Shown: in pieces, positions 1-64,000 of the stretch
Layout of the letters: each line of letters starts with the position of its first letter
Numbering within the stretch: the first letter of the stretch is position 1
Source of the DNA: Holophagae bacterium
Lineage (GTDB): Bacteria > Acidobacteriota > Holophagae > Acanthopleuribacterales > Acanthopleuribacteraceae
DNA length: 64,000 nt
Reading direction: 5' to 3'
Assembly: GCA_029263455.1 (NCBI GenBank)
Contig: JAJCXM010000004.1
Location: 62,001-126,000 of the forward strand
The notes under the pieces: generated by a model
What the model was told of the DNA's origin: nothing
The model's input: the letters and a program-made list of their open reading frames with translations, nothing else
Databases searched by the model: none
Program-made: the position numbers and the translations under genes

Positions 1-204
1 GCCATCATCTGCAGTCTCGGCCGTATCTGTCACAAATTTACGTGTTGTGCGATCGCCGTGGGCATTGATAAGGACCATTTCCATTTCGGAATATTCGCCC
101 ACGTAGCCGTTGTTGGCGCTGTCAGACGCCTGGGCAATTTCGAGTCCTTTGGCGATAGCATTGGCGTCATTCCACAGGGCTGTTAAGGTCAAAAAGAGAA
201 TCAT
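1..204 (-). CDS. Outer membrane lipoprotein-sorting protein (LolA-like), N-terminal part only
   Basis: The gene starts at an ATG at 202-204 behind a GAGGAG Shine-Dalgarno and runs off the left edge, so only 68 residues are visible. The N-terminus is a short hydrophobic signal segment (MILFLTLTALWNDANA). It is followed by a stretch with the pattern usual at the start of LolA-like secreted proteins (ALEIAQ-like helix, then EMEMVLINAHGDRTTRKF). Such proteins commonly accompany RND/MMPL exporters and a TetR regulator; a TetR gene lies directly upstream in the same direction. The exporter itself would lie outside this window. The family assignment rests on a short N-terminal fragment. Confidence 0.6.
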   Translation of the reverse strand, partial: MILFLTLTALWNDANAIAKGLEIAQASDSANNGYVGEYSEMEMVLINAHGDRTTRKFVTDTAETADDG

Positions 205-235
205 TTTTCGGTCTCCTCAGTGTTGGGAATTAAGA

Positions 236-256
236 AAGTAAGCATTCACTAACATT
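236..256. promoter_or_regulatory. Candidate TetR operator before the LolA-like gene
   Basis: Half-sites AAGTAAG (236-242) and ACTAAC (248-253) are separated by 5 bases. They lie between the 3' end of the tetR gene and the start of the LolA-like gene. The same half-sites, abutted, form the palindrome before tetR itself at 1010-1025. The shared half-sites are visible; the assignment to this TetR protein is inference. Confidence 0.4.
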
Positions 257-275
257 GGTAATACGCAAAAAAAGG

Positions 276-992
276 TTAAGGGTTTAGTGCTTTAAAGAAT
301 TTTTGCGTAAAAAGTTGGATAGCCTTTGGATTGTAGTGACTGGCTATCGCCTTTTCCGTTAAGCCCATGCCTCGTAAACAGAACAACACAGCTTCATCAC
401 ATAAGTTATATGACTTGTTCGGGTACGGGATGACATCTCGTTCTGGCAAATGCGTAACCGCCATCATGACGGCCAAATGATGGGTGAACCAGAGCTTGTT
501 AGCGGGCGTAACCCCCTCAGCTAACATGTCGCCTTCGGCAACCGCCGTAGCCACACATGCCTTCCAGAGATCGAGCCACGGCATCACCTGATCGGCAATA
601 AACATGCGTGCAAAGTCGCCATCATCCAACAAACTCGTCATCATCAAACGGCAGAAATGCACATTATTTACATTATTTTCTGGATCTGTCTGTTTATGCA
701 GAAAGATAGTGATCTGCATAAAATAGACAGAATGAACCAGCGTCGAAGTACTAGGCGTTAAGTTATCGATGAAGCGAGCAAAAACATCCGTATTGGCACA
801 GCAAAACTCATGTAGTGCCACGTAAAGATCTTCTTTGCTAGGGAAGTGACGGTACATAAGTGCTTCAGAGACACCAGCCGCATCAGCGATCTGGCGCGTG
901 GTGGTCCCGTTAAAGCCTCGATTGGCGAACAAAGGCAGTGCTGCAGCTAGGATGGTCTGCCTGCGTTCGTCAGCGGTTAATCTGGGTACCAT
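276..992 (-). CDS. TetR/AcrR family transcriptional regulator
   Basis: A 238-residue regulator. The N-terminal DNA-binding domain has a helix-turn-helix at about residues 30-50 (TTRQIADAAGVSEALMYRHF), characteristic of TetR; the rest is a helical ligand-binding domain with no recognisable ligand signature. The ATG is preceded by GGAGG at good spacing. It lies upstream of, and in the same direction as, the LolA-like gene. Its own start is preceded by a near-perfect 16-base palindrome, which suggests autorepression. It probably controls an efflux or lipid-export operon continuing beyond the left edge. Confidence 0.92.
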   Translation of the reverse strand: MVPRLTADERRQTILAAALPLFANRGFNGTTTRQIADAAGVSEALMYRHFPSKEDLYVALHEFCCANTDVFARFIDNLTPSTSTLVHSVYFMQITIFLHKQTDPENNVNNVHFCRLMMTSLLDDGDFARMFIADQVMPWLDLWKACVATAVAEGDMLAEGVTPANKLWFTHHLAVMMAVTHLPERDVIPYPNKSYNLCDEAVLFCLRGMGLTEKAIASHYNPKAIQLFTQKFFKALNP

Positions 993-1009
993 AACGCCTC
1001 CAGCATCAT

Positions 1010-1025
1010 AAGTTAGTACTTACTT
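1010..1025. promoter_or_regulatory. Palindromic TetR-type operator upstream of tetR
   Basis: AAGTTAGTACTTACTT is a 16-base inverted repeat with one mismatched pair, 18 bases before the tetR start codon at 992. Size, symmetry and position are typical of a TetR autoregulatory operator. Its half-sites recur at 236-253 before the next gene. Confidence 0.6.
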
Positions 1026-1070
1026 ACATCGTTGTCAAGAAGAACATGCTCGCTAAGTACACCGATAAAA

Positions 1071-2120
1071 CTAAATGAGGCGGGTCACCAACATGGTTGC
1101 GCCTGCCATGGCGATGACCCATGAGCCAGACCACTTTAGACGCTGCATGTGTACTGGGTTTTTGATCAATTGGCGGGTTAATAAGTAGGCCACAAATAGG
1201 ACGGCCAGTTGACCAAGCTCCACGCCCACATTAAATGCCAGCAACCCGGACACTTGTTCAGACTTAGGCGTCCAGCCGTGCAGAATGATTCCCGCAAATC
1301 CCATTCCGTGCAACAAGCCAAAAGCAAATACGAATGCTAAACGTCGTCTCTTTACTTTGTTGACCCTGAGGTTCTCGACGCCGATATAGACCAAACTAGC
1401 TGCTATGAGTGTTTCCACCCAGCGATCGGAGAGTCTGACGACACCAAAAACAGCTAAAGCTAAGCTAAATGTATGCGCCAGGGTGAAGGCTGTCACTTGT
1501 GAAATGAGCGGACGGATATGGGGTGTCAAAAGGAAGAGGCCCAATACAAAGAGGATGTGGTCTAAGCCCCTGGGAATGATATGCAAAAAGCCCAACACCA
1601 CATAATTCCTAATTACATGCAGCACACCACCACCTGGCGCAACGGCGGGGCTTTCTATACCTTTGGGAACGATTCCGCCCCAGAGCGTTGCCCCGTCGCA
1701 TATGACTTGTAGGTCCAAAGCTGGTAGGGCGCGCGAAGCAAATACGGTTACGGCCTGCCAGTTGGCAGGAACCACGGCCCTAAATTCAGCTCTGATGCCA
1801 AAGAAACTGTCCTGATTGGCTCTGTGATTGTTGGGCAGCAATTCAAGCGGAACCGGTTCGCCATCAAATCTCAGGCGGATCCTACGTTCCAGGTAGTCTT
1901 CAACTTGCTGCCAACATTGCGCCTGTTCCTGAGCACTGAGCGCAGCCAGTTGCTTAGCCAGTTCCCTTGAGTCAGCACTAGGACTCGTACCGAGCGCGAT
2001 GGCATCGATATCACAAGTCAACCAGAACGACGCTTCCGCGCCTGCAATGGTTAGTTTAGCTTGAGAGCTGGTGAAATCGTGAGCTGTGAGCGTTGCTACA
2101 CAGAGTAACGCCCACAGCAT
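1071..2120 (-). CDS. HupE/UreJ family membrane protein
   Basis: About 349 residues with a signal peptide (MLWALLCVATLTAHDF), an extracytoplasmic N-terminal half of about 170 residues, and then six or so membrane helices. The membrane part contains the family pattern (GFLHIIPRGLDHILFVLGL, later GLLHGMGFAG) of the HupE/UreJ_2 group. These proteins are thought to be metal permeases or hydrogenase/urease accessory factors, but this long secreted-domain form is uncharacterised. The reading frame is open back to 2225, deep inside the upstream gene. A GGAGG at 2141-2145 would fit a CTG start at 2132 or the ATG at 2120, so the start is uncertain. It is the last gene of a coupled set with two PQQ-like propeller genes. 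Confidence 0.8.
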   Translation of the reverse strand: MLWALLCVATLTAHDFTSSQAKLTIAGAEASFWLTCDIDAIALGTSPSADSRELAKQLAALSAQEQAQCWQQVEDYLERRIRLRFDGEPVPLELLPNNHRANQDSFFGIRAEFRAVVPANWQAVTVFASRALPALDLQVICDGATLWGGIVPKGIESPAVAPGGGVLHVIRNYVVLGFLHIIPRGLDHILFVLGLFLLTPHIRPLISQVTAFTLAHTFSLALAVFGVVRLSDRWVETLIAASLVYIGVENLRVNKVKRRRLAFVFAFGLLHGMGFAGIILHGWTPKSEQVSGLLAFNVGVELGQLAVLFVAYLLTRQLIKNPVHMQRLKWSGSWVIAMAGATMLVTRLI

Positions 2121-2133
2121 CCAAGGTTTCAGC

Positions 2134-3546
2134 TCACGAGCCTCCTTTGAGGGCAAATAGCTTGTTTCTGGTGGCGACATAGAGGACGCCATTAGCTGGA
2201 GAAGGCGTCGTATAGACGGCTGCACCCATATTCACTTCACCTAAGACTTTCAATTCTTTGCCCTGGTTAAGCACACACACGTCGCCATCTTCGTCGCCGA
2301 TATAGATTTTACCGTCTACAGCCATCGGTGAGCCCCACACAGCGGCAAACAGATCATGCTTCCAAACCAGCTTGCCGTCATCAACGTTCAGGCAATAGAG
2401 GAAGCCATCCAAATCAGAGATATACAACAGTCCGTCAATGATGGCCACGGTAGACATGGTGCGCCCAAAATCGCTGCCTCCACGATGCCAAGCAACGTGG
2501 GTGGCCGTTACATCGCCACTGCCATTTCCCTTGATGCCAAAAAGGTGACCTACGCCTGTTCCATGTTCAGGGTCCTGGCCAACGCCGATATAGACCGAGT
2601 CTTTGTAAATAACAGGTGTGGAAATGAGGTTGTTACGTGTCCCAAATCCGCCCAATTCCCATTTTGAATCTTTGGGATTACAATCGAATTTCCAAATCAG
2701 CTCACCGGTTTGAGGGGCAAGCGAATAGACCCAGCCATCACCGCCCGGGAACACGACCTGTTTCTTCCCTGCAATGGTTCCGTAAGCAGGTGAAGACCAC
2801 TGTCCGTGCAAAATAACATCAAGGTCTCCGTATTCCCATTTCAGTGCGCCAGTTTTTTGATCAACCGCAATAAAACTGGGCGATCGTGGTGAGGGTGAAT
2901 TGAGATGGCCTTCATCAACGCCGTTGCCGGTTACCAAGAACACGAGACCTTCGGCTACGATCGGGGATGAGGTCGCCAAATTGTGAGGAAACACCCCTAG
3001 ATCTTCGATCATGTCGTAAACCCAGATAATGTCGGCATGTTGTTTCCCGTTGTACTGCTCTTCTTTGTATGGACCATCGTTCTCATCGTCCAAGAAACCT
3101 TCCATGTCCACACAAACCAGTTCGCAGCGGTTATTGACATAGTAGGCGCGATCACCGTCCACAAATGGCGTAGAGCATACACCTTGCAGTGGCCAGTCAT
3201 TAACGCGGCCGGCGCTTAGTTTGTCGTGAATGGCTTGCCACAAGAAAGTTCCATCCGCTTCGTTGAAGCACATGATGTTGCCCTTATCGCCTTTTACGGC
3301 CGGATCACGATTGGCTTCATTGTTGGTGCCAACCAGTATCTTCCCATTGGAGATGACAGGATTGCCATAACTCTGTGATCCCAAATCGACGACCCATTTA
3401 ATGCCTTTTCCAGACGCTGGATCCCAGGTTGAAGGCATTCCTTTTTCTTGGGTATTCACCATGTTTCGTTCGGTGGTACCACCCCATGTTGGCCAATCAC
3501 CTGCCGATAAAGACAGACAAGCCGTAATTGCAAGCAAGACTCTCAT
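2134..3546 (-). CDS. Secreted PQQ-binding-like beta-propeller repeat protein
   Basis: About 470 residues: a signal peptide (MRVLLAITACLSLSAGDW), then tandem PQQ-like (BamB/quinoprotein-fold) blades recognisable by repeated stretches such as GKILVGTNNE, DGDRAYYVNN, KTGALKWEYG, TGELIWKFD and DGKLVWKHDL. The start at 3546 is chosen because GAGGAG (3554-3559) sits about 7 bases upstream; in-frame ATGs at 3552 and 3561 have no usable ribosome binding site. The upstream gene's stop overlaps the 3559-3561 ATG, so the two are tightly coupled. No catalytic dehydrogenase signature was seen, so a structural or binding role is as likely as an enzymatic one. Confidence 0.85.
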   Translation of the reverse strand: MRVLLAITACLSLSAGDWPTWGGTTERNMVNTQEKGMPSTWDPASGKGIKWVVDLGSQSYGNPVISNGKILVGTNNEANRDPAVKGDKGNIMCFNEADGTFLWQAIHDKLSAGRVNDWPLQGVCSTPFVDGDRAYYVNNRCELVCVDMEGFLDDENDGPYKEEQYNGKQHADIIWVYDMIEDLGVFPHNLATSSPIVAEGLVFLVTGNGVDEGHLNSPSPRSPSFIAVDQKTGALKWEYGDLDVILHGQWSSPAYGTIAGKKQVVFPGGDGWVYSLAPQTGELIWKFDCNPKDSKWELGGFGTRNNLISTPVIYKDSVYIGVGQDPEHGTGVGHLFGIKGNGSGDVTATHVAWHRGGSDFGRTMSTVAIIDGLLYISDLDGFLYCLNVDDGKLVWKHDLFAAVWGSPMAVDGKIYIGDEDGDVCVLNQGKELKVLGEVNMGAAVYTTPSPANGVLYVATRNKLFALKGGS

Positions 3547-3557
3547 GTTCATTCTCC

Positions 3558-5762
3558 TCATTGATTAACAAAGACCTTTACGTTATCCATTAAGACTTCC
3601 GTCCCTGGTGATGTTTCGGTAATACCGACAGCATATGCATATACGCCCGGGCTACCAACTTCTGTTGGAATTGGATCGTGCATTTCGACTGTCCAGGCAT
3701 CGGGTTCCGCTTCGCCTTGCGGCCAGACCTTACCGCGGATTAAGCCTTGTCCCTTGTCGTTTTTTTCGACGCTCAACTTCACGGAATACCATACATCCGG
3801 TTTCCAATCATAAGCTACATCCACTTGCAAGCGTGGCATTGGATCCCAAGTAACAAGTCTTGCGACGGGTTTACGTGTGGTTCCCATCAGTATCAGCATA
3901 TAACCTTTATTAATCACACCCATATCTGGGTAGAAGCGTTTCTTCTTCTTGCCCAACATGTCTGCTTGAACGGTAAACGCCTCTTCGACTGGTGGCATGA
4001 TATAAGAACGCAAACGAGCAAATATGGGTGAAGGTTTATCAGCAAACTTGCGTAATACTTTTTGGCCGTCTAACTCAATCACCTGTGTCTTTAAGCGCGA
4101 TGTGATCCAGCCACTTGGGTTACCACCCGCTTCAATAGATTCAAAGTCTTGGCTATAGGGAAGATTGGGCACAATGCGTACCCGCGCCGTTGATTCAAGC
4201 TCACCGACTTTGGCAGTCAACATCCCTGCACTCATGACCGCACTAGCTGGAACTTCGTAGTGACCCATCTTCACGGCTCCAGGAAGTCCCTTTAGGGTCC
4301 ATTCAGCTTCAGCCTCGTCAACAAAGTGCCCGTTCTTATCATATCGCCGTGCTACAAAAACGGCTTTTTCACCGGGCTTTAGTACCGTTTCGGCAGGCAC
4401 GGTTATCAAAAAGCTTGGTTCGCCAGGCGTGCCTTTCGTGACTGGAGACACGGAAGACGAACTCGACGCAGCTTTTTTCTTACCAATACAATAAGTATCG
4501 GTCTTGGTAGAGAGAAGCACACGTCCATCTACAACAGCAGCTGTCGCTTGGATCTCGATCGGTGAACCATTTTCTAGTTCAAAGCTGTCAGCGTCTAATC
4601 TTTCACAGCCTTTTTTTGAGACCTTAAGAACGTGGAATTTGCCTGATTCTTCACCAACATAAATCTTACCATCCGCATAAACCGGTGAACCTTTGGCTGC
4701 ATTGCCGTAGTTGAATTTCCAATAAACGGAGCCGGTTTCTGGGTTGACTGCATGGAGATTGGCCGCATTATCTGCAACAAACAACATGCCGTCGCCCACG
4801 GTTGGCGAAGCATATCCGGCACCTAGTCCATTGATGCGCCATACTTCGTTGCTCGCCGTGATATCACCTTGACCTTCAGCATTAATGCATACCAAACGAC
4901 CCATGTCTGAGCTATCAAAATTCTCTTCCGAATGGCTGGCGTAAACTTTGTTGCCAATAACTACGACCGATGAGTTGATACCGCGCTTGGACAAGTCAAA
5001 CTTCCAAACGGGTTCTCCTGTGGCCGCTTTAAAGGCCCGAACGGTGCCATCCGCAACGCCCGTAATCATGAGATCCGTGCCACCAAGCGTGGTAATAACG
5101 GGAACTGAATAAGTGGTGTCGAGTGGGGCGCCTTCTGCTTCAGACCACCAAATAACTTGTCCGGTATTTTTATCCATGGCTAAAAAACGATGTAAGCCTT
5201 TGCCTTGTGGGCCCCAGCTTGAGTTAAGAAAGCTAATAATGACAAGGTCGCCATAAATGATCGGTGAATTTGTACGGCCACCGTAGCCGGAGACACGCCC
5301 AAACTCTTCCGTCAGCGATCGTTGCCAAACAATTTTGCCATCGCGATCAAAACAGAAAAACAAGCCTTGCACGCCGTGGGCATAAATCTGACCGCTTGCC
5401 GGATCGACACAGGGGTTGGCCCAACCCAATCGGTGCGCCACAATATCGGTTAAGAACACATTAAATCGATGTTCCCACTTCAATTCGCCTGTTTTGAAAT
5501 CAAGCGCAACGACACGTTCTTGCTGGGTCTCACCCTCGCCAGCGGCATTAATCAAATAGACTTGACCGTCATGGACAACAGGGGTGCTACGCGTTCCATA
5601 GGGAGCTCGCCACACAAGATTCTCACCATCTGCAGACCAACTTGTGGGTAGATCGGTTGAATCTGAAGACCCGTTCTGTTGTGGGCCACGCCAATGGCTC
5701 CAATCCCCAGCTTGAATCAACGCAGCACATGCGAAAACCCAAATTATTGAACGTATTTGCAT
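3558..5762 (-). CDS. Secreted PQQ-like beta-propeller protein with C-terminal beta-sandwich region
   Basis: A 734-residue protein with a signal peptide (MQIRSIIWVFACAALIQAG) followed by the motif DWSHWRGPQQNG, common at the mature N-terminus of BamB-like secreted propellers in Acidobacteriota and Planctomycetes. Blades occupy about residues 20-430 (for example TGELKWEH, TGQVIWWSEAEGA, TGEPVWKFDLSK, TGSVYWKFNYG). A low-complexity KKKAASSSSSVS linker follows. The C-terminal 290 residues hold an Ig-like strand region and a LamG/jelly-roll-like domain (DFESIEAGGNPSGW near its start). It is the first gene of the set ending with the HupE-like protein. The substrate or partner is unknown. Confidence 0.85.
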   Translation of the reverse strand: MQIRSIIWVFACAALIQAGDWSHWRGPQQNGSSDSTDLPTSWSADGENLVWRAPYGTRSTPVVHDGQVYLINAAGEGETQQERVVALDFKTGELKWEHRFNVFLTDIVAHRLGWANPCVDPASGQIYAHGVQGLFFCFDRDGKIVWQRSLTEEFGRVSGYGGRTNSPIIYGDLVIISFLNSSWGPQGKGLHRFLAMDKNTGQVIWWSEAEGAPLDTTYSVPVITTLGGTDLMITGVADGTVRAFKAATGEPVWKFDLSKRGINSSVVVIGNKVYASHSEENFDSSDMGRLVCINAEGQGDITASNEVWRINGLGAGYASPTVGDGMLFVADNAANLHAVNPETGSVYWKFNYGNAAKGSPVYADGKIYVGEESGKFHVLKVSKKGCERLDADSFELENGSPIEIQATAAVVDGRVLLSTKTDTYCIGKKKAASSSSSVSPVTKGTPGEPSFLITVPAETVLKPGEKAVFVARRYDKNGHFVDEAEAEWTLKGLPGAVKMGHYEVPASAVMSAGMLTAKVGELESTARVRIVPNLPYSQDFESIEAGGNPSGWITSRLKTQVIELDGQKVLRKFADKPSPIFARLRSYIMPPVEEAFTVQADMLGKKKKRFYPDMGVINKGYMLILMGTTRKPVARLVTWDPMPRLQVDVAYDWKPDVWYSVKLSVEKNDKGQGLIRGKVWPQGEAEPDAWTVEMHDPIPTEVGSPGVYAYAVGITETSPGTEVLMDNVKVFVNQ

Positions 5763-5839
5763 TTGAACTCCTCCATCTAAACGACCTAAGGACGTGACAT
5801 TCTAGCACCCGATCCTGCGATAACGTGTCAGGCACCTCC

Positions 5840-5857
5840 CCAAAATACGTATTTGGG
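5840..5857. repeat. Palindrome upstream of the PQQ-propeller operon
   Basis: A perfect 12-base palindrome, AAATACGTATTT (5843-5854), is flanked after one mismatched pair by CC and GG. It lies 78 bases upstream of the first propeller gene and directly after GTGTCAGGCACC. It could be an operator, or the remnant of a REP-like dispersed repeat. Confidence 0.4.
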
Positions 5858-6057
5858 TCGCTCAAAGTTAAGCTAAATCTTAATTCTCATAGAAGCATCA
5901 ACTTCTCAAAAGAGATCGATCAATACTGAAGAAGACATGCAAAAAGTGATGGGATCCCGCCGCTAGAGGGCGATAAAGGAGCGAACAAATTCCCAATTAG
6001 CCAGATCAAGCCCCGTCCGGATAAACTATGATAACCAATCAAGGGCGAGCGCAAGTT

Positions 6058-6441
6058 ATGAATCAAATCATCGAAATCTGGGCCATTGTCCATTGTGGAA
6101 CAGTGGGCTTATCCCATATCTTTCAACCACGCGTCTGGGCATCCCTCTTCATGCGCCTCTCTGAACAAGCGGAAGTGGGTGTCTTCGTTGTGGCACTTCC
6201 CGGTCTGGGCTTCGCCTCAATCATCGTGGTGGGTCATAACCAATGGCAAGGGGTTCCGCTTCTGCTAACCCTTTACGGCTGGGCCTTATTCATTAAATCC
6301 TTGGTCTACTTGATTAAACCCAAATGGGGCCTAAAGGCACTTGCTCGAATTGCAGGAAAACCACCAAGATACTTTATCGTTCCTGGCCTGTTCCTACTGC
6401 TCCTAGCCGCCACCCTTGCTGTGAACATCTTGATGAAATGA
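6058..6441 (+). CDS. Small integral membrane protein of unknown function
   Basis: About 127 residues with four hydrophobic segments (around IIEIWAIVHCGTVGLSHI, VGVFVVALPGLGFASIIVV, VPLLLTLYGWALFIKSLVYL and FIVPGLFLLLLAATLAVNIL). The frame opens at 6028, but the ATG at 6058 gives a hydrophobic N-terminus directly and has GGCGAG upstream, so it is preferred; both ribosome binding sites are weak. No function can be assigned. It is a single gene between two minus-strand units. Confidence 0.65.
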   Translation: MNQIIEIWAIVHCGTVGLSHIFQPRVWASLFMRLSEQAEVGVFVVALPGLGFASIIVVGHNQWQGVPLLLTLYGWALFIKSLVYLIKPKWGLKALARIAGKPPRYFIVPGLFLLLLAATLAVNILMK

Positions 6442-6525
6442 GATTTTGGTCGATTATTGATGTTCGGCTATCCTGAAATATTCCTCCCCATCTGATCTAA
6501 TTGAAACGATGACCGATCCATCGCA

Positions 6526-7581
6526 TCAATGGTCACTCAAAACGGGGACTCGTATTTGGCGAATCGCAAACTCGCCGCCCCTGTCCAAGTCTATGCTTAT
6601 AAGTCGACCGCGGCTCCCGAACAGACCGCCATTCTCACCATAGACCTTCGCAAAGCGGCCTTTCACCTCGCCCTGGCTGTCAACAGCATAGCCCTCAATC
6701 TTATTAAGCACCGGGCTTTGACGAAATAGCAAATAACCTTCGTCGTTCACCCACAAGAGGTGATCGTAATAAGGCATTTTCTCAGGATAAAGAATCTGAA
6801 ATTTACCTTTGTGTTTCAACCAGCTTTGTTGCTCAAACTCTTTCGTGTGATGCACTTGGACATCCACGCGTGGTAACGGTATATCGATCTCTTGTTGCTG
6901 ACCCAAATGATTGAGCAAGGTCACACTCGCAGCGCCCGTGCTCCCATAGGCCAAGATCCCATTTCCTTCATCGACGGTCACCGAAAGCTCGGGGAAATAG
7001 GCCTCGATGACGATCCCGCTCGAGTTACTGGGCGCCTCTGGTCTGCCTAAACCCTCAGCATCCAGTTCGACTAAGGTTTTCGCATGGCCATCAAAACTGA
7101 CCTGAACCACTTCAAAAGTTTCGTGTCTTTTCATGTAGTGGTGATACTGCAGGATCCAATTCTTTCCCGGCCAGACCCAAAATCCGCGCATATGGCCTCT
7201 AGGCTGTTTTAGCAGCGTGCCCTCCACATAGTTGCCTTGCAGGTCAAAATGATGAATCTTCCATTGACCGCCATCACAAACATAAATGCGGTATTCATCA
7301 ACCGCCAAAAAGGCCTGTGGTCCGTTCTGACTATTGAAGTTAAATTCGCCTGGCCCTGAGCCAGGACGGCCAATGACACGGTCAAAACGGCCATCTGCGT
7401 GCCAGCGGAAAATGACGCGCGCGTCAAGATCCAAAATATAGAGACGCGACTGTTCATCGTAGTCGGCATCGACAGGGTTCTGTAAAAAGGTTGCCGCAGA
7501 GTCAGGTACCCGTTCATAGCTGACCTCGGTTACAAGATCAAATGGGTTGCCAAAATAGATAAGAACAAAAAGGATCGTCAT
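6526..7581 (-). CDS. 6-bladed beta-propeller (NHL-like) protein
   Basis: A 351-residue protein with a hydrophobic N-terminal segment (MTILFVLIYFGNPFDLV) and a repeated propeller pattern: an early blade with VDADYDEQSRLYILDLDARV ending in IGRPGSGPGEF. The phrase GxGPGEF is typical of the 6-bladed propeller/DUF5128 group, and the same pattern occurs in the gene at 25680. AAGGAG precedes the start. It is divergent from the LytS gene at 7708, and the 126-base gap contains one LytTR-type half-site (ATGAACGGT, 7643-7651). It probably acts in the periplasm as a sensor or binding protein; its ligand is unknown. Confidence 0.8.
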   Translation of the reverse strand: MTILFVLIYFGNPFDLVTEVSYERVPDSAATFLQNPVDADYDEQSRLYILDLDARVIFRWHADGRFDRVIGRPGSGPGEFNFNSQNGPQAFLAVDEYRIYVCDGGQWKIHHFDLQGNYVEGTLLKQPRGHMRGFWVWPGKNWILQYHHYMKRHETFEVVQVSFDGHAKTLVELDAEGLGRPEAPSNSSGIVIEAYFPELSVTVDEGNGILAYGSTGAASVTLLNHLGQQQEIDIPLPRVDVQVHHTKEFEQQSWLKHKGKFQILYPEKMPYYDHLLWVNDEGYLLFRQSPVLNKIEGYAVDSQGEVKGRFAKVYGENGGLFGSRGRLISIDLDRGGEFAIRQIRVPVLSDH

Positions 7582-7707
7582 GAATGCTCCTTACGTTCAC
7601 ACATTCTGTCTCATGAACTCAGCTTGGGTCAGGCGGATTTCGATGAACGGTGGAGGCTATCGGTGAGAGGATAGAATGAAGGGCTGAATAGGAGTTATGT
7701 TGGGACC

Positions 7708-8853
7708 ATGATCATTGATAAACCGCAGAGGAACTTGATTGATGGATCGGTATCCTTGAGTGCGAAGGAAGATTCAGAGACCCTAAAGAACAAGTTCGCC
7801 CGCTATACGTTTGTCTGGATGGCCTGGACCATCTATGCGTTGATCGAAACGGCCGTAAACGTTTATCACGAAGGCATGCCGTTTCTTGAGTCGTTCGCCG
7901 AGCACTTAATTCAATTCTATTTATGTGCCCTGTTGATCCTTCCGTTTTGGTGGGTAATCAAACGATTCGTTTGGCATTGGCATTGGGTTTGGCAAGCGCT
8001 TTTCCATTTAATCGGCGCGCCCCTATTCGTGGTTGCCTGGTACAGCCTCTACCTTGAAATCTACCCAATCCTGATGGGCAGCAAGCTGGCCTATCTGACT
8101 CGTTACTGGCTCTATCTACTTGAAGACGCGTTGCGCATGTACCTTGCCTGCAACGGCTTCTTTTATGTTTGGGTATACAGTCAGCAAATGGCACGTCGGC
8201 GAAGGGCACAAATGCAGGCGGAACTATTAGCCAACCGCATGGAGTTACTGCTCCTGAAATCGCGACTCAATCCACACTTCCTCTTCAACGCCTTAAACAC
8301 CGTCAACGGCTTAGTGAAGACGGATCCTGATCTCGCTCGTTCTGTCATCGCCAGCCTAGGTGAATCATTACGTTATGCGCTTGATAGTGACCAGAAAACT
8401 TACGTGCCCTTGTTTGAAGAAATGAATTTTGTTGATGCCTATATCGCCATCGCACGCGCTCGTTGGGCTGACAAGATTGAGGTCCGTCGGCAATACGAGG
8501 ACGAAGTGTTAACTAAACGAATACCACCCATGACGATACAGCCATTGGTAGAAAACGTAATCGAGCATGCGGTCTCAAACCAAGAGGCGACGGTTCTAAT
8601 GCAAATAGAAGCCAGGTTGACCGATGGCTTTGTGGAGATATGGATCCGTGACAATGGGACCAAATCGCAAGGAAAAACGGCAGCCGCATTACTCGAACGA
8701 GGTCAGGGTCTGAGCGATACCAATAAGCGACTTAACATCCTATTCGGAACGCAATCGCAATTGAAGTTTGAAACGGAAACCGGGTTCTCGGTCGGTTTTA
8801 AGTTTCCCGCTGATACGGCAATCGAAGAAGACGAGATGGATTCTCAAGCATGA
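7708..8853 (+). CDS. LytS-type sensor histidine kinase
   Basis: A 381-residue kinase. Residues 30-160 hold four hydrophobic segments forming a membrane sensor domain with no known ligand-binding fold. A short charged linker (MARRRRAQMQAELLANRMEL) leads to the His_kinase (PF06580) domain, with the phospho-acceptor His190 in LNPHFLFNALNT and the N-box Asn283 in IQPLVENVIEHA. The G-box-like RGQGLSDTNKRL follows. It overlaps the response regulator by four bases (ATGA), so the two are translationally coupled and form a two-component pair. This is the smaller of two LytS/LytTR pairs in the window. Confidence 0.93.
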   Translation: MIIDKPQRNLIDGSVSLSAKEDSETLKNKFARYTFVWMAWTIYALIETAVNVYHEGMPFLESFAEHLIQFYLCALLILPFWWVIKRFVWHWHWVWQALFHLIGAPLFVVAWYSLYLEIYPILMGSKLAYLTRYWLYLLEDALRMYLACNGFFYVWVYSQQMARRRRAQMQAELLANRMELLLLKSRLNPHFLFNALNTVNGLVKTDPDLARSVIASLGESLRYALDSDQKTYVPLFEEMNFVDAYIAIARARWADKIEVRRQYEDEVLTKRIPPMTIQPLVENVIEHAVSNQEATVLMQIEARLTDGFVEIWIRDNGTKSQGKTAAALLERGQGLSDTNKRLNILFGTQSQLKFETETGFSVGFKFPADTAIEEDEMDSQA

Positions 8854-9581
8854 ACCGAAGTTATAAGGCGATTGCCGTAGACGATGAACAACCGGCGCTT
8901 AACTTACTGATTGAATTCATGCAACGATTCCCGCAAATAGAGCTATGTGGTCAATGTAAGTCCGGCACCGCAGCTCGCGAAATGATCAATCAAATCCAGC
9001 CCGACCTTGTCTTTTTGGACGTTCAAATGCCTGGCCTAAACGGCTTTCAGGTATTGCAGCAAATTAAGCGCATTCCCAAGATCGTCTTTGTATCCGCTTA
9101 TGAGAGATACGCCATCAAAGCGTTCGAGGTTGCCGCCGTCGACTACCTCTTGAAACCATACGATGCCGCGCGCTTCGATAAAGCCGTTAAACGTGCATTA
9201 AGCCAAATGGAACGATCCCACGGTGACGGGTTTCTGAATCTGATTCATAGCAAGGACAAAGATCCAGCACGTCTCTTTGTCAAACAGGGAAGATACATTT
9301 ATCCCGTTGACACCGATGATATTCTCTACATTCAAGCAGATGGCGACTATGCGCAGATTCACTGCAAAACGCGTTCGCTCCACGGTCAATGGTCGTTAGG
9401 CCAACTGGAGTCGATGCTTCCCAAAACCTTCATTCGCATCCATCGATCCGTGATTGTGAACAGCGACAAAATCAGTCATCTCGAAAAGTGCGCCGATGGC
9501 GGCATGATGGCGCACCTCAACTCAGAAATCAGCTTGCGCGTCAGCCGCTCCAATGCGGCCAACATCCGTAACCTGCTGTGA
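8850..9581 (+). CDS. LytTR family response regulator
   Basis: A 243-residue regulator. The receiver domain (residues 5-120) has the acidic pocket DDE at 11-13, phospho-acceptor Asp57 in LVFLDVQMPG and Lys102 in YLLKPYD. The C-terminal LytTR DNA-binding domain (about 135-243) contains ILYIQADGDYAQIHC and FIRIHRSVIVN, both typical. It is the partner of the LytS kinase that overlaps it. LytTR proteins bind paired direct repeats, and the divergent propeller gene at 6526-7581 is a plausible target. Confidence 0.95.
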   Translation: MNRSYKAIAVDDEQPALNLLIEFMQRFPQIELCGQCKSGTAAREMINQIQPDLVFLDVQMPGLNGFQVLQQIKRIPKIVFVSAYERYAIKAFEVAAVDYLLKPYDAARFDKAVKRALSQMERSHGDGFLNLIHSKDKDPARLFVKQGRYIYPVDTDDILYIQADGDYAQIHCKTRSLHGQWSLGQLESMLPKTFIRIHRSVIVNSDKISHLEKCADGGMMAHLNSEISLRVSRSNAANIRNLL

Positions 9582-9787
9582 ATAAGGACGGGCTGGTCGG
9601 AAAACGTCACAAACGCACTTGAGCGGATACCAAGGTGAGTAGGCGAACCTGCCAGAGGTGTTTAAGTAGCGATATTCCCGCGTAACGCTATAGCTAATCC
9701 AATGAGCAAAGATTCCAATCCATCACCCTTACGCTTCTTGTCGTCCTTCAATCGCAATAAGAGTGCCGAGGCCAATGTTCGTGTTGG

Positions 9788-10207
9788 TTACGGGCAGGGA
9801 ATGGCATCATCGGTATTGATGTACATGAAATCGAGAATGCTCATCAGGCCATCATCGTTGGGATCGTTGATATAGCTTTCGTTCCAGAACGGGAAAAGCG
9901 TCCAAAGATCGTCCAGTGTATTGCAGCCGTCGCCGTTGATATCGAAGTTCAGGTGGTGATGAACGAGAATGGTGGCTTGGCTGGATTGGGAGCCTCGTTT
10001 GTTTGGAAAAGAGCGGAGCTCTAAGGTCGATGTCGTCGTCAGCATGGGCAACGTAATGGGGTCACCCATAAACATTGCTCCGCTTTCAAGCAATTCCCAT
10101 TCAAAGTCAAAACCAACAACGCTACAGTCAAGAATGTCCGCGGTGAACATGAGTGACTCAATGTGCTGGCTGTTATAAGGTCCGGCGGTTGTTAGATGAA
10201 TGTCCAC
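9788..10207 (-). pseudogene. Dockerin-like EF-hand protein fragment
   Basis: An open frame of about 139 residues beginning at a GTG, with no signal peptide and no good ribosome binding site. The N-terminal part looks like the interior of an extracellular beta domain. The C-terminus has two dockerin type-I-like calcium loops, DINGDGCNTLDDL and DPNDDGLMSILDF, and ends in IPCP. The frame stays open upstream only to about 10271 and has no ATG there. The likely explanation is a truncated remnant of a secreted protein gene whose 5' part was lost; a short, poorly expressed gene is the alternative. Confidence 0.5.
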
Positions 10208-10306
10208 AAAAATTTGTACAGATAAAGTCTTTGACCTGAATGATATAGTCGGGCGATTGCCTTTGGGTAGAACTTACATCGCTCAATTTGACTTAGGAGG
10301 TTACCC

Positions 10307-11473
10307 TTGAGGATTTTACAAATCACAGCCATGCTCACGATACTATGGGGTTGTGCCTCCTGCACTCAAAACTCGGACAAAGGACCCAATGCTGATCAAA
10401 TACCGCCAGCCGCCGTTGCTGTTACGGCGATCGAAGTACGTGATATCGAATTTCGTCGATCTTTGGCAGGTACCCTTGAGTCACCTGCCCGATTCGAAGT
10501 TGCCCCCAAAATTGACGGTCAAATCCGTGAACTCACGGTCGATCTAGCCGACTCGGTCACCAACGGCCAAGTGGTCGCAAAACTTGACGATCAAGAATAT
10601 CGACAAGCAGTGGTGCAAGCCGAGGCGGAAACGGAGGTGGCTCGCGCCAACCTCAGCGCTGCCAGAAGCCAACTGCTAATCGCTCAACGTGAGATGGAAC
10701 GGTTGAATACACTACAGGCCGGTGGCGTGACGACGGATGCCCAGATCGATGAAGCAAAGGCCCGCCTCCTGAGTCGGCAAGCCGGTGAAGAAGTGGCTTT
10801 AGCTCAAGTCACACGGGCGCAGGCGACTTTAGAAGGAGCCCGAATCCGTCTCAGTTACACCGAGATTCGTGCCGATTGGAACGGAACGGCCGAGCGTTTC
10901 GTTGCTGCGCGGCATATCAACGAAGGCAGTACCATTTCGGCTAACACCACCCTTATGACGATTGTCGAATTGAATCCCATGATGGCGGTCGTTTTTATCG
11001 CTGAGACAGACTACAGCTTGCTAAAAGTGGGTTTGCCGGCGTTCATTACCACCGATGCTTACCCAGGTGGTCACTTTCAAGGACGCATCGTTCGGGTTGC
11101 TCCGATGTTTGATCAGTTATCACGCCAGGCACGGGTAGAAATCGAGATCGACAACCCGAATCAAGAACTAAAGCCAGGCATGTTCGTCATCGCCGACTTG
11201 GTGTTGCAAAGAGTAGAAAAGGCCGTTACGGTTCCGCTCGCGGCTTTAACTCAGCGCCAAGACGAACAGGGTGTTTTTTTATTAGACGAATCAGGCACCT
11301 CAGTGCAATGGCTACCCGTTCAAACAGGTGTACGACAGGGCGACACCATTCAATTAATAAACGGCCCTGCAAGCGGAAACGTTGTCGTTTTGGGCCAGCA
11401 GCTCATTGATGACGGCTCCAAAGTCTACGTGCCATCTGAACATTCATCTCAGCCCCATCCTGGTCAGCCATGA
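10307..11473 (+). CDS. RND efflux periplasmic adaptor (membrane fusion protein), lipoprotein
   Basis: A 388-residue HlyD/AcrA-type adaptor. It starts at a TTG behind a strong AGGAGG. The N-terminus is a lipoprotein signal with lipobox Cys16 (LTILWGC). The order is: first lipoyl half ([18 protein letters not shown]), an alpha-helical hairpin of heptads at about 85-175, second lipoyl half ([11 protein letters not shown]), then the beta-barrel and membrane-proximal domain. It links the inner-membrane pump encoded next (four-base overlap) to an outer-membrane channel that is not in this window. No local regulator gene is evident. Confidence 0.93.
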
Positions 11474-14400
11474 ACCTCGCACGCTTCAGTGTCAATCGGC
11501 CGATATTCACGTCCATGATGACTGCCATTGTCGTGGTGTTAGGTGTCGTCTCTTGGAGTCGGTTGCGTATTGATTTGTTGCCATCCGTTGAATTACCTTC
11601 ACTCACCGTTCGCACAGCCTACGAAGGCGCAAGTCCCGAAGTTATGGAACGCCTAGTGACTCAGATCGTGGAGGAGATTATCGCCACGGTACCGGGCGTA
11701 GAGGAAATGACTTCACTTTCGGCTGAAGGTAGCAGCACAGTACGGGTGACGTTTGTTTGGGGAACCGATATCGACGTCGCAGCTCAAGATGTTCAAGCGA
11801 CTTTGGAAGATGAAGTTAGCGAGCTTCCTGACGATATCGTGCGACCGCGAGTGAGTAAGTTTGACGTAGCCAGTTTCCCGGTCGTCATCATTGGCATATC
11901 CAGTGACCTTGATCCTGTAGAACTAACTGAGCTCATCGATACGCAGGTGCGTTATCGATTTGCAAGAGTTCCTGGCGTTGCACAGGCCGATTTGTTCGGC
12001 GGTTATCAACGTGAGATTCGAATTGAACTGGACCCCGAAAAAATCAACTCGCTAGGTCTCCCCCTTGATCGGATTCTGGATGCCATCCGCGATGCGAATC
12101 TCGATGTGCCAGCGGGCTCGCTGGATGAGGGTCGCTATGAGGTTGTATTGCGGGTGCCAGCAGAATTCACTGATCTGGACCAGATACGTGGGACGGTCAT
12201 CGCCATGCGCTCGGAAGCTCCGGTCACACTAGGCCAGATAGCCGACGTCCGAGATACCTACGAACGGCTCACCCGAATCGTTCGCGTCAATGGTACCAAG
12301 GGCCTGCGCATCGGCATTCGAAAACAAGCCGACGCCAACACCGTCGAGGTTTCACGTAACATCCTACGCGAGATCGAAGCCGTCAACCGGGACTTCCCTC
12401 AAATCAAGGTTGTAGCCGTCATTAACCAGGGCAACTTTATCGAACGATCCATTACCAATGTGGCGCGTTCTGTCCTCTACGGTGGAGCGTTGGCGATCTT
12501 AGTCCTGTTGTTCTTTTTACAAAATATCCGCAGCACCACGGTGATAGCGGCCTCGATTCCGATCTCCATTGTCGCGACGTTCGCGTTGATCTTTTTTGGC
12601 GGCTTCACGCTCAACCTTATGACGCTTGGCGGTTTGGCTCTGGGCGTGGGCATGATGGTAGACAGTTCGATCGTTGTACTGGAAAACATCTTTCGACGAC
12701 GTGCCGAGGAAGGGGAAACACGGAGACAAGCTGCCGTTTCTGGTACCCATGAAGTCGCTTCTGCTATTTTGGCAAGCACCATAACTACCTTGGTCATATT
12801 TCTGCCATTGGTGTTTGTGCGAGGCGTCACCGGGATCTTATTTAAAGAACTCGCCTACGTGATTGCCTTTTCGTTGGTCTGTTCCTTGCTGGTCTCACTA
12901 AGCGTCGTGCCACTTTTAGCATCACGTTTGCTTAATGAAAAGAGCACCGTCGCCAGTTCCAGTTGGATAGTAAGACTTAAAAACGTCACAGCCTCAGCCC
13001 TACATCGGCTTGAAGTTATTTACCTTGGTCTGCTGCGCAGTGCACTGCAACGACCTTGGCAAACGGTGATCTTGGCTGCCTTTGGCTTGGCCATCAGCTT
13101 AGGCATCTACCCTTGGATTGGCACTGAGTTCATGCCTCCCAGCGATGAGGGCGAAGTTCGTGTCTCAGGTGAAATGGAAGTCGGCTCGCGTCTTGATTTG
13201 GTAGACCAACAGACACGCCTCATGGAGCAGATCATCTACCCCTTAGTTCCCGAAGCTGTTGCTACCGTTGCCAACGTTGGCTCCTCTGGGTTTCGACCGG
13301 ATAGCGCCTCGGAGGGTGAGGTTCAAATCTCTCTGAGTCCCGCTTCACAGCGCGCTCGGTCTAATACCGAGATTGCCAATGATTTGAGAAAACAGTTGAG
13401 CGGGCACATCCCGGGCATGACCGTCCGTGTTCGCGCCCCACAAGGCCAATTTCTGCTTGAGCGTATCCTGGGAGGTGATGAAGGAATCACCGTTGAAATT
13501 CGAGGCTACGATTTGGATGTGCTGGCCGCCCTATCTGACGAGGTCGAGAGAAACATAGCCGACATACCTGGAATCACGGATATCAAAACTAACCGCAACC
13601 GCGGGACGCCTCAGGCCCTTCTTCACATGAACCGAGCCAAAATCGCCGATCTTGGGCTATCGATAAGGCAAGTGTCCGATGTGTTAGAAACGGCGGTAGC
13701 CGGTCGCAAAGCAGGTGAATATCGCGCCAAGGGTCAGTCCTATCGGATCTTGGTACAACTCAAGGATGTCCGCAAGCGATCTTTAGACGAGATATTGGCG
13801 ATTACCATCAGCACGCCCAGTGGTGAAAACGTGTCATTGCGCAATCTAATTGAGGTTGAGTCAGGCTCCGGTCCGTTACTTATCGATCGTAAAGATCAAC
13901 AACGGATGTTGCAGGTTACTGCCAATATCGCCGGACGAGATTTAGGCTCGGTAGCGGCCGACGTCAATAAGCGACTAGCTCAAATTCCTCAGCCTCAAGG
14001 ATACCAGCTCTCGCTGGCAGGCAACTTTGAGGAGCAACAAAAAGCATTTCGTGAGCTCAGCATCAGTTTGATACTTGCTTTGGCGTTGGTTTACATGGTC
14101 CTTGCTTGCCAATATGAGTCGCTGATCGATCCGTTGATTGTAATGTTTTCAGTGCCATTAGCGGCTATCGGCGTATTAGCGGTCCTTTTTTTCACACAAA
14201 CCACGATCAACGTACAGTCCGCCATTGGCTGCATCATGTTGGGCGGGATTGTCGTGAATAATGCCATCTTGTTGGTTGATCAGGCTGGCCGACTAAGACA
14301 GGGTTCGAATGCCAGCGTTCATGCTGCCTTAATCGAAGCCGGTCGGCGGCGTCTACGTCCTATCTTGATGACCACGGCTACAACGATTCTTGGCCTCCTA

Positions 14401-14583
14401 CCCCTGGCCTTCGGAATCGGAGAAGGTGCTGACGCTCAAGCCCCGTTGGCTCGGGCCGTTGTCGGTGGGCTAACCGCATCAACGCTGATCACGTTGATCC
14501 TCATTCCGACTATATATCAGCTCATTCACGGCTCTTCCGAATACAAAACTGGATTGACCTCTAATAAAGCCGAATCCGTTTGA
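11470..14583 (+). CDS. RND family efflux transporter permease (AcrB/HAE1-like)
   Basis: A 1037-residue inner-membrane pump with the usual 12-helix, two-large-loop layout. The N-terminus ([20 protein letters not shown]) is typical. The proton-relay helix has [18 protein letters not shown], with one aspartate at residue 398 where AcrB has two, as in the heavy-duty HAE1 branch. The second-half counterpart is [19 protein letters not shown]. It overlaps the adaptor gene by four bases. Substrates cannot be read from sequence. Confidence 0.95.
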
Positions 14584-14863
14584 ATGGAATCCGATTACGC
14601 GGATATAGAGCCATGTACCCAGTTTTTGAAACGATAGACCTATTTTCGGGGCGGCAGAATCAGCTCCGCCACCAAGAAATTCAGATGAATCAAGTGCCAG
14701 TTTCAGAAAAAGACTTGGGGTACAGGTGTGTTTGGTTGCGGAGCCCGACGAACAGAGTTTTGTCGAATATTCTTCACACTCAATCGGTCGCCTAGCCGCC
14801 TCTTTACGGCTTGCTGGCATGTTGTTTGCCTTATCTTGGGAAACAATCCTGGAGATTACAAAG

Positions 14864-15595
14864 ATGTTCTTAGCTATTTCATTCTGTTTGCTTTTGAGTG
14901 GCGACTCCAGCAGCTCGAACGGGTGGATACCCCATATCCCTCCTCCGCAATCGCCTTATTCCATGTCGCTTGTGTTTAGCAATCCATCCGATTCTCCGGC
15001 AACGGTGACAATTCAGCCCTACACCGTATCTGGAACAGCTGGAACAGCCTTCAATCTCTCATTAGAGGCCAATCAGACAATTCAATGGTTCGCTCCTGAT
15101 CTGTTTGAGTCCGAGCACAGCCACGCCTGGGTTGAAAATGGGGGTTGTGAAGTTTACTGGTCCTATGACCTGATGGAATCGGTTACCCGTCAGCCACTAT
15201 TCAGTCTGCACACGCAATCGATTTACGCTGCCACCTTCGACTGGCAATCGGGCGTAGAGGGTAGCTTTGGCCTGGCTGTGGTGAACACGTCGGAATTGGC
15301 ATCCGAATTGGAATTAACTGTTCATACAGAGGACGGCGTTCGCGTTCGAAACGAACGAATCGCCATTGGCTCGTTTGTAAAGATTCTCATTTCTGAGGCA
15401 CAGATGTGCTGTGCCGATAACCTCCTCATCACCCTCTCCTGCGAGCAACCCATAGCTATCGTAGCCGCTCAGCGTTCATGGTCTGGGTCAGCAACCAGTT
15501 TCTTCCCGCGCCACCCTAGAAATACCAGTCAAAACGCGGCATCGGAGATCGTAGTCACGGACCAACGCGAGATAGATGGAGGTGACCTACTATGA
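14864..15595 (+). CDS. Secreted protein of unknown function, first of a coupled pair
   Basis: About 243 residues. The ATG at 14864 has GGAG nine bases upstream and gives a signal peptide (MFLAISFCLLLSGDSSSS). The mature protein has beta-rich modules beginning with patterns like MSLVFSNPSDSPATVTIQPY and ending in ITLSCEQPIAIVAAQRSW. The same module style (NP...VTV/LFLTD...L..., ending QPIxxxxxQ) recurs at the C-terminus of the next gene, suggesting related folds. It overlaps the next gene by four bases. No enzyme motif was seen; a cell-surface or matrix role is a guess. Confidence 0.7.
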   Translation: MFLAISFCLLLSGDSSSSNGWIPHIPPPQSPYSMSLVFSNPSDSPATVTIQPYTVSGTAGTAFNLSLEANQTIQWFAPDLFESEHSHAWVENGGCEVYWSYDLMESVTRQPLFSLHTQSIYAATFDWQSGVEGSFGLAVVNTSELASELELTVHTEDGVRVRNERIAIGSFVKILISEAQMCCADNLLITLSCEQPIAIVAAQRSWSGSATSFFPRHPRNTSQNAASEIVVTDQREIDGGDLL

Positions 15596-16932
15596 TGCTA
15601 TTTTTCTTCACACTAATTGCCAACGTGGACGTCAGGACCACCATCCCATTCATCGACGTTCAATCCGCAGGAACACGTGCCGGAATCATCACCTTCAGTG
15701 TGAACGGTGACGACTACCAGGCAGCATCCCCGGAAAATCCCATCTATGAACGCATTCGCTTTGACCAGGGAACAAAACTAGCCGAGACTTTGGTAGACCT
15801 TGAGCATGCAACCATTGACAGTGAACCCATCAATTTAGTGATGAACGTGGAGGGTGATGAGGGCGCCAAGATCCATGCTCCGGCCGATACCGTCCGTATT
15901 GTTCGATGGCGGAAAGGCGAAAGCGAATTCTGGTTAGAAGTCCGACATCCCTCCTCCGCATGGATTGAAAAGGACGGTGAATTCATCAGCCCCAATACGG
16001 GAGTGCGGGTTACCTGGACGATGGGAAGGGCCGTGGAAGAGGACCAGGTCCTGTTCTCCAGCGCCTACGAAAATGGGCGCGCCAATTTGCCTGCCAATTT
16101 ACGCGGCGATCAACCGCAACACACTTTTTTCATGTTGGACACCCGTAGCTCTATTCTGCAAGCATGGCCCGCCTTGAACTCAGAGCAGGATCTCGACCAA
16201 ATTGCCTTTATCGGGTCCATGCATGTTCGCACGGCAGCTAGTCCCACAAGCATCATCCGCGGCAACCAAGTCTCAGCAAGTTTTGGCTGTAACTGCTCAA
16301 TCGGAAGGGGTGAATTCCGACAGCCGATAGACATCCTACCCTTCCCTGCTGTTTCAATGGAATTAGGGCTTGAAACTTACAACCCATGGCCCGAAAGCCG
16401 ACCCGTTGTGGTGGAAACCCTAGATGGTGATGGTCTTACTTCTAAGGTCACGATCCACATCGCCTCCCCAGGACTGAGTCAACTCCGTCTCGACGAAAAT
16501 ACCGAACTGGGTGTTCCGGATACACTGCTGGTCCGCGAAGCGGAACACTTAGATATCAAAGCGTTTGCGCGTAATCGAAGCGGACATCGTTTTCACTTTA
16601 CACCATCACTTCTTGCCACCCATGGTCGCTTTCCCCTTGCCTCTACAGACGACGCCGAAACCTGGTTCCTAGCCTACAACCCAAATCAGGAGGTGATCCT
16701 CGTTAATCTGTTCTTGACTGATCAGAGCGGCCAGGAGTCATGGGCGGAAACGCTATCGCTTTCGGCAAACGCACTGACACGTTTTCACTTGAATCCCTAT
16801 ATAGAGCAGAATGCCATTCAGAACCTAGATGTCCGTAGTGATCAGCCAATCGATATGAGCGTGACTCAGCAATTCGAAAGGGATGAACAACAGGGCTGGA
16901 TTCGATCCGTTCCCGGCCACCTGATGGATTAA
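15592..16932 (+). CDS. Secreted protein of unknown function, second of a coupled pair
   Basis: A 446-residue protein, probably exported through a short hydrophobic N-terminus (MMLFFFTLIANVDV). It appears all-beta; the N-terminal 200 residues are unlike anything recognised. The C-terminal part repeats the module seen in the preceding protein (FLAYNPNQEVILVNLFLTD, then VRSDQPIDMSVTQQF). Coupled translation (ATGA overlap) and shared modules suggest the two proteins act together. The pair follows the RND genes after a gap of 280 bases and is probably a separate unit. Confidence 0.7.
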   Translation: MMLFFFTLIANVDVRTTIPFIDVQSAGTRAGIITFSVNGDDYQAASPENPIYERIRFDQGTKLAETLVDLEHATIDSEPINLVMNVEGDEGAKIHAPADTVRIVRWRKGESEFWLEVRHPSSAWIEKDGEFISPNTGVRVTWTMGRAVEEDQVLFSSAYENGRANLPANLRGDQPQHTFFMLDTRSSILQAWPALNSEQDLDQIAFIGSMHVRTAASPTSIIRGNQVSASFGCNCSIGRGEFRQPIDILPFPAVSMELGLETYNPWPESRPVVVETLDGDGLTSKVTIHIASPGLSQLRLDENTELGVPDTLLVREAEHLDIKAFARNRSGHRFHFTPSLLATHGRFPLASTDDAETWFLAYNPNQEVILVNLFLTDQSGQESWAETLSLSANALTRFHLNPYIEQNAIQNLDVRSDQPIDMSVTQQFERDEQQGWIRSVPGHLMD

Positions 16933-17230
16933 TAATCTCGTCACAGATAAACCACTGCAAACAAACACCTTTCACCTGCGTACTGGTCGTTGTGTCCACA
17001 ACCCTAATGGACACGCCATCATGGATTGACGCGCCCGGCATAGATTGGGCTCAGTCACGAGCACCTAAAACTAGGCCGTCGTCTGGATAAAGCCGGTCCC
17101 GGGATCTGTTTGCTCCAATAACTGATTCATCGCTTACACGAGCAACATAACGAGTTATGATACTGATCAACAATAAGAACCCATTTCTCTCTACATAACA
17201 CTTAAAGTCGCGTGAGTCGGGATCTGCTTT

Positions 17231-19789
17231 ATGCATGACATCGCAATCGATCTGCTGTTCTTGCTGGGTGGAATTTGGCTTGTGGCTGTCACGCTTAGAC
17301 CATTAGGGTTGCCCACCGTGATGGGCGAACTGATTGTGGGAGTCGTGCTCGGGCCAGCCGTTTTGGGGCTTATTGAACCCGGACCAGCCATCCATTTGCT
17401 CGCTGAGATTGGTATTTTCTTCTTAATGTTCCACGCAGGCGTGGAGACGCAACCGGTTGAGTTTTACGACGCTTTGAAACGATCACTCGGGGTCGCCATC
17501 GTGGGCGCCATCGTACCGTTTTCGGTTAGCTTTGGCGTTGCTATGTTATTTGGACTCGACATGGTGGGCGCTGTTTTCGTAGGACTTACCATGACAGCGA
17601 CAGCGGTGGTTATCACGCTCAAGAGCCTCAAAGATTTGGGTTTAGCTAACACACGTGTGGCTCGGGTCATCATCGCGAGTTGTGTCATTGATGACATGAT
17701 CACATTGGTGGTATTCGGTTTGGTGATTGGTGTTCTCTCCGGCGGAAGTTTTGAACCGTTGAGCATTCTGGTCACTTTGGGAAAAGTTGTTTCGTTCTTT
17801 GTCGTGGCGGTATTGCTGGGTCGTTTTGTTTACCCAAGACTCACGTTGCCTTTTCGAGCGCCCGGCGGCAAAGGTTTTACGTTCGTACTGCTGATGGCTT
17901 TTGCGGCTGGCCTTTTCGCTGAAGCCATTGGTTTACACATGATACTGGGCGCCTACCTGGCAGGGCTTTTCTTCGAAGAGAAAGTGGCCCACCCTAGCCT
18001 CGTGCGCGTCGTAAAAGACAGAGCATATGGCATCGCTTACTCATTTCTTGGTCCCATTTTCTTTATTTCGCTGGGGTTTTCAATCACTTTTGATATTGAT
18101 GCGAAGGGTGTGGCATTCATTACGCTGCTAACTTTAGTGGTTATTGTTGGCCAGATCTTGAGTGCCGGCGCGATGGCTTTGCGGATCGGGTTACCCAAAC
18201 GAGAAGCTTTAACCGTTGGCGTCGGCATGTGCGGGCGGGCCGAGATGGCGTTTATTCTCGCATCGTTAGCATTGGCTCAGGGCGCCCTCGACCAATCCAT
18301 TTTCACGGCATTGATTTTCACCTGTTTTATTCTTAATCTCTTCACCCCATTAGCGCTCAAGGGCTGCGCCAATCTGCTTGCTGGATCAGCTATCCGTATC
18401 GCCAATGCCACACGCGGCGTTCTACAAATCGACAAGTTTGGGGCGGCCCAGGTTTCAGGGGCTGACGGTAGTCTCATCCGCACCCTTCCCGATTTAGATG
18501 GTGAGGTCGTAATTTACGGCTATTGTTCCGAATTGGATACACTCATCACCGAATTAGGAAGTCGTGGCGTGCCAAAAATTTTCATCGAGGAAGATGAAAC
18601 GGTTGCGCACCGCCTGCAAAGTCGAGGTGAGACAGTGATCCTTACCTCACTGACCGAAGGGACGCTCAACCTAAGTCCGCTTAGCAAAGCACGCGCTATC
18701 GTCGTCGCAGGACCCGACGATCAAAGTGCCTTACTGTCCATGGGTGCTCGGGAACATGGATTCTCAGGTCCTATCGTTGCCATCGTCGACAATCCATTTC
18801 GGAGGGCCTCGATGCATTTAGTGGGCGTATCGGCGGCCTTTACGCCATCTCACGTCCTCGCTGCCACTGTTGCCGTACGCGCTAGCGTCCGTATTCAGCC
18901 ACGTATCACCGGGGTCGAACCTTTGGGTCGACTGCTGGAGGTCGCAGAAATTCGAGTGACCGAAGACAGTCCACTTGCCCATCGAAGTTTAGCGGAATCC
19001 AAGCTCCGAGAGCGATTCGGTGTGCACATTGTGGGTCAATGGCTAGATGACACGCTGCATTCACCTCCTGCTGCAGACCATCCGATTGAGCCAGGAGTAA
19101 TCTTGGTAGGCTGCGGCAGTCCTAGCCAAATTCAATCTCTAAGCGAACTGGCACGGCCAATCACCCAAGAAGGCACCATCGTCGTCGCGGGCACAAGTGG
19201 TGTGGGTCAGCACGTAGCCCAGATTTTGAGTGACGCCGACGAACAGTTACTTGTGATCGGCACACATGAAGCACCTGGCGTTGATCTGGTAGGTGACCTG
19301 CTCGACCAGCAAACTCTTGAACGGGGTGACGTGAGAAACGCCCGGGTGGTCATCGTAGCCTGCGAAAACGACAGCGCCACCATGCTGACTGTCACCGTTA
19401 TCCGCCATTTCGCTCAACACGTGCCCATTATTGCTTGCACGACCAAAGTTGACATGGTGCCGCGAATCCAGCAAGCGGGTGCCGACTTTGCCATTTCACT
19501 CAGTCAGATCGCTGGCCAGATTCTAATTCACCACACCCTTGGGGAAATGATTTCGCAGCAGCCACGCATCAAATTAGCCAAAATCACAGTGGCCGCGCTA
19601 GAGGGTTGCCACCCACACAAAGTTCATATACGTGAACAGACCGGCTGCACCGTCGTCGGTGTGCAACACAAAGACAGCATCATCATGGATATACCGCACA
19701 ACTTCACCCTGGCCGCTGACGACAGCATTTATGTTTGCGGCACGGCTATGGGTCTTGAAAGGTTCTATGGAAAGTACAAAGAAAGCTGA
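17231..19789 (+). CDS. KefB-type monovalent cation:proton antiporter with two RCK modules
   Basis: An 852-residue CPA2 family transporter. Residues 1-390 form a Na+/H+-exchanger membrane domain of about 12 helices (GELIVGVVLGPAVLG, FHAGVETQPVEF, SCVIDDMITLVVFGLV with the conserved acidic pair). Two cytoplasmic regulatory units follow. RCK-N 1 begins near 421, with a degenerate dinucleotide loop (IYGYCSEL); RCK-C 1 is near 570. RCK-N 2 is near 649, with an intact VVAGTSGVGQHVAQIL loop; RCK-C 2 is near 780. Most KefB/KefC proteins carry one RCK unit. It probably exchanges K+ or Na+ for H+ under nucleotide or ligand control. Confidence 0.92.
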   Translation: MHDIAIDLLFLLGGIWLVAVTLRPLGLPTVMGELIVGVVLGPAVLGLIEPGPAIHLLAEIGIFFLMFHAGVETQPVEFYDALKRSLGVAIVGAIVPFSVSFGVAMLFGLDMVGAVFVGLTMTATAVVITLKSLKDLGLANTRVARVIIASCVIDDMITLVVFGLVIGVLSGGSFEPLSILVTLGKVVSFFVVAVLLGRFVYPRLTLPFRAPGGKGFTFVLLMAFAAGLFAEAIGLHMILGAYLAGLFFEEKVAHPSLVRVVKDRAYGIAYSFLGPIFFISLGFSITFDIDAKGVAFITLLTLVVIVGQILSAGAMALRIGLPKREALTVGVGMCGRAEMAFILASLALAQGALDQSIFTALIFTCFILNLFTPLALKGCANLLAGSAIRIANATRGVLQIDKFGAAQVSGADGSLIRTLPDLDGEVVIYGYCSELDTLITELGSRGVPKIFIEEDETVAHRLQSRGETVILTSLTEGTLNLSPLSKARAIVVAGPDDQSALLSMGAREHGFSGPIVAIVDNPFRRASMHLVGVSAAFTPSHVLAATVAVRASVRIQPRITGVEPLGRLLEVAEIRVTEDSPLAHRSLAESKLRERFGVHIVGQWLDDTLHSPPAADHPIEPGVILVGCGSPSQIQSLSELARPITQEGTIVVAGTSGVGQHVAQILSDADEQLLVIGTHEAPGVDLVGDLLDQQTLERGDVRNARVVIVACENDSATMLTVTVIRHFAQHVPIIACTTKVDMVPRIQQAGADFAISLSQIAGQILIHHTLGEMISQQPRIKLAKITVAALEGCHPHKVHIREQTGCTVVGVQHKDSIIMDIPHNFTLAADDSIYVCGTAMGLERFYGKYKES

Positions 19790-19845
19790 ATCTAAGCTTG
19801 GACGAGGTGCGTGGATTAGCCGGTGTTTATAGTTACTTATGCGGC

Positions 19846-19870
19846 GCCGCCAAACGGGGAGGCCTTTTTT
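19846..19870 (+). terminator. Possible rho-independent terminator after the antiporter gene
   Basis: GCCGCC (19846-19851) and GGGGAGGC can pair with one internal mismatch, followed by CTTTTTT (T-run 19865-19870). It is 57 bases after the antiporter stop codon. The stem is short, so the call is tentative. Confidence 0.4.
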
Positions 19871-20495
19871 CAGGAACCCTGTGGAAGAGTTAGCTTTCGC
19901 ACTAAGCTGTGTAATTTGAGCAAATGAGTATTTAGCAAGATACTCAATGAAGGCTCAACAAAAGTGTGGGGCGCAAGAATGAACAAAGGACCGTTTTATT
20001 CGATGGCCAAACAAGTCAAGAATATCAATGGGTTTTGCGCCTTCCTGCGTGAAGGCAGTGCGATCAGATTCCGTGGAACAGGATATTCTTGCGCATCCAC
20101 AATGACTGCGTCCCTTGTATATGGAATCAATTTTAGACTCAGGGTTTCTTTACCTCATCCACAATTTGACTCCTTCTTGACCGCACCCGGCTCCAGCGCT
20201 TAGTTGATATCAATTCAGACCATCATGGCTTGCATTAGGGTGAATTTCGATTATCAGGTCATATCAAAATCACTATCATTGCTTTTGTCTTAATGAATAT
20301 GGAATTTGTAAATGTGGTTACTTGATACGGTCTTCGAATTAATATAGAGGCGTCACTCATCCGAAGTGAGCGTTACATCGTCGTTGATCAAACATTATTG
20401 CATCGCCCTACGGGTTGGACGTGCTAACGCGTACCACTGCTTAAGATGCTTTGTGATTGAGAATTCAAATCAATTTATTACCAAAAGGAAGTACT
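19871..20495. other. Intergenic region with no supported gene
   Basis: About 625 bases between the antiporter terminator and ridA. Short open frames exist (for example 19964-20203), but none has a convincing ribosome binding site, a recognisable motif or a usual composition. A weak promoter-like pair, TTGATA (20322-20327) and TATAGA (20343-20348), with only 15 bases between them, could serve ridA. Confidence 0.5.
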
Positions 20496-20912
20496 ATGAA
20501 ACGTGTGCTGGTATCAAATGGAAACCCCATGGAATCAGTCGTAGGTTTTTGTCGGGCGGTAAGAGTTGGTCCATACATTTCAGTAGGAGGCACCGCCCCC
20601 GTTGACTCAGAAGGAAAAACAGTTGGAATAGGTGATCCTGGCGCGCAAGCAAGAAGATGCCTCGAAATAATAAAAGAAGCTTTAGAATTCGCTGGATCGG
20701 GAATGAAGGACGTAGTTAGAACACGTGTGATTCTCACCAATATTGACGACTGGAAACAGGTCATAGACGTAAGAGCCGAGTATTTCAAAGACATCAGACC
20801 TGTCGATACAATCATGCAGATTTCTCGATTTGTGAATCCAGAATGGTTAGTCGAGTTTGAAGTTGATGCTGTTGTTTCCGATGGCACCAAACCTGAAATG
20901 GTTGGGCCATAA
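20496..20912 (+). CDS. RidA family protein (YjgF/YER057c/UK114)
   Basis: A 138-residue RidA-like protein; the family forms trimers that hydrolyse reactive enamine/imine intermediates or related carbonyl compounds in the cytoplasm. The start is the ATG at 20496 behind AAGGAAG. Visible family patterns are SVGGTAPVD, the central CLEIIKEALEFAGSGMKDVV, the arginine-containing RTRVILTNIDDW and the C-terminal VNPEWLVEFEVDAVV. The usual ridA C-terminal glutamate is matched by the E of VEFEVDA. The gene is immediately followed by the tandem non-coding repeat. Confidence 0.92.
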   Translation: MKRVLVSNGNPMESVVGFCRAVRVGPYISVGGTAPVDSEGKTVGIGDPGAQARRCLEIIKEALEFAGSGMKDVVRTRVILTNIDDWKQVIDVRAEYFKDIRPVDTIMQISRFVNPEWLVEFEVDAVVSDGTKPEMVGP

Positions 20913-20919
20913 AATAATG

Positions 20920-21310
20920 TCAACGGTAATGTTTACGGGGACAGTTTGTCGTGAAGGGTAATGTTTACGGGGATTAATGTTTACGGGGACAGTCTGTCGT
21001 GAAGTGAGTCTATGACACAGATCCGATACCGTATTCCTTAGGCCGACACTTCGTCAGCCTAACCTCTGGCTGGCCGGCTTCACTCGTTACGCCGCGCCAA
21101 GGAAACCAAACTCACCTTACCGGACGTGAGACCAGCTTGACTTCCAATATGAGTCCGAGATTCCTCAGCGCAGCGTAACGGGTAGAGCCGGCCAAAACGG
21201 CAAATGTGGCTTCATAGTCAACCCAATATGTGCCTCGGGATTTCGATCACAGTCTTCAAAAGCGCTAGGCCTAGCTCTTCGCGAAGTTTTTCCATTGACA
21301 CAATCAACGG
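20920..21310. repeat. Tandem non-coding repeat, copy 1 (391 bases)
   Basis: The unit begins TCAACGGTAATGTTTACGGG and ends at the TCAACGG that opens copy 2. The 5' end has three close copies of AATGTTTACGGGGA (near 20928, 20960 and 20976), two of them followed by CAGTTTGTCGTGAAG or CAGTCTGTCGTGAAG. Relative to copy 2 it has 48 extra bases here and 95 extra bases at 21101-21195. Neither copy has a convincing reading frame. Motifs of this type often flank REP-associated transposase relics, but no transposase is present. Confidence 0.75.
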
Positions 21311-21551
21311 TAATGTTTACGGGGACAGTTTGTCGTGAAGTGAGTCTATGACACAGATCCGATACCGTATTCCTTAGGCCGACACTTCGTCAGCCTAACC
21401 TCTGGCTGGCCGGCTTCACTCGTTACGCCGCGCCAAAACGGCAAATGTGGCTTCATAGTCAACCCAATATGTGCCTCGGGATTTCGATCACAGTCTTCAA
21501 AAGCGCTAGGCCTAGCTCTTTGCGAAATTTTTCCATTGAGACAATCAATGG
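21304..21551. repeat. Tandem non-coding repeat, copy 2 (248 bases)
   Basis: A head-to-tail copy of the preceding unit, starting TCAACGG and ending TCAATGG, with only scattered substitutions against copy 1. It lacks the 95 bases that in copy 1 lie between two GCCAA pentamers (21096-21100 and 21191-21195), the pattern expected for a slippage deletion. The length difference is fully explained: 391 minus 95 minus 48 equals 248. Confidence 0.75.
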
Positions 21552-21698
21552 TCATGGACTCGAGCCCAAGCAAGTGAAGCAAGCGGACGTTCTGCGATCT
21601 GCTCTAATCAAAGGCAGAAATTTTTGTTAGAGTCACCATTCCTAAGCTATTGATTAGACGCCATTCGACTCGACGAAACCTGTCATTTGAGGTGCAGC

Positions 21699-22109
21699 TT
21701 GTCCCATTTCGATTTACATACCCAATTAGACAAAGACACAATATTCCTTCACGATCTTGACATTTGCCAAGTTCGCCTAGTTGACGATCAACGATTTCCG
21801 TGGTTGATGCTGGTGCCACGCATCCATGCGGCAGTTGAGTTTACCGACCTCAATGAAGCCAACTCCATTCAAGTCATGCGCGAGATTCGCCAGGTAAGTC
21901 AAATCCTCGAACATTGGGCTCAACCGGACAAGATTAATATTGCCATGCTTGGGAATTTGGTGCCTCAACTACATATCCATATTGTTGCACGTAAAACGAA
22001 TGATTCGGCTTGGCCGGGACCCGTTTGGGGGGTGCCCGGCACGGTACGCTACAAAGCCAATGATCGCATGCAGGCAATACGCACGCTTAAGTCAAGTTTC
22101 ACATGGTGA
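21699..22109 (+). CDS. HIT family hydrolase
   Basis: About 136 residues with the histidine-triad motif in VPQLHIHIVARK (His92 and His94; the first triad position is Gln, as is usual in this branch), preceded by the typical RFPWLMLVPR and followed by WPGPVWG. HIT proteins of this type are nucleotide hydrolases or transferases acting on Ap4A-like or AMP-linked substrates. No ATG fits: the likely start is a TTG at 21699 with GAGG six bases upstream. An alternative TTG lies at 21687. It is a single gene after the tandem repeat. Confidence 0.88.
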   Translation: MSHFDLHTQLDKDTIFLHDLDICQVRLVDDQRFPWLMLVPRIHAAVEFTDLNEANSIQVMREIRQVSQILEHWAQPDKINIAMLGNLVPQLHIHIVARKTNDSAWPGPVWGVPGTVRYKANDRMQAIRTLKSSFTW

Positions 22110-22149
22110 GGCGTCCAATTAAGCGCAAACTCGGATGCAGTGCAAAACG

Positions 22150-22596
22150 CTAATCGTCTCGTTCTAGTTGCTCAGACAAGACGCGATCCACGTCGTCTAA
22201 GGCACGCTGAATATTGGCATCTATTTCTTCCCAATCGATTTCTTGCAGTCTATCTCTAGTCATTTCCAGATCGATCTTCGCGGCATCAATATCAGCCCTT
22301 ATGTCCTCAATATCAAAATCTTCTAGCTCGGCCAGGGTGCCTTGGATATCGACTTCAATTTGGCCGAAATCAACGGCATCCAAATCAGCGAACGCTTCTT
22401 CGAGTTCGAGTCTCATCTCACTCAATTCCCATTTCAGGTCTTCCATTTCTTCAGCAATGTCTTCAGCAATCTCTGCCGAAATCTCTTCAGCAACATCTCG
22501 GTCATAATCGGTATCGGTCGTTAGCTTTTCTTGCGTGCTGTTCGCACTGACCGCCATGAAAAACGAAAACAGAAAACTCATCAAAGTGTGCAGCAT
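22150..22596 (-). CDS. Secreted acidic helical repeat protein of unknown function
   Basis: About 148 residues from an ATG at 22596 preceded by AGGAG at good spacing. A signal peptide (MLHTLMSFLFSFFMAVSANS) is followed by an extremely acidic, proline-free helical region. Within it, motifs of the type DFGQIEVDIQ, DFDIEDIRADI and DWEEIDANI recur about every 24-28 residues, suggesting a repetitive coiled coil or helical bundle. No family was recognised. It lies convergent to the HIT gene. The composition would suit a cation-binding or surface protein, but that is inference. Confidence 0.75.
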   Translation of the reverse strand: MLHTLMSFLFSFFMAVSANSTQEKLTTDTDYDRDVAEEISAEIAEDIAEEMEDLKWELSEMRLELEEAFADLDAVDFGQIEVDIQGTLAELEDFDIEDIRADIDAAKIDLEMTRDRLQEIDWEEIDANIQRALDDVDRVLSEQLERDD

Positions 22597-22879
22597 CTTG
22601 CGTCTCCTAAATTTAGTTGTCATTTAGTAGTCGCTTGAGGCTATGAAAAAGTTTGAGTGAACTTTCAGCCGATGTCGGTTGCAGGTCGGACAATCAGACG
22701 TTGTCTCATAAGTACTAATGATTTGGTGTAACGGTTAGAGCAACTGTCTTACTTTGTTGTATTTACCTGAAAACACAGGAATTATAACCTCTGGCTAGGA
22801 GCCAGACTCACATTCTTGAGCCTTATAGCGAGTTGTACAACAGCCTCAATCTGCTAGAGTTCTTTTTTCGAGGTGCATC

Positions 22880-24217
22880 ATGTCCACTCAAATAGACCAA
22901 CTCATCCAAGCCCTTAATGCCTCGCCGGAGAACCAAACTCTGCTGGCACTCGTGTTGGCAACCTGTTTGTCTGAAAAGGCCATGGTCGAAGCCAGCACAT
23001 TAATCAGTAGAGATGACCTTTCATTTCGCTTTGACGATCACGATCATCAGCTCACGCTAGCTAAACTGTGCAACGCCCTGTCACTACCAGAGCATGTGAT
23101 TGACTGGACAGAATCTGAGACGCCCGAACTCATGTTCGAACTGGCGGTCGCACAAAAAGCATTGGGCAATGAGAAAGAGGCACGCCAACTTTATCTGGAC
23201 GCCATTGCAGCCAACCCAACCTTGGAAGATCCAGATAATTGGGGAGCTAGTACGCCTAGAGAACGCGAGGTGTCTTCTCTCGGAACCAAGCTGACGGTCA
23301 TTTCCAATGATGACACCGACGATACGGAGATGCGTCGTTTATTAGAACCCGACCAGAAAAGGGTCGTTTTTGATGACGTAGGCGGACTTGAAAGCGTAAA
23401 ACAACAAATTCGCAAACGCATTATCACGCCTTTTGAGAAACCAACTCTTTATCTCAAATTCAAGAAACGAGTCGGCGGCGGTATCTTGCTTTACGGACCA
23501 CCGGGCTGCGGTAAAACGCTCTTGGCACGAGCTACTGCCGGTGAATGTCGAGCTGATTTCTTTAACGTCGCCATTTCAGACGTATTGGACATGTATTTGG
23601 GCGAATCTGAACGAAAACTTCACGCCCTATTTGAAAACGCGCGCCAGCACAAACCGGCCGTCCTATTTTTTGACGAAATCGAAGCTTTGGCCGGCAAACG
23701 CCAATACACACGCGAAGCAACCGCCTCGAAACTGGTTAGTCAATTCCTGGCTGAAATGGACAGCATGTCCAGTAAAAATGAAGGTATGTTGCTGATGGGT
23801 GCGACCAATGTTCCGTGGGCCATTGATCCCGCCTTTCGGCGACCAGGCCGCTTTGAACGGGTCATGTTCATCCCGCCTCCAGATCGCGAAGCACGAGCTG
23901 CCATTCTGGCAATTCATATTTCAGGGCGTCCCCATGAATCAGGCATTGATATGTCGTCATTGGCCAGCAAAACGTCTGGATATTCAGGTGCAGACTTAGA
24001 GCAGCTGGTAGAGAACGCTTCGGACTTGGCTATTGAAGCTTCCATTGAACAGAGAAAAGAAGTGGAGATCTCCCAAGCTCACCTATTCCAGTCTTTACGT
24101 GATGTGAAGCCGACCACATTGGAATGGCTCGCAACTGCCCGTAACTATGCACGCTACGCCAATGAAGCAGGACAGTACGACGACGTACTCGAATTCCTGA
24201 AGAAGCACGGTAAATGA
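22880..24217 (+). CDS. AAA+ ATPase with N-terminal TPR-like region
   Basis: A 445-residue protein. Residues 1-120 look like two to three degenerate TPR helical pairs (FELAVAQKALGNEKEARQLY). A FtsH/Cdc48/Vps4-type AAA domain follows: DDVGGLESVKQQI (165-177), Walker A GPPGCGKT (206-213), Walker B LFFDEIEA (262-269), sensor-1 Asn310 in GATN and arginine fingers in AFRRPGRFE. The C-terminal lid contains SGYSGADLEQLVENA. There is no protease domain and no second AAA ring. It is the first gene of a three-gene set with four-base overlaps to a membrane protein and then a TPR membrane protein, so it probably remodels proteins at the inner membrane. The substrate is unknown. Confidence 0.9.
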   Translation: MSTQIDQLIQALNASPENQTLLALVLATCLSEKAMVEASTLISRDDLSFRFDDHDHQLTLAKLCNALSLPEHVIDWTESETPELMFELAVAQKALGNEKEARQLYLDAIAANPTLEDPDNWGASTPREREVSSLGTKLTVISNDDTDDTEMRRLLEPDQKRVVFDDVGGLESVKQQIRKRIITPFEKPTLYLKFKKRVGGGILLYGPPGCGKTLLARATAGECRADFFNVAISDVLDMYLGESERKLHALFENARQHKPAVLFFDEIEALAGKRQYTREATASKLVSQFLAEMDSMSSKNEGMLLMGATNVPWAIDPAFRRPGRFERVMFIPPPDREARAAILAIHISGRPHESGIDMSSLASKTSGYSGADLEQLVENASDLAIEASIEQRKEVEISQAHLFQSLRDVKPTTLEWLATARNYARYANEAGQYDDVLEFLKKHGK

Positions 24218-24690
24218 ATAGCTACGCCATTATTGATGAACCTAAACCGACGGCGATGGCGCACCTGGCCGTCCAACCCGTGTGGCCACTTTTCGCCGTT
24301 ATGTTTGGCGGTAGTTGGCTTTCATGGCCTTGGTTTGCGTTCAACGCCTTTGCGGTTGGGTCGCCGACCAAATGGAAAGAGCTAGGCGCTGTTTGCGTTG
24401 GTTTCGTGGGTAAACTCTTGATAGCGTTCGGTTTGATAGCGCTTTTTGATGCCGGTGTGACCAGCCAAGAGACGGGCTTCTTAGCGCTCATCATCGCATT
24501 AGATGTTTGGAAAATCGCGGTTTCATATTGGCTGTACATCACTCAAGACCGCACCATTGAGTTGTTCAAATACACGGGCGGAAAGCTAAGGAACGGTATT
24601 ATCCTCGTCGTCGCTGGTTTTTACATCAACCAGAGGCTGCTGCCATGGATCATTAAACAGGGCCTTTTTGTCATGGTGTTAACCAGATGA
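24214..24690 (+). CDS. Integral membrane protein in AAA+/TPR operon
   Basis: A 158-residue protein with about four hydrophobic segments (LFAVMFGGSWLSWPWFAFNA, AVCVGFVGKLLIAFGLIALF, FLALIIALDVWKIAVSYWL, IILVVAGFYI). No family was recognised. It overlaps the ATPase gene upstream and the TPR gene downstream by four bases each, so the three products are made together and probably form one complex. Confidence 0.8.
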   Translation: MNSYAIIDEPKPTAMAHLAVQPVWPLFAVMFGGSWLSWPWFAFNAFAVGSPTKWKELGAVCVGFVGKLLIAFGLIALFDAGVTSQETGFLALIIALDVWKIAVSYWLYITQDRTIELFKYTGGKLRNGIILVVAGFYINQRLLPWIIKQGLFVMVLTR

Positions 24691-25616
24691 ATCCTGCGAA
24701 TCATCGGCTACTATTAGAGGCCCATCAATTCCTCATGTTCGGCAATATTGACGCTGCCATCGAGAGGCTGCGACAAGTCTTAGCAGATGATCCCAATCAT
24801 GCCGACGCTCACGCATTAATGGGTGGCGCCCTGTTAGCCAAATCACGTGTTCACGCATGTTTGCACGAAGTGCAATTGGCCTTGCAAAACGAGCCTGATC
24901 ACGCTGGCGCTCGACTGATTGAAGTGCGCGCTTTATTGCTCAAAAGATCGTTTAAGATCGCGCATTCGAAATTAGATGAGCTCGAAGAAATCGATCCAAG
25001 CAATGCCGAGATCCATCGCACAAGAGCTGATCTCTTTAGCGTACAGGGCCAAATCGATCGAGCCGAGCAGGCACTTATCGAAAGTTTGAAGCTGGATCCC
25101 GAGGATTTGGATGCCCAAGTTGATCTCGCTGAGATCGCCTTGCAACGAGGAGATCGACCAAAGGCGCAACACCTTGCTGAACAAGTAATCCGTGAGCAGG
25201 CAAGCCATCGAGGCGCGTTGGTGTTGATGGGATTTTGTTGTCTGCAAGTCGGTCAAATTGACGAGGCTCGGGCGATGTCTCGTTCTGTACTCATGCAAAA
25301 TGCAGAAGATCCCGACGCTTTGAGACTATTGGTTTCGATTAAAGCTCGTGAGAATTGGTTTTTGGGTTTTTGGTGGCATCTCAATTCTTGGGTCACACGT
25401 TCAGGTGAAAAACGCACTATGCTCATTCTGGTGTTGGCCTATGCCCTATTCCGAATCGTCGATGGGGCTTTAGCCATTAATGATCACAGCTCTGCGCGCG
25501 CATCCGTGCAATGGGTATGGATCGCTCTATGTGTTTATTCGTGGATGGCGCCCGCCATTTTTATAGGCATGTTGAAAAAGGAATTAGGTGGCATCAAGTT
25601 ATCTGACGACTTTTAA
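24687..25616 (+). CDS. TPR-repeat protein with C-terminal membrane anchor
   Basis: A 309-residue protein. Residues 1-215 comprise about six tetratricopeptide repeats (for example AIERLRQVLADDPNHADAHA, AEQALIESLKLDPEDLDAQV, AQHLAEQVIREQASHRGALV). After a linker, two hydrophobic segments (MLILVLAYALFRIVDGAL and WVWIALCVYSWMAPAIFIGM) anchor it in the inner membrane, so the TPR scaffold probably faces the cytoplasm where the ATPase is. It ends the three-gene operon; a new ribosome binding site serves the next gene. Confidence 0.87.
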   Translation: MNPANHRLLLEAHQFLMFGNIDAAIERLRQVLADDPNHADAHALMGGALLAKSRVHACLHEVQLALQNEPDHAGARLIEVRALLLKRSFKIAHSKLDELEEIDPSNAEIHRTRADLFSVQGQIDRAEQALIESLKLDPEDLDAQVDLAEIALQRGDRPKAQHLAEQVIREQASHRGALVLMGFCCLQVGQIDEARAMSRSVLMQNAEDPDALRLLVSIKARENWFLGFWWHLNSWVTRSGEKRTMLILVLAYALFRIVDGALAINDHSSARASVQWVWIALCVYSWMAPAIFIGMLKKELGGIKLSDDF

Positions 25617-25679
25617 GTAGACCATTTGCGGTTTTTTACGTATGTGTATAGATGTAAATGTTTTACTGGGGGAGATTTG

Positions 25680-26883
25680 ATGAGAGTACTGTTTCTGACG
25701 TTATTAATGGCGTCGATATCTATATTTGCAAGTGAAATACACAATGGCAAAACTGCTAAGAAGCCCAAGACACTACAACTAACTGAAGAATATCGAGTAG
25801 GTCCCGAGCAAGGCGAAGACACGGCTTGGTTCGGAAGTACCTTAAGTGTTGACGTGGACGATACGGGTCGTGCTTTTGTGTGCGACTCAGGAAATACCAG
25901 AGTCGTCGTTCTAAACACCGATGGATCCTTTAGCCACCATATCGGATCGCAAGGGATGGGTCCGGGCGAGTTTCAGATCATCACGGGGTTACGTGTATTG
26001 AATGACAATCGTGTGGCCGTTATTGAAACAACAGGGCCGCAATCAAAAATCCATTATTTCCAACCGGATGGCACCTTTGAAAAAGTGATTCAGCCCGCTT
26101 TTGGCGTTATTTTCCAGGGCGTCAATATAGATCCCAGCAATAGGAATGTGGGCGGTCTATATGTGACATTCGACCAAGGCAGTGGATCGATGAGCTTTGT
26201 GGCTGGAACGCTTGACCTTGAATTCAAACCACAAATCACGGTTCGATCATCAACGCGTTCAACACCCGATTTTGCGAGATTTGGTGAAGGCGCTTATTGG
26301 TCAGAATATATGGGCGAGAATTTTCGCCTCATCAAAGAAACCGCAGCTGTTGTTTTTGATCGAGAAGGTCACATATACACAGCCGTTATCAAGAATTACT
26401 CGATCTCTATCTATGACATCGGCAAGCTCGAACCATCGCTGGTGATCACGAAAGAGTACGATCCCCTGCCAAATCCGCCAGAGGAAATCGAGGCATTTGT
26501 AGAGCCGACGCGTGATGCCGTCGTCTCCCAATTACCGCCACAACTAAAGGGTATTGTCACTGAGGCGGTTATCAAGAAGGCCATAGAGCTTGCCGAATAT
26601 CCGCCGGTCAAACAGCCAGTTTTTGGACTGATCCCCATCGATGGCTTCGGGTTTGCCGTCGTCCACGACTTGGATTTCCGAAGCAAAACACAGCGATTGG
26701 ATCTCTTTTCTAACAAGGGCGTCTTTTTTGGGCTCAAAAACGTTAGAAGGCTTTGGGCCTAACCCGTTTTTGCCGACCATGGTTTTTCGCAATGGAAAGA
26801 TGTATCGCTTTGAAGAAGCCAAAGAAGGCGATGGTGAACATGATTTGGTACGTCACGCCTTTGAACTTGTTGACGTAAACTGA
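25680..26883 (+). CDS. 6-bladed beta-propeller protein, frameshifted near the 3' end
   Basis: The start is an ATG at 25680 behind GGGGGAG, giving a signal peptide (MRVLFLTLLMASISIFAS). The propeller part has LSVDVDDTGRAFVCDSGNTR and HIGSQGMGPGEF, matching the gene at 6526. In the initial frame it stops early at 26762 (...NVRRLWA). Removing one base from either T6 at 26724-26729 or A5 at 26736-26740 lets the protein continue (KTLEGFGPNPFLPTMVFRNG and on) to a stop at 26881-26883, eight bases before a terminator. The continued form would be 400 residues. Either the gene is a recent frameshift mutant or the sequence has a homopolymer error. Confidence 0.75.
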
Positions 26884-26891
26884 CATTTGAG

Positions 26892-26924
26892 GCCCGTGTG
26901 CGAATAATCACACGGGCTCGCTTT
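26892..26924 (+). terminator. Rho-independent terminator
   Basis: A nine-pair stem GCCCGTGTG (26892-26900) / CACACGGGC (26909-26917), with an eight-base loop, is followed by TCGCTTTTC. It follows the restored stop of the frameshifted propeller gene at 26883, which supports that stop as the ancestral gene end. Confidence 0.8.
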
Positions 26925-26964
26925 TCACTTGATCTAATTCATCGAGATTGAGTAGGGTTCGGGT

Positions 26965-27651
26965 ATGGGTTCAGAGCGCGAGCGTTTGAAAGTTACCAAT
27001 GAAGAAGGTTACAACCGTTGGTCGGCAGCCTACGACACGGAAGACAACCCTCTTGTGGCCTTAGATGAGTTTGCATTCGTTCCCCAACTACCCGATGTGC
27101 GCGGCAAACGCGTACTTGAACTTGGCTGTGGCACCGGCCGCGTCACCGCTCGTTTAAGTCATGCCGCAAACATTGTTGCGTTAGACGTATCACAGGGAAT
27201 GCTCGATGTGGCAAAAACACGTTTGGACCCACACAACCTCGAGTTAAAGAAAGTTAATCTTGACGGCGATTGGCGACTCGCAACTGAGCCCGTGGATTGC
27301 TTGATCAGTGCGCTTGTCATTGAACATATTCAAGATTTGCATTCATTTTTTGCTCAAGCCTATCGGGAAGCCGCGCCGCGGGCTGTTTTCGTTTTTTCGG
27401 CAATGCACCCAGCTATGTTCCTGATTCAGAAACAAGCGCATTTTGTGGACGCCGCCGGTGTTGAGGTGCGTTTTGACAGTTATGCACACCAAGTTTCCGA
27501 CATGGTCAATGCAGCGATGGCTGCCGGTTGGGAATTTGAGCAGCTAAATGAATTGGTGGTTAACGAATCGCATCTTCGGCTAAGCGCGAAATTGGCCAAA
27601 TTTGTAGGTTGGCCCATGTGGCTGAGTATGAGGCTCAGCAAGCACGCTTAG
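26965..27651 (+). CDS. Class I SAM-dependent methyltransferase
   Basis: A 228-residue enzyme with the SAM-binding motif I VLELGCGTGRVT (50-61), motif II region NIVALDVSQGMLDVAKTRL, and a motif IV-like DCLISALVIEHI. This is the Methyltransf_11 type used on small molecules, quinones or lipids. No substrate can be assigned. It is a single gene between a terminator and the Reg_prop kinase gene, with 61 bases to the latter. Confidence 0.88.
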   Translation: MGSERERLKVTNEEGYNRWSAAYDTEDNPLVALDEFAFVPQLPDVRGKRVLELGCGTGRVTARLSHAANIVALDVSQGMLDVAKTRLDPHNLELKKVNLDGDWRLATEPVDCLISALVIEHIQDLHSFFAQAYREAAPRAVFVFSAMHPAMFLIQKQAHFVDAAGVEVRFDSYAHQVSDMVNAAMAAGWEFEQLNELVVNESHLRLSAKLAKFVGWPMWLSMRLSKHA

Positions 27652-27712
27652 TCCAGATTCAGAGCTTGTCTTAGGACTCATATTTATGGTTTCGCTGTTA
27701 ACATAGAGTCAT

Positions 27713-30433
27713 ATGATCGGTCTCATACTTGTCCTAGTTAACACTACATTTACTACTGAATTCTATGCGGAACCCGAAGGCCTGGATAGCCTTACTGTGC
27801 TCTGCATGGCCCAACATCCTGAGGGCGATCTTTGGTTAGGAACCTATGTTGGCTTGAGTCAATTCAACGGCTTAGACATTCGCCCGCTAGCTACACCAGC
27901 TCTTAGTCGTGTTCGTCGCATCGTATTCGGCGAAAGGACTTGGCTGCCCACATTCAATGGTCTCTTTGTTTTCGAGAATGGTCAATGGACTCAGATGCCC
28001 GACATTGACAATGTTTATGACGTGCTTGAGAACGCACACGGGACATGGGTCGCTACCGGAAAAGGACTGTATTTGATTGAGCAAGGTGTAGCCAATCTGT
28101 TTGCTGATCAACGCGGCATGGCTTGTAATAAAGTACTTCGCCTCAAAGCGATTAACGATCGGCAGTTCTGGGTTGGTACTGAGTGCGGCCTCATTCGTTT
28201 TGACGGGGTCGGATTCTCCTTGCCGCTTGAAACGGAAGCAATATTTGGTGATGGCGTTTATGATATCGCCCAATCTGCTGAATCCACTTGGTTTGCAACA
28301 ACTAACGGCTTGGTTAGATCACGTCACGGCGAAACCACAAAATATGATCAAAGCCGCGGTTTACCCAATAACCAGGTCTGGTGTGTCACGGTGGATTCAC
28401 GTGGTTGGGTTTGGGCTGGTACCGACGGCGGCCTTGCACTTAGTAAAGATCACGAACGTTTTGAGACCGTCAATCCTGAGCAAACTTTGGGCTTCACAAC
28501 CATCTACGCAATCACGGAGGAGCGCGAAGGCAGTATGTGGCTTGGTACCTGCACGGGCTTGATGCATATTCCCGAACCCGCGCTTCGGGAAGGCTCGTTG
28601 AATTCTGGCGAAACCACGCTACCTGTTATGGGTTTTCTAAAACACAGTCGCCACGGCCTTTTGGTGAGCACACAAAGAGCGGTTTACATCGATGATGAAA
28701 TATTCGTTGATGAACCCTATGTGCGATCCATGCTTGAAGACGAAGATGCCAGTATATGGATGGCATCACGATCTGGACTTATCCATTGGACGCCAGACAA
28801 ATTGACCCGTTATGGACCTGTTGATGGCCTTGAAAACGACCACATCCTTCATGCAACATGGACGCCTGATCATGAAATTCTTATATCTACTCTGGCCGGC
28901 GCATTTGTATACCAAAATGGGCGCATAAATCGACTTCAGGGTTTTGACGCGCATACACGGGTGCACGCGACCTTACCTCAAGCGGACAAAACCTATTTAG
29001 CGACCGAAGAAGGCTTGTTTATTGCCTCAGCAAGGCTGCCACAGGCGCGCGTACTTGGCCCCACAGTCGAGACCTACTCGCTGCTTGATTCGAGACGGCA
29101 TGGGCTGATGGTGGGCAATGCACAAGGTCTGGCGAATTTCGACCTAAACCAATTTCACATGCTCCGTGACTTCAAAGAGCGTATCTACGGTTTGGCGGAG
29201 GACAATAACGGTACCATCTGGATAGCCCTGCAAAGTGGACTAGCCTGCTGGAATGGATTACAGAAAACACATGTCTGGCCCTACCAAGGCCAACTAGAAG
29301 CAAGCCTAAACGCCATGTGGAGCGACGGCGATGGCGTTTGGTTTGGTCATTACCGTGGTTACCTCGAAGTAGACGCAGCCAATTACTCAATTTTGACGAA
29401 TCCTTATTACCCTAACCAACTCCAAGTCCATAGAGGTGCTTTCAAAATAACGGCTCAGATGCGCGTCCCCACGTCCAGTAACCCCATCACAATCGCCTTA
29501 AATCCTGGCTCGCTACGATTCACAAAGAATTACAAGATCCAACTCTACGATCGCGATAGCGGACAGTGGTCCACCTTTCAGGGTAGTGAAACCACTTGGC
29601 CCAATACTGACATCGGACAACAGCAAATCGCAGCACGGGCGCTTTTGCCGTCAGGACAAACAAGTGAAGAATCCAAATTCGAATTCACGATCTCGCCGCC
29701 GTTTTGGCGTTCGGTTTGGTTTCGCAGTAGCCTCGTTATCGCATTCTTAATCTTATTGGCGCGAGAGCTTCGCTCTCTTCGCACCAAGAACCAACTATTA
29801 GCCCTAAGGACCGAACACTTGACCGCTGAAGTTGCGCGAGAAACCGCCGAGCGGCTCAATAAAGAAGCCGAACTCAAAATGCTGCACAGCCAAATGAATC
29901 CCCATTTTTTGCAAAACGCATTTAATACGGCGATCGCACAACTTAGGCGTGCGCCTGAAAACACGGAAAAACTATTGCGTGGACTCGCGCACCTCTTTCG
30001 ATACCACATGCAGAACCGTCCTGATATTTGGGTCACACTTAAGTCTGAGTGCCAATTGGCGCAATCTTTCTTAGCCATTCAGAAAATAAGATTCGAGGAC
30101 AGGCTTGTTTATCACATCGACCTGCCTCCCGAACTTGAATCAAGCAAAGTGCCGAGTTTCATTATTCAACCGTTACTGGAAAACGCCGTGATGCACGGAC
30201 TCAATCGAACTTTAGGCCAACTGGAAGTTAAGCTCAGTTTTCGCAAGCAATCTGACCTTGTCATTCAGGTCAGCAATGGCGGTCACGAGCCGTTAAACTC
30301 ATTTCCCGCCAAAGAGGGCCATGCGCTGGCCAATATCCAAAAACGACTCGATATCTTAGGTCAGCACTCAATGACCTACCAGTTTGAAAAGGGTCTTCAT
30401 CTATTTGAAGTGCATATCAAGGAGCCAATTTGA
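27713..30433 (+). CDS. Two-component sensor: Reg_prop beta-propeller plus LytS-type histidine kinase
   Basis: A 906-residue hybrid-scale sensor. An N-terminal hydrophobic segment is followed by a long periplasmic region of two-component-regulator-propeller repeats, recognisable as GDLWLGTYVGLSQFNG, GTWVATGKGLYLIE, GWVWAGTDGGLALSKD, GSMWLGTCTGLMHI and GTIWIALQSGLACWNG. A Y_Y_Y-like beta-sandwich occupies about 570-660, and one membrane helix lies at about 667-686. A coiled linker leads to the His_kinase domain with phospho-acceptor His731 in MNPHFLQNAFNT and N-box IIQPLLENAVMHGL. There is no fused receiver or AraC domain. It is coupled to the LytTR regulator that overlaps its stop. Confidence 0.93.
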   Translation: MIGLILVLVNTTFTTEFYAEPEGLDSLTVLCMAQHPEGDLWLGTYVGLSQFNGLDIRPLATPALSRVRRIVFGERTWLPTFNGLFVFENGQWTQMPDIDNVYDVLENAHGTWVATGKGLYLIEQGVANLFADQRGMACNKVLRLKAINDRQFWVGTECGLIRFDGVGFSLPLETEAIFGDGVYDIAQSAESTWFATTNGLVRSRHGETTKYDQSRGLPNNQVWCVTVDSRGWVWAGTDGGLALSKDHERFETVNPEQTLGFTTIYAITEEREGSMWLGTCTGLMHIPEPALREGSLNSGETTLPVMGFLKHSRHGLLVSTQRAVYIDDEIFVDEPYVRSMLEDEDASIWMASRSGLIHWTPDKLTRYGPVDGLENDHILHATWTPDHEILISTLAGAFVYQNGRINRLQGFDAHTRVHATLPQADKTYLATEEGLFIASARLPQARVLGPTVETYSLLDSRRHGLMVGNAQGLANFDLNQFHMLRDFKERIYGLAEDNNGTIWIALQSGLACWNGLQKTHVWPYQGQLEASLNAMWSDGDGVWFGHYRGYLEVDAANYSILTNPYYPNQLQVHRGAFKITAQMRVPTSSNPITIALNPGSLRFTKNYKIQLYDRDSGQWSTFQGSETTWPNTDIGQQQIAARALLPSGQTSEESKFEFTISPPFWRSVWFRSSLVIAFLILLARELRSLRTKNQLLALRTEHLTAEVARETAERLNKEAELKMLHSQMNPHFLQNAFNTAIAQLRRAPENTEKLLRGLAHLFRYHMQNRPDIWVTLKSECQLAQSFLAIQKIRFEDRLVYHIDLPPELESSKVPSFIIQPLLENAVMHGLNRTLGQLEVKLSFRKQSDLVIQVSNGGHEPLNSFPAKEGHALANIQKRLDILGQHSMTYQFEKGLHLFEVHIKEPI

Positions 30434-31161
30434 AGTGCCTCATTGTGGATGACGAGTCGTCAGCGCGTCAGTACTTAGCTGATTTACTTGAAGATATTGA
30501 AGGTGCCGACGTTATTGGCGAAGCTAAGGACGGTGTCGAGGCCGTAGAGAAAATAAATCGCTTACGCCCGGACCTCGTGTTCTTGGATATTCAAATGCCC
30601 CTAATGGATGGACTTTCGCTGATCCCATACCTAATTCACAAACCAATGATCGCATTTGTGACGGCATTCGATCAGTTCGCCGTTCAAGCCTTTGAAGCCC
30701 ATGCGATCGATTACCTTCTCAAACCGGTGGAATCGGACAGATTGAAAAGGGCCGTATCTAAAGCTAAACACGAATGGCAAAAGCTAGTCGCCCTGCACGA
30801 AAAGACTTCGAGGGACAAGCAGCTCTCGCATGTTATTTGCCGGCAGGGCCAAAAAAGCTTGCTGATTAAAGTGGAAGACATTCGAATCATTCATAAAGAA
30901 GGCCGCTACAGCGCAATAGAAACAAAACAAGGCCAAAAGCTGCTCACTGAGTTAACCCTGGATTATTTTGAGAATCACAGCTCAAGCACCCTTTTTCGAA
31001 TTAATCGCGCCTGTATCGTTCACCTAGATGCCATTACTGAGTTTGATGTTCAAAACAAAGGTATCGGGACGTTAATGATCGACGGCTCAACAGCACAGTC
31101 AATCAGTCGGTCCCGATTACCTCGTTTCAAAAAATGGATATCAGAGAAACATCACGGGTAA
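30430..31161 (+). CDS. LytTR family response regulator
   Basis: A 243-residue partner of the preceding kinase. It starts at a TTG that overlaps the kinase stop (TTGA), with AAGGAG upstream. The receiver has DDES at 7-10, phospho-acceptor Asp53 in LVFLDIQMPL and Lys98 in YLLKPVES. The LytTR domain has VEDIRIIHKEGRYSAIE and LFRINRACIVHLDAI. The 3' end overlaps the convergent secreted-protein gene by 10 bases. That neighbour carries a LytTR-type direct repeat upstream and is the best local target. Confidence 0.95.
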   Translation: MKCLIVDDESSARQYLADLLEDIEGADVIGEAKDGVEAVEKINRLRPDLVFLDIQMPLMDGLSLIPYLIHKPMIAFVTAFDQFAVQAFEAHAIDYLLKPVESDRLKRAVSKAKHEWQKLVALHEKTSRDKQLSHVICRQGQKSLLIKVEDIRIIHKEGRYSAIETKQGQKLLTELTLDYFENHSSSTLFRINRACIVHLDAITEFDVQNKGIGTLMIDGSTAQSISRSRLPRFKKWISEKHHG

Positions 31162-32531
31162 CGCCAACCATTGATGACGCGCGTTAAGCTACCCACGTCT
31201 TCAAAGATCGGCCATTCAGGCAAGAACGGTGGAATAGGAGCTTGTCTAACATTCCACTGAAGTGAAGGATCTAGACTCTGATACGCGGGGAATTGGTTTG
31301 GTAGCATAAAGACCGTCATTGCTTGATCAAAAACCATAACCGACACATCGAAGCCATTCTGATTGAAACTTTGTTGCAGAATCTGCAAGGCCAACTGGTC
31401 AATCACTTCGGGGATCGGTCTAGGGTTGGCCATCAAGTCCAAAGTCGGAGCTTGAAATACGAACGGCGGCACTTCCACTGATACAAAAGGGCCCAACGGC
31501 TGCGCGCCCACCAAATCAAGCTGCACCAATTCGATGGCCACCACATCTGGATTCGTCATGTCATTAAAGACATTTGAAACGACCGGAATGTCATCAATGA
31601 GTAATCCGCAACATCCAATCATTTGCGGATCGCAAAACTCGCCCGGTCTCAAGTCGTCCCAGGTGATTTCTATGGAGTCAAGTGGCGGCACGGTCGCAAT
31701 ACCGCCTGTCACCGACTTGTCGGCTGGAAACATATTGGGTACAAAATAAGGTGATCCGTCGTTTAAGCCAACCAAGCTGGCGGGGTCACCGAGTCCCACA
31801 AACGAGAAGGGTTTCATGAGGGAAATATCCGCTCGATAATTCGTGATTGTCCAACTGGCCTGGTTGTTACTTCCTGGCGTTGACAGGATAAAAGGCGCGT
31901 TAGGGACAACAGAACAATCGGCGCTGGCTTTTACCTGGAATTCAGCCGTATCGTCTGGCAAAGGCAAGCCAGTGCAGGTATCAATCACTTCTAGACGGAA
32001 GGTGCCTATCGCGCAATCCGCCAGAGTCGGATCCAAGGTTAAGTCAAAATCAACCGCTTTCGTCTCTCTGCCCATGACCGTCATGCCTCCAGAGGAAGGG
32101 GTCAGGGTAAATCCGGGCGGATTCCCCGGGTCAGGAACCAAAATATAGGTAAAAAAGCAATCGTCATAACTGTGATTTCTAATCCAAAACGACAACGGGT
32201 GACTTGAGCCAATGTGGCCAATCACACCTCCAGGTCCAATGCCCGAGCCAGGAACAGCAATCCCACCTGCATAGCCTGATCGTCCACCACCAGTTGAACT
32301 ACCGCCAGTACACATGACACCGGCGGGTAACGGCGGTTGCGGTTTGTCCGGGTCACCTTTGAATTTAATTCCAATCTGAGTCCAAATATTACAAATCTTG
32401 TCCGCGTTGACCGAAGTCGGATCAGCCAAATACTTTTCTACGGCAAGATCAAAAGCCCTTATCTTCGCCGAATATTGACAGGCGAATATGGGTGTAACAA
32501 ACAATAAACTGGCAAGTATCCACTTAACCAT
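31152..32531 (-). CDS. Secreted protein of unknown function, predicted LytTR target
   Basis: About 459 residues from an ATG at 32531 with GGAGG upstream; the open frame extends to 32612, but the signal peptide (MVKWILASLLFVTPIFACQY) fixes the start. The N-terminus has a helical segment (AKIRAFDLAVEKYLADPTSV) and a glycine-rich stretch (STGGGRSGYAGGIAVPGSG). Then come two Ig-like beta domains with regularly spaced cysteines (DYDCF-like pairs, DCAIG, DTCTG). No enzyme motif was seen. It is convergent with the LytTR regulator gene, with a 10-base stop overlap, and its upstream region has paired LytTR half-sites. Confidence 0.8.
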   Translation of the reverse strand: MVKWILASLLFVTPIFACQYSAKIRAFDLAVEKYLADPTSVNADKICNIWTQIGIKFKGDPDKPQPPLPAGVMCTGGSSTGGGRSGYAGGIAVPGSGIGPGGVIGHIGSSHPLSFWIRNHSYDDCFFTYILVPDPGNPPGFTLTPSSGGMTVMGRETKAVDFDLTLDPTLADCAIGTFRLEVIDTCTGLPLPDDTAEFQVKASADCSVVPNAPFILSTPGSNNQASWTITNYRADISLMKPFSFVGLGDPASLVGLNDGSPYFVPNMFPADKSVTGGIATVPPLDSIEITWDDLRPGEFCDPQMIGCCGLLIDDIPVVSNVFNDMTNPDVVAIELVQLDLVGAQPLGPFVSVEVPPFVFQAPTLDLMANPRPIPEVIDQLALQILQQSFNQNGFDVSVMVFDQAMTVFMLPNQFPAYQSLDPSLQWNVRQAPIPPFLPEWPIFEDVGSLTRVINGWRYP

Positions 32532-32598
32532 TGAGGCACCTCCTGCATCTTTACCGCAAAGGTAAGTGCCATCAGCGCGCATGGGTACGTGTCCTGTC

Positions 32599-32629
32599 AC
32601 GAACGGTATCAAACAGCGTCACGAATGGT
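32599..32629 (-). promoter_or_regulatory. Candidate LytTR-binding direct repeat
   Basis: On the minus strand, ACCATTCGT (32629-32621) and ACCGTTCGT (32607-32599) are separated by 13 bases, that is 22 bases start to start. The second fits the published LytTR consensus [TA][AC][CA]GTTN[AG][TG] fully and the first at all but one position. The 13-base core identity extends to TACCNTTCGTGAC in both. It lies 68 bases upstream of the secreted-protein start at 32531. Confidence 0.65.
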
Positions 32630-32654
32630 AGACCGGTGAATATGTGTCTCGAAA

Positions 32655-33302
32655 TCAGACCTGCTTGGTAAGCATCCAAATGGATTCTTCCATGATCTGA
32701 TCTATATCATGTTGATCCATCCCGAGCGCGGTCATACTCCATTGCAACATGAATGACCATAATTGATGGGTATCGGATTCTAGACGTCCCGACAACACGT
32801 TTTCTAAAAGTAAAACGAATGAACCTAAAACAGATACGGCAAGCCAATCGGGATCAGAAACGTTGCCGGTGGATTGGGATTGTGTACGAAAGAAGTGCCT
32901 CAGACCAGCGCGAAAATAGGCAAAGGTAGATTCACGCAGATGAGCGTATGGTCCACCAGAAATCATCAGCTTAGCAAGCTCACGTTGAACCAACAACGCA
33001 TCCACCAGCACATAAATGGAACAGGCCATCTCCGTCCAACCTGGCTGAATATCCTGGGTCACACGATCTGCTTCCGATCTGACCCGCTCCATGAATCGTG
33101 TGACTAGAGCTGTCAACAGCGCATCTTTGTTTGGGAAATAAAAGTAGAGATTACCGATCGAGGTTCTTGCCCGTTCGACCACATCCTGCATCGTCAGACC
33201 TTCAAGCCCATGCAAGTCAATCAATTCACTTGCCGCATCCAATATTTCGGTCCGACGCTGTTGGCGCTTAAGTTCATCGGTCGGGCGCCCTAACGCTGCC
33301 AT
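32655..33302 (-). CDS. TetR/AcrR family transcriptional regulator of the fatty-acid operon
   Basis: A 215-residue regulator with an N-terminal helix-turn-helix at about residues 36-56 ([21 protein letters not shown]). The C-terminal domain is helical and unassigned. It is transcribed divergently from the thiolase gene. Only 87 bases separate the two start codons, and the thiolase promoter lies almost on top of the tetR start. It is therefore likely to repress the beta-oxidation genes until an acyl-CoA or related ligand is bound, as in FadR/PsrA-type TetR proteins; the ligand is inference. Confidence 0.92.
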
Positions 33303-33314
33303 CTCAACCTACCC

Positions 33315-33344
33315 TTGACATTTAATAGAACCACATTCTACATT
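33315..33344 (+). promoter_or_regulatory. Sigma-70-type promoter of the beta-oxidation operon
   Basis: TTGACA (33315-33320) and TACATT (33339-33344) are separated by 18 bases. The spacer and -10 region carry a tandem ACATTCTACATTCT and an AGAA-N5-TTCT inverted repeat, which could be the operator for the divergent TetR. The thiolase start lies 45 bases downstream. Confidence 0.6.
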
Positions 33345-33389
33345 CTAGGTTATCACGAAACAAGCGGCACCCCTGGAAGGAGACAAAAG

Positions 33390-34595
33390 ATGAACCAAGC
33401 GTTTCTGTACGACGCGATTCGTACCCCACGCGGTAAAGGGAAAAAGGATGGATCATTACACGAAGTCAGACCAATCGATTTACTGGTGACTTTGTTTAAA
33501 TCACTACAAACACGACATCAACTACAAACAGAGTTGGTTGATGATGTGGTGCTGGGTTGTGTCACCCCGGTCGGTGAACAAGGTGCCAATATTGCCCGAA
33601 CCGCGGTTCTTTATAGCGGCTGGCATGAACGCACACCGGGCGTTACCTTAAATCGATTCTGTGCTTCGGGATTAGAAGCGGTTAATTTAGCCGCAGCAAA
33701 AGTAGCATCTGGATTTGAAGATCTGGTCGTGGCAGGTGGCGTCGAGTCTATGTCACGGTGGCCCATGGGATCAGACGGTGGCGCAATTTTTATGGATCCA
33801 CTTGTCAACGATAGTCAACGATTCGTGCCGCAAGGCATTTCAGCAGATCTAATAGCCACATTAGAGGGATTTCAACGACAGGAATTAGACGAGTATGCAT
33901 TGATGTCGCATCGCCGTGCGGCACATGCGCGCCAGGCCGGTTATTTTTCTGGGTCGTTAGAGACCGTACGCGACATAAATGGATTGGTTGTTCTGGATCA
34001 CGATGAGACTATTCGAGAAAACGCCTCTATGGAGGCCATGACCAAACTTGACCCGTCCTTTGCGGCCATGGGTGAAATGGGATTTGACGCGACGGCAAGA
34101 GCCAAATACCCGCAAGTCGAACGGATATCACACGTTCATCATGCTGGTAATTCGTCAGGCATTGTTGATGGTGCATCTTTGGTCTTGATAGGCAGCCAAG
34201 CGGCCGGTGAAAAAATGCAAGTTAAGCCACGGGCTCGCATTCGTGCTTGTGCGGCCGTTGGCACGGAACCCACGATTATGCTTACTGGACCGGCGCCTGC
34301 CGCTCACAAAGCATTGGCAAAAGCGGGTATGAAGGCTTCAGACATTGACCTTTTCGAGATTAACGAAGCCTTTGCGGCTGTCGTATTGAAAGCCGTGCGC
34401 GAATTAAACATCGACCTAGACCGAGTCAACGTCAACGGCGGCGCCATCGCAATGGGCCACCCGTTAGGGGCAACAGGTGCCATGATTTTAGGGATCCTGG
34501 TTGACGAATTAGAACGACGTGACTTAACCACGGGCTTGGCTACCTTATGTGTAGGTGCCGGCATGGGAATCGCCACCATCATTGAGCGAGTTTAG
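33390..34595 (+). CDS. Acetyl-CoA C-acyltransferase (thiolase)
   Basis: A 401-residue thiolase from the ATG at 33390 behind AAGGAG. The nucleophile Cys91 is in [15 protein letters not shown], the catalytic His357 in [11 protein letters not shown], and the second Cys387 in LCVGAGMG; the NEAFA motif is present. It cleaves 3-ketoacyl-CoA to acetyl-CoA plus a shortened acyl-CoA in the last beta-oxidation step. Its position directly before a FadJ-type multifunctional gene argues for a FadA/FadI degradative role and against acetoacetyl-CoA synthesis. It is the first gene of the operon controlled by the divergent TetR. Confidence 0.95.
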
Positions 34596-34605
34596 GGAGG
34601 AATTA

Positions 34606-36735
34606 ATGTCAATCAAATTAGAGAAAGACGCGGACCATATTGCGGTTGTTACCTTCGACCTAAAAGATCGCTCAACCAATGTCATCAATCGTTCATTGCT
34701 TGAACCTTTTAGTGAAATTGTCGAAGGCCTTTTAACGGATGAATCACTAACAGGTATTATTTTGACGTCTGCAAAACGGGACTTTATCGCGGGCGCCGAC
34801 CTCGACATGCTGGCTCAAGCGAGTGATCCGGCCGAGACATTCAATATGATTGAAAGTTTTAAGGCGCTTCTGCGCAAGTTGGAGTTGCTCAAGAAACCCG
34901 TTGTGGCTGCCATCAATGGCACGGCACTAGGTGGCGGTTACGAAGTAGCCCTGGCCGCAAAATATCGAGTCGCCATCAACGACCCGAAAACAAAACTTGG
35001 ACTGCCTGAAGTCACATTAGGACTCTTGCCCGGCGGAGGTGGCACACAGCGGCTGTCCCGCATGATAGGCATCCAAGCGTCTTTGCCTTTATTACTGGAA
35101 GGAAAGCAATTGAATCCGGAGGCCGCGAAAGAGGCTGGACTAATTGATGAGTTGGCCAAAGATCGCGCTGACATGATGGAGAAAGCGCGCATTTGGATCA
35201 AGAACAATCCACGTGCGATGCAGCCTTGGGATAGCCGCAAGTTTCGCTATCCTGGTGGTGATTCTAAACATCCTGCGGTCGCTCAAATGTGGGCCATTGC
35301 GCCTTCGATGCTTAACCTCAAAACCCATGGCAATTACCGAGCGCCTCGCCTCATCATGGCATCGGTATTTGAGGGTAGTCTGGTCAATTTTGATACCGCA
35401 AGCCGCATTGAGTCACGTTACTTCACCTCGCTTGCCTGTGGACAAGAATCTAAGAATATGATCGGCGCATTCTGGCACCAGCTGAATTCGATTAAAAAGG
35501 GAGCCAGTCGTCCTGCGGCCGAATCACGACCTGTCAAACGGGTCGGAATCTTAGGCGCTGGCATGATGGGATCGGGCATCGCCTATTCGGCAGCTCGCGC
35601 TGGTATCGAAGTCGTATTAAAGGATGTCACAAATGAACAGGCCGAAAACGGCAAAGCTTACTCCGAAAAACTGCTCAAGAAGCGCGTCCGACGTGGTCGT
35701 ATGGACAAGCAAAAAATGGCTTCAATTTTAGATTTGATCCAGCCAACAACAAACGTTGACGACTTGGCGAATTGTGATTTGATCATTGAGGCCGTTTTCG
35801 AGAATCGTGAACTAAAGGCTCAGGTCACGAAAGAAACCGAGGCTGTTTTGTCGGCTGGGTATGTATTCGCGTCAAACACGTCGACGTTACCCATCACTGG
35901 CCTTGCTAAGGCTTCCAAAGCACCAGCGCAGTTCATTGGTCTTCATTTCTTCTCTCCGGTGGACAAAATGCCATTGGTAGAAATCATTGTTGGCGAAGAG
36001 ACGTCAGAGGCAACGCTCGCATACGCATTTGATTTTGTGCTACAAATCGCAAAAACACCCATTGTGGTGAATGACAGTCGAGGCTTCTATACATCGCGTG
36101 TATTTAGCACCTATGTCATGGAAGGATTGGCCATGCTGCGAGAAGGTCAAGACGCGCAACGAATTGAACAGGCCGGTTTTCGAGCAGGCATGCCAGTAGG
36201 ACCGCTAGCTGTTTCTGACGAAGTTAGCCTTTCACTGATGGCTCACATCATGGATCAGACCGAACGAGACGCGATCGCCGAAGGCAAAACCGTAGATAAT
36301 CACCCGGGTCAAGAAGTGGTGCGCTCCATGGTTAAACAATTCGATCGTCCTGGCAAGAAAGCTGGTAAGGGTTTCTATGATTACCCGCAAGGCGAAAGCA
36401 AGAGATTGTGGCCGCAACTCCACGACCACTATCCGCCTCAAGAGGCTCTGTTATCAATCGATGAAATGGTGCGTCGCATTACGTTCATTCAAGCCATAGA
36501 AACCGTTCGTTGTTTAGATGAAGGCGTACTTACAACAACAGCCGACGCCAATCTAGGCAGTGTATTCGGCTGGGGATTCGCTCCTTTCAAAGGCGGGACA
36601 TTGCAGTTCATAAATGATTTCGGCTTGGCCGCCTTTGCAGATGAAGCAGATAGACTGACCCAGACCTACGGTGCTCGATTCAAAACACCTGAACGTATTC
36701 GCCAGATGGCGCAAGCTGGAGAGACCTTTGTTTGA
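34606..36735 (+). CDS. FadJ/FadB-type enoyl-CoA hydratase / 3-hydroxyacyl-CoA dehydrogenase
   Basis: A 710-residue multifunctional protein from the ATG at 34606 (GGGAGG upstream). The N-terminal crotonase domain (1-190) has the oxyanion-hole and acid residues in GGGYEVAL (Glu113) and LPEVTLGLLPGGGGTQRL (Glu135). The linker leads to the NAD-binding 3-hydroxyacyl-CoA dehydrogenase domain beginning VGILGAGMMGSGIAYSAA (313-330). The catalytic His is in FIGLHFFSPVDKMPLVEII, and a C-terminal dimer domain ends the protein. It performs the hydration and second oxidation of beta-oxidation. It pairs with the thiolase 10 bases upstream. Confidence 0.95.
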   Translation: MSIKLEKDADHIAVVTFDLKDRSTNVINRSLLEPFSEIVEGLLTDESLTGIILTSAKRDFIAGADLDMLAQASDPAETFNMIESFKALLRKLELLKKPVVAAINGTALGGGYEVALAAKYRVAINDPKTKLGLPEVTLGLLPGGGGTQRLSRMIGIQASLPLLLEGKQLNPEAAKEAGLIDELAKDRADMMEKARIWIKNNPRAMQPWDSRKFRYPGGDSKHPAVAQMWAIAPSMLNLKTHGNYRAPRLIMASVFEGSLVNFDTASRIESRYFTSLACGQESKNMIGAFWHQLNSIKKGASRPAAESRPVKRVGILGAGMMGSGIAYSAARAGIEVVLKDVTNEQAENGKAYSEKLLKKRVRRGRMDKQKMASILDLIQPTTNVDDLANCDLIIEAVFENRELKAQVTKETEAVLSAGYVFASNTSTLPITGLAKASKAPAQFIGLHFFSPVDKMPLVEIIVGEETSEATLAYAFDFVLQIAKTPIVVNDSRGFYTSRVFSTYVMEGLAMLREGQDAQRIEQAGFRAGMPVGPLAVSDEVSLSLMAHIMDQTERDAIAEGKTVDNHPGQEVVRSMVKQFDRPGKKAGKGFYDYPQGESKRLWPQLHDHYPPQEALLSIDEMVRRITFIQAIETVRCLDEGVLTTTADANLGSVFGWGFAPFKGGTLQFINDFGLAAFADEADRLTQTYGARFKTPERIRQMAQAGETFV

Positions 36736-36742
36736 GGGCCAA

Positions 36743-38254
36743 ATGAAATCAATCTACTTCAATGAAGAACACCAGTCGTTCCGCGAACACGTGCGCACCT
36801 TTATCGAACGCGAAGTCAAACCGCAAGCTGATCAGTGGGAAACTGACCGACTCATTCCCAAGTCGCTATGGAAGGCTTTGGGTGATCTAGGCTATTTGGG
36901 CATCAACCACCCAGAAGCTTATGGTGGATCGGCGGCAGATTTCTTCTATTCCGTGGTTTTCCTTGAAGAAGTGGCTCGAGCTGGCTATGCAGGCCTGTCG
37001 GCTGCAGTTTCCGTTCACGAGTACATGGCCACAGCCCACCTGAGCCGTGTCGGCAGTCACGAACTTAAACAAAAGTACCTTGTTCCCGCCATCGCCGGTG
37101 ATCAGCTTGGAGCGCTGGCGATAAGCGAGCCTGACACAGGATCCGATGTCGCTAAAATCACAACAACAGCGAAGTTGGACGGCGACCACTTTGTGGTGTC
37201 CGGTGCCAAAATGTTCATTACCAACGGCACGTCAGCTGATTTTGTCACGACCGCCGTCAAAACGCATTTAGAGGGCAAACCGCCGGGCATTTCTCTCTTA
37301 ATCATAGACAGTCAATCGCCAGGATTTAGCGCCAGCAAACTAGACAAGATCGGTTGGCATAGTTCAGACACGGCTATTCTGTCGTTTGACGAAGTCCGTG
37401 TGCCCGTCACCAACATCATTGGTGAGATCAACAAAGGATTCTCATACATTATGGAATCTTTCCAGCTGGAACGCTTGGTTGGTGCCGTGATGGCCATAGG
37501 TGGTATGGACGCGGCTGTCGCCACCACCCTGGAATATATGGCTTCACGAAAAGCATTCAATCGTAAGCTCACTCGCTTTCAAGCTATCAGGCACCGTATG
37601 GTCGACCTCATGACCGAGATCGAATCTATTCGCCAATTCACGTATCACACTTGTTGGCTTTACGATCAAGGCGAAGTACCGGTTACTGAATGTTCGATGG
37701 CAAAAATGAAAGCCACCGAATTGGCCAATCAGGTCGTCGACGCGTGCCTGCAGTTCCATGGCGGATACGGCTACATGGAAGAATACGCCATCGCGCGCAT
37801 GTACCGCGACAGCCGTGCAGGCACGATTGTGGGTGGAACGAGCGAAATCATGCGTGAAATCATTGCAAAAACCTGCCTCGACGATGTGCAGTTTAAATCG
37901 GCCTATCAAAAAACAAGCGATGTACCGAGCGTGACACCTGCTGAGCTCTTTGCGAGTCTTGATCAGCGTTTTAAGCAACAAATGGCGGCAGATGTGGACT
38001 TAACGCTCAATTTCGAACTCAAGGGCGATGGTGGCGGCAGCTTCACCGTGACCGTGCGCGACGGGACCTGCAAAGTGAGTGAAGGACTCAGTCAAGATGC
38101 TCACTGTGTGGTAGAGACGGAAGCGAGCACCTATGTTCAGATTGAAACGGGGCAAATGGCCGCCGAATCTGCATTTATGAGCGGTCAGGTGCAAGTCTCC
38201 GACATCCCATCAATGATGTTATTTGGGCAAATGTTCCGTCGTTACGGATCCTAG
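36743..38254 (+). CDS. Acyl-CoA dehydrogenase fused to a C-terminal SCP2 sterol-carrier domain
   Basis: A 503-residue fusion. Residues 1-385 are a complete FAD-dependent acyl-CoA dehydrogenase (ALAISEPDTGSDVAKITT, KMFITNGTSADF, FHGGYGYMEEYAIARMYRDS, GGTSEIMREI). The catalytic base is probably Glu243 in FQLERLVG, as in the long-chain/isovaleryl branch, because the C-terminal position is Gly. Residues 395-503 match an SCP2-like lipid-binding domain (FASLDQRFKQQMAADVDLTL, GSFTVTVRDGTCKV, FMSGQVQVSDIPSMMLFGQM). It carries out the first oxidation step; the SCP2 part may present long-chain or sterol-like acyl-CoA. It starts seven bases after the FadJ-type gene. Confidence 0.93.
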   Translation: MKSIYFNEEHQSFREHVRTFIEREVKPQADQWETDRLIPKSLWKALGDLGYLGINHPEAYGGSAADFFYSVVFLEEVARAGYAGLSAAVSVHEYMATAHLSRVGSHELKQKYLVPAIAGDQLGALAISEPDTGSDVAKITTTAKLDGDHFVVSGAKMFITNGTSADFVTTAVKTHLEGKPPGISLLIIDSQSPGFSASKLDKIGWHSSDTAILSFDEVRVPVTNIIGEINKGFSYIMESFQLERLVGAVMAIGGMDAAVATTLEYMASRKAFNRKLTRFQAIRHRMVDLMTEIESIRQFTYHTCWLYDQGEVPVTECSMAKMKATELANQVVDACLQFHGGYGYMEEYAIARMYRDSRAGTIVGGTSEIMREIIAKTCLDDVQFKSAYQKTSDVPSVTPAELFASLDQRFKQQMAADVDLTLNFELKGDGGGSFTVTVRDGTCKVSEGLSQDAHCVVETEASTYVQIETGQMAAESAFMSGQVQVSDIPSMMLFGQMFRRYGS

Positions 38255-39388
38255 ATGCTGGACACGCCATCTAAAACCAAGCGATCGGGGCCCCTGCTCG
38301 GTTTGATGGTGATTGATCTGACACGCCACTACCCTGGACCTCTAGCAACGCGATTATTGGCCGAGCTGGGAGCGCGTGTCATCAAAGTGGAATTTGAACC
38401 TCACGGTGACCCAATTAGGCAGCTACCACCATTTGTCGATGGCGTTGCGCCTGCAGACATGGCGTTGAATGCCGGCAAAGAGAGCCTACGACTTGATCTT
38501 GCAAAAGCTGAAGATCAAGCGTTGTTAGGGCGCATGATCAGCGCTGCAGACATCCTAATAGAGCCATTCTTACCGGGCTACTTGGATAAACTCAAGATAG
38601 GTTACGATTGGGCACGTGCACTTAATGAGAGACTCATTTGGGTGTCACTTACCGGATACGGACAATCGGGTCCACGAGCGCAGGAACCTGGTCATGACAT
38701 CAATTACATGGGTCTGACTGGGATGTTAGACCTCAACGGAACAGACCGCTGTCTTCCTTTTCCATTGCAAATCGCGGACACCGCTGGCGGAGCCTACATG
38801 GCACTGATCGCCATCTTATCCGCCGTCTACGAGCGACAGCAATCTCAGCTTGGCCAGTTCGTGGACGTATCCATGGTCGATGGATTATTGCCATTGATGA
38901 GCCTTCAATTTGCGCATTTAGCGGCTGCGCCTAACGCTAGAGGTCAACATCCACTTGCCGGTCAACTTGCCTGTTATAACGCCTATACCTGTGCCGATGG
39001 TAAATCAATGGCGCTGGGCGCTCTTGAAGCTAAATTTTGGCAACGCTTCTGCCAGTCTGTTGATAAACAAGAATGGATAGATCGCCAATATAGCACCGGA
39101 CTTGCGCAGCAGTCGCTTAAGCAAGAAGTCACACAATTATTCCTATCAAAGCCGCAATTATTTTGGGTGGAGTTAGGTCAACAGAGTTCTTGCTGCTTGA
39201 CACCCGTCCACGCTCTCACAGAAGTCGAAACGGACCCCCATCTGGCGTTTCGCGATTCGCTGGTAACCGTTGACGGGATTACGAGAAGTGCTCCTCCAGT
39301 GCGCTTCAGTCGCACACCTGCTGAAAACATGACATCCACAGAATCGTCAGGCACGTCAAATAATCGTTTACGGGCCGAGTTTCAGTAG
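38255..39388 (+). CDS. CaiB/BaiF family CoA-transferase (alpha-methylacyl-CoA racemase-like)
   Basis: A 377-residue family III CoA-transferase. Its ATG follows the stop of the upstream gene without a gap. Visible signatures are VIDLTRHYPGPLATRLLAEL near the N-terminus, RVIKVE, LNAGKESLRLDL, SLTGYGQSGP and the conserved Asp148 in PGHDINYMGLTG. The family includes alpha-methylacyl-CoA racemase, needed to degrade methyl-branched acids; together with the SCP2 fusion this suggests branched or sterol-side-chain substrates. That reading is inference. Confidence 0.9.
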   Translation: MLDTPSKTKRSGPLLGLMVIDLTRHYPGPLATRLLAELGARVIKVEFEPHGDPIRQLPPFVDGVAPADMALNAGKESLRLDLAKAEDQALLGRMISAADILIEPFLPGYLDKLKIGYDWARALNERLIWVSLTGYGQSGPRAQEPGHDINYMGLTGMLDLNGTDRCLPFPLQIADTAGGAYMALIAILSAVYERQQSQLGQFVDVSMVDGLLPLMSLQFAHLAAAPNARGQHPLAGQLACYNAYTCADGKSMALGALEAKFWQRFCQSVDKQEWIDRQYSTGLAQQSLKQEVTQLFLSKPQLFWVELGQQSSCCLTPVHALTEVETDPHLAFRDSLVTVDGITRSAPPVRFSRTPAENMTSTESSGTSNNRLRAEFQ

Positions 39389-39449
39389 CTAAAGACTATT
39401 GCACGTCTAACCGATAGGAGTTCTAATAAGTCACTGAAGGACACATTCC

Positions 39450-40208
39450 ATGGCGACTGAAGTCAGCTGGGCAACTGAACGAGTAATCGGTGCTGTGGCG
39501 CACGATCACGATGGTTGTCTCGAGGCGCTTTCCCATCTAGCGAAGGGTGTTTCCCATGATCTGAACAATACGCTACAGGGCATTGGCATCGGCATGGAGT
39601 TAGTTTACGGTTGCCTGGAAAAGGATAGTGCGGCATCAGGGTATTTGTCGCTTATGTCGTCGGCGACCGATCGCCTACGCAACATGTCTGAACGACTGCG
39701 CGAATTCAATCAATTTTTGGAATACCGCCCAACAGAATGCTCCCTGACTTCTATTGTCGACCAAGCCTTAGCTCGGGTGGTCATTGCCGGATACGAAATT
39801 AAGCACATCGAGAAAGACCGAATCGATGATTATGGTCACGTGTTTGGGGACCCACTGCAACTGTCGGCTGGTTTGTCCGCCCTAATATGTAATGCCCTGG
39901 AAGCAAGCCCGTCCTCAGTTACGGTGTCTGCCAAACAAGAAAATTTTGACAGTCTTCAGGTAGCGAAACAAGGCGCAGCTGTCTCCATTCGAATCGCTGA
40001 CCAGGGGCCTGGTATCGAAGAGAAGCACATCGACAATATTTTTGATCCGTTTTTTAGCACCAAGGAGAAAGGCAGAGGTCTCGGGCTCCCTTTGGCGCGC
40101 GCGGTAGTCCTCAAAAATAATGGACTTATTCGGCTACGAACGGGCCAGCGAGGCAGCGAATTCTCCTTATTCCTACCTATTCACCCGACTAAGCCGCACG
40201 AAGCGTAA
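39450..40208 (+). CDS. Soluble sensor histidine kinase without sensor domain
   Basis: A 252-residue kinase. The dimerisation/phospho-acceptor region has His36 in KGVSHDLNNTLQGI. The HATPase_c domain shows the N-box (LICNALEASPSSV), G1 (IADQGPGIEEKHIDNIFDPF) and G2 (KGRGLGLPLARAVV). There is no membrane segment, PAS or GAF domain, and no response regulator beside it, so its input is unknown. It follows the CaiB/BaiF gene by 61 bases and may belong to the same transcript. Confidence 0.9.
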   Translation: MATEVSWATERVIGAVAHDHDGCLEALSHLAKGVSHDLNNTLQGIGIGMELVYGCLEKDSAASGYLSLMSSATDRLRNMSERLREFNQFLEYRPTECSLTSIVDQALARVVIAGYEIKHIEKDRIDDYGHVFGDPLQLSAGLSALICNALEASPSSVTVSAKQENFDSLQVAKQGAAVSIRIADQGPGIEEKHIDNIFDPFFSTKEKGRGLGLPLARAVVLKNNGLIRLRTGQRGSEFSLFLPIHPTKPHEA

Positions 40209-40238
40209 TCAAGCGCACTTGCACGGCTCCAATTCATC

Positions 40239-40244
40239 TATAAT
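40239..40244 (+). promoter_or_regulatory. Possible -10 element upstream of the Fic gene
   Basis: A perfect TATAAT lies 42 bases before the Fic start codon. The best -35-like hexamer (TTGCAC, 40219-40224) is only 14 bases away, so the promoter call is weak. Confidence 0.35.
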
Positions 40245-40286
40245 ATCGCTGTAGTCTCCCAAAATCAGCATCTTTGGAGGTCAGCC

Positions 40287-41135
40287 GTGGATCCACGTAT
40301 CCAATTGACGCACCAAATGGTCCGTTTGATCGGACTAATCGATGAGTTCAAGGGACGCTGGAATGCGCGCCAAACGATCTCAAAATCGAGGCTAAAGAGG
40401 CTGCACCAAAAGGCGGCAGTAGAATCGATTGGGTCATCCACAAGAATCGAAGGTTCTAAGCTTACCAATGACCAAGTCGCTGAACTGATTAAGCGCGAAC
40501 CCATGATGACAAAATCAAGAGACGAAGATGAAGTGGCGGGTTACGCGAAAACCCTGGTCTACGTTTATGAGTCGCATCCATCGTTAGATTTATCTGAAAC
40601 ATGCATAAGCAACTTACATGACCGCTTACTTTTTTTTAGTGACCGCGATGAACCGCATCGTGGAAGATACAAAACAAGACCGAACCACGTGGAAGCTTTT
40701 AACCACGAGGGTAACCGTTTAGGTGTCACATTCGAAACCACCTTGCCAGAAGAAACGCCCGCTCAGATTAAAGAACTGATCGACTGGGCCGGCGGGGCTC
40801 TGGCCGGTGACAAACTGCACCCTTTAATTGTCATCCCCGTCTTTGACGCCCATTTTCTGGCCATACGGCCTTTTCAAAGCGGCAATGGCCGCCTGTCAAG
40901 AATCCTAACCTCGCTCCTATTAATTCAAGCTGGATACACGCATCTCCCCTATGTTTCGCTAGAGAATATGATCGAAAAGCGACCTGAACGCTATTTCATT
41001 AGCCTGCGTGCCGCGCAAGCTACGCTGCAACAAAATGAACCTCAATATGGTGACTGGATTGGCTTCTTCTTAGAAACCTTGCGGCAACAGCAAGTTGCTC
41101 TCCAGCTGGACATGGATGTAACTCAGTCGATCTAA
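40287..41135 (+). CDS. Fic domain protein with altered active-site motif
   Basis: A 282-residue protein from a GTG with GGAGG six bases upstream. The N-terminal helix carries the inhibitory motif SxxxEG (Ser51-Gly56, STRIEG), making it a class II Fic protein. The Fic core reads LAIRPFQSGNGRLSR (191-205): the family's HPFxDGNGRxxR becomes RPFQSGNGRLSR, with Arg194 replacing the catalytic His and Ser198 replacing the metal-binding acid. Family members transfer AMP or phosphate groups to protein hydroxyls. With these replacements normal AMPylation would not be expected. The C-terminal part continues with the usual LLLIQAGYTHLPYVSLE. Confidence 0.9.
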   Translation: MDPRIQLTHQMVRLIGLIDEFKGRWNARQTISKSRLKRLHQKAAVESIGSSTRIEGSKLTNDQVAELIKREPMMTKSRDEDEVAGYAKTLVYVYESHPSLDLSETCISNLHDRLLFFSDRDEPHRGRYKTRPNHVEAFNHEGNRLGVTFETTLPEETPAQIKELIDWAGGALAGDKLHPLIVIPVFDAHFLAIRPFQSGNGRLSRILTSLLLIQAGYTHLPYVSLENMIEKRPERYFISLRAAQATLQQNEPQYGDWIGFFLETLRQQQVALQLDMDVTQSI

Positions 41136-41272
41136 ATGGTTTATTAGCCAGACGGCCATTGCATGATCGATAATCTATTCAGCTTAACGTCCCTCGTATT
41201 CGCGTTTGAGCGTGTTAGGATGTCCTGCATTTGAGGCTGAATCGCCTTTAGACCATCCTTGTAGGGGTAAAT

Positions 41273-42238
41273 ATGATACGGACCGATTGGACACGACACG
41301 AAGTGACAGAAATCTATCAGCGTCCTTTGATCGAACTGATGCATCTGGCTGCGCAAACACATCGCGATAATAATAATCCAGCCCATGTTCAAGTCAGTAC
41401 GCTTCTATCAATCAAGACCGGAAACTGTTCCGAGGATTGCGCATATTGTCCCCAATCCGCTCGCTATACATCGTCCATCGAGAAACACAAACTCTTACAG
41501 CTTGAAGAGGTTAAAGAGAGTGCGGCTGCGGCAAAGAAGGACGGCGCCAGCCGTTTTTGCATGGGCGCTGCATGGCGTAACGTCAAAGATAACAGCGAAT
41601 TTGAACGCGTATTGGAAATGGTACGTACGGTCAAGGAAATGGACATGGAGGTTTGCTGCACTCTGGGAATGCTCAGTGAGAGCCAGGCCCAACAATTAAA
41701 GGATGCTGGTTTACACGCCTACAACCATAATCTCGATACCTCCCGAGAATATTATTCCGAAATCATTACCACTCGTACTTACGACGAACGCCTCGAAACC
41801 CTAAAAAACGCACGCCGCGCTGGGTTACAGGTATGCTGTGGAGGCATTATTGGTCTCGGTGAAAAAGAAACAGACCGCATTGAACTTCTATTCACGCTGG
41901 CAACACTGCCTGAACATCCGGAGTCAGTCCCCATCAATGCATTGGTGCCGGTATCAGGTACGCCTATGGAAAATTACACCCCTCCTGATTCATGGGAGAT
42001 GATACGCGTCATTGCTTGCGCTCGTGTCCTGATGCCTAAGGCCCGAATTCGCCTTTCAGCGGGTCGATTAACGATGAATCATGAAGCTCAAGCACTTTGT
42101 TTTATGGTGGGTGCAAATTCCATATTTGCAGGTGATAAGTTACTAACAACACCTAACCCAGAACCACAAACCGATGGTGCCCTGTTCAAAGTTCTTGGTA
42201 TCCAGTTTGGCGCTCATGAGTTGGCGAACACGCCATAA
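41273..42238 (+). CDS. bioB: Biotin synthase
   Basis: A 321-residue radical-SAM enzyme that inserts sulfur into dethiobiotin. The cluster cysteines are Cys52, Cys56 and Cys59 in NCSEDCAYCPQS. Further signatures are MGAAWRNVKD, CCTLGMLSESQAQQLKDAGL, YNHNLDTSREYY, CCGGIIGLGE and the C-terminal SAGRLTMNHEAQALCFMVGA with NSIFAGDKLLTTPNP. It is the first gene of a long same-direction run including bioF, bioD, and later bioA. No BirA operator was recognised upstream. Confidence 0.97.
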   Translation: MIRTDWTRHEVTEIYQRPLIELMHLAAQTHRDNNNPAHVQVSTLLSIKTGNCSEDCAYCPQSARYTSSIEKHKLLQLEEVKESAAAAKKDGASRFCMGAAWRNVKDNSEFERVLEMVRTVKEMDMEVCCTLGMLSESQAQQLKDAGLHAYNHNLDTSREYYSEIITTRTYDERLETLKNARRAGLQVCCGGIIGLGEKETDRIELLFTLATLPEHPESVPINALVPVSGTPMENYTPPDSWEMIRVIACARVLMPKARIRLSAGRLTMNHEAQALCFMVGANSIFAGDKLLTTPNPEPQTDGALFKVLGIQFGAHELANTP

Positions 42239-42240
42239 TC

Positions 42241-43368
42241 ATGGGCTTTCAAGACATAGGCTCAAGATTGCAGCAGCAGCTCACCACCCGAACAAGGTGC
42301 GGCAGTTTACGTAAGCTAACAGCAGCCACTGCCGGATCCGACTTCTGCTCGAACGACTACCTCGGTTACGCACGTCATGCGCTACTTAAGCAGCGTATCA
42401 AAGAAGCTAGCTTAGATCTGGCCTATGGTTCAACCAGTTCACGACTCGTGCGTGGCCATCGTGAATTGACTGATCAAGTCGAACAGCGCATCGCAGAATT
42501 CCACCAGAGCCCGTGCGCCCTAATCTACAACTCAGGTTACGATGCTAACCTTGGTTTCTGGTCGTGTATCCCGCAACGCGGTGATCTGGTTATTTTCGAC
42601 GAGTACATCCACGCATCCATCCGTGACGGTATCCGGCTAAGTTTTGCCCGTCATGCTTCGTTCAAGCACAACAGCTTAGATCACTTGGAAGAGCGACTAA
42701 AATCCGCAAAGGGCCTCATTTACGTGGCCATTGAATCCGTTTACTCAATGGGTGGTGCTTTAGCACCCCTGAAAGAGGTACAGCAACTGTGTGCGGACTA
42801 CGGCGCCCGACTTGTTGTTGATGAGGCGCACGCAACTGGCGTTGTGGGAGAGCGCGGGCAAGGACTAGTTCAAACAGCTAATCTCCAGGAGCAAACATTT
42901 GCTCGAGTCCATACATTCGGTAAGGCGCTGGGTTGTCACGGCTCTGCAATTTTGGGTTCACAGGCACTCAAAGACTATTTAATCAATTTTTCCCGGCCCT
43001 TGATCTACACAACAGCCTTGCCGCCACACAGCTTGATGGCCATAGATTGTGCCTATCACTTCCTGGACGAAAACCCCCAACACGTCAATGAACTAAACCT
43101 AACCATTGATTACTTTACTCATCAAGCGGACCACCCGTCATTCATCAAATCTCCATCCCCTATTCAAGGCTTCAAAACTCCTGGCAACCACGCTGTCCTG
43201 GATTTGGCTAATCGCCTGCAGCAACAAGGTTTAGATGTTAGACCAATGCGACATCCGACCGTGCCTCTAGGGTCTGAACAGATTCGCATCTGCCTGCATC
43301 GATTCAATACAAGACAGGAAATCAACCATTTGCTTCAGTGTCTGATGCGAGAAGTTAAACAACCGTGA
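42241..43368 (+). CDS. bioF: 8-amino-7-oxononanoate synthase
   Basis: A 375-residue PLP-dependent alpha-oxoamine synthase that condenses pimeloyl-ACP/CoA with L-alanine. The PLP lysine is Lys228 in HTFGKALGCHGSAILG, and the cofactor aspartate lies in VVDEAHATGVVGERGQG (194-197 DEAH). SNDYLGYARH, TSSRLVRGHRELTDQVEQRI and FDEYIHASIRDGIRLS are typical. It starts two bases after bioB and overlaps bioD by four bases. Related alpha-oxoamine synthases include serine palmitoyltransferase, but bioB and bioD on either side support the biotin role. Confidence 0.95.
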   Translation: MGFQDIGSRLQQQLTTRTRCGSLRKLTAATAGSDFCSNDYLGYARHALLKQRIKEASLDLAYGSTSSRLVRGHRELTDQVEQRIAEFHQSPCALIYNSGYDANLGFWSCIPQRGDLVIFDEYIHASIRDGIRLSFARHASFKHNSLDHLEERLKSAKGLIYVAIESVYSMGGALAPLKEVQQLCADYGARLVVDEAHATGVVGERGQGLVQTANLQEQTFARVHTFGKALGCHGSAILGSQALKDYLINFSRPLIYTTALPPHSLMAIDCAYHFLDENPQHVNELNLTIDYFTHQADHPSFIKSPSPIQGFKTPGNHAVLDLANRLQQQGLDVRPMRHPTVPLGSEQIRICLHRFNTRQEINHLLQCLMREVKQP

Positions 43369-43994
43369 ACTCCAATGCTGTATTTGTCACCGGAATTGGT
43401 ACCGATGTCGGCAAGACATTGGCCAGCGCCGTCATTGTTCAAGCGCTCGGAGCAGATTATTGGAAACCGGTGCAAGCAGGTGATTTAGAGCATTCCGATA
43501 GCCACAAGATTGTCCAGTTGTGCGACCTTCACACCGGAACCATACACCCGGAAACCTACCGTCTCAGCCAAGCAATGTCACCGCACGCAGCTGCGAAACT
43601 CGACAATACATTCATTGACCTTGACTTAATTCGACTGCCCGAATCAAGAAATTGGCTGGTAGTTGAAGGTGCAGGCGGCTTGCTTGTGCCGCTTAACGAA
43701 CAATCCACGATTTTTGACTTAATGCAAAAACTTTCCACCCCCATCATCTTGGTCGCGCGCCACTACTTGGGTTCTATCAACCACACGCTATTAAGTTTGA
43801 ACCTATTAAAAACAGCACCGCTAAAAGGCATAATCTATTGCGGGGAAATGAACCAAGCCAGTTTGAGTATTGTGCACCAACGGGAAAAAGGAATTCCATT
43901 CATTCATATCCCGCAACTCGATCATATTGATAGAGCCGTCATAAATAGGCTTGCAGATGAACACAGGCCAACGCTCAAGCAATGGCTCATATGA
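43365..43994 (+). CDS. bioD: Dethiobiotin synthase
   Basis: A 209-residue ATP-dependent ligase that closes the ureido ring of dethiobiotin. The P-loop is GIGTDVGKT (10-18), followed by WKPVQAGDLEHSDS and the VVEGAGGLLVPL motif that contacts the substrate. It overlaps bioF by four bases. The next gene starts after 67 bases with its own GGGAG, in the same direction. Confidence 0.95.
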   Translation: MNSNAVFVTGIGTDVGKTLASAVIVQALGADYWKPVQAGDLEHSDSHKIVQLCDLHTGTIHPETYRLSQAMSPHAAAKLDNTFIDLDLIRLPESRNWLVVEGAGGLLVPLNEQSTIFDLMQKLSTPIILVARHYLGSINHTLLSLNLLKTAPLKGIIYCGEMNQASLSIVHQREKGIPFIHIPQLDHIDRAVINRLADEHRPTLKQWLI

Positions 43995-44061
43995 ATAAAC
44001 TTGACTTCAAGCCAGTATGCCATAAAGTTGAGAGCGGAAATTTGAAAGGGAGACAGAACCA

Positions 44062-44298
44062 ATGATTAGCATGGAACAATTTATGGGCATTGTTGCTGGC
44101 CAACTAGGACTGGACGCAAAGGGGTTAACCCCGGAATCGCACATGATGAACGATTTGGGTGCCGATTCACTAGCTATGGTCAACATCATCGCCGAGGTGG
44201 AATCCGAACTAGATGTGGAGTTTGACGATCTGGATTTTGATGAAGTGGAAACGGTCGCGGATGCCTACAACAAAATGCTTGAGGAACTCGCCACTTGA
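44062..44298 (+). CDS. Acyl carrier protein
   Basis: A 78-residue ACP. The phosphopantetheine attachment is Ser36 in LGADSLAMVNII. The remainder is the usual acidic four-helix bundle, with FDDLDFDEVETVADAY. It is not next to fatty-acid synthase genes (fabD, fabG, fabF), so it is probably a dedicated carrier for this cluster. Its stop overlaps the oxygenase start (TTGA), and a fatty-acyl-AMP ligase able to load it lies one gene further on. Confidence 0.95.
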   Translation: MISMEQFMGIVAGQLGLDAKGLTPESHMMNDLGADSLAMVNIIAEVESELDVEFDDLDFDEVETVADAYNKMLEELAT

Positions 44299-45245
44299 CC
44301 TTTTCAGATGGGCCTCTTCTAGAAGACGCAAAAGCAGCTCGCCACTTTTTTCGCGAAAAGGGGTATCTGATTGCCAGAAACCTCATCCCTGCAACGGCTT
44401 GCAAAGGAGTCCTCAGCGCCTTTCAAACAAACATCAAGCCTAGCGATGCTCTATTTATGCGTCAGACAACCACGCGCGCAGAAAAGCACAACTTGTCAGC
44501 TCACGGCCTCATGACCAACCCCATGTTGGACGTCCATGAGATTACCGAACCCGAACATCAATTATTCCGTGATGCAGCCCTTGATGTTTTCACTTCCAGT
44601 GGGTTGAACAAGGCCCTTTCTGCGCTCTTAGATGATGAACCTGTCATGGTCCAATCCATGTATTTTGAGAGTAGCCGCGGAACAGATGCCCACGTCGACA
44701 GCCACTTCATCGACGCCACGGAGCCAGGTCGACTGATTGGTGCCTGGATCGCCGTTCAGGACATTGATGAGCTAGGTGGACGTTTTTGTGTTTATCCCGA
44801 AAGCAACCGCCTGGCAGAAGACGGCGTTTTTGATGCTGAAGTGACCCAAGTCGCTCAAGAATATGAGCGTCAATCGTTGTCTGTCATCCGCGGTTACCAA
44901 CTCGAAAAAAAGTCTTTTTCACTAAAGGAAGTCACCAAAACCAGACGCTTACTCATGCAGCTAATCAAGCAATCCGGTGTGCGTGTATTTGCTCCGCCTA
45001 TGAATGAGGGCGATGTACTCTTTTTTTCCTCACAAACGCTACACGGTAGTCTGAAACCAGGAGCCCCTACCTTAGAACCTGGAGAGTTAGGTCAAGGACA
45101 AGGCCAATACTCACGCAATTCGTTAACCTGCCACTGGGTACCCAAACAGCAAGGTCTCATGCGCTATCGGAAAGTGGTAGAGCCCATGAACCTTAACTAC
45201 CATAACCAAACATGGATACACCAACCCCAGACATCGTTGACATAG
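44295..45245 (+). CDS. Phytanoyl-CoA dioxygenase (PhyH)-like Fe(II)/2-oxoglutarate oxygenase
   Basis: A 316-residue cupin-fold oxygenase starting at a TTG that overlaps the ACP stop. The iron triad is His133 and Asp135 in TDAHVDSHF and His250 in QTLHGSLKPG. Arg274 in YSRNSLTCHWVP probably binds 2-oxoglutarate, and LIGAWIAVQDIDELGGRFCV is typical of the family. Close coupling to the ACP gene suggests that an acyl-ACP is hydroxylated, probably near the thioester as in phytanoyl-CoA alpha-hydroxylation; that substrate is inference. Confidence 0.88.
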   Translation: MTFSDGPLLEDAKAARHFFREKGYLIARNLIPATACKGVLSAFQTNIKPSDALFMRQTTTRAEKHNLSAHGLMTNPMLDVHEITEPEHQLFRDAALDVFTSSGLNKALSALLDDEPVMVQSMYFESSRGTDAHVDSHFIDATEPGRLIGAWIAVQDIDELGGRFCVYPESNRLAEDGVFDAEVTQVAQEYERQSLSVIRGYQLEKKSFSLKEVTKTRRLLMQLIKQSGVRVFAPPMNEGDVLFFSSQTLHGSLKPGAPTLEPGELGQGQGQYSRNSLTCHWVPKQQGLMRYRKVVEPMNLNYHNQTWIHQPQTSLT

Positions 45246-45300
45246 AATTAGGGCGCTGAGCGCGATGATTTGATAAACTGCGAGCTTTACGGGAGGCAGC

Positions 45301-46869
45301 ATGCCATTGGCTCAGGTAGATAACCTAGTTGCATTGATGCGATTGCGAGCTCAAGAAAGCGCTCATCAAACAGCTGTGGTATTTGCCGACAAAGAAACCA
45401 CGTACGGACAACTTTGGCATGACACGAATTCGTTTGCGGCCCAACTTCAGAGCAACGGTTTGCAACGTGGAGACAGAGTTGTCCTGCAATTGCCCAACTC
45501 AGCGGAGTTCTTTCAGGCTTACTACGGGGTTCAATTACTTGGTGCTGTGGCCGTGCCCATTTTCCACGGATCAAGTGTGCATCGATTAGCCATGCTCATC
45601 CAACTGTGTGGCGCCAAGGCTGTCGTTGTCGATTCCATGGACGTTCCTAATCTTGAATCACAATTAGCCGACGAACTAAAGGGTCCATCACCTTGCGTGA
45701 TAGATCTGCGCGCCGATAGGCCGTCAGCTGTGCCTGAAAATCTAAGCGATCCACTTCCCAGTCATCTAGCCATGCTGCAATACACGTCTGGCACAACCGG
45801 GAACCCAAAAGGCGTGATGCTAACCCATGGGAACCTGCTCGCCAACGTCAGGCAAATGATTCCAGTCGCTCAGTTCGTAACTGAAGATGTATTTGTAAGT
45901 TGGTTACCCGTTTATCACGACATGGGCCTGATTACGATGACCATGTGCCCCTTCTATTTGGGCGCAAAACTGGTGCTTTTGCCTGTCTCGCCGAAACCTT
46001 TCCCGTGGTTTTCAGCGATCGAAAAGTATGGCGGAACCATGACCGCATCCCCTGACTTTGGCTATCGATTCGCCACGAAATTTACGCGTAGATCAAAGTA
46101 CGATTTGTCTTCCCTGAGACGTGCCTTAATCGCCGCCGAACCGGTGCGAGAATCAACCATCCAAAGATTCGAAGACAAGTTCGGAGTCAAAGGCGTACTC
46201 AAACCGGGGTACGGGTTGGCCGAAGCCTCCGTAGCTGCCAGTTTTTGGAGCATGGACAGTCAGGAACGACTTATCGACGCGGATGGCCACGTTTCTGCCG
46301 GAAAAGCGATTCCCAACATGGATATCGCCATCATCGACAACGATCAATTTGTGCCAGCCGGAGACCATGGCGAAATAGTTATCCGCGGCGAAAACTGCAC
46401 CCAAGGATACTATCGCAACCCGACGGCGACACAGGACTTAAGCGCACCAGACGGATTCATCCGCACCGGCGACATGGGTTATCTCGATCAAGACGGTCAT
46501 CTCTTCATCATTGGACGTGCGAAGAACATCATTATTAGGGCGGGACGCAATCTAGCCCCACGCGAAATTGAAGAGGCCGCGGAAGAGATTTCGGGCGTTC
46601 GGATGGCCGCAGCCATTGGCATTGATGCCGGAGGCATCGAAGGTGAACAGATCATATTGTGTTGCGAAGTGGAACGTGGCAAGGCAACAAACGACCAGCG
46701 CGAGCAACTGATTAGAGACATACAAACCGGATTACACCAAAACCTAGGTTATAGACCCGACAAAGTGGTGCTGGTTAAGGCGCAGACTATTCCACGCACT
46801 TATAATGGGAAACTTCAATATAACGCCTTGAAACGTGCCTATTTGGCTGACAGCCTCGAAACAACATGA
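45301..46869 (+). CDS. Fatty-acyl-AMP ligase / acyl-ACP synthetase
   Basis: A 522-residue adenylate-forming enzyme behind GGGAGG. It has the P-loop LQYTSGTTGNPKGVMLTHGN, the FAAL-typical SWLPVYHDMGLI, the A5 motif GYGLAEAS and the A7/A8 region TGDMGYLDQDGHLFIIGRAK. The C-terminal catalytic lysine is in PRTYNGKLQYNAL. FAAL-type enzymes activate free fatty acids and pass them to carrier proteins, here most simply the ACP encoded two genes upstream. A free dicarboxylic acid or long-chain acid could be the substrate. Confidence 0.9.
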   Translation: MPLAQVDNLVALMRLRAQESAHQTAVVFADKETTYGQLWHDTNSFAAQLQSNGLQRGDRVVLQLPNSAEFFQAYYGVQLLGAVAVPIFHGSSVHRLAMLIQLCGAKAVVVDSMDVPNLESQLADELKGPSPCVIDLRADRPSAVPENLSDPLPSHLAMLQYTSGTTGNPKGVMLTHGNLLANVRQMIPVAQFVTEDVFVSWLPVYHDMGLITMTMCPFYLGAKLVLLPVSPKPFPWFSAIEKYGGTMTASPDFGYRFATKFTRRSKYDLSSLRRALIAAEPVRESTIQRFEDKFGVKGVLKPGYGLAEASVAASFWSMDSQERLIDADGHVSAGKAIPNMDIAIIDNDQFVPAGDHGEIVIRGENCTQGYYRNPTATQDLSAPDGFIRTGDMGYLDQDGHLFIIGRAKNIIIRAGRNLAPREIEEAAEEISGVRMAAAIGIDAGGIEGEQIILCCEVERGKATNDQREQLIRDIQTGLHQNLGYRPDKVVLVKAQTIPRTYNGKLQYNALKRAYLADSLETT

Positions 46870-47564
46870 GTGACAAAAAGCAGCACGCAGCAACGGTACG
46901 AGATTCTCTATCAGGCAAGATAATTGGTCGTATCTTGGCTTTTTATATGCGTCTTGTTTATTACACTAGCCGTAAGCGCTGGACCGACGCACACCATCTA
47001 ACTGACGCTTTGGCTAGCGGATCGCCTGTCATCGTGGTTTCGTGGCACAACCGAAACGTCCTAGCTGCCTACGCTTTTTCAAGCGTGGCTCCGAAACATG
47101 CAAAAAACCTCGTTCCCTTAATAAGCGCTTCGCGGGACGGCGGGATGGCTGCCTCCACCATGCGCAGCTTTGGCATGAAATGCATTAGAGGTTCATCGAG
47201 CAGAGGCGGCTTAGCCGCACTAAAAATGCTGACCTCGTCGGTAAAAAACGGTCTCCATGTCGCCATAACGCCAGATGGCCCTCGCGGTCCTAAATACAGC
47301 GTACAAGGTGGCGTTGTGACCACCGCCAAACTCACTGGAGCGCCGATTGTGCCCATGACATTTCAGGCTAAAAGAAAGAAGCGATTAGGTTCTTGGGATC
47401 AACTCATCGTGCCTTACCCATTTGGTTCCTTACATTTTGTGTATGGAGCGCCCATTAGAGTGCCACGCGATACCTCGGCAAAGCAGCTGACCGAGTATTC
47501 CGAATCGGTTAGGTTGGAGTTGATGCGCATCAACGAAAAATCGGAACAGTTTAATGGCCTTTAA
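46866..47564 (+). CDS. DUF374-type lysophospholipid acyltransferase family protein
   Basis: A 232-residue protein of the PlsC-like superfamily. Catalytic-type His61 is in VVSWHNRNVL; LISASRDGGMAAS, IRGSSSRGGLAAL and VAITPDGPRGPKYSV are the DUF374 signatures. DUF374 proteins are linked to lipid A or other glycolipid acylation. Its start overlaps the acyl-AMP ligase stop by four bases, and the next acyltransferase starts 11 bases before its end, so the three products are made together. Confidence 0.88.
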   Translation: MSDKKQHAATVRDSLSGKIIGRILAFYMRLVYYTSRKRWTDAHHLTDALASGSPVIVVSWHNRNVLAAYAFSSVAPKHAKNLVPLISASRDGGMAASTMRSFGMKCIRGSSSRGGLAALKMLTSSVKNGLHVAITPDGPRGPKYSVQGGVVTTAKLTGAPIVPMTFQAKRKKRLGSWDQLIVPYPFGSLHFVYGAPIRVPRDTSAKQLTEYSESVRLELMRINEKSEQFNGL

Positions 47565-48537
47565 TCGTCATAAAGATCGTTCTCAGCCGCGACCCCCGGG
47601 CCCGGATCCACATCCGAGAGTCATTCACCGTGTCCAGTACATGGCACTCCTGTTTTTTGAAGCATTAGTTCGATTCTTTCCCATGTCGTGGGTTCAGAGA
47701 TTGGGTGCGGGTATCGGTATTTTAGTACACACCGTTAACCGACCTCACCGCCGTTATGCTCTTATCAACCTGGACCTAACACTAGGCAACAGTATCGGTG
47801 AAGCAGAGAAACGCCAGATCGTGCTGCGGTGTTATAAGCACTTAGGTCGAGCCTTACTTGAAACACTACGCCTTCAAAAATTGACCAAGGAGAATTTTTC
47901 TGACTGGGTCGAACTTGAGAATATTGATGTCTTCGACCGTTGTCTTGAATCAGGTAAGGGTGTCATTCTGTGTACGGCCCACTACGGCAACTGGGAAGTG
48001 ATGAATCAGGTCCTAGGATATTTGAATTTGCCCATGTCGGTGATGGCAAGACCTATGGACAACCCACTTGTTCACAACCACTTGGAACGCATCCGTACAC
48101 GCACAAACAACCAAGTTATCTACAAACATAAATCCGTTCGAAAACTCTTAACAGCGCTCTCAGAAAACAGAATCGTGGGCATTGTCAACGACCAAAATGT
48201 GCATGACAGAAATCGACTAATGGTGCCCTTTTTTGGTCGACCAGCGGCCACCACACCCGTGCCAGCAGCCATTGCTTACAAGACCGGCGCTGCCATCGTC
48301 ACCGGCTATTCAGTACCACTGGGCGGCGGGCGATATTTGTTGAGGTACGACGAGCCCATCTTCGCAGATGCCCAAGCCGAGAAGACAGCCGAGACGTTAC
48401 GCATCACACAGCTGCTAAATGACCGGCTGGAGGCGCAAATCCGTAAAGTTCCCCATTGTTGGTTCTGGGTCCATAAGCGTTTCAAGATGGACGAACATGG
48501 ATTAACCGATCTTTATCGCCAGGCACGCAAGATTTAA
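47554..48537 (+). CDS. LpxL/HtrB-family acyltransferase
   Basis: A 327-residue inner-membrane acyltransferase of the lipid A late-acyltransferase family. The catalytic pair H(x4)E is His143/Glu148 in LCTAHYGNWEVMN. The substrate-binding stretches are VNDQNVHDRNRLMVPFFGRP and AIAYKTGAAIVTGYSV. A basic, proline-rich N-terminus precedes the hydrophobic anchor (VQYMALLFFEALVRFFPM). These enzymes take acyl chains from acyl-ACP, so the dedicated ACP upstream is a plausible donor. It could be a true LpxL or a variant for another lipid. Confidence 0.9.
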   Translation: MAFNRHKDRSQPRPPGPDPHPRVIHRVQYMALLFFEALVRFFPMSWVQRLGAGIGILVHTVNRPHRRYALINLDLTLGNSIGEAEKRQIVLRCYKHLGRALLETLRLQKLTKENFSDWVELENIDVFDRCLESGKGVILCTAHYGNWEVMNQVLGYLNLPMSVMARPMDNPLVHNHLERIRTRTNNQVIYKHKSVRKLLTALSENRIVGIVNDQNVHDRNRLMVPFFGRPAATTPVPAAIAYKTGAAIVTGYSVPLGGGRYLLRYDEPIFADAQAEKTAETLRITQLLNDRLEAQIRKVPHCWFWVHKRFKMDEHGLTDLYRQARKI

Positions 48538-48647
48538 GTTGTGGCTGTGTATAAGACATACATAAATTTTGTTATGCTGAAACCAGCTGTAGAAGAACGT
48601 TCGCCGACGCAACACGTATGTTTGATCATGACAAGGAGGTTCCAACC

Positions 48648-49331
48648 ATGAGATGGCTAGCCGTATTATTCCTGTCCTCTATGATTTATGCCCAGGCTCC
48701 GCGCGTTATGGAACACCAAGTAGAAGTAAACGCCCTGGAAAAGGTCGAACTAGCCGTCAACGTGGGCGATATACGTATCGACGTGGTTGAAGGAAGCTCC
48801 ATTCACATCAAAGTGACGTTGACAGCCCATAAACGCGGTATCTTCGGCAACGCAAAGAAGTTGGAATCAACGATGAAAGAGGCCCGGCTATTAAGTCGCG
48901 TCAATGACCGTCGAATACTGAAACTTGAAATAGACGCTCCTTACAAAAAGAAATATTTGCAAGAGGATTGGGTCATTCAAGTCCCCTCCCATTTGGGTTT
49001 TGAGTTAGACAATGGCGTGGGTGATATCAACCTTGATGGCATTCGCGGACAGATCGACATCAATTCCGGTGTCGGCACAATAACCCTCACACGGGTTTCT
49101 GGCTCTATTGAAGTGGACGTCGGCGTCGGCGATGTCAATATTCAAGCACAAGGATCCTCGTATAAGAATATCGAACTGGATACAGGCACCGGAGACGCTA
49201 GCTTGCACAATTTGCAAGGCATAATCCAGGATGACGACTTCTTAGGCGGTCACCTCTTATGGAAAGGAACCGGTAGCCATCGCATTGAAGTCGACACGGG
49301 CGTTGGCGACATCATCGTTCGCATCGATTAA
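48648..49331 (+). CDS. Secreted DUF4097-like beta-repeat protein
   Basis: About 227 residues from an ATG at 48648 with AAGGAGG upstream. A signal peptide (MRWLAVLFLSSMIYAQ) is followed by a beta-helix-like repeat built on G(V/T)GD: NVGDIRIDVVEG, NGVGDINLDGIRG, SGVGTITLTRVSG, VGVGDVNIQAQG, TGTGDASLHNLQG and TGVGDIIVRID. This is the DUF4097/putative adhesin pattern. The function is unknown. An ATGCTC/GAGCAT hairpin (49334-49350) separates it from bioA. Confidence 0.82.
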   Translation: MRWLAVLFLSSMIYAQAPRVMEHQVEVNALEKVELAVNVGDIRIDVVEGSSIHIKVTLTAHKRGIFGNAKKLESTMKEARLLSRVNDRRILKLEIDAPYKKKYLQEDWVIQVPSHLGFELDNGVGDINLDGIRGQIDINSGVGTITLTRVSGSIEVDVGVGDVNIQAQGSSYKNIELDTGTGDASLHNLQGIIQDDDFLGGHLLWKGTGSHRIEVDTGVGDIIVRID

Positions 49332-49369
49332 GAATGCTCGAGCGGAGCATGCTATGATCCGGCCCGATT

Positions 49370-50641
49370 ATGGTGAATCTCTCTTCTCCAATTTGGCAGC
49401 CCTATACGCAAATGAAGGGCGCACCCCGACCGATAGGCATCGAACGGGGCGAAGGTGCCGTACTCTACACCAACGACGGTCGCACCCTGATTGACGCCAT
49501 TTCTTCATGGTGGGTCAATATTCACGGCCACGGGCATCCGTACCTGGCCGACGCCATTTCAGAACAGGCACGACGACTCGAACACGTCATCTTCGCCGGT
49601 TTCACCCATGCTCCAGCCGAAAATCTGACGCGTAGACTATTGGAAATCCTTCCCGAGAACCAAGAACATCTTTTCTTCTCCGACAATGGATCCACCGCTG
49701 TAGAGGTGGCGATTAAGATGGCTATTCAAGCTCAGTCACGGATCCAACCGGCGAAGACACGACTAATGGCCCTTGAGAACGGTTATCACGGTGACACCTT
49801 TGGGGCGATGTCTGTTAGTGGCCGATCTGTCTTTACCAAACCGTTCAATGACTACCTTTTCGACGTCACCAAAATTCCCGTCCCCATCAAAGGACATGAA
49901 CAACTAGCCATCGAGACCTTAAAAAAGGCGCTGAAGGCAGATGACGTGGCCGCCTTTATTTTCGAACCCTTAATTCAAGGCACAGCTGGCATGGTTATTT
50001 ATGATGCGGACATCTTGAGTCAAATGATCAAGATGTGTCGTGACCACCAAGTGTTAACGATCGCGGATGAAGTGATGACAGGGTTTGGACGAACCGGAAC
50101 CCTATTTGCCTCGCATCAATTAAGTCACTTGCCGGACATTATCTGCCTATCCAAAGGCCTAACGGGTGGCAGTATGCCTCTGGCAGTTACAACCGTGACA
50201 GCCGATGTTTATCAACGTTTTTTGAGCGACGACCCAGCCGACGCCTTCTTTCACGGTCATTCGTATTGCGGGAACCCACTTGGATGTGCTGCCGCATTGG
50301 CTAGTCTTGACCTGTTACTCGATGCAAAAACGATACAACAAATCGATCACATAAGCCGGCGGCATAAGGTTTTCGCTGAACGCATTTCTGACCATAAATC
50401 GGCCAAGCACGTCAGATCGCTGGGTACGATTCTGGCGATTGAAATTGAAGCACCAGAATCTGGCTACCTTTCAAGAGTGCGCCATACAATTTATCAGCAT
50501 GCAATCAGCGAAGGTGTGCTTTTGAGGCCTCTTGGCAACGTTCTTTACACCATTCCCCCCTACTGCATCACTGATGCACAACTAGATCGAATTTATGATG
50601 TCATGCAAAGTACCTTAGACCTCTTCATAGCCGAAAGATGA
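49370..50641 (+). CDS. bioA: Adenosylmethionine-8-amino-7-oxononanoate aminotransferase
   Basis: A 423-residue class III aminotransferase that uses SAM as amino donor to make 7,8-diaminopelargonate. The N-terminal PIWQPYTQMKGAPRPIGIER is the BioA signature; ISSWWVNIHGHGHPYL, SDNGSTAVEVAIKMA, NGYHGDTFGAMS, ADEVMTGFGRTG and PLP lysine Lys262 in LSKGLTGGSMPL follow. It is separated from bioB-F-D by six genes of lipid or unknown function, all in the same direction. It overlaps the ketosynthase gene by four bases, so these two are coupled. Confidence 0.96.
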   Translation: MVNLSSPIWQPYTQMKGAPRPIGIERGEGAVLYTNDGRTLIDAISSWWVNIHGHGHPYLADAISEQARRLEHVIFAGFTHAPAENLTRRLLEILPENQEHLFFSDNGSTAVEVAIKMAIQAQSRIQPAKTRLMALENGYHGDTFGAMSVSGRSVFTKPFNDYLFDVTKIPVPIKGHEQLAIETLKKALKADDVAAFIFEPLIQGTAGMVIYDADILSQMIKMCRDHQVLTIADEVMTGFGRTGTLFASHQLSHLPDIICLSKGLTGGSMPLAVTTVTADVYQRFLSDDPADAFFHGHSYCGNPLGCAAALASLDLLLDAKTIQQIDHISRRHKVFAERISDHKSAKHVRSLGTILAIEIEAPESGYLSRVRHTIYQHAISEGVLLRPLGNVLYTIPPYCITDAQLDRIYDVMQSTLDLFIAER

Positions 50642-51780
50642 TGCGCCCACTTGCTGTCCTTTCTATTGGTTCCTTATCACCTTTGGGCTCGAATAGTGCG
50701 GCCATACACTCGGCATATCAACAAGGTAGACCACAATTTGGCGATCGGCAGCCTTGGGCGGCTCGCCTCACCGAGGATGCTGAATCAGCGTGTCAACAAG
50801 CGGTGTCCGGACATAGAGCCTACCGTCATTTGGACCGCAGTACACAAATGGGCATAGCCGCTACTCGGCTAGCCTGGTCGGCAGCGCAACATTTGACCAA
50901 CCAAAGCGCCTCAGTCTGTATTGGATCGTCACGTGGTGCGACTGGATTGTGGGAACAGAACCATCAGCATTTCTTAGCCGGGAAGAAAGTGTCGCCTCTA
51001 TCTTCACCCACAACAACGATGGGCAACCTTTCATCATGGGTGGCACAAGACTTAAGCATCCAGGGATTAGCCGTGGACCAGTCGGTGACCTGCAGTACCG
51101 CAATTCATGCGTTGATCCAGGCAAACGCCTGGATATGTGCCGGTTATGCAGACTGTGTCGTCACAGGCGCTGCTGAGGCACCATTAACGCCGTTTACCTT
51201 CGCGCAAATGAAAGCGCTACGAATTTATGCGGATCAAAGTGCCGTTTTTCCATGCGAACCCATGAATCGACAACGAAACAGTTTGATCCTGGGCGAGGGA
51301 GCCTGCATTTTTGTGGTTGCACCAGCTCCGTTCCGGGGCCAAATAGCCCAAATCATTGGCATCGGATTTGCCCGCGAGCAGATCGACCATCCTGTATCAA
51401 TCAGTGACTCAGGCAACGCTATTCGGCAGTCAATGGAACGGGCGATAAATGATGCGAATTTGGAGGCTGATGACATCGATGCAGTCGTTATTCATGCGCC
51501 AGGCACAGTCAAGGGCGATTTAGCTGAACTGGAGGCAATGCATGCTGTTTTTGGCGCTGTTCTACCTCAACTAATCTCAAATAAATGGTTAATAGGGCAC
51601 GCCTTAGCTGCGGCAGGTGCATTCAACCTAGAACTAGCTATTTTGGCCTGTAAACTTGGGCATTGTCCTTATTCTGCCTTTCGCATTGATGTGCCTCAGT
51701 TTTCCCGTCCCATTAGTCGCGTACTCGTAAACGCAACGGGATTCGGTGGTAATGCCGCGTCTCTAATTGTGACGGTCTAA
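50638..51780 (+). CDS. Beta-ketoacyl synthase-like protein coupled to bioA
   Basis: A 380-residue thiolase-fold protein, shorter than FabF (about 410). The catalytic set looks complete: Cys152 in SVTCSTAIHALIQANA, His286 in VVIHAPGTVKGDLAELEA (the usual HGTGT-x-GD region), and Lys316 and His321 in SNKWLIGHALAAAGAFNLEL. The C-terminal NATGFGGNAASL is typical. Ketosynthase-like genes next to bioA also occur in Bacteroidetes. It could extend an acyl-ACP toward the pimeloyl precursor or belong to the lipid genes upstream. The overlap with bioA favours the first. Confidence 0.88.
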   Translation: MMRPLAVLSIGSLSPLGSNSAAIHSAYQQGRPQFGDRQPWAARLTEDAESACQQAVSGHRAYRHLDRSTQMGIAATRLAWSAAQHLTNQSASVCIGSSRGATGLWEQNHQHFLAGKKVSPLSSPTTTMGNLSSWVAQDLSIQGLAVDQSVTCSTAIHALIQANAWICAGYADCVVTGAAEAPLTPFTFAQMKALRIYADQSAVFPCEPMNRQRNSLILGEGACIFVVAPAPFRGQIAQIIGIGFAREQIDHPVSISDSGNAIRQSMERAINDANLEADDIDAVVIHAPGTVKGDLAELEAMHAVFGAVLPQLISNKWLIGHALAAAGAFNLELAILACKLGHCPYSAFRIDVPQFSRPISRVLVNATGFGGNAASLIVTV

Positions 51781-51789
51781 CTAGCTCGC

Positions 51790-54225
51790 ATGAAACTTCC
51801 AATCGACGCACATCTCAACGAAATCGTTGATCAACTACGAACGCACAGAAATGTCGTCATTCAAGCTCCACCAGGGTCGGGGAAAACCACTCGGATTCCG
51901 ATCGCATTGATGAAGGCGGGCTTTGCTAAGAACGGAAGCATCGTGATGCTGCAACCCCGGCGAGTCGCTGCCAGAGCAACGGCACATTTCATGGCCGCAC
52001 AATCAAACGACAGCTTGGGTCAAACGATTGGGTTGCAGGTTCGTTTTGAGCGTCAGAAATCAAAGGCCACTCGTATCATGGTCATGACAGAAGGCGTTTT
52101 GTCTCGGCGATTGAGCAGTGATGTCATGCTTGACGGTATCTCAACCGTTATTCTCGATGAATTTCACGAACGTTCCCTGGATTCAGATCTTCTGTTAGCC
52201 GCGATTCGAGATATCCAACAGGTGCGCGATGATCTCTTTTTGGTTGTCATGTCCGCGACCATGAACGCAAAGCCGGTTTCCGATTTCCTAAATTGCCCGA
52301 TCATCGAATGTCACGGGAAACCGTTTCCGCTATCCATTGAATATCGACCTGCCAACAGTCGTGACGACATATCAATGGCTGTTGCTGCACATGTCGATGA
52401 AATGTTGCAATTGGGTCGGCGAGGGATATTGGTCTTTTTGAGCGGCGCCAGCGAAATTAAACGATGTGCGAGGGTGCTCAAACAAAAACACGGAGAGCTA
52501 ATAGTCAATCAACTTTACGGTTCATTGCCAACCAGCGAACAGGATCAGGCTTTGCAACCGTCTAAGCAGACGCGAGTCATATTGAGCACAAATATTGCCG
52601 AAACGTCACTTACCATCCCAGGCGTGGACGCCGTTATTGATGCTGGCTTTGCAAAAATTGCATGCCTGGATGCTGGTCGCGGTGCCAACCGACTGCAACG
52701 CCAACGAATCAGCCGCGCCAGCGCTGATCAACGAGCAGGAAGAGCCGCAAGACTAGGGCCCGGTACCGTCATTCGCATGTGGTCTCCAGAGCGTCAGGCC
52801 ACATTGAACGATTTTGATTTACCTGAAATCCAACGAGTTGATCTGTGTAATATGCTCTTAACGCTTTTGTCCTTTCACGGGCCTGAACTCGAACAATTCA
52901 CGTTCTTCCAGGAACCGTCGACGGATCATCTGCAGCAAGCACTCAATGTGTTGCGAATGATCGCTGCCATCAATCCAGAACATCGCCTGACATCACACGG
53001 TCGAGCTATTACCCAAATACCGCTACACCCGCGCCTAGCTTCGATGGTGATTGAGGCGGCAAGAGATGGTCAACTAAGAATTGCGGCGGCTTCAGCGGCA
53101 TTTCTCAGCGAGGGGCGCATTGATTCATCCCATGATTTTGAGGCTCAAGTCCATGCATTGGCTAACAATCAAAGTGCACCATTTCGTGTCAAACAAGCCT
53201 TCCAGCAAATCCTTACCGCAGCTCCACGCCCCATAAAATCGCCTGGTCATTCCGGCCACAAAGCTCTTTCGTTTTGGATCCTAAAGGCCTTTCCAGACCG
53301 ACTGTGCAAGATCGAGAATGGAATCGCAACCGCTGTTTACGGCGGACGTGTTAACTCCCGCTACCAATTTGATCGGACGCACACTCAGTTTGCTGTCGCC
53401 CTCGACCTGACCATGACTAAGAACCAACAATGGCAAGCCGACACTTGGTTGCCGTTGACCTGGGATACGCTAGCGTCTGCATTGAATCTCGAAGTGCTTG
53501 ACCTGGCGTCTTTTGATGCCGAGAATCAAAACGTGATTGGGGTCAGGCAATGGCGGCTCGGCGAGCTGGTAATCAAGCAAAAAAACGGCATAAAACTCGA
53601 GCCATCTGTTATCACCGCTTGTCTCAAAGAACAGATTGCAGCACATTGGTCGCAACTATTTGATCCAAATCGTGAAACAAGGAATCTGCTTTCACGACTC
53701 CAACTAGCGGCCAAGTGGATACCCGAAGATTCATGGCCTAATATCCAGGAACCTGACTTAATGGCCATTTTGACGGATTCCTGTGAAGGAAAACGGCGCT
53801 TGCGAGACCTTAGCCAGTTCAACTGGAATACCGCCATTCGTCAGCAACTAACGTGGGAACAGAGCCTACGATTAGACCAAGATTTTCCGCAATCCGTTCG
53901 CGTTGCATCGGGTAGTCTCATTCGCATTGACTACGAGGCCGCCATGAAGAATCAGGGGTTGCCTGTCCTCGCGGTTAAGCTACAAGAGATGTTTGGGCAG
54001 TCGGAAACCCCAATATTGGCACGTGGCCGACTGCCCCTAATACTTCACCTGCTTGCGCCCAATCGCCGTCCTGTACAGGTTACTCAAGACTTACACAGCT
54101 TTTGGACCTCCACTTACCAAGAAGTACGCAAAGAACTCCGTGTTCGATACCCCAAGCACCCATGGCCGGAAGACCCGTGGACTGCCATACCAAGCAAACA
54201 CACGAAAAAGAGAATCCGCAAATAG
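51790..54225 (+). CDS. hrpB: ATP-dependent helicase HrpB
   Basis: An 811-residue DEAH-box helicase. The Walker A GSGKT is at 29-33 in APPGSGKTTRIPIAL; DEFHERSLDSDLLLA follows as motif II, SATMN as motif III, and ILSTNIAETSLTIPGVDAVID and RASADQRAGRAARLGPG as motifs V and VI. The C-terminal HrpB-specific region ends in PKHPWPEDPW. HrpB is widespread but poorly characterised; RNA processing is assumed. It starts nine bases after the ketosynthase gene and may share its transcript. Confidence 0.95.
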   Translation: MKLPIDAHLNEIVDQLRTHRNVVIQAPPGSGKTTRIPIALMKAGFAKNGSIVMLQPRRVAARATAHFMAAQSNDSLGQTIGLQVRFERQKSKATRIMVMTEGVLSRRLSSDVMLDGISTVILDEFHERSLDSDLLLAAIRDIQQVRDDLFLVVMSATMNAKPVSDFLNCPIIECHGKPFPLSIEYRPANSRDDISMAVAAHVDEMLQLGRRGILVFLSGASEIKRCARVLKQKHGELIVNQLYGSLPTSEQDQALQPSKQTRVILSTNIAETSLTIPGVDAVIDAGFAKIACLDAGRGANRLQRQRISRASADQRAGRAARLGPGTVIRMWSPERQATLNDFDLPEIQRVDLCNMLLTLLSFHGPELEQFTFFQEPSTDHLQQALNVLRMIAAINPEHRLTSHGRAITQIPLHPRLASMVIEAARDGQLRIAAASAAFLSEGRIDSSHDFEAQVHALANNQSAPFRVKQAFQQILTAAPRPIKSPGHSGHKALSFWILKAFPDRLCKIENGIATAVYGGRVNSRYQFDRTHTQFAVALDLTMTKNQQWQADTWLPLTWDTLASALNLEVLDLASFDAENQNVIGVRQWRLGELVIKQKNGIKLEPSVITACLKEQIAAHWSQLFDPNRETRNLLSRLQLAAKWIPEDSWPNIQEPDLMAILTDSCEGKRRLRDLSQFNWNTAIRQQLTWEQSLRLDQDFPQSVRVASGSLIRIDYEAAMKNQGLPVLAVKLQEMFGQSETPILARGRLPLILHLLAPNRRPVQVTQDLHSFWTSTYQEVRKELRVRYPKHPWPEDPWTAIPSKHTKKRIRK

Positions 54226-54230
54226 TGGAA

Positions 54231-54986
54231 CTACATAGCTGGTTTGACGAACTTCAGAACGAATCGGTCCGTATGATCGCGATTTGTCTGAAAGTCGCGA
54301 AACACGTTGTAGTCGCGCCCATCTTCTGGATGGCGTAATACGTCGGACGATGCCTGCAACTCAAAACCTGCGGCCTTGATTTCTTCAATGACCGTGGCTT
54401 CTTCAATTCGATGTAAAGTTTCGCAATCTCGTGTACCTGACCCTTCTGCACCACTATGGTCAATAACAGCATAAATGCCACCTGGCTTTAAGGCATTAAA
54501 AATCGCTATATTCATCGCCTTACGATCTGTTTTTTGCCAGACTGTGTCGTGATAAAAGAGCACCATCATTGCCATATCTAAGTCATTTGGTAGCTTGGGG
54601 TCATCCAGTGGATTGACCAACTTCTTCACCTGTGACCATGCCGGCGAACTTAGTCGCTGCTCCCAAGGTCCCTCAGCACTAAAAGCATCAGCAAACCTTT
54701 CGATGACAAAGGGAACATTATGGGCCGTCACTTCACCTTGCTCGCCAACGACACGACAAAGGATATCCGTGTAATAGCCCACGCCCGACGATAGGTCAGC
54801 AACTTTGTCTCCGGCCTTAACACCTAAGAACGCTAAAACCTGTTCCGGTTTGCGGTGCTCATCACGACCACGGTCCGCTTCGCTTCTTTCAGATGAACCC
54901 ACCGCTTTACTGATAGCCTCTGACCCTCCGGGCACCGACCAAGCATTCACTCCACACAGGAAAACGACACTTAACATTAATCGCAT
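54231..54986 (-). CDS. Periplasmic SAM-methyltransferase-like protein (COG4798 type)
   Basis: A 251-residue protein with a signal peptide (MRLMLSVVFLCGVNA), then a class I methyltransferase-like fold. The SAM loop is altered to VADLSSGVGYYT in place of DxGxGxG. The EHRKPEQVLAFLGVKAGDKV lead-in and VIDHSGAEGSG region match the secreted COG4798 group. Because SAM is not expected in the periplasm, the biochemical role of this group is unclear. It is convergent with hrpB, with five bases between the stops. Confidence 0.82.
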   Translation of the reverse strand: MRLMLSVVFLCGVNAWSVPGGSEAISKAVGSSERSEADRGRDEHRKPEQVLAFLGVKAGDKVADLSSGVGYYTDILCRVVGEQGEVTAHNVPFVIERFADAFSAEGPWEQRLSSPAWSQVKKLVNPLDDPKLPNDLDMAMMVLFYHDTVWQKTDRKAMNIAIFNALKPGGIYAVIDHSGAEGSGTRDCETLHRIEEATVIEEIKAAGFELQASSDVLRHPEDGRDYNVFRDFQTNRDHTDRFVLKFVKPAM

Positions 54987-55459
54987 ATTTACTACTCCAT
55001 CCTTCGCTCTCTAGATTTATGTACCTGTCATTCTACGCACTTACGAAAAAGACATCTTCATTTTAACAATTAAGTCACAAGATAGTTCACACAACTTCAT
55101 GTAACCAACTTGTTTTAAACGGCTTGACGTTAGTTGTAAAATTCTGCACACGGGGCTGTGCAATATGGTGAAACGCGCCAATAACGCGCAAGTCAGAGCC
55201 CTTTTCCACAAGTTATCCACAGCTTATTGTTAATAATTCTTAATCCGATTTGCAGACAAGACCAAGGTCCAATCATAAAGTCATTCTCATTTGATAAGAA
55301 ACTCGCTAGCATGGTCTGATCTAATCTCTACAGGGTGTTCACAAGCGAAACGGACGAATGTTTTCCAGCACCAATCCGGGCAATACGACGTTCGCTTCGA
55401 TTAGATAAGAACACCTTCAAGATGGAATACCCACACAACTGGATTCTAGAGGCCGTTGA
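54987..55459. other. 473-base intergenic region containing DnaA-box-like sites
   Basis: No gene was found. It contains TTATCCACA (55213-55221, perfect DnaA box), TTTTCCACA (55202-55210) and TTCTGCACA (55142-55150), each of the last two one base from the TTATNCACA consensus and all on one strand. An AT-rich TTATTGTTAATAATTCTTAA follows. The region separates two divergent genes and so also holds their promoters, which could not be placed with confidence. Confidence 0.55.
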
Positions 55460-58360
55460 ATGCGTAATTTGTTGATCGTTTTTATGATGTTAGGCGTCGT
55501 TTGGGGAAACGCACAAACGCAGGAGTCATCGGCTTATTCGGGCGCCGAGGTTAGTGATTTAGTCTATCCCTATTTCATTGACGTAGATTTGAGCAGCCTG
55601 CCTTTAATTGAGACATGGCAGCCAGGAGATGGCATCAAAGAAATTCCACGGCGAGCCGATGGCCCAGGGAGCGATTTTCAAGCCCCGCCCCGCGTGGACC
55701 CTTTACTCGCCTTGCAAGAAAACGCAACAGCTGTTGGGAATTCCTTAGCGCCGCCGATCCTTAATTTCAATGCGCAACCCTTTCGCGGCACTAATCCGCC
55801 GGACACCGTCGGTGATGTGGGCTTGAATTATTATATTCAAGCAATTAACGGAGGCGTTGCTGGTATCGGCGCGGTCCCTTACATGATATACAACAAATCA
55901 AATGGAAGTGTGGCGGCGGGGCCCTTTGCATTGAGCAACTTTGCACCTTGTAATTCGCAAGGAGATCCTATCGTCTTGTACGACGAGTTAGCCAACCGTT
56001 GGCTGCTGGCGGCGTTCGGAAACGGGTTTACGATTTGCGTTCTTATTTCTGCGACCTCGAATCCGATCACGGGTGGTTGGCATCAATACTCGTTTCCTGC
56101 ACCCAATTTTCCCGATTACCCCAAGTTTGCGGTTTGGCATAACGCCTACATTATGACAACCAACGAAGGCGGACCGAGTCCAATTTACGCACTCGACCGC
56201 AATCAAATGTTAGCTGGCAACCCGGCAACGGCACAGCGGATGACGATCCCTGATCTGACTGGTTTCAGCTTTCAAGCATTAACGCCAGCAGACGTCGATG
56301 GAAACCCGCCTCCAAATGATCAACCTGCCTATTTGATGAGACACGTCGATACGGAACCACATCAGGTCCCAGCGCCACCAGGTGTCGATTATCTAGAAGT
56401 CTGGGAATACGCTATCGACTGGCTAACACCCGCGAACACAACTTTGACTGGACCTACGTCGATCGCCGTCTCAGAATTCGATTCGTCCTTATGTGGTCTC
56501 ACCTCCTTTAGCTGTTTTCCACAGCCAGGATCAGCCTTTGGCCTCGACCCGCTTCGAGAAGTGATCATGCTACGGCTGCAATACCGAAACTTCGACAGTT
56601 ACCAGACTTTGGTGGGTAATTTTGTCACGGATGTAGATGGCACCGATCATGGAGGCATTCGATGGTTTGAACTGAGAAAAAGCGCACCTGCAACGAATTG
56701 GTCACTGTACCAGGAAGGGACCTATGCACCGGATGCAAACCATCGCTGGATGGGTGCCATTGCGATGGATGAAAATGGCAACATTGCTGTGGGCTATAAC
56801 GTCAGTAGCTCCACTTTGTATCCCAGTTTACGTTATACAGGTCGCCTTAGTTCTGACCCTTTAGGGACCTTCCCTCAAGGAGAATTGTCTATTGCTTCGG
56901 GCACGGCATCGAATGCGTCCAACCGTTACGGCGATTATGCGCAGATGAGCATAGATCCCAGTGACGGTTGCACTTTTTGGTTTACTGGCATGTACAATCC
57001 TGCTTCGCAATATCAAACACGAATCGCCTCATTTAAATTCGATGCCTGTGACTGTGCAGCCGCCTCGCCTACAAACCTCACAGCCGAGGCAAATGTCGAC
57101 AACCAAATCGAGCTGAATTGGAGCCCCACTACCGGCGGCTCATCGTATGACGTTTTTCGTGCCATAGGTGATTGCTCAAGCACAAACTACCAGCAGATTG
57201 CGTCGGGCCTGTTGGCAACCACCTTTACGGATACAACTGTTTCCGGCGAAGCGACATACGCGTATGTTGTTTCTGCATTTGACGATGCGCTCAATTGTCA
57301 ATCGACAGTCAGTCAATGTGTTGACGTGACGGCAACTGGCATCTGCTTCCTCATACCCGATTTTTCCGGGCTCGCTTCGGTCGTCGATCCGCAAGCTATC
57401 GACTGCGCCTTGGATTTGGAATGGGCTGCAGGCAGCGATCCTTGTAATAGCACGACCCTCACTTACAACATTTATCGTTCACAGGATCCGGGGTTTCTAC
57501 CCGGTCCAGGAAATCTGTTAGTTGGCTGTTTCCCGGACACCACGTACACAGATCTTTTTGTCGGCCCTGGCATTGAATATTTCTATGTTGTACGGGCTGA
57601 AGATGGAACCGGTACTGGAATGGGTCCCTGCAATGGAAATGAAGACAGCAACACCATTCGACTGTCCGGCATAGCCAGCGGACCCGAACAAACACAAATG
57701 CAAGATGATATGGAGTCTGGGCCAAGTAACTGGACGCCCGTTTCAGGTCCTAATGATCCGGGCGGGACAACAGGGTTCGAATTGCTAACTGGCCTATCGT
57801 CCTCACCTACTCACGCTTGGTTTGTCGCAAACAGCCCCGACATCAAAGATCAAACACTACAAACAACATCACCCGTTGTCTTCCCATCAGACGATTCTGC
57901 TCAATTTGCTTTTAACCACCATATCAACTCGGAAGCCACGTACGATGGTGGCGTTTTAGAGTATTCAACGGATGGCGGTGCTAGTTGGTTCGACATCCTA
58001 CAAGGAGACGGCCTTACCATTCCCGCTAACCCAGCCAGGTTTATCGAAAACGGCTACAACAGTGTCCTAAACGCGGGCTCTGGGAATCCACTTGCCGGTC
58101 GCCAAGCTTGGTCAGGTGCAAATATTAACTTCGAGACCGTGGTCGTCGATTTGACTGATTTCTTAGATCATTCAGTATTTTATAGATGGCGTTTTGGCTG
58201 CGATAACGTGGGCGACGCAGAGGGCTGGTACCTGGACGACATGGAGATTTCTTCGCAATTAATTTGCAAGAGCGGTTTGTGTCCTGATGACTTTTCGCCG
58301 TGGCCTGTGTCCGATATCATCTTTTTTGTGGACTGCATTAATAGCCTTTTACTGCCCTAA
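55460..58360 (+). CDS. Large secreted protein with propeller-like and fibronectin type III regions
   Basis: A 966-residue protein with a signal peptide (MRNLLIVFMMLGVVWGNAQ). Residues 90-530 form a beta-rich domain beginning with the phrase GTNPPDTVGDVGLNYYIQAI, seen in many secreted proteins of Acidobacteriota and Myxococcota. Two fibronectin type III-like units follow, at about 535-630 (SPTNLTAEANVDNQIELNWS) and 640-745. Then comes a MAM/jelly-roll-like domain with SEGWYLDDMEI-type ending, and a short Cys-containing tail (CPDDFSPWPVSDIIFFVDC) that may be a degenerate dockerin. No catalytic motif was seen. Confidence 0.83.
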   Translation: MRNLLIVFMMLGVVWGNAQTQESSAYSGAEVSDLVYPYFIDVDLSSLPLIETWQPGDGIKEIPRRADGPGSDFQAPPRVDPLLALQENATAVGNSLAPPILNFNAQPFRGTNPPDTVGDVGLNYYIQAINGGVAGIGAVPYMIYNKSNGSVAAGPFALSNFAPCNSQGDPIVLYDELANRWLLAAFGNGFTICVLISATSNPITGGWHQYSFPAPNFPDYPKFAVWHNAYIMTTNEGGPSPIYALDRNQMLAGNPATAQRMTIPDLTGFSFQALTPADVDGNPPPNDQPAYLMRHVDTEPHQVPAPPGVDYLEVWEYAIDWLTPANTTLTGPTSIAVSEFDSSLCGLTSFSCFPQPGSAFGLDPLREVIMLRLQYRNFDSYQTLVGNFVTDVDGTDHGGIRWFELRKSAPATNWSLYQEGTYAPDANHRWMGAIAMDENGNIAVGYNVSSSTLYPSLRYTGRLSSDPLGTFPQGELSIASGTASNASNRYGDYAQMSIDPSDGCTFWFTGMYNPASQYQTRIASFKFDACDCAAASPTNLTAEANVDNQIELNWSPTTGGSSYDVFRAIGDCSSTNYQQIASGLLATTFTDTTVSGEATYAYVVSAFDDALNCQSTVSQCVDVTATGICFLIPDFSGLASVVDPQAIDCALDLEWAAGSDPCNSTTLTYNIYRSQDPGFLPGPGNLLVGCFPDTTYTDLFVGPGIEYFYVVRAEDGTGTGMGPCNGNEDSNTIRLSGIASGPEQTQMQDDMESGPSNWTPVSGPNDPGGTTGFELLTGLSSSPTHAWFVANSPDIKDQTLQTTSPVVFPSDDSAQFAFNHHINSEATYDGGVLEYSTDGGASWFDILQGDGLTIPANPARFIENGYNSVLNAGSGNPLAGRQAWSGANINFETVVVDLTDFLDHSVFYRWRFGCDNVGDAEGWYLDDMEISSQLICKSGLCPDDFSPWPVSDIIFFVDCINSLLLP

Positions 58361-58393
58361 ATTAAACGCTTTGTCCTCGTAGTAGAGACAACA

Positions 58394-58434
58394 CAGCGAG
58401 AGCGCCTCCTGCGTTAAAGGTGACACCCTCGCTG
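58394..58434. terminator. Possible bidirectional terminator hairpin
   Basis: CAGCGAG (58394-58400) and CTCGCTG (58428-58434) are perfect inverted repeats with a 27-base loop. They lie between two convergent genes ending at 58360 and 58442. There is no T-run, so factor-independent termination is uncertain. Confidence 0.3.
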
Positions 58435-58441
58435 CAAATAA

Positions 58442-58846
58442 CTATGGTGAATCGCGTAGCTCATCTCTAAGTTGAATGACATCATTCAGCGTTTCATCGA
58501 GTAATTCGTTGCCAGCTACGGCCAGAGATTCCAAAACGACCATTTGCTCGTACGCTCCTAAGCGTTCAAATACACTTGAATCGATGGGACTGGGCAACGG
58601 ACCCACCTCAAAAGGGACACACGGCCATGGGTCATTGCCATTTGACCGTAAACACTTAATGTGTTCCATTGCTTGTTTCGCGGCTTTGATATGGGCAAGC
58701 ATAACCATTAACTGGCGGACCGACTCGGCGTCGATCGTTATGGGCGCTTTGCCAAAGGTATTCTGTTCGCTCTGCCCGGGCGATTGAGCTGCCAACGGTA
58801 GTGCCAAACAAATGGCTAAGACACAAAGAGTCACTAATTTCTGCAT
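58442..58846 (-). CDS. Small secreted protein of unknown function
   Basis: About 134 residues from an ATG at 58846 with AGGAG upstream; the frame is open further up, but the signal peptide (MQKLVTLCVLAICLALPLAAQ) fixes the start. The mature part is helical (IDAESVRQLMVMLAHIKAAK, LGAYEQMVVLESLAVAGNEL), with one cysteine pair (IKCLRSNGNDPWPCVPF). It is convergent with the 966-residue protein gene. No family was recognised. Confidence 0.7.
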   Translation of the reverse strand: MQKLVTLCVLAICLALPLAAQSPGQSEQNTFGKAPITIDAESVRQLMVMLAHIKAAKQAMEHIKCLRSNGNDPWPCVPFEVGPLPSPIDSSVFERLGAYEQMVVLESLAVAGNELLDETLNDVIQLRDELRDSP

Positions 58847-59111
58847 CGGATTCTCCTGAGTTGATTTCGTAAGTGTTCCACCTACAAAAACCATCGCGTC
58901 GGATCGAAGCATTAGGGGCCATTTTTTTTGAAGCTCTCCCCTTCCCACCCGCCATACCCTAACGGAATCTGTACGTTTGATTAGAATTCAAAACATCCAG
59001 ATCCCTGCTTGGCCATGATCCATCACAGATCACAGACACATTGGGGAGTTCTACGACATGAACGCCATCTTTGGGCGATTCAGCCATGAATGGTTTTTTG
59101 TGTCTTGAGGT

Positions 59112-59333
59112 TTAAGGCAGTGCTGATATTTCGAAAACGCCTGATCGTTTGGGTTCCGATCTCAAACGACGCAATTCATTTCGGCACACAAGACAGCCGT
59201 CCTCTAGACAGCTATGACAGCGTACATGGTGACATTCGTCGCAACGCGACCAAGTCTCATCAAACGCATTAATATCCACTGTTTGGTAGCAATTGCCGCA
59301 GTGTTCAAATGATATGTCCTGGAGATGTGCCAT
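59112..59333 (-). CDS. Small zinc-ribbon/RING-like protein
   Basis: A 73-residue protein with AAGGGG upstream of the ATG. It has four CxxC-type knuckles: CGNC, CDEC, CHSC and CLVC, plus His residues (HHVRCH) between them. This arrangement would bind two zinc ions in a cross-brace or tandem ribbon. The C-terminal tail is basic (RNELRRLRSEPKRS). The dense cysteine spacing is unlikely by chance, so it is probably a real gene, but no function is assigned. Confidence 0.6.
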   Translation of the reverse strand: MAHLQDISFEHCGNCYQTVDINAFDETWSRCDECHHVRCHSCLEDGCLVCRNELRRLRSEPKRSGVFEISALP

Positions 59334-59451
59334 GTAAGCCCCTTCCTGATAAAGGGGTTAAGAGCATAAAGGATGCCATCGACAACAAAGCGTGCTCTCA
59401 CAAGCTATTGCAGCTATTGTCTTTAGTCAATCGACAAATAACCTATATCAC

Positions 59452-60828
59452 TTAAACTGTTCTGGAGAAGCGTGCCTTGTTTTTTTCTCTCATCTCTTGC
59501 AAATAAGCATCAAAGACCATGGCTATATTTCGAATCAGGAGACGGCCCATCGCGGTTACGGTGTAACCATCGACACGTTTACGCAAGAGTCCGTCTTGGG
59601 CCATATCATCTAATTCCAGACGGGCACCTGGAAATAGATCATCAAATGCCTTAGAACCTTCTTGTTCAATGGCTGGAATATCGATGGTGAAACGACACAT
59701 CAAATGTTGAATTAGGTTGCGCCTGAATACGTCATCATCGCTAAGTCTAACCCCTCGCCAGGCGGCCCAATCACCATTCTGAATCTGCGTCTCGTAATCA
59801 GAGACAGCGTGCACATTTTGTACATACATGCGGTCGAGCATAGATATGGCCGACATACCGAATGCCAACATTTCCAGACCTACTTTTGTCGTGTAGCCTT
59901 GAAAGTTTCGATGTAAACTATCGTCCTTAAAGGCTTTGACCATGGTGTCATTCGCTTTGGCAAAATGGTCCATACCAATAAATACATAGCCCGCGTCCGC
60001 CAACCGTTCCACCGACAACTTCAAGATCTCCAACTTGTCCTCAGGAGCCGGCAGGTCTTCGGTTCGAATTAGCTTCTGATGGCTTTTTAACCAAGGAACA
60101 TGGGCGTAGTTGAAGAGCGCTATTCGGTCGGGCGAGAGCTCGATGATCTGATCTAGGGTGCGCTCAAAGGTTGAGAGCGTTTGTAAAGGCAACCCGTAAA
60201 TGAGGTCCATATTGATGGAGTCAAAGGGATAACGCCGCAGCGAGTCCACCCGATCACGAACTAAATCATAAGGTTGATCGCGGTTAATAGCCTTTTGTAC
60301 CGCCGGATTAAAGTCCTGAACGCCCATGCTCACGCGGTTAAAACCAAGATCAAAGATCGTATCCACATGTTCATCTGACAACTGGCGCGGGTCTATCTCT
60401 ATGGAAACTTCGGCATCATCGGCAAATGGATAAGTATTCTTTAAGGCAGTCACAATGTCAGTCAACTGTGTCGGCGTCAAATAAGTTGGTGTGCCTCCCC
60501 CGAAATGGATCTGTTCAGCCCGTCGCAATGGATTTATTGCGCCCGCCATTTGTCGGATCTCTCGGATCAAAATATCGACGTGATCTGCCCGCTCAGTTGG
60601 TTGTCGAGAAACCAACATATTACAACCACAAAACCAACACAGTTTATGGCAATAGGGAACATGCACATAGAGAGACAAGCCATTGGTTTTGTCATAGGTT
60701 CGTTCCAATTCGGAGCGAAATGCTTGCGCACCGATCTCCTCCGAAAAAAGAGGGGCAGTTGGATACGACGTGTATCGCGGTCCTGGCTTATCGTATTTGC
60801 GGATCAAGTCGAGATCAATACTGGTCAT
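59452..60828 (-). CDS. hemN: Oxygen-independent coproporphyrinogen III oxidase
   Basis: About 458 residues. The start at 60828 has GAGGAG upstream; earlier in-frame codons lack a site. The radical-SAM cysteines are Cys60, Cys64 and Cys67 in VPYCHKLCWFCGCN. PGPRYTSYPTAPLF, FGGGTPTYLTP, RVSMGVQDFNPAVQKAINR and LIYGLPLQT are HemN signatures, and the N-terminal trip-wire and C-terminal HemN_C domain are present. It decarboxylates coproporphyrinogen III to protoporphyrinogen IX in haem synthesis without oxygen. It is a single gene, divergent from proB. Confidence 0.96.
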   Translation of the reverse strand: MTSIDLDLIRKYDKPGPRYTSYPTAPLFSEEIGAQAFRSELERTYDKTNGLSLYVHVPYCHKLCWFCGCNMLVSRQPTERADHVDILIREIRQMAGAINPLRRAEQIHFGGGTPTYLTPTQLTDIVTALKNTYPFADDAEVSIEIDPRQLSDEHVDTIFDLGFNRVSMGVQDFNPAVQKAINRDQPYDLVRDRVDSLRRYPFDSINMDLIYGLPLQTLSTFERTLDQIIELSPDRIALFNYAHVPWLKSHQKLIRTEDLPAPEDKLEILKLSVERLADAGYVFIGMDHFAKANDTMVKAFKDDSLHRNFQGYTTKVGLEMLAFGMSAISMLDRMYVQNVHAVSDYETQIQNGDWAAWRGVRLSDDDVFRRNLIQHLMCRFTIDIPAIEQEGSKAFDDLFPGARLELDDMAQDGLLRKRVDGYTVTAMGRLLIRNIAMVFDAYLQEMREKNKARFSRTV

Positions 60829-60987
60829 TAGTGGCTCCTCGCAGGGCGATTCTAGCACCAATCAAGCTTTTAAGGTCATGCTTCAAAAAGTTATATCCCA
60901 GGAAGAGATTCCCTTATGTACCAATACGCTGAACCCTCGCAAATAACACCACAAACGCGGTAACACTCACAAGAGTCTGGAATTAAA

Positions 60988-61016
60988 TTGCATTTTTATG
61001 AATTTTTGAGCATAAT
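60988..61016 (+). promoter_or_regulatory. Probable promoter of proBA
   Basis: TTGCAT (60988-60993) and CATAAT (61011-61016) are separated by exactly 17 bases, in AT-rich sequence, 36 bases before the proB start codon. The -10 matches the consensus at five of six positions. Confidence 0.55.
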
Positions 61017-61052
61017 ATGCGACCATTAGTCTAAGAGGTAGGCAAAGAGGCA

Positions 61053-62177
61053 ATGGAAAATACAATGGCTAATGATTGTCCTTCCAGAGCCAAACTGCGA
61101 CATGCCAAACGTTTGGTGGTGAAACTGGGGTCCGCCGTGGTTTTGGATCAACAAGGCCAGTTTGCGCGATCGCGAATTGACAACCTCATGCACGACCTGT
61201 TCTCAGTCTCAAACCAAAACGAAATCGTACTTGTCTGTTCCGGCGCTGTTGGAGCGGGTATGACAAAGCTCGGCATCAATCATGTCAAAGCGCAAGGCAG
61301 CACGCGCTGGGCATGCGCAGCGGCTGGTCAAGCTAGTCTTTGGCCTGAATGGCACGGTATTTTGCATGAACATGGAAAAGTACCGGCTCAGATTCTGTTG
61401 ACCGAAGCAGACTTCAGCGATCGCGATCGATATTTGCAAATCTCGGAGACGATCACACGATTACTGCACCTGGATTCGTTGCCCGTCATAAATGAAAATG
61501 ACACTGCCAATGGGAAGACCGCGCGGCGCGGAGCGCAAGTCTTCGACGATAACGACCGTCTGGCAGCCTTGGTTGCCTCCGCCATTGATGCAGACGCATT
61601 GATCATACTGAGCAATGTTGATGGCGTTTTTGACCGGCCGCCTGAAGAGGAATCAGCCAAATTACTTTACCGACTCGAAAACGATCGGCCCCTTTCTTTT
61701 GGTCTGCAATCAACGTGGGGGCGTGGCGGCATGAAGGCCAAAGTCGCGGCCGCACAGTTTGCCGCCCAGTCGGGTGTTGCCGTGGTTATCGGAAACGGAA
61801 CCTCACCTAATGCGCTAAAGAGGATCCTAGATGGACAGTTAGAAGGCACTGCAATCATGGGCCAAAAGAGCCACAATAAGCGGCGCAATTGGCTGGCTCA
61901 AGCCACCGCACCTCAGGGAAAGGTGCGCATCAACACTGGCGCTTACGAAGCGCTATGTACACAGACGAACAGTTTATTAATGCGTGGTGTATTGATCATT
62001 GAAGGTGATTTCGAACCAGGCAGCGTACTTGAGTTAGAAACAGAAAACCGCCAAATCGTTGGACGTGGCGTCAGCCGCATGTCTAGCTCGCAGGCTCGTC
62101 AAGCTCAAATAACCCAACAACGATCCGTTACCCTGATCAAAAGAGACGATTTAGTCATATTCGGAGAACCATCATGA
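61053..62177 (+). CDS. proB: Glutamate 5-kinase
   Basis: A 374-residue enzyme that phosphorylates glutamate at the start of proline synthesis. The amino-acid-kinase domain begins RLVVKLGSAVVL and has VCSGAVGAGMTKL, INENDTANGKT, FDDNDRLAALVASAIDADAL and WGRGGMKAKVAAAQFAAQSG. A C-terminal PUA domain (about 285-374) is present, as in the long form. A second ATG at 61065 is possible, but 61053 is nearer the GAGG. It overlaps proA by four bases. Confidence 0.95.
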   Translation: MENTMANDCPSRAKLRHAKRLVVKLGSAVVLDQQGQFARSRIDNLMHDLFSVSNQNEIVLVCSGAVGAGMTKLGINHVKAQGSTRWACAAAGQASLWPEWHGILHEHGKVPAQILLTEADFSDRDRYLQISETITRLLHLDSLPVINENDTANGKTARRGAQVFDDNDRLAALVASAIDADALIILSNVDGVFDRPPEEESAKLLYRLENDRPLSFGLQSTWGRGGMKAKVAAAQFAAQSGVAVVIGNGTSPNALKRILDGQLEGTAIMGQKSHNKRRNWLAQATAPQGKVRINTGAYEALCTQTNSLLMRGVLIIEGDFEPGSVLELETENRQIVGRGVSRMSSSQARQAQITQQRSVTLIKRDDLVIFGEPS

Positions 62178-63478
62178 ATGACGTGTGCACGAAAGCCAAG
62201 CTCGCAAAATCCGCCAGCCGAATGGCGGCCATCCTGCCCCATTCGAGTCGCAACCAGGCACTCAAGTCCATGGCTCGTGCTCTTTTATCAGGTAAAGAAG
62301 ACATCCTTCAAGCCAACAAACGTGATCTCGATGCTGCTGAGCAATCTGTGTCAGATGGGTCGCTGAGCTCCGCTTTGTTTGCGCGCTTGAAGATTAGTGA
62401 AGAGCGTATTCACGAGTTGGCTGAGGGCATGAAGCAAATCGGTTCCATGCCGGACCCGCTTGGCACCATCCTTTTAAGCAGTCATCCCCAACCGGGTCTC
62501 GACATGCAGCGAGTTACCGTACCTCTAGGTGTGCTGGCGGTCATATTTGAATCACGTCCGGACGCCTTGCCGCAAATTGTTTCACTAGCGGTTAAGACAG
62601 GCAACGGATTGCTGCTAAAAGGCGGTAGCGAAGCAAAACACACAAATAAAGCGCTATTTAATTTGTTGAATCGCGCCGTAAAGAGTCATTTACCCGAAGG
62701 TCTCTTCAGCCTACTTGAAACGCGAGAAGAGGTGGCCAATATATTGGCACTAGAGGATGACATTGACTTGGTCATTCCTCGCGGTTCATCTGCCATGATC
62801 AAATCCATCCAGTCCCAAACTCGGATTCCGGTTTTGGGTCATTCCGAAGGCATTTGCCATATCTACGTCGATGAGTTTGCCAGCGAAAACATGGCGCTTG
62901 ATATTTGCATCGATAGTAAGACCAACTACCCGGCAGCTTGTAATTCGGTAGAAACGATATTGATTCACAACAGTTTGCTTGCAGGCTGGTTGCCAAAGCT
63001 TAGGCATCAGCTTGAGCGTCGTAAAGTGGTCCTATTTGCTGGCCCCAAATTGGCTGCCAACACTTCGATCCCATTGGCTGACAATCTCTCGCATGAATAC
63101 GCTGATCTGGCGATAACGCTTGAAGTGGTTTCCGACCCCATGGAGGCCATCAGCCATATCAATCAATACGGTTCACAGCATACAGACGCCATCATCACAG
63201 ACAACCAAGAAATCGCGGATCGCTTTCTAAAACAGGTAGATAGTGCATGTGTATTTCACAATGTTTCAACCAGGTTTGCCGATGGCTACCGATTGAATTT
63301 GGGAGCCGAAGTTGGCATCAGCACCAATCGTCTCCATGCACGTGGTCCCGTTGGGCTTGATGGTCTTGTCACCTACGCCTATCAACTCAGGGGCAAAGGG
63401 CAAGTAGTTGGCAAGACTCAACTCTCTAAAAACCGCTGGCCCTCAAAAAATCCGTCTCTAATTTCGCTGTTAACTTAA
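62174..63478 (+). CDS. proA: Gamma-glutamyl phosphate reductase
   Basis: A 434-residue NADPH-dependent aldehyde-dehydrogenase-fold enzyme that reduces gamma-glutamyl phosphate to glutamate semialdehyde. The catalytic Cys256 is in NYPAACNSVETILIH. VPLGVLAVIFESRPDAL, LKGGSEAKHTNKAL, IPRGSSAMIKSI and the C-terminal RLNLGAEVGISTNRLHARGP are family signatures. It is translationally coupled to proB, forming a complete glutamate-to-semialdehyde unit. Its 3' end overlaps the convergent aminotransferase gene by four bases. Confidence 0.96.
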   Translation: MNDVCTKAKLAKSASRMAAILPHSSRNQALKSMARALLSGKEDILQANKRDLDAAEQSVSDGSLSSALFARLKISEERIHELAEGMKQIGSMPDPLGTILLSSHPQPGLDMQRVTVPLGVLAVIFESRPDALPQIVSLAVKTGNGLLLKGGSEAKHTNKALFNLLNRAVKSHLPEGLFSLLETREEVANILALEDDIDLVIPRGSSAMIKSIQSQTRIPVLGHSEGICHIYVDEFASENMALDICIDSKTNYPAACNSVETILIHNSLLAGWLPKLRHQLERRKVVLFAGPKLAANTSIPLADNLSHEYADLAITLEVVSDPMEAISHINQYGSQHTDAIITDNQEIADRFLKQVDSACVFHNVSTRFADGYRLNLGAEVGISTNRLHARGPVGLDGLVTYAYQLRGKGQVVGKTQLSKNRWPSKNPSLISLLT

Positions 63479-64000
63479 CCTCGCTCGTCGTTAATCATCC
63501 GTTCCAATGCGTCCAAGCCACGCGCTAGTTCGTCCATGGACGGCCCAAAACTGATGCGCACATAATGGCGTAAGCGTGAAGCGGCGCGCCGTCTCTTGCC
63601 TGGATTGACATCGAAAAATTCGCCAGGAACTGTAATCACCCCATAGCGAAGGCCGCAATTGAAGAAAGCCAGTCCATCTTGTAGTGAGTCTGGCATCGAC
63701 TGCAGCGAAGCAAACACATAAAAACTTCCTTTGGGTTGTGTGTTTTGCGGTACATCAAGGCCTATTTCAGCCAGCCGTTTTAAGAGGAAGTTACGTTTGC
63801 GCCCAAAGTGGTTTTGTATGGATTGAGCCTCCCAATTGGCATGTTCCGGTTGCAACAGCGGAATCGCCGCCAGCTGAACAGGATGAGGAGCCCCTCCGTC
63901 CAAGAACGATCCTGCGGAAGCAATCTGTTGAATAATTGACCTACTCGCCAAGGTCCACGAAAGTCGCAAGCCCGGATAACGCCAGTTTTTCGTTAAGCCG
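63475..64000 (-). CDS. PLP-dependent aminotransferase (class I/II), C-terminal part only
   Basis: The gene enters from the right edge, so only the last 174 residues or so are visible. The PLP lysine is encoded at 63988-63990 in LTKNWRYPGLRLSW, the classic class I/II aminotransferase motif with the phosphate-binding Arg downstream. The small domain follows (GSFYVFASLQSMPDS, and RRAASRLRHYVRISFGPSMD with the substrate-carboxylate Arg in HYVRISFG). The substrate is not determinable from this part. It is convergent with proA and overlaps it by four bases. Confidence 0.9.
   Translation of the reverse strand, partial: GLTKNWRYPGLRLSWTLASRSIIQQIASAGSFLDGGAPHPVQLAAIPLLQPEHANWEAQSIQNHFGRKRNFLLKRLAEIGLDVPQNTQPKGSFYVFASLQSMPDSLQDGLAFFNCGLRYGVITVPGEFFDVNPGKRRRAASRLRHYVRISFGPSMDELARGLDALERMINDERG

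Follow-up and report, generated by a model that had tools for sequence, protein, structure and literature searches.

The five adjacent genes at 44062-48537 of the window (the whole stretch of 64,000 nucleotides that was analyzed, from a marine acidobacterium of the Acanthopleuribacteraceae, Acidobacteriota) are best explained as a stretch shared by two functions: an acyl-ACP oxygenase module, encoded by genes for an acyl carrier protein (ACP), a PhyH-type oxygenase and an acyl-AMP ligase (AAL), and a pair of LpxJ/LpxL passengers. Judged from sequence, this trio probably loads a fatty acid on its own ACP and oxidizes it there, and biotin supply is more likely to be its role than lipid modification. 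The five open reading frames described in the first-pass annotation were verified on the plus strand, and all five proteins exceeded the curated Pfam cut-offs. They sit within a biotin cluster, between bioBFD and bioA, which contains the following features:

41273-42238, plus strand: bioB, biotin synthase (NCBIfam TIGR00433, 404.7 bits; cut-off 225)
42241-43368, plus strand: bioF, 8-amino-7-oxononanoate synthase (best NCBIfam model TIGR00858, 336.9 bits, under the cut-off of 426.45)
43365-43994, plus strand: bioD, dethiobiotin synthase (NCBIfam TIGR00347, 113.9 bits; cut-off 83.3)
44001-44028, plus strand: promoter-like element TTGACT-N16-TAAAGT before the ACP gene (from a consensus scan, in which such sites were no commoner in the region than in shuffles)
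44062-44298, plus strand: dedicated ACP, trio gene 1 (Pfam PP-binding, 47.4 bits; cut-off 20.8)
44295-45245, plus strand: PhyH-type Fe(II)/2-oxoglutarate oxygenase, trio gene 2 (Pfam PhyH, 58.2 bits; cut-off 22)
45301-46869, plus strand: AAL, acyl-AMP ligase/acyl-ACP synthetase, trio gene 3 (Pfam AMP-binding, 285 bits; cut-off 29.9)
46866-47564, plus strand: DUF374 protein, LpxJ-family late lipid A acyltransferase (Pfam DUF374, 86 bits; cut-off 26.8)
47554-48537, plus strand: LpxL-family late lipid A acyltransferase (Pfam Lip_A_acyltrans, 188.5 bits; cut-off 22.3)
48618-49331, plus strand: DUF4097 protein (Pfam DUF4097, 33.8 bits)
49370-50641, plus strand: bioA, DAPA aminotransferase (NCBIfam TIGR00508, 545 bits; cut-off 405)
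50638-51780, plus strand: FabF-like beta-ketoacyl synthase (Pfam ketoacyl-synt, 58.9 bits; Cys-His-His residues)

In the second species of the genus (locus L010) the identical five genes were found in identical order, with 60-77% protein identity. Since the order recurs there, the cluster is no chance reading. In both species the five form a contiguous, overlapping series, with the trio located between bioD and bioA. The biotin setting is absent from the first-pass annotation. As lpxJ, lpxL and hrpB, none of them a biotin gene, lie in the same stretch, adjacency to bio genes is weak evidence. The DUF4097 gene was rejected as part of the module because the cluster of the sister species holds no match to it, and the FabF-like ketosynthase was rejected as a core component because its homologue (52% identity) is restricted to one genome, G001, with at most 33% identity in the others, and the gene is confined to this genus.

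The ACP scored under all NCBIfam ACP cut-offs among the models listed, and its Ser36 was invariant across six homologues. Its stop codon is overlapped by the TTG start of the oxygenase gene. In the oxygenase, H133-x-D135, H250 and R274 were invariant in seven homologues; by analogy, we take H133, D135 and H250 to be the iron triad and R274 to be the 2-oxoglutarate-binding arginine. Because the metal site keeps its Asp, a hydroxylase is expected rather than a halogenase. The PhyH family profile matched human phytanoyl-CoA dioxygenase (2a1x, 8.3e-17), an AlphaFold2 model computed from four sequences was of low confidence (mean pLDDT 50) for the double-stranded beta-helix fold of PhyH enzymes, and comparison of the oxygenase with plasmids gave no match. 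AAL carries the adenylation motifs TSGTTGNPKG, YGLAE, RTGDMG and PRTYNGK. Its best PDB matches among those listed were 7r7f, 3kxw, 4r0m, 3pbk and 8hd4, and the top seven by sequence include the fatty acyl-AMP ligases (FAALs) 3kxw, 3pbk and FadD23, which places AAL near this group in sequence. When aligned to 7r7f, the query shows gaps after YGLAE, which may bear on the FAAL-specific insertion that blocks CoA use.

In six of the seven family genomes searched (G000-G006, the basis of all co-occurrence counts), from five genera, the genes for ACP, oxygenase and AAL stood side by side in one unchanged order. This retained order and the HxD...H...R iron/2-oxoglutarate site argue that the trio is a real unit, and we are highly confident that its genes form a single unit to which the two acyltransferases do not belong. 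BioB above its cut-off was detected in the same six genomes, while G002 had neither; this six-to-one pattern comes from seven genomes only, and G002 is a small one. In a PhyH profile search of 396 Acidobacteriota, among whose listed matches G003-G006 did not appear, five genomes were matched and the trio was found only in the two of this genus. The remaining matches were a lone relative in G363 and weak ones in G280 and G357; near that of G280 lies a divergent ligase (27%), and no ACP was matched.

According to the first-pass annotation, the five proteins form a chain in which a fatty acid is activated, loaded, hydroxylated and transferred to lipid acceptors. The activation, loading and oxidation steps find support in the conserved trio, and the transfer step is not supported: DUF374 occurs in exactly one copy in each of the nine other class genomes, trio-less ones included, as it does in the window's own genome, and an LpxL homologue is present in all ten. 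A single five-gene lipid pathway was rejected on this basis. As to the further copies that the annotation had asked about, one additional, distant PF03279 protein is encoded in the window's genome (G000:C8:607835). Most simply, the gene content points to LpxJ and LpxL as ordinary housekeeping enzymes of late lipid A acylation; LpxJ attaches a secondary acyl chain at the 3' position. The DUF374 protein lacks HX4D and has the Trp-His active-site pair (WH) at residues 60-61, in agreement with Rickettsia LpxJ, in which HX4D is likewise missing and W60 and H61 were mutated (PMC6148475). The LpxL-like protein has the HX4E motif HYGNWE at residue 143; it is filed as LpxL-family because no NCBIfam LpxL equivalog was over its cut-off (best PRK08419, 201 bits; cut-off 248). 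The pair thus shares domains and active-site residues with known LpxJ and LpxL (PMC6148475), but in this genus alone it adjoins the trio and is co-located with biotin genes.

If the trio made 2-hydroxyacyl-ACP from which LpxJ or LpxL transferred the acyl chain to lipid A, the hydroxyl group would be introduced before assembly. The contiguous, overlapping genes of both species would fit this, as would the acyl-ACP donors that LpxJ and LpxL use and that are established for LpxL. In G004 some 8 kb of the contig, filled with unrelated genes, separates the single DUF374 gene from the trio, so an old neighborhood of the two is possible; the chance of such proximity is about 0.14%, assuming random positions and computed after the distances had been seen. 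In G003 the distance is about 119 kb. Against the lipid A reading stand the occurrence of both acyltransferases with or without the trio and the LpxL orthologue, which is found in all five other trio genomes (51-60% identity) but shows no linkage to the trio in G003, G004, G005 and G006. Moreover, the fatty acids of Sulfidibacter are listed without a 2-hydroxy acid in the available part of PMC8841776, where 3-hydroxy acids are likewise unlisted. We consider a lipid A role of the trio improbable.

The reading that we prefer, at somewhat under even confidence, is a predicted supply of pimeloyl-ACP to BioF by the trio. AAL would turn a free fatty acid into acyl-AMP and load it on the dedicated ACP, the Fe(II)/2-oxoglutarate oxygenase would oxidize the ACP-bound chain, cleavage near C7-C8 would leave pimeloyl-ACP, and BioF would take the pimeloyl thioester to begin the biotin ring. 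The sequence itself gives the gene set, its order and conservation, the active-site residues, the setting among biotin genes and the presence of LpxJ and LpxL throughout the class genomes searched; we infer what the trio acts on, in which order its reactions run, that a C-C bond is cleaved and that pimelate is the purpose. In favor are the placing of the trio after bioD and ahead of bioA in each of the two species and its tracking of BioB through six genomes with it and one without. Counting against are the hydroxylation by known PhyH enzymes at C2, not C7, the position of the trio away from bio genes in four of the six genomes, and the lack of a BirA-type box upstream of bioB (eight genomes) or of the ACP gene (five genomes), the one hit (13/18, upstream of the window's bioB) being at background level, as 54 of 1000 random stretches scored 13 and 17 scored 14. 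A TTGAC(A/T) element does precede the ACP gene in five of the six trio genomes, in matching position in G001, G003, G005 and G006; it was not seen in G004.

The genome-wide searches for known pimelate routes covered BioW and BioC. BioW (PF03744) was absent from all seven family genomes, the only positive among ten genomes being G044, and BioC over its cut-off was absent from all seven as well as from the ten genomes other than the window's. The best BioC score in the window's genome was 63.4 bits (cut-off 184.95), and the best candidate inspected there (L019) was matched by no NCBIfam model at 1e-20. Both absences are in line with the pimelate role. However, G007 has BioB and BioF hits, yet neither BioW nor BioC over the cut-off; since the BioC search is thus insensitive here, a missing known route proves little. 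Beside bioBFD in G003, G005 and G006 and beside bioFDA in G004, no bioC, bioH or bioW-like gene was evident when the listed ORFs were surveyed and compared with the genes of the window, which is less than a full family scan. In the literature searched, from which most subscription papers are missing, we found no bacterial PhyH-type biotin gene, nor any report of an AAL together with PhyH and ACP.

Instead, the hydroxylated or otherwise oxidized acyl-ACP might be used elsewhere, for instance as the starter unit from which a lipopeptide, polyketide or amino lipid is built, and its place in the biotin cluster of one genus would be incidental. PhyH enzymes are usually C2 hydroxylases, the solved structures nearest to AAL come from fatty acyl-AMP ligases that serve polyketide and peptide systems, its plasmid matches fall within annotated peptide synthetases, and four of the six trios lie apart from bio genes; the family also abounds in biosynthetic clusters (PMC8841776). 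On the other hand, the ORF lists of L011, L012, L013 and L015, of which only a few ORFs were family-scanned, show no evident NRPS or PKS gene next to the trio, and the trio occurs exactly where BioB does in the family. The order fixed over five genera and the shared upstream element suggest that its role is core, not accessory. We regard this other use as conceivable but rather doubtful. Still less credit is given to AAL as a pimelate:ACP ligase, BioW-like with ACP in place of CoA, for which the oxygenase would first make or trim a free dicarboxylic acid. The same gene set and context and the lack of BioW in the seven family genomes would suit it, but AAL resembles long-chain acyl enzymes, and we find it very unlikely.

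How the pimeloyl part of biotin arises varies with the lineage, and for yeasts, in which a PhyH-like protein has been linked to it, the route is unsolved. A bacterial pathway in which a PhyH-type oxygenase cuts the pimeloyl moiety from a fatty acid held on an AAL-loaded dedicated ACP is proposed here with reserve, our confidence being well short of even. If true, it would be a further independent oxygenase solution besides BioI, a P450, and BioE, a diiron enzyme, and the compact three-gene unit of oxygenase, carrier and ligase would open pimelate chemistry to direct tests in biotin mutants of E. coli. If hydroxyacyl-ACP is made instead, the trio would still represent a conserved module for acyl-ACP oxidation, from a family that has been little studied.

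Among known systems, lipopeptide starter cassettes combine a fatty acyl-AMP ligase, a stand-alone ACP and a mononuclear iron oxygenase or halogenase acting on the ACP-bound chain, whereas the window's trio has no evident NRPS/PKS neighbor and keeps the Asp in its metal site. BioZ is a KAS III-type synthase that uses glutaryl-CoA, while the linked synthase at 50638-51780 is FabF-like. BioI of Bacillus subtilis does the job proposed here, conversion of long-chain acyl-ACP to pimeloyl-ACP by an oxygenase, but is a P450 heme enzyme of another fold, the trio oxygenase matching only PhyH in Pfam; no dedicated ACP and ligase are known to accompany BioI. BioE of Elizabethkingia and Chlamydia shares non-heme iron and O2, a long-chain acyl-ACP substrate and the biotin-gene setting (PMC12915131). 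It differs as a ferritin-like diiron enzyme with electron donors from the mononuclear Fe(II)/2-oxoglutarate type indicated by PhyH, the sole Pfam match, and it is paired with a repressor, the window oxygenase with ACP and AAL (PMC12915131). The parallels with BioI and BioE extend to how the trio may work, and only to that. Yeast Bio1 is, in the available part of PMC7267198, required for O2-dependent biotin synthesis upstream of KAPA and resembles phytanoyl-CoA dioxygenase, a likeness by description that also favors the pimelate role; it is eukaryotic, its substrate is unknown, and that part of the source reports no linked ACP or AAL. If the pimelate role holds, the trio would be a bacterial counterpart able to reveal the function of Bio1.

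The ACP, PhyH-type oxygenase, acyl-AMP ligase (AAL), DUF374 and LpxL-like genes named in the first-pass annotation were all recovered at their positions by open reading frames and family matches in the window's genome (G000, 6.25 Mb), of which the window takes up G000:C4:62001-126000. They lie within a longer same-strand run, in which neighbouring genes overlap by a few bases at ACP/PhyH, AAL/DUF374, DUF374/LpxL and bioA/synthase.

Window 44001-44028: promoter-like element before the ACP gene
Same strand, in order: bioB, bioF, bioD, ACP, PhyH, AAL, DUF374, LpxL-like, DUF4097, bioA, FabF-like synthase, hrpB-like helicase

Directly upstream of the biotin cluster (33315-39388) lies a run that by reading resembles thiolase, fused enoyl-CoA hydratase/hydroxyacyl-CoA dehydrogenase, acyl-CoA dehydrogenase and CoA transferase genes, the last three of which are conserved in the second species of the genus (G001). 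Between a kinase-like gene and bioB a Fic-domain protein is encoded (40287-41135; 40.9 bits vs 24), for which no match was found at the sister species' locus. Two pairs resembling sensor kinases with LytTR-type response regulators were read from open reading frames at 7708-9581 and 27713-31161.

The five genes are two sets, a trio (ACP, PhyH, AAL) and a DUF374/LpxL pair. Of 61 genomes searched, six have PhyH homologues, and all six belong to the Acanthopleuribacteraceae, the window's close relatives (G000, G001 and G003 to G006); in the five relatives ACP directly precedes and AAL directly follows, as in the window (identities to the window proteins: ACP 35-77%, PhyH 38-62%, AAL 54-69%). G003, assembled as one contig of 11.79 Mb, encodes a second PhyH relative (L014:9577-10410, 37% identity) with no adjoining ACP or AAL. 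A protein of ~780-810 aa adjoins the trio in G003, G005 and G006 (L013:4994-7414, L011:12836-15181, L012:13052-15406); the two copies checked (L013, L011) matched no Pfam family. A CTTGAC(A/T) sequence stands ~60-135 bases ahead of the ACP start in five genomes: pattern search picked it up in G003, G005 and G006, and inspection by eye in G000 (window 44001-44028) and G001. None was seen upstream of ACP in G004. The region holds 9 promoter-like sites, no more than the 12.4 expected from shuffled sequence, so that a possible separate promoter for the trio is supported by the conserved position of the element rather than by the consensus.

Only in G000 and G001 are DUF374 and LpxL next to the trio. 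DUF374 is present as one copy in G000 and in each of the 9/9 other class genomes, including the trio-less G002, G007, G019 and G044, and the LpxL query matched in 10/10 genomes, trio or not. The LpxL orthologues of G003 to G006 (51-58%) are either on a different contig from the trio or millions of bases away from it. DUF374 proteins have been demonstrated to act as the late lipid A acyltransferase LpxJ (PMC6148475), whose W60-H61 pair is also present in the window protein. The simplest view of DUF374 and LpxL is therefore that they are housekeeping genes. Evidence against a clean separation comes from G004, whose DUF374 gene lies 8,064 bases from PhyH, expected in ~0.14% of cases if gene positions are taken as random (computed after the distances were seen); the intervening stretch holds unrelated genes and a strand change, and the distance to the trio is ~119 kb in G003 and ~602 kb in G005. 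A second, distant Lip_A_acyltrans protein is encoded at G000:C8:607835-608599 (91.9 bits, ~23% identical to the window's), and in G002, a relative with a small genome, the sequence matched by LpxL (L119, G002:C54:65820-66725) contains one in-frame TAA stop.

What makes the locus interesting is its biotin operon context, which was absent from the first-pass annotation. Among seven family genomes, the basis of this co-occurrence, BioB scored above cut-off in exactly the six bearing the trio, and G002 has neither; outside the family, BioB occurs without the trio in G007 and G044, the latter also with BioW. BioW was found in 0/7 family genomes, and searches for BioC gave general methyltransferase scores only (63.4 bits in G000, none above cut-off in ten other genomes); this BioC result carries little weight because G007 has BioB and a BioF homologue, yet no BioC above cut-off and no BioW. 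The other relatives carry bioBFD (G003, G005, G006) or bioFDA with a separate bioB (G004), and no known pimelate-step gene was seen beside these operons when their ORFs were listed and compared with those of the window. In all four genomes the trio lies away from the bio operon, so that the trio was observed next to biotin genes in a single genus, represented by two species.

We tentatively propose that the trio supplies pimeloyl-ACP. The characterised PhyH enzymes known to us act at C2, which counts against a pimelate role, as does the chemistry, which would require several oxidations. The main rival, that an oxidised acyl-ACP made by the trio goes into a different product, is only slightly less likely. 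The original five-gene chain, in which an activated, ACP-loaded and hydroxylated fatty acid is transferred to lipid acceptors, survives in its front half as a conserved unit, while coupling to LpxJ and LpxL found no support beyond one genus. Passage of the product to lipid A is quite improbable; the fatty acids given for Sulfidibacter in the accessible portion of PMC8841776 include no 2-hydroxy acid, evidence that is weak because 3-hydroxy acids are missing from the same list.

The steps would run from ligase to ACP to oxygenase, an order suggested by the protein families. A FabF-like ketosynthase with the Cys-His-His residues is encoded at 50638-51780, overlapping the end of bioA; it was found in this genus alone and might act in the same pathway. 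The ACP has its Ser attachment site and the residues of the iron and 2-oxoglutarate site of the oxygenase are intact; the solved proteins closest to AAL are fatty acyl-AMP ligases, and the oxygenase family profile matches human phytanoyl-CoA dioxygenase at 8.3e-17.
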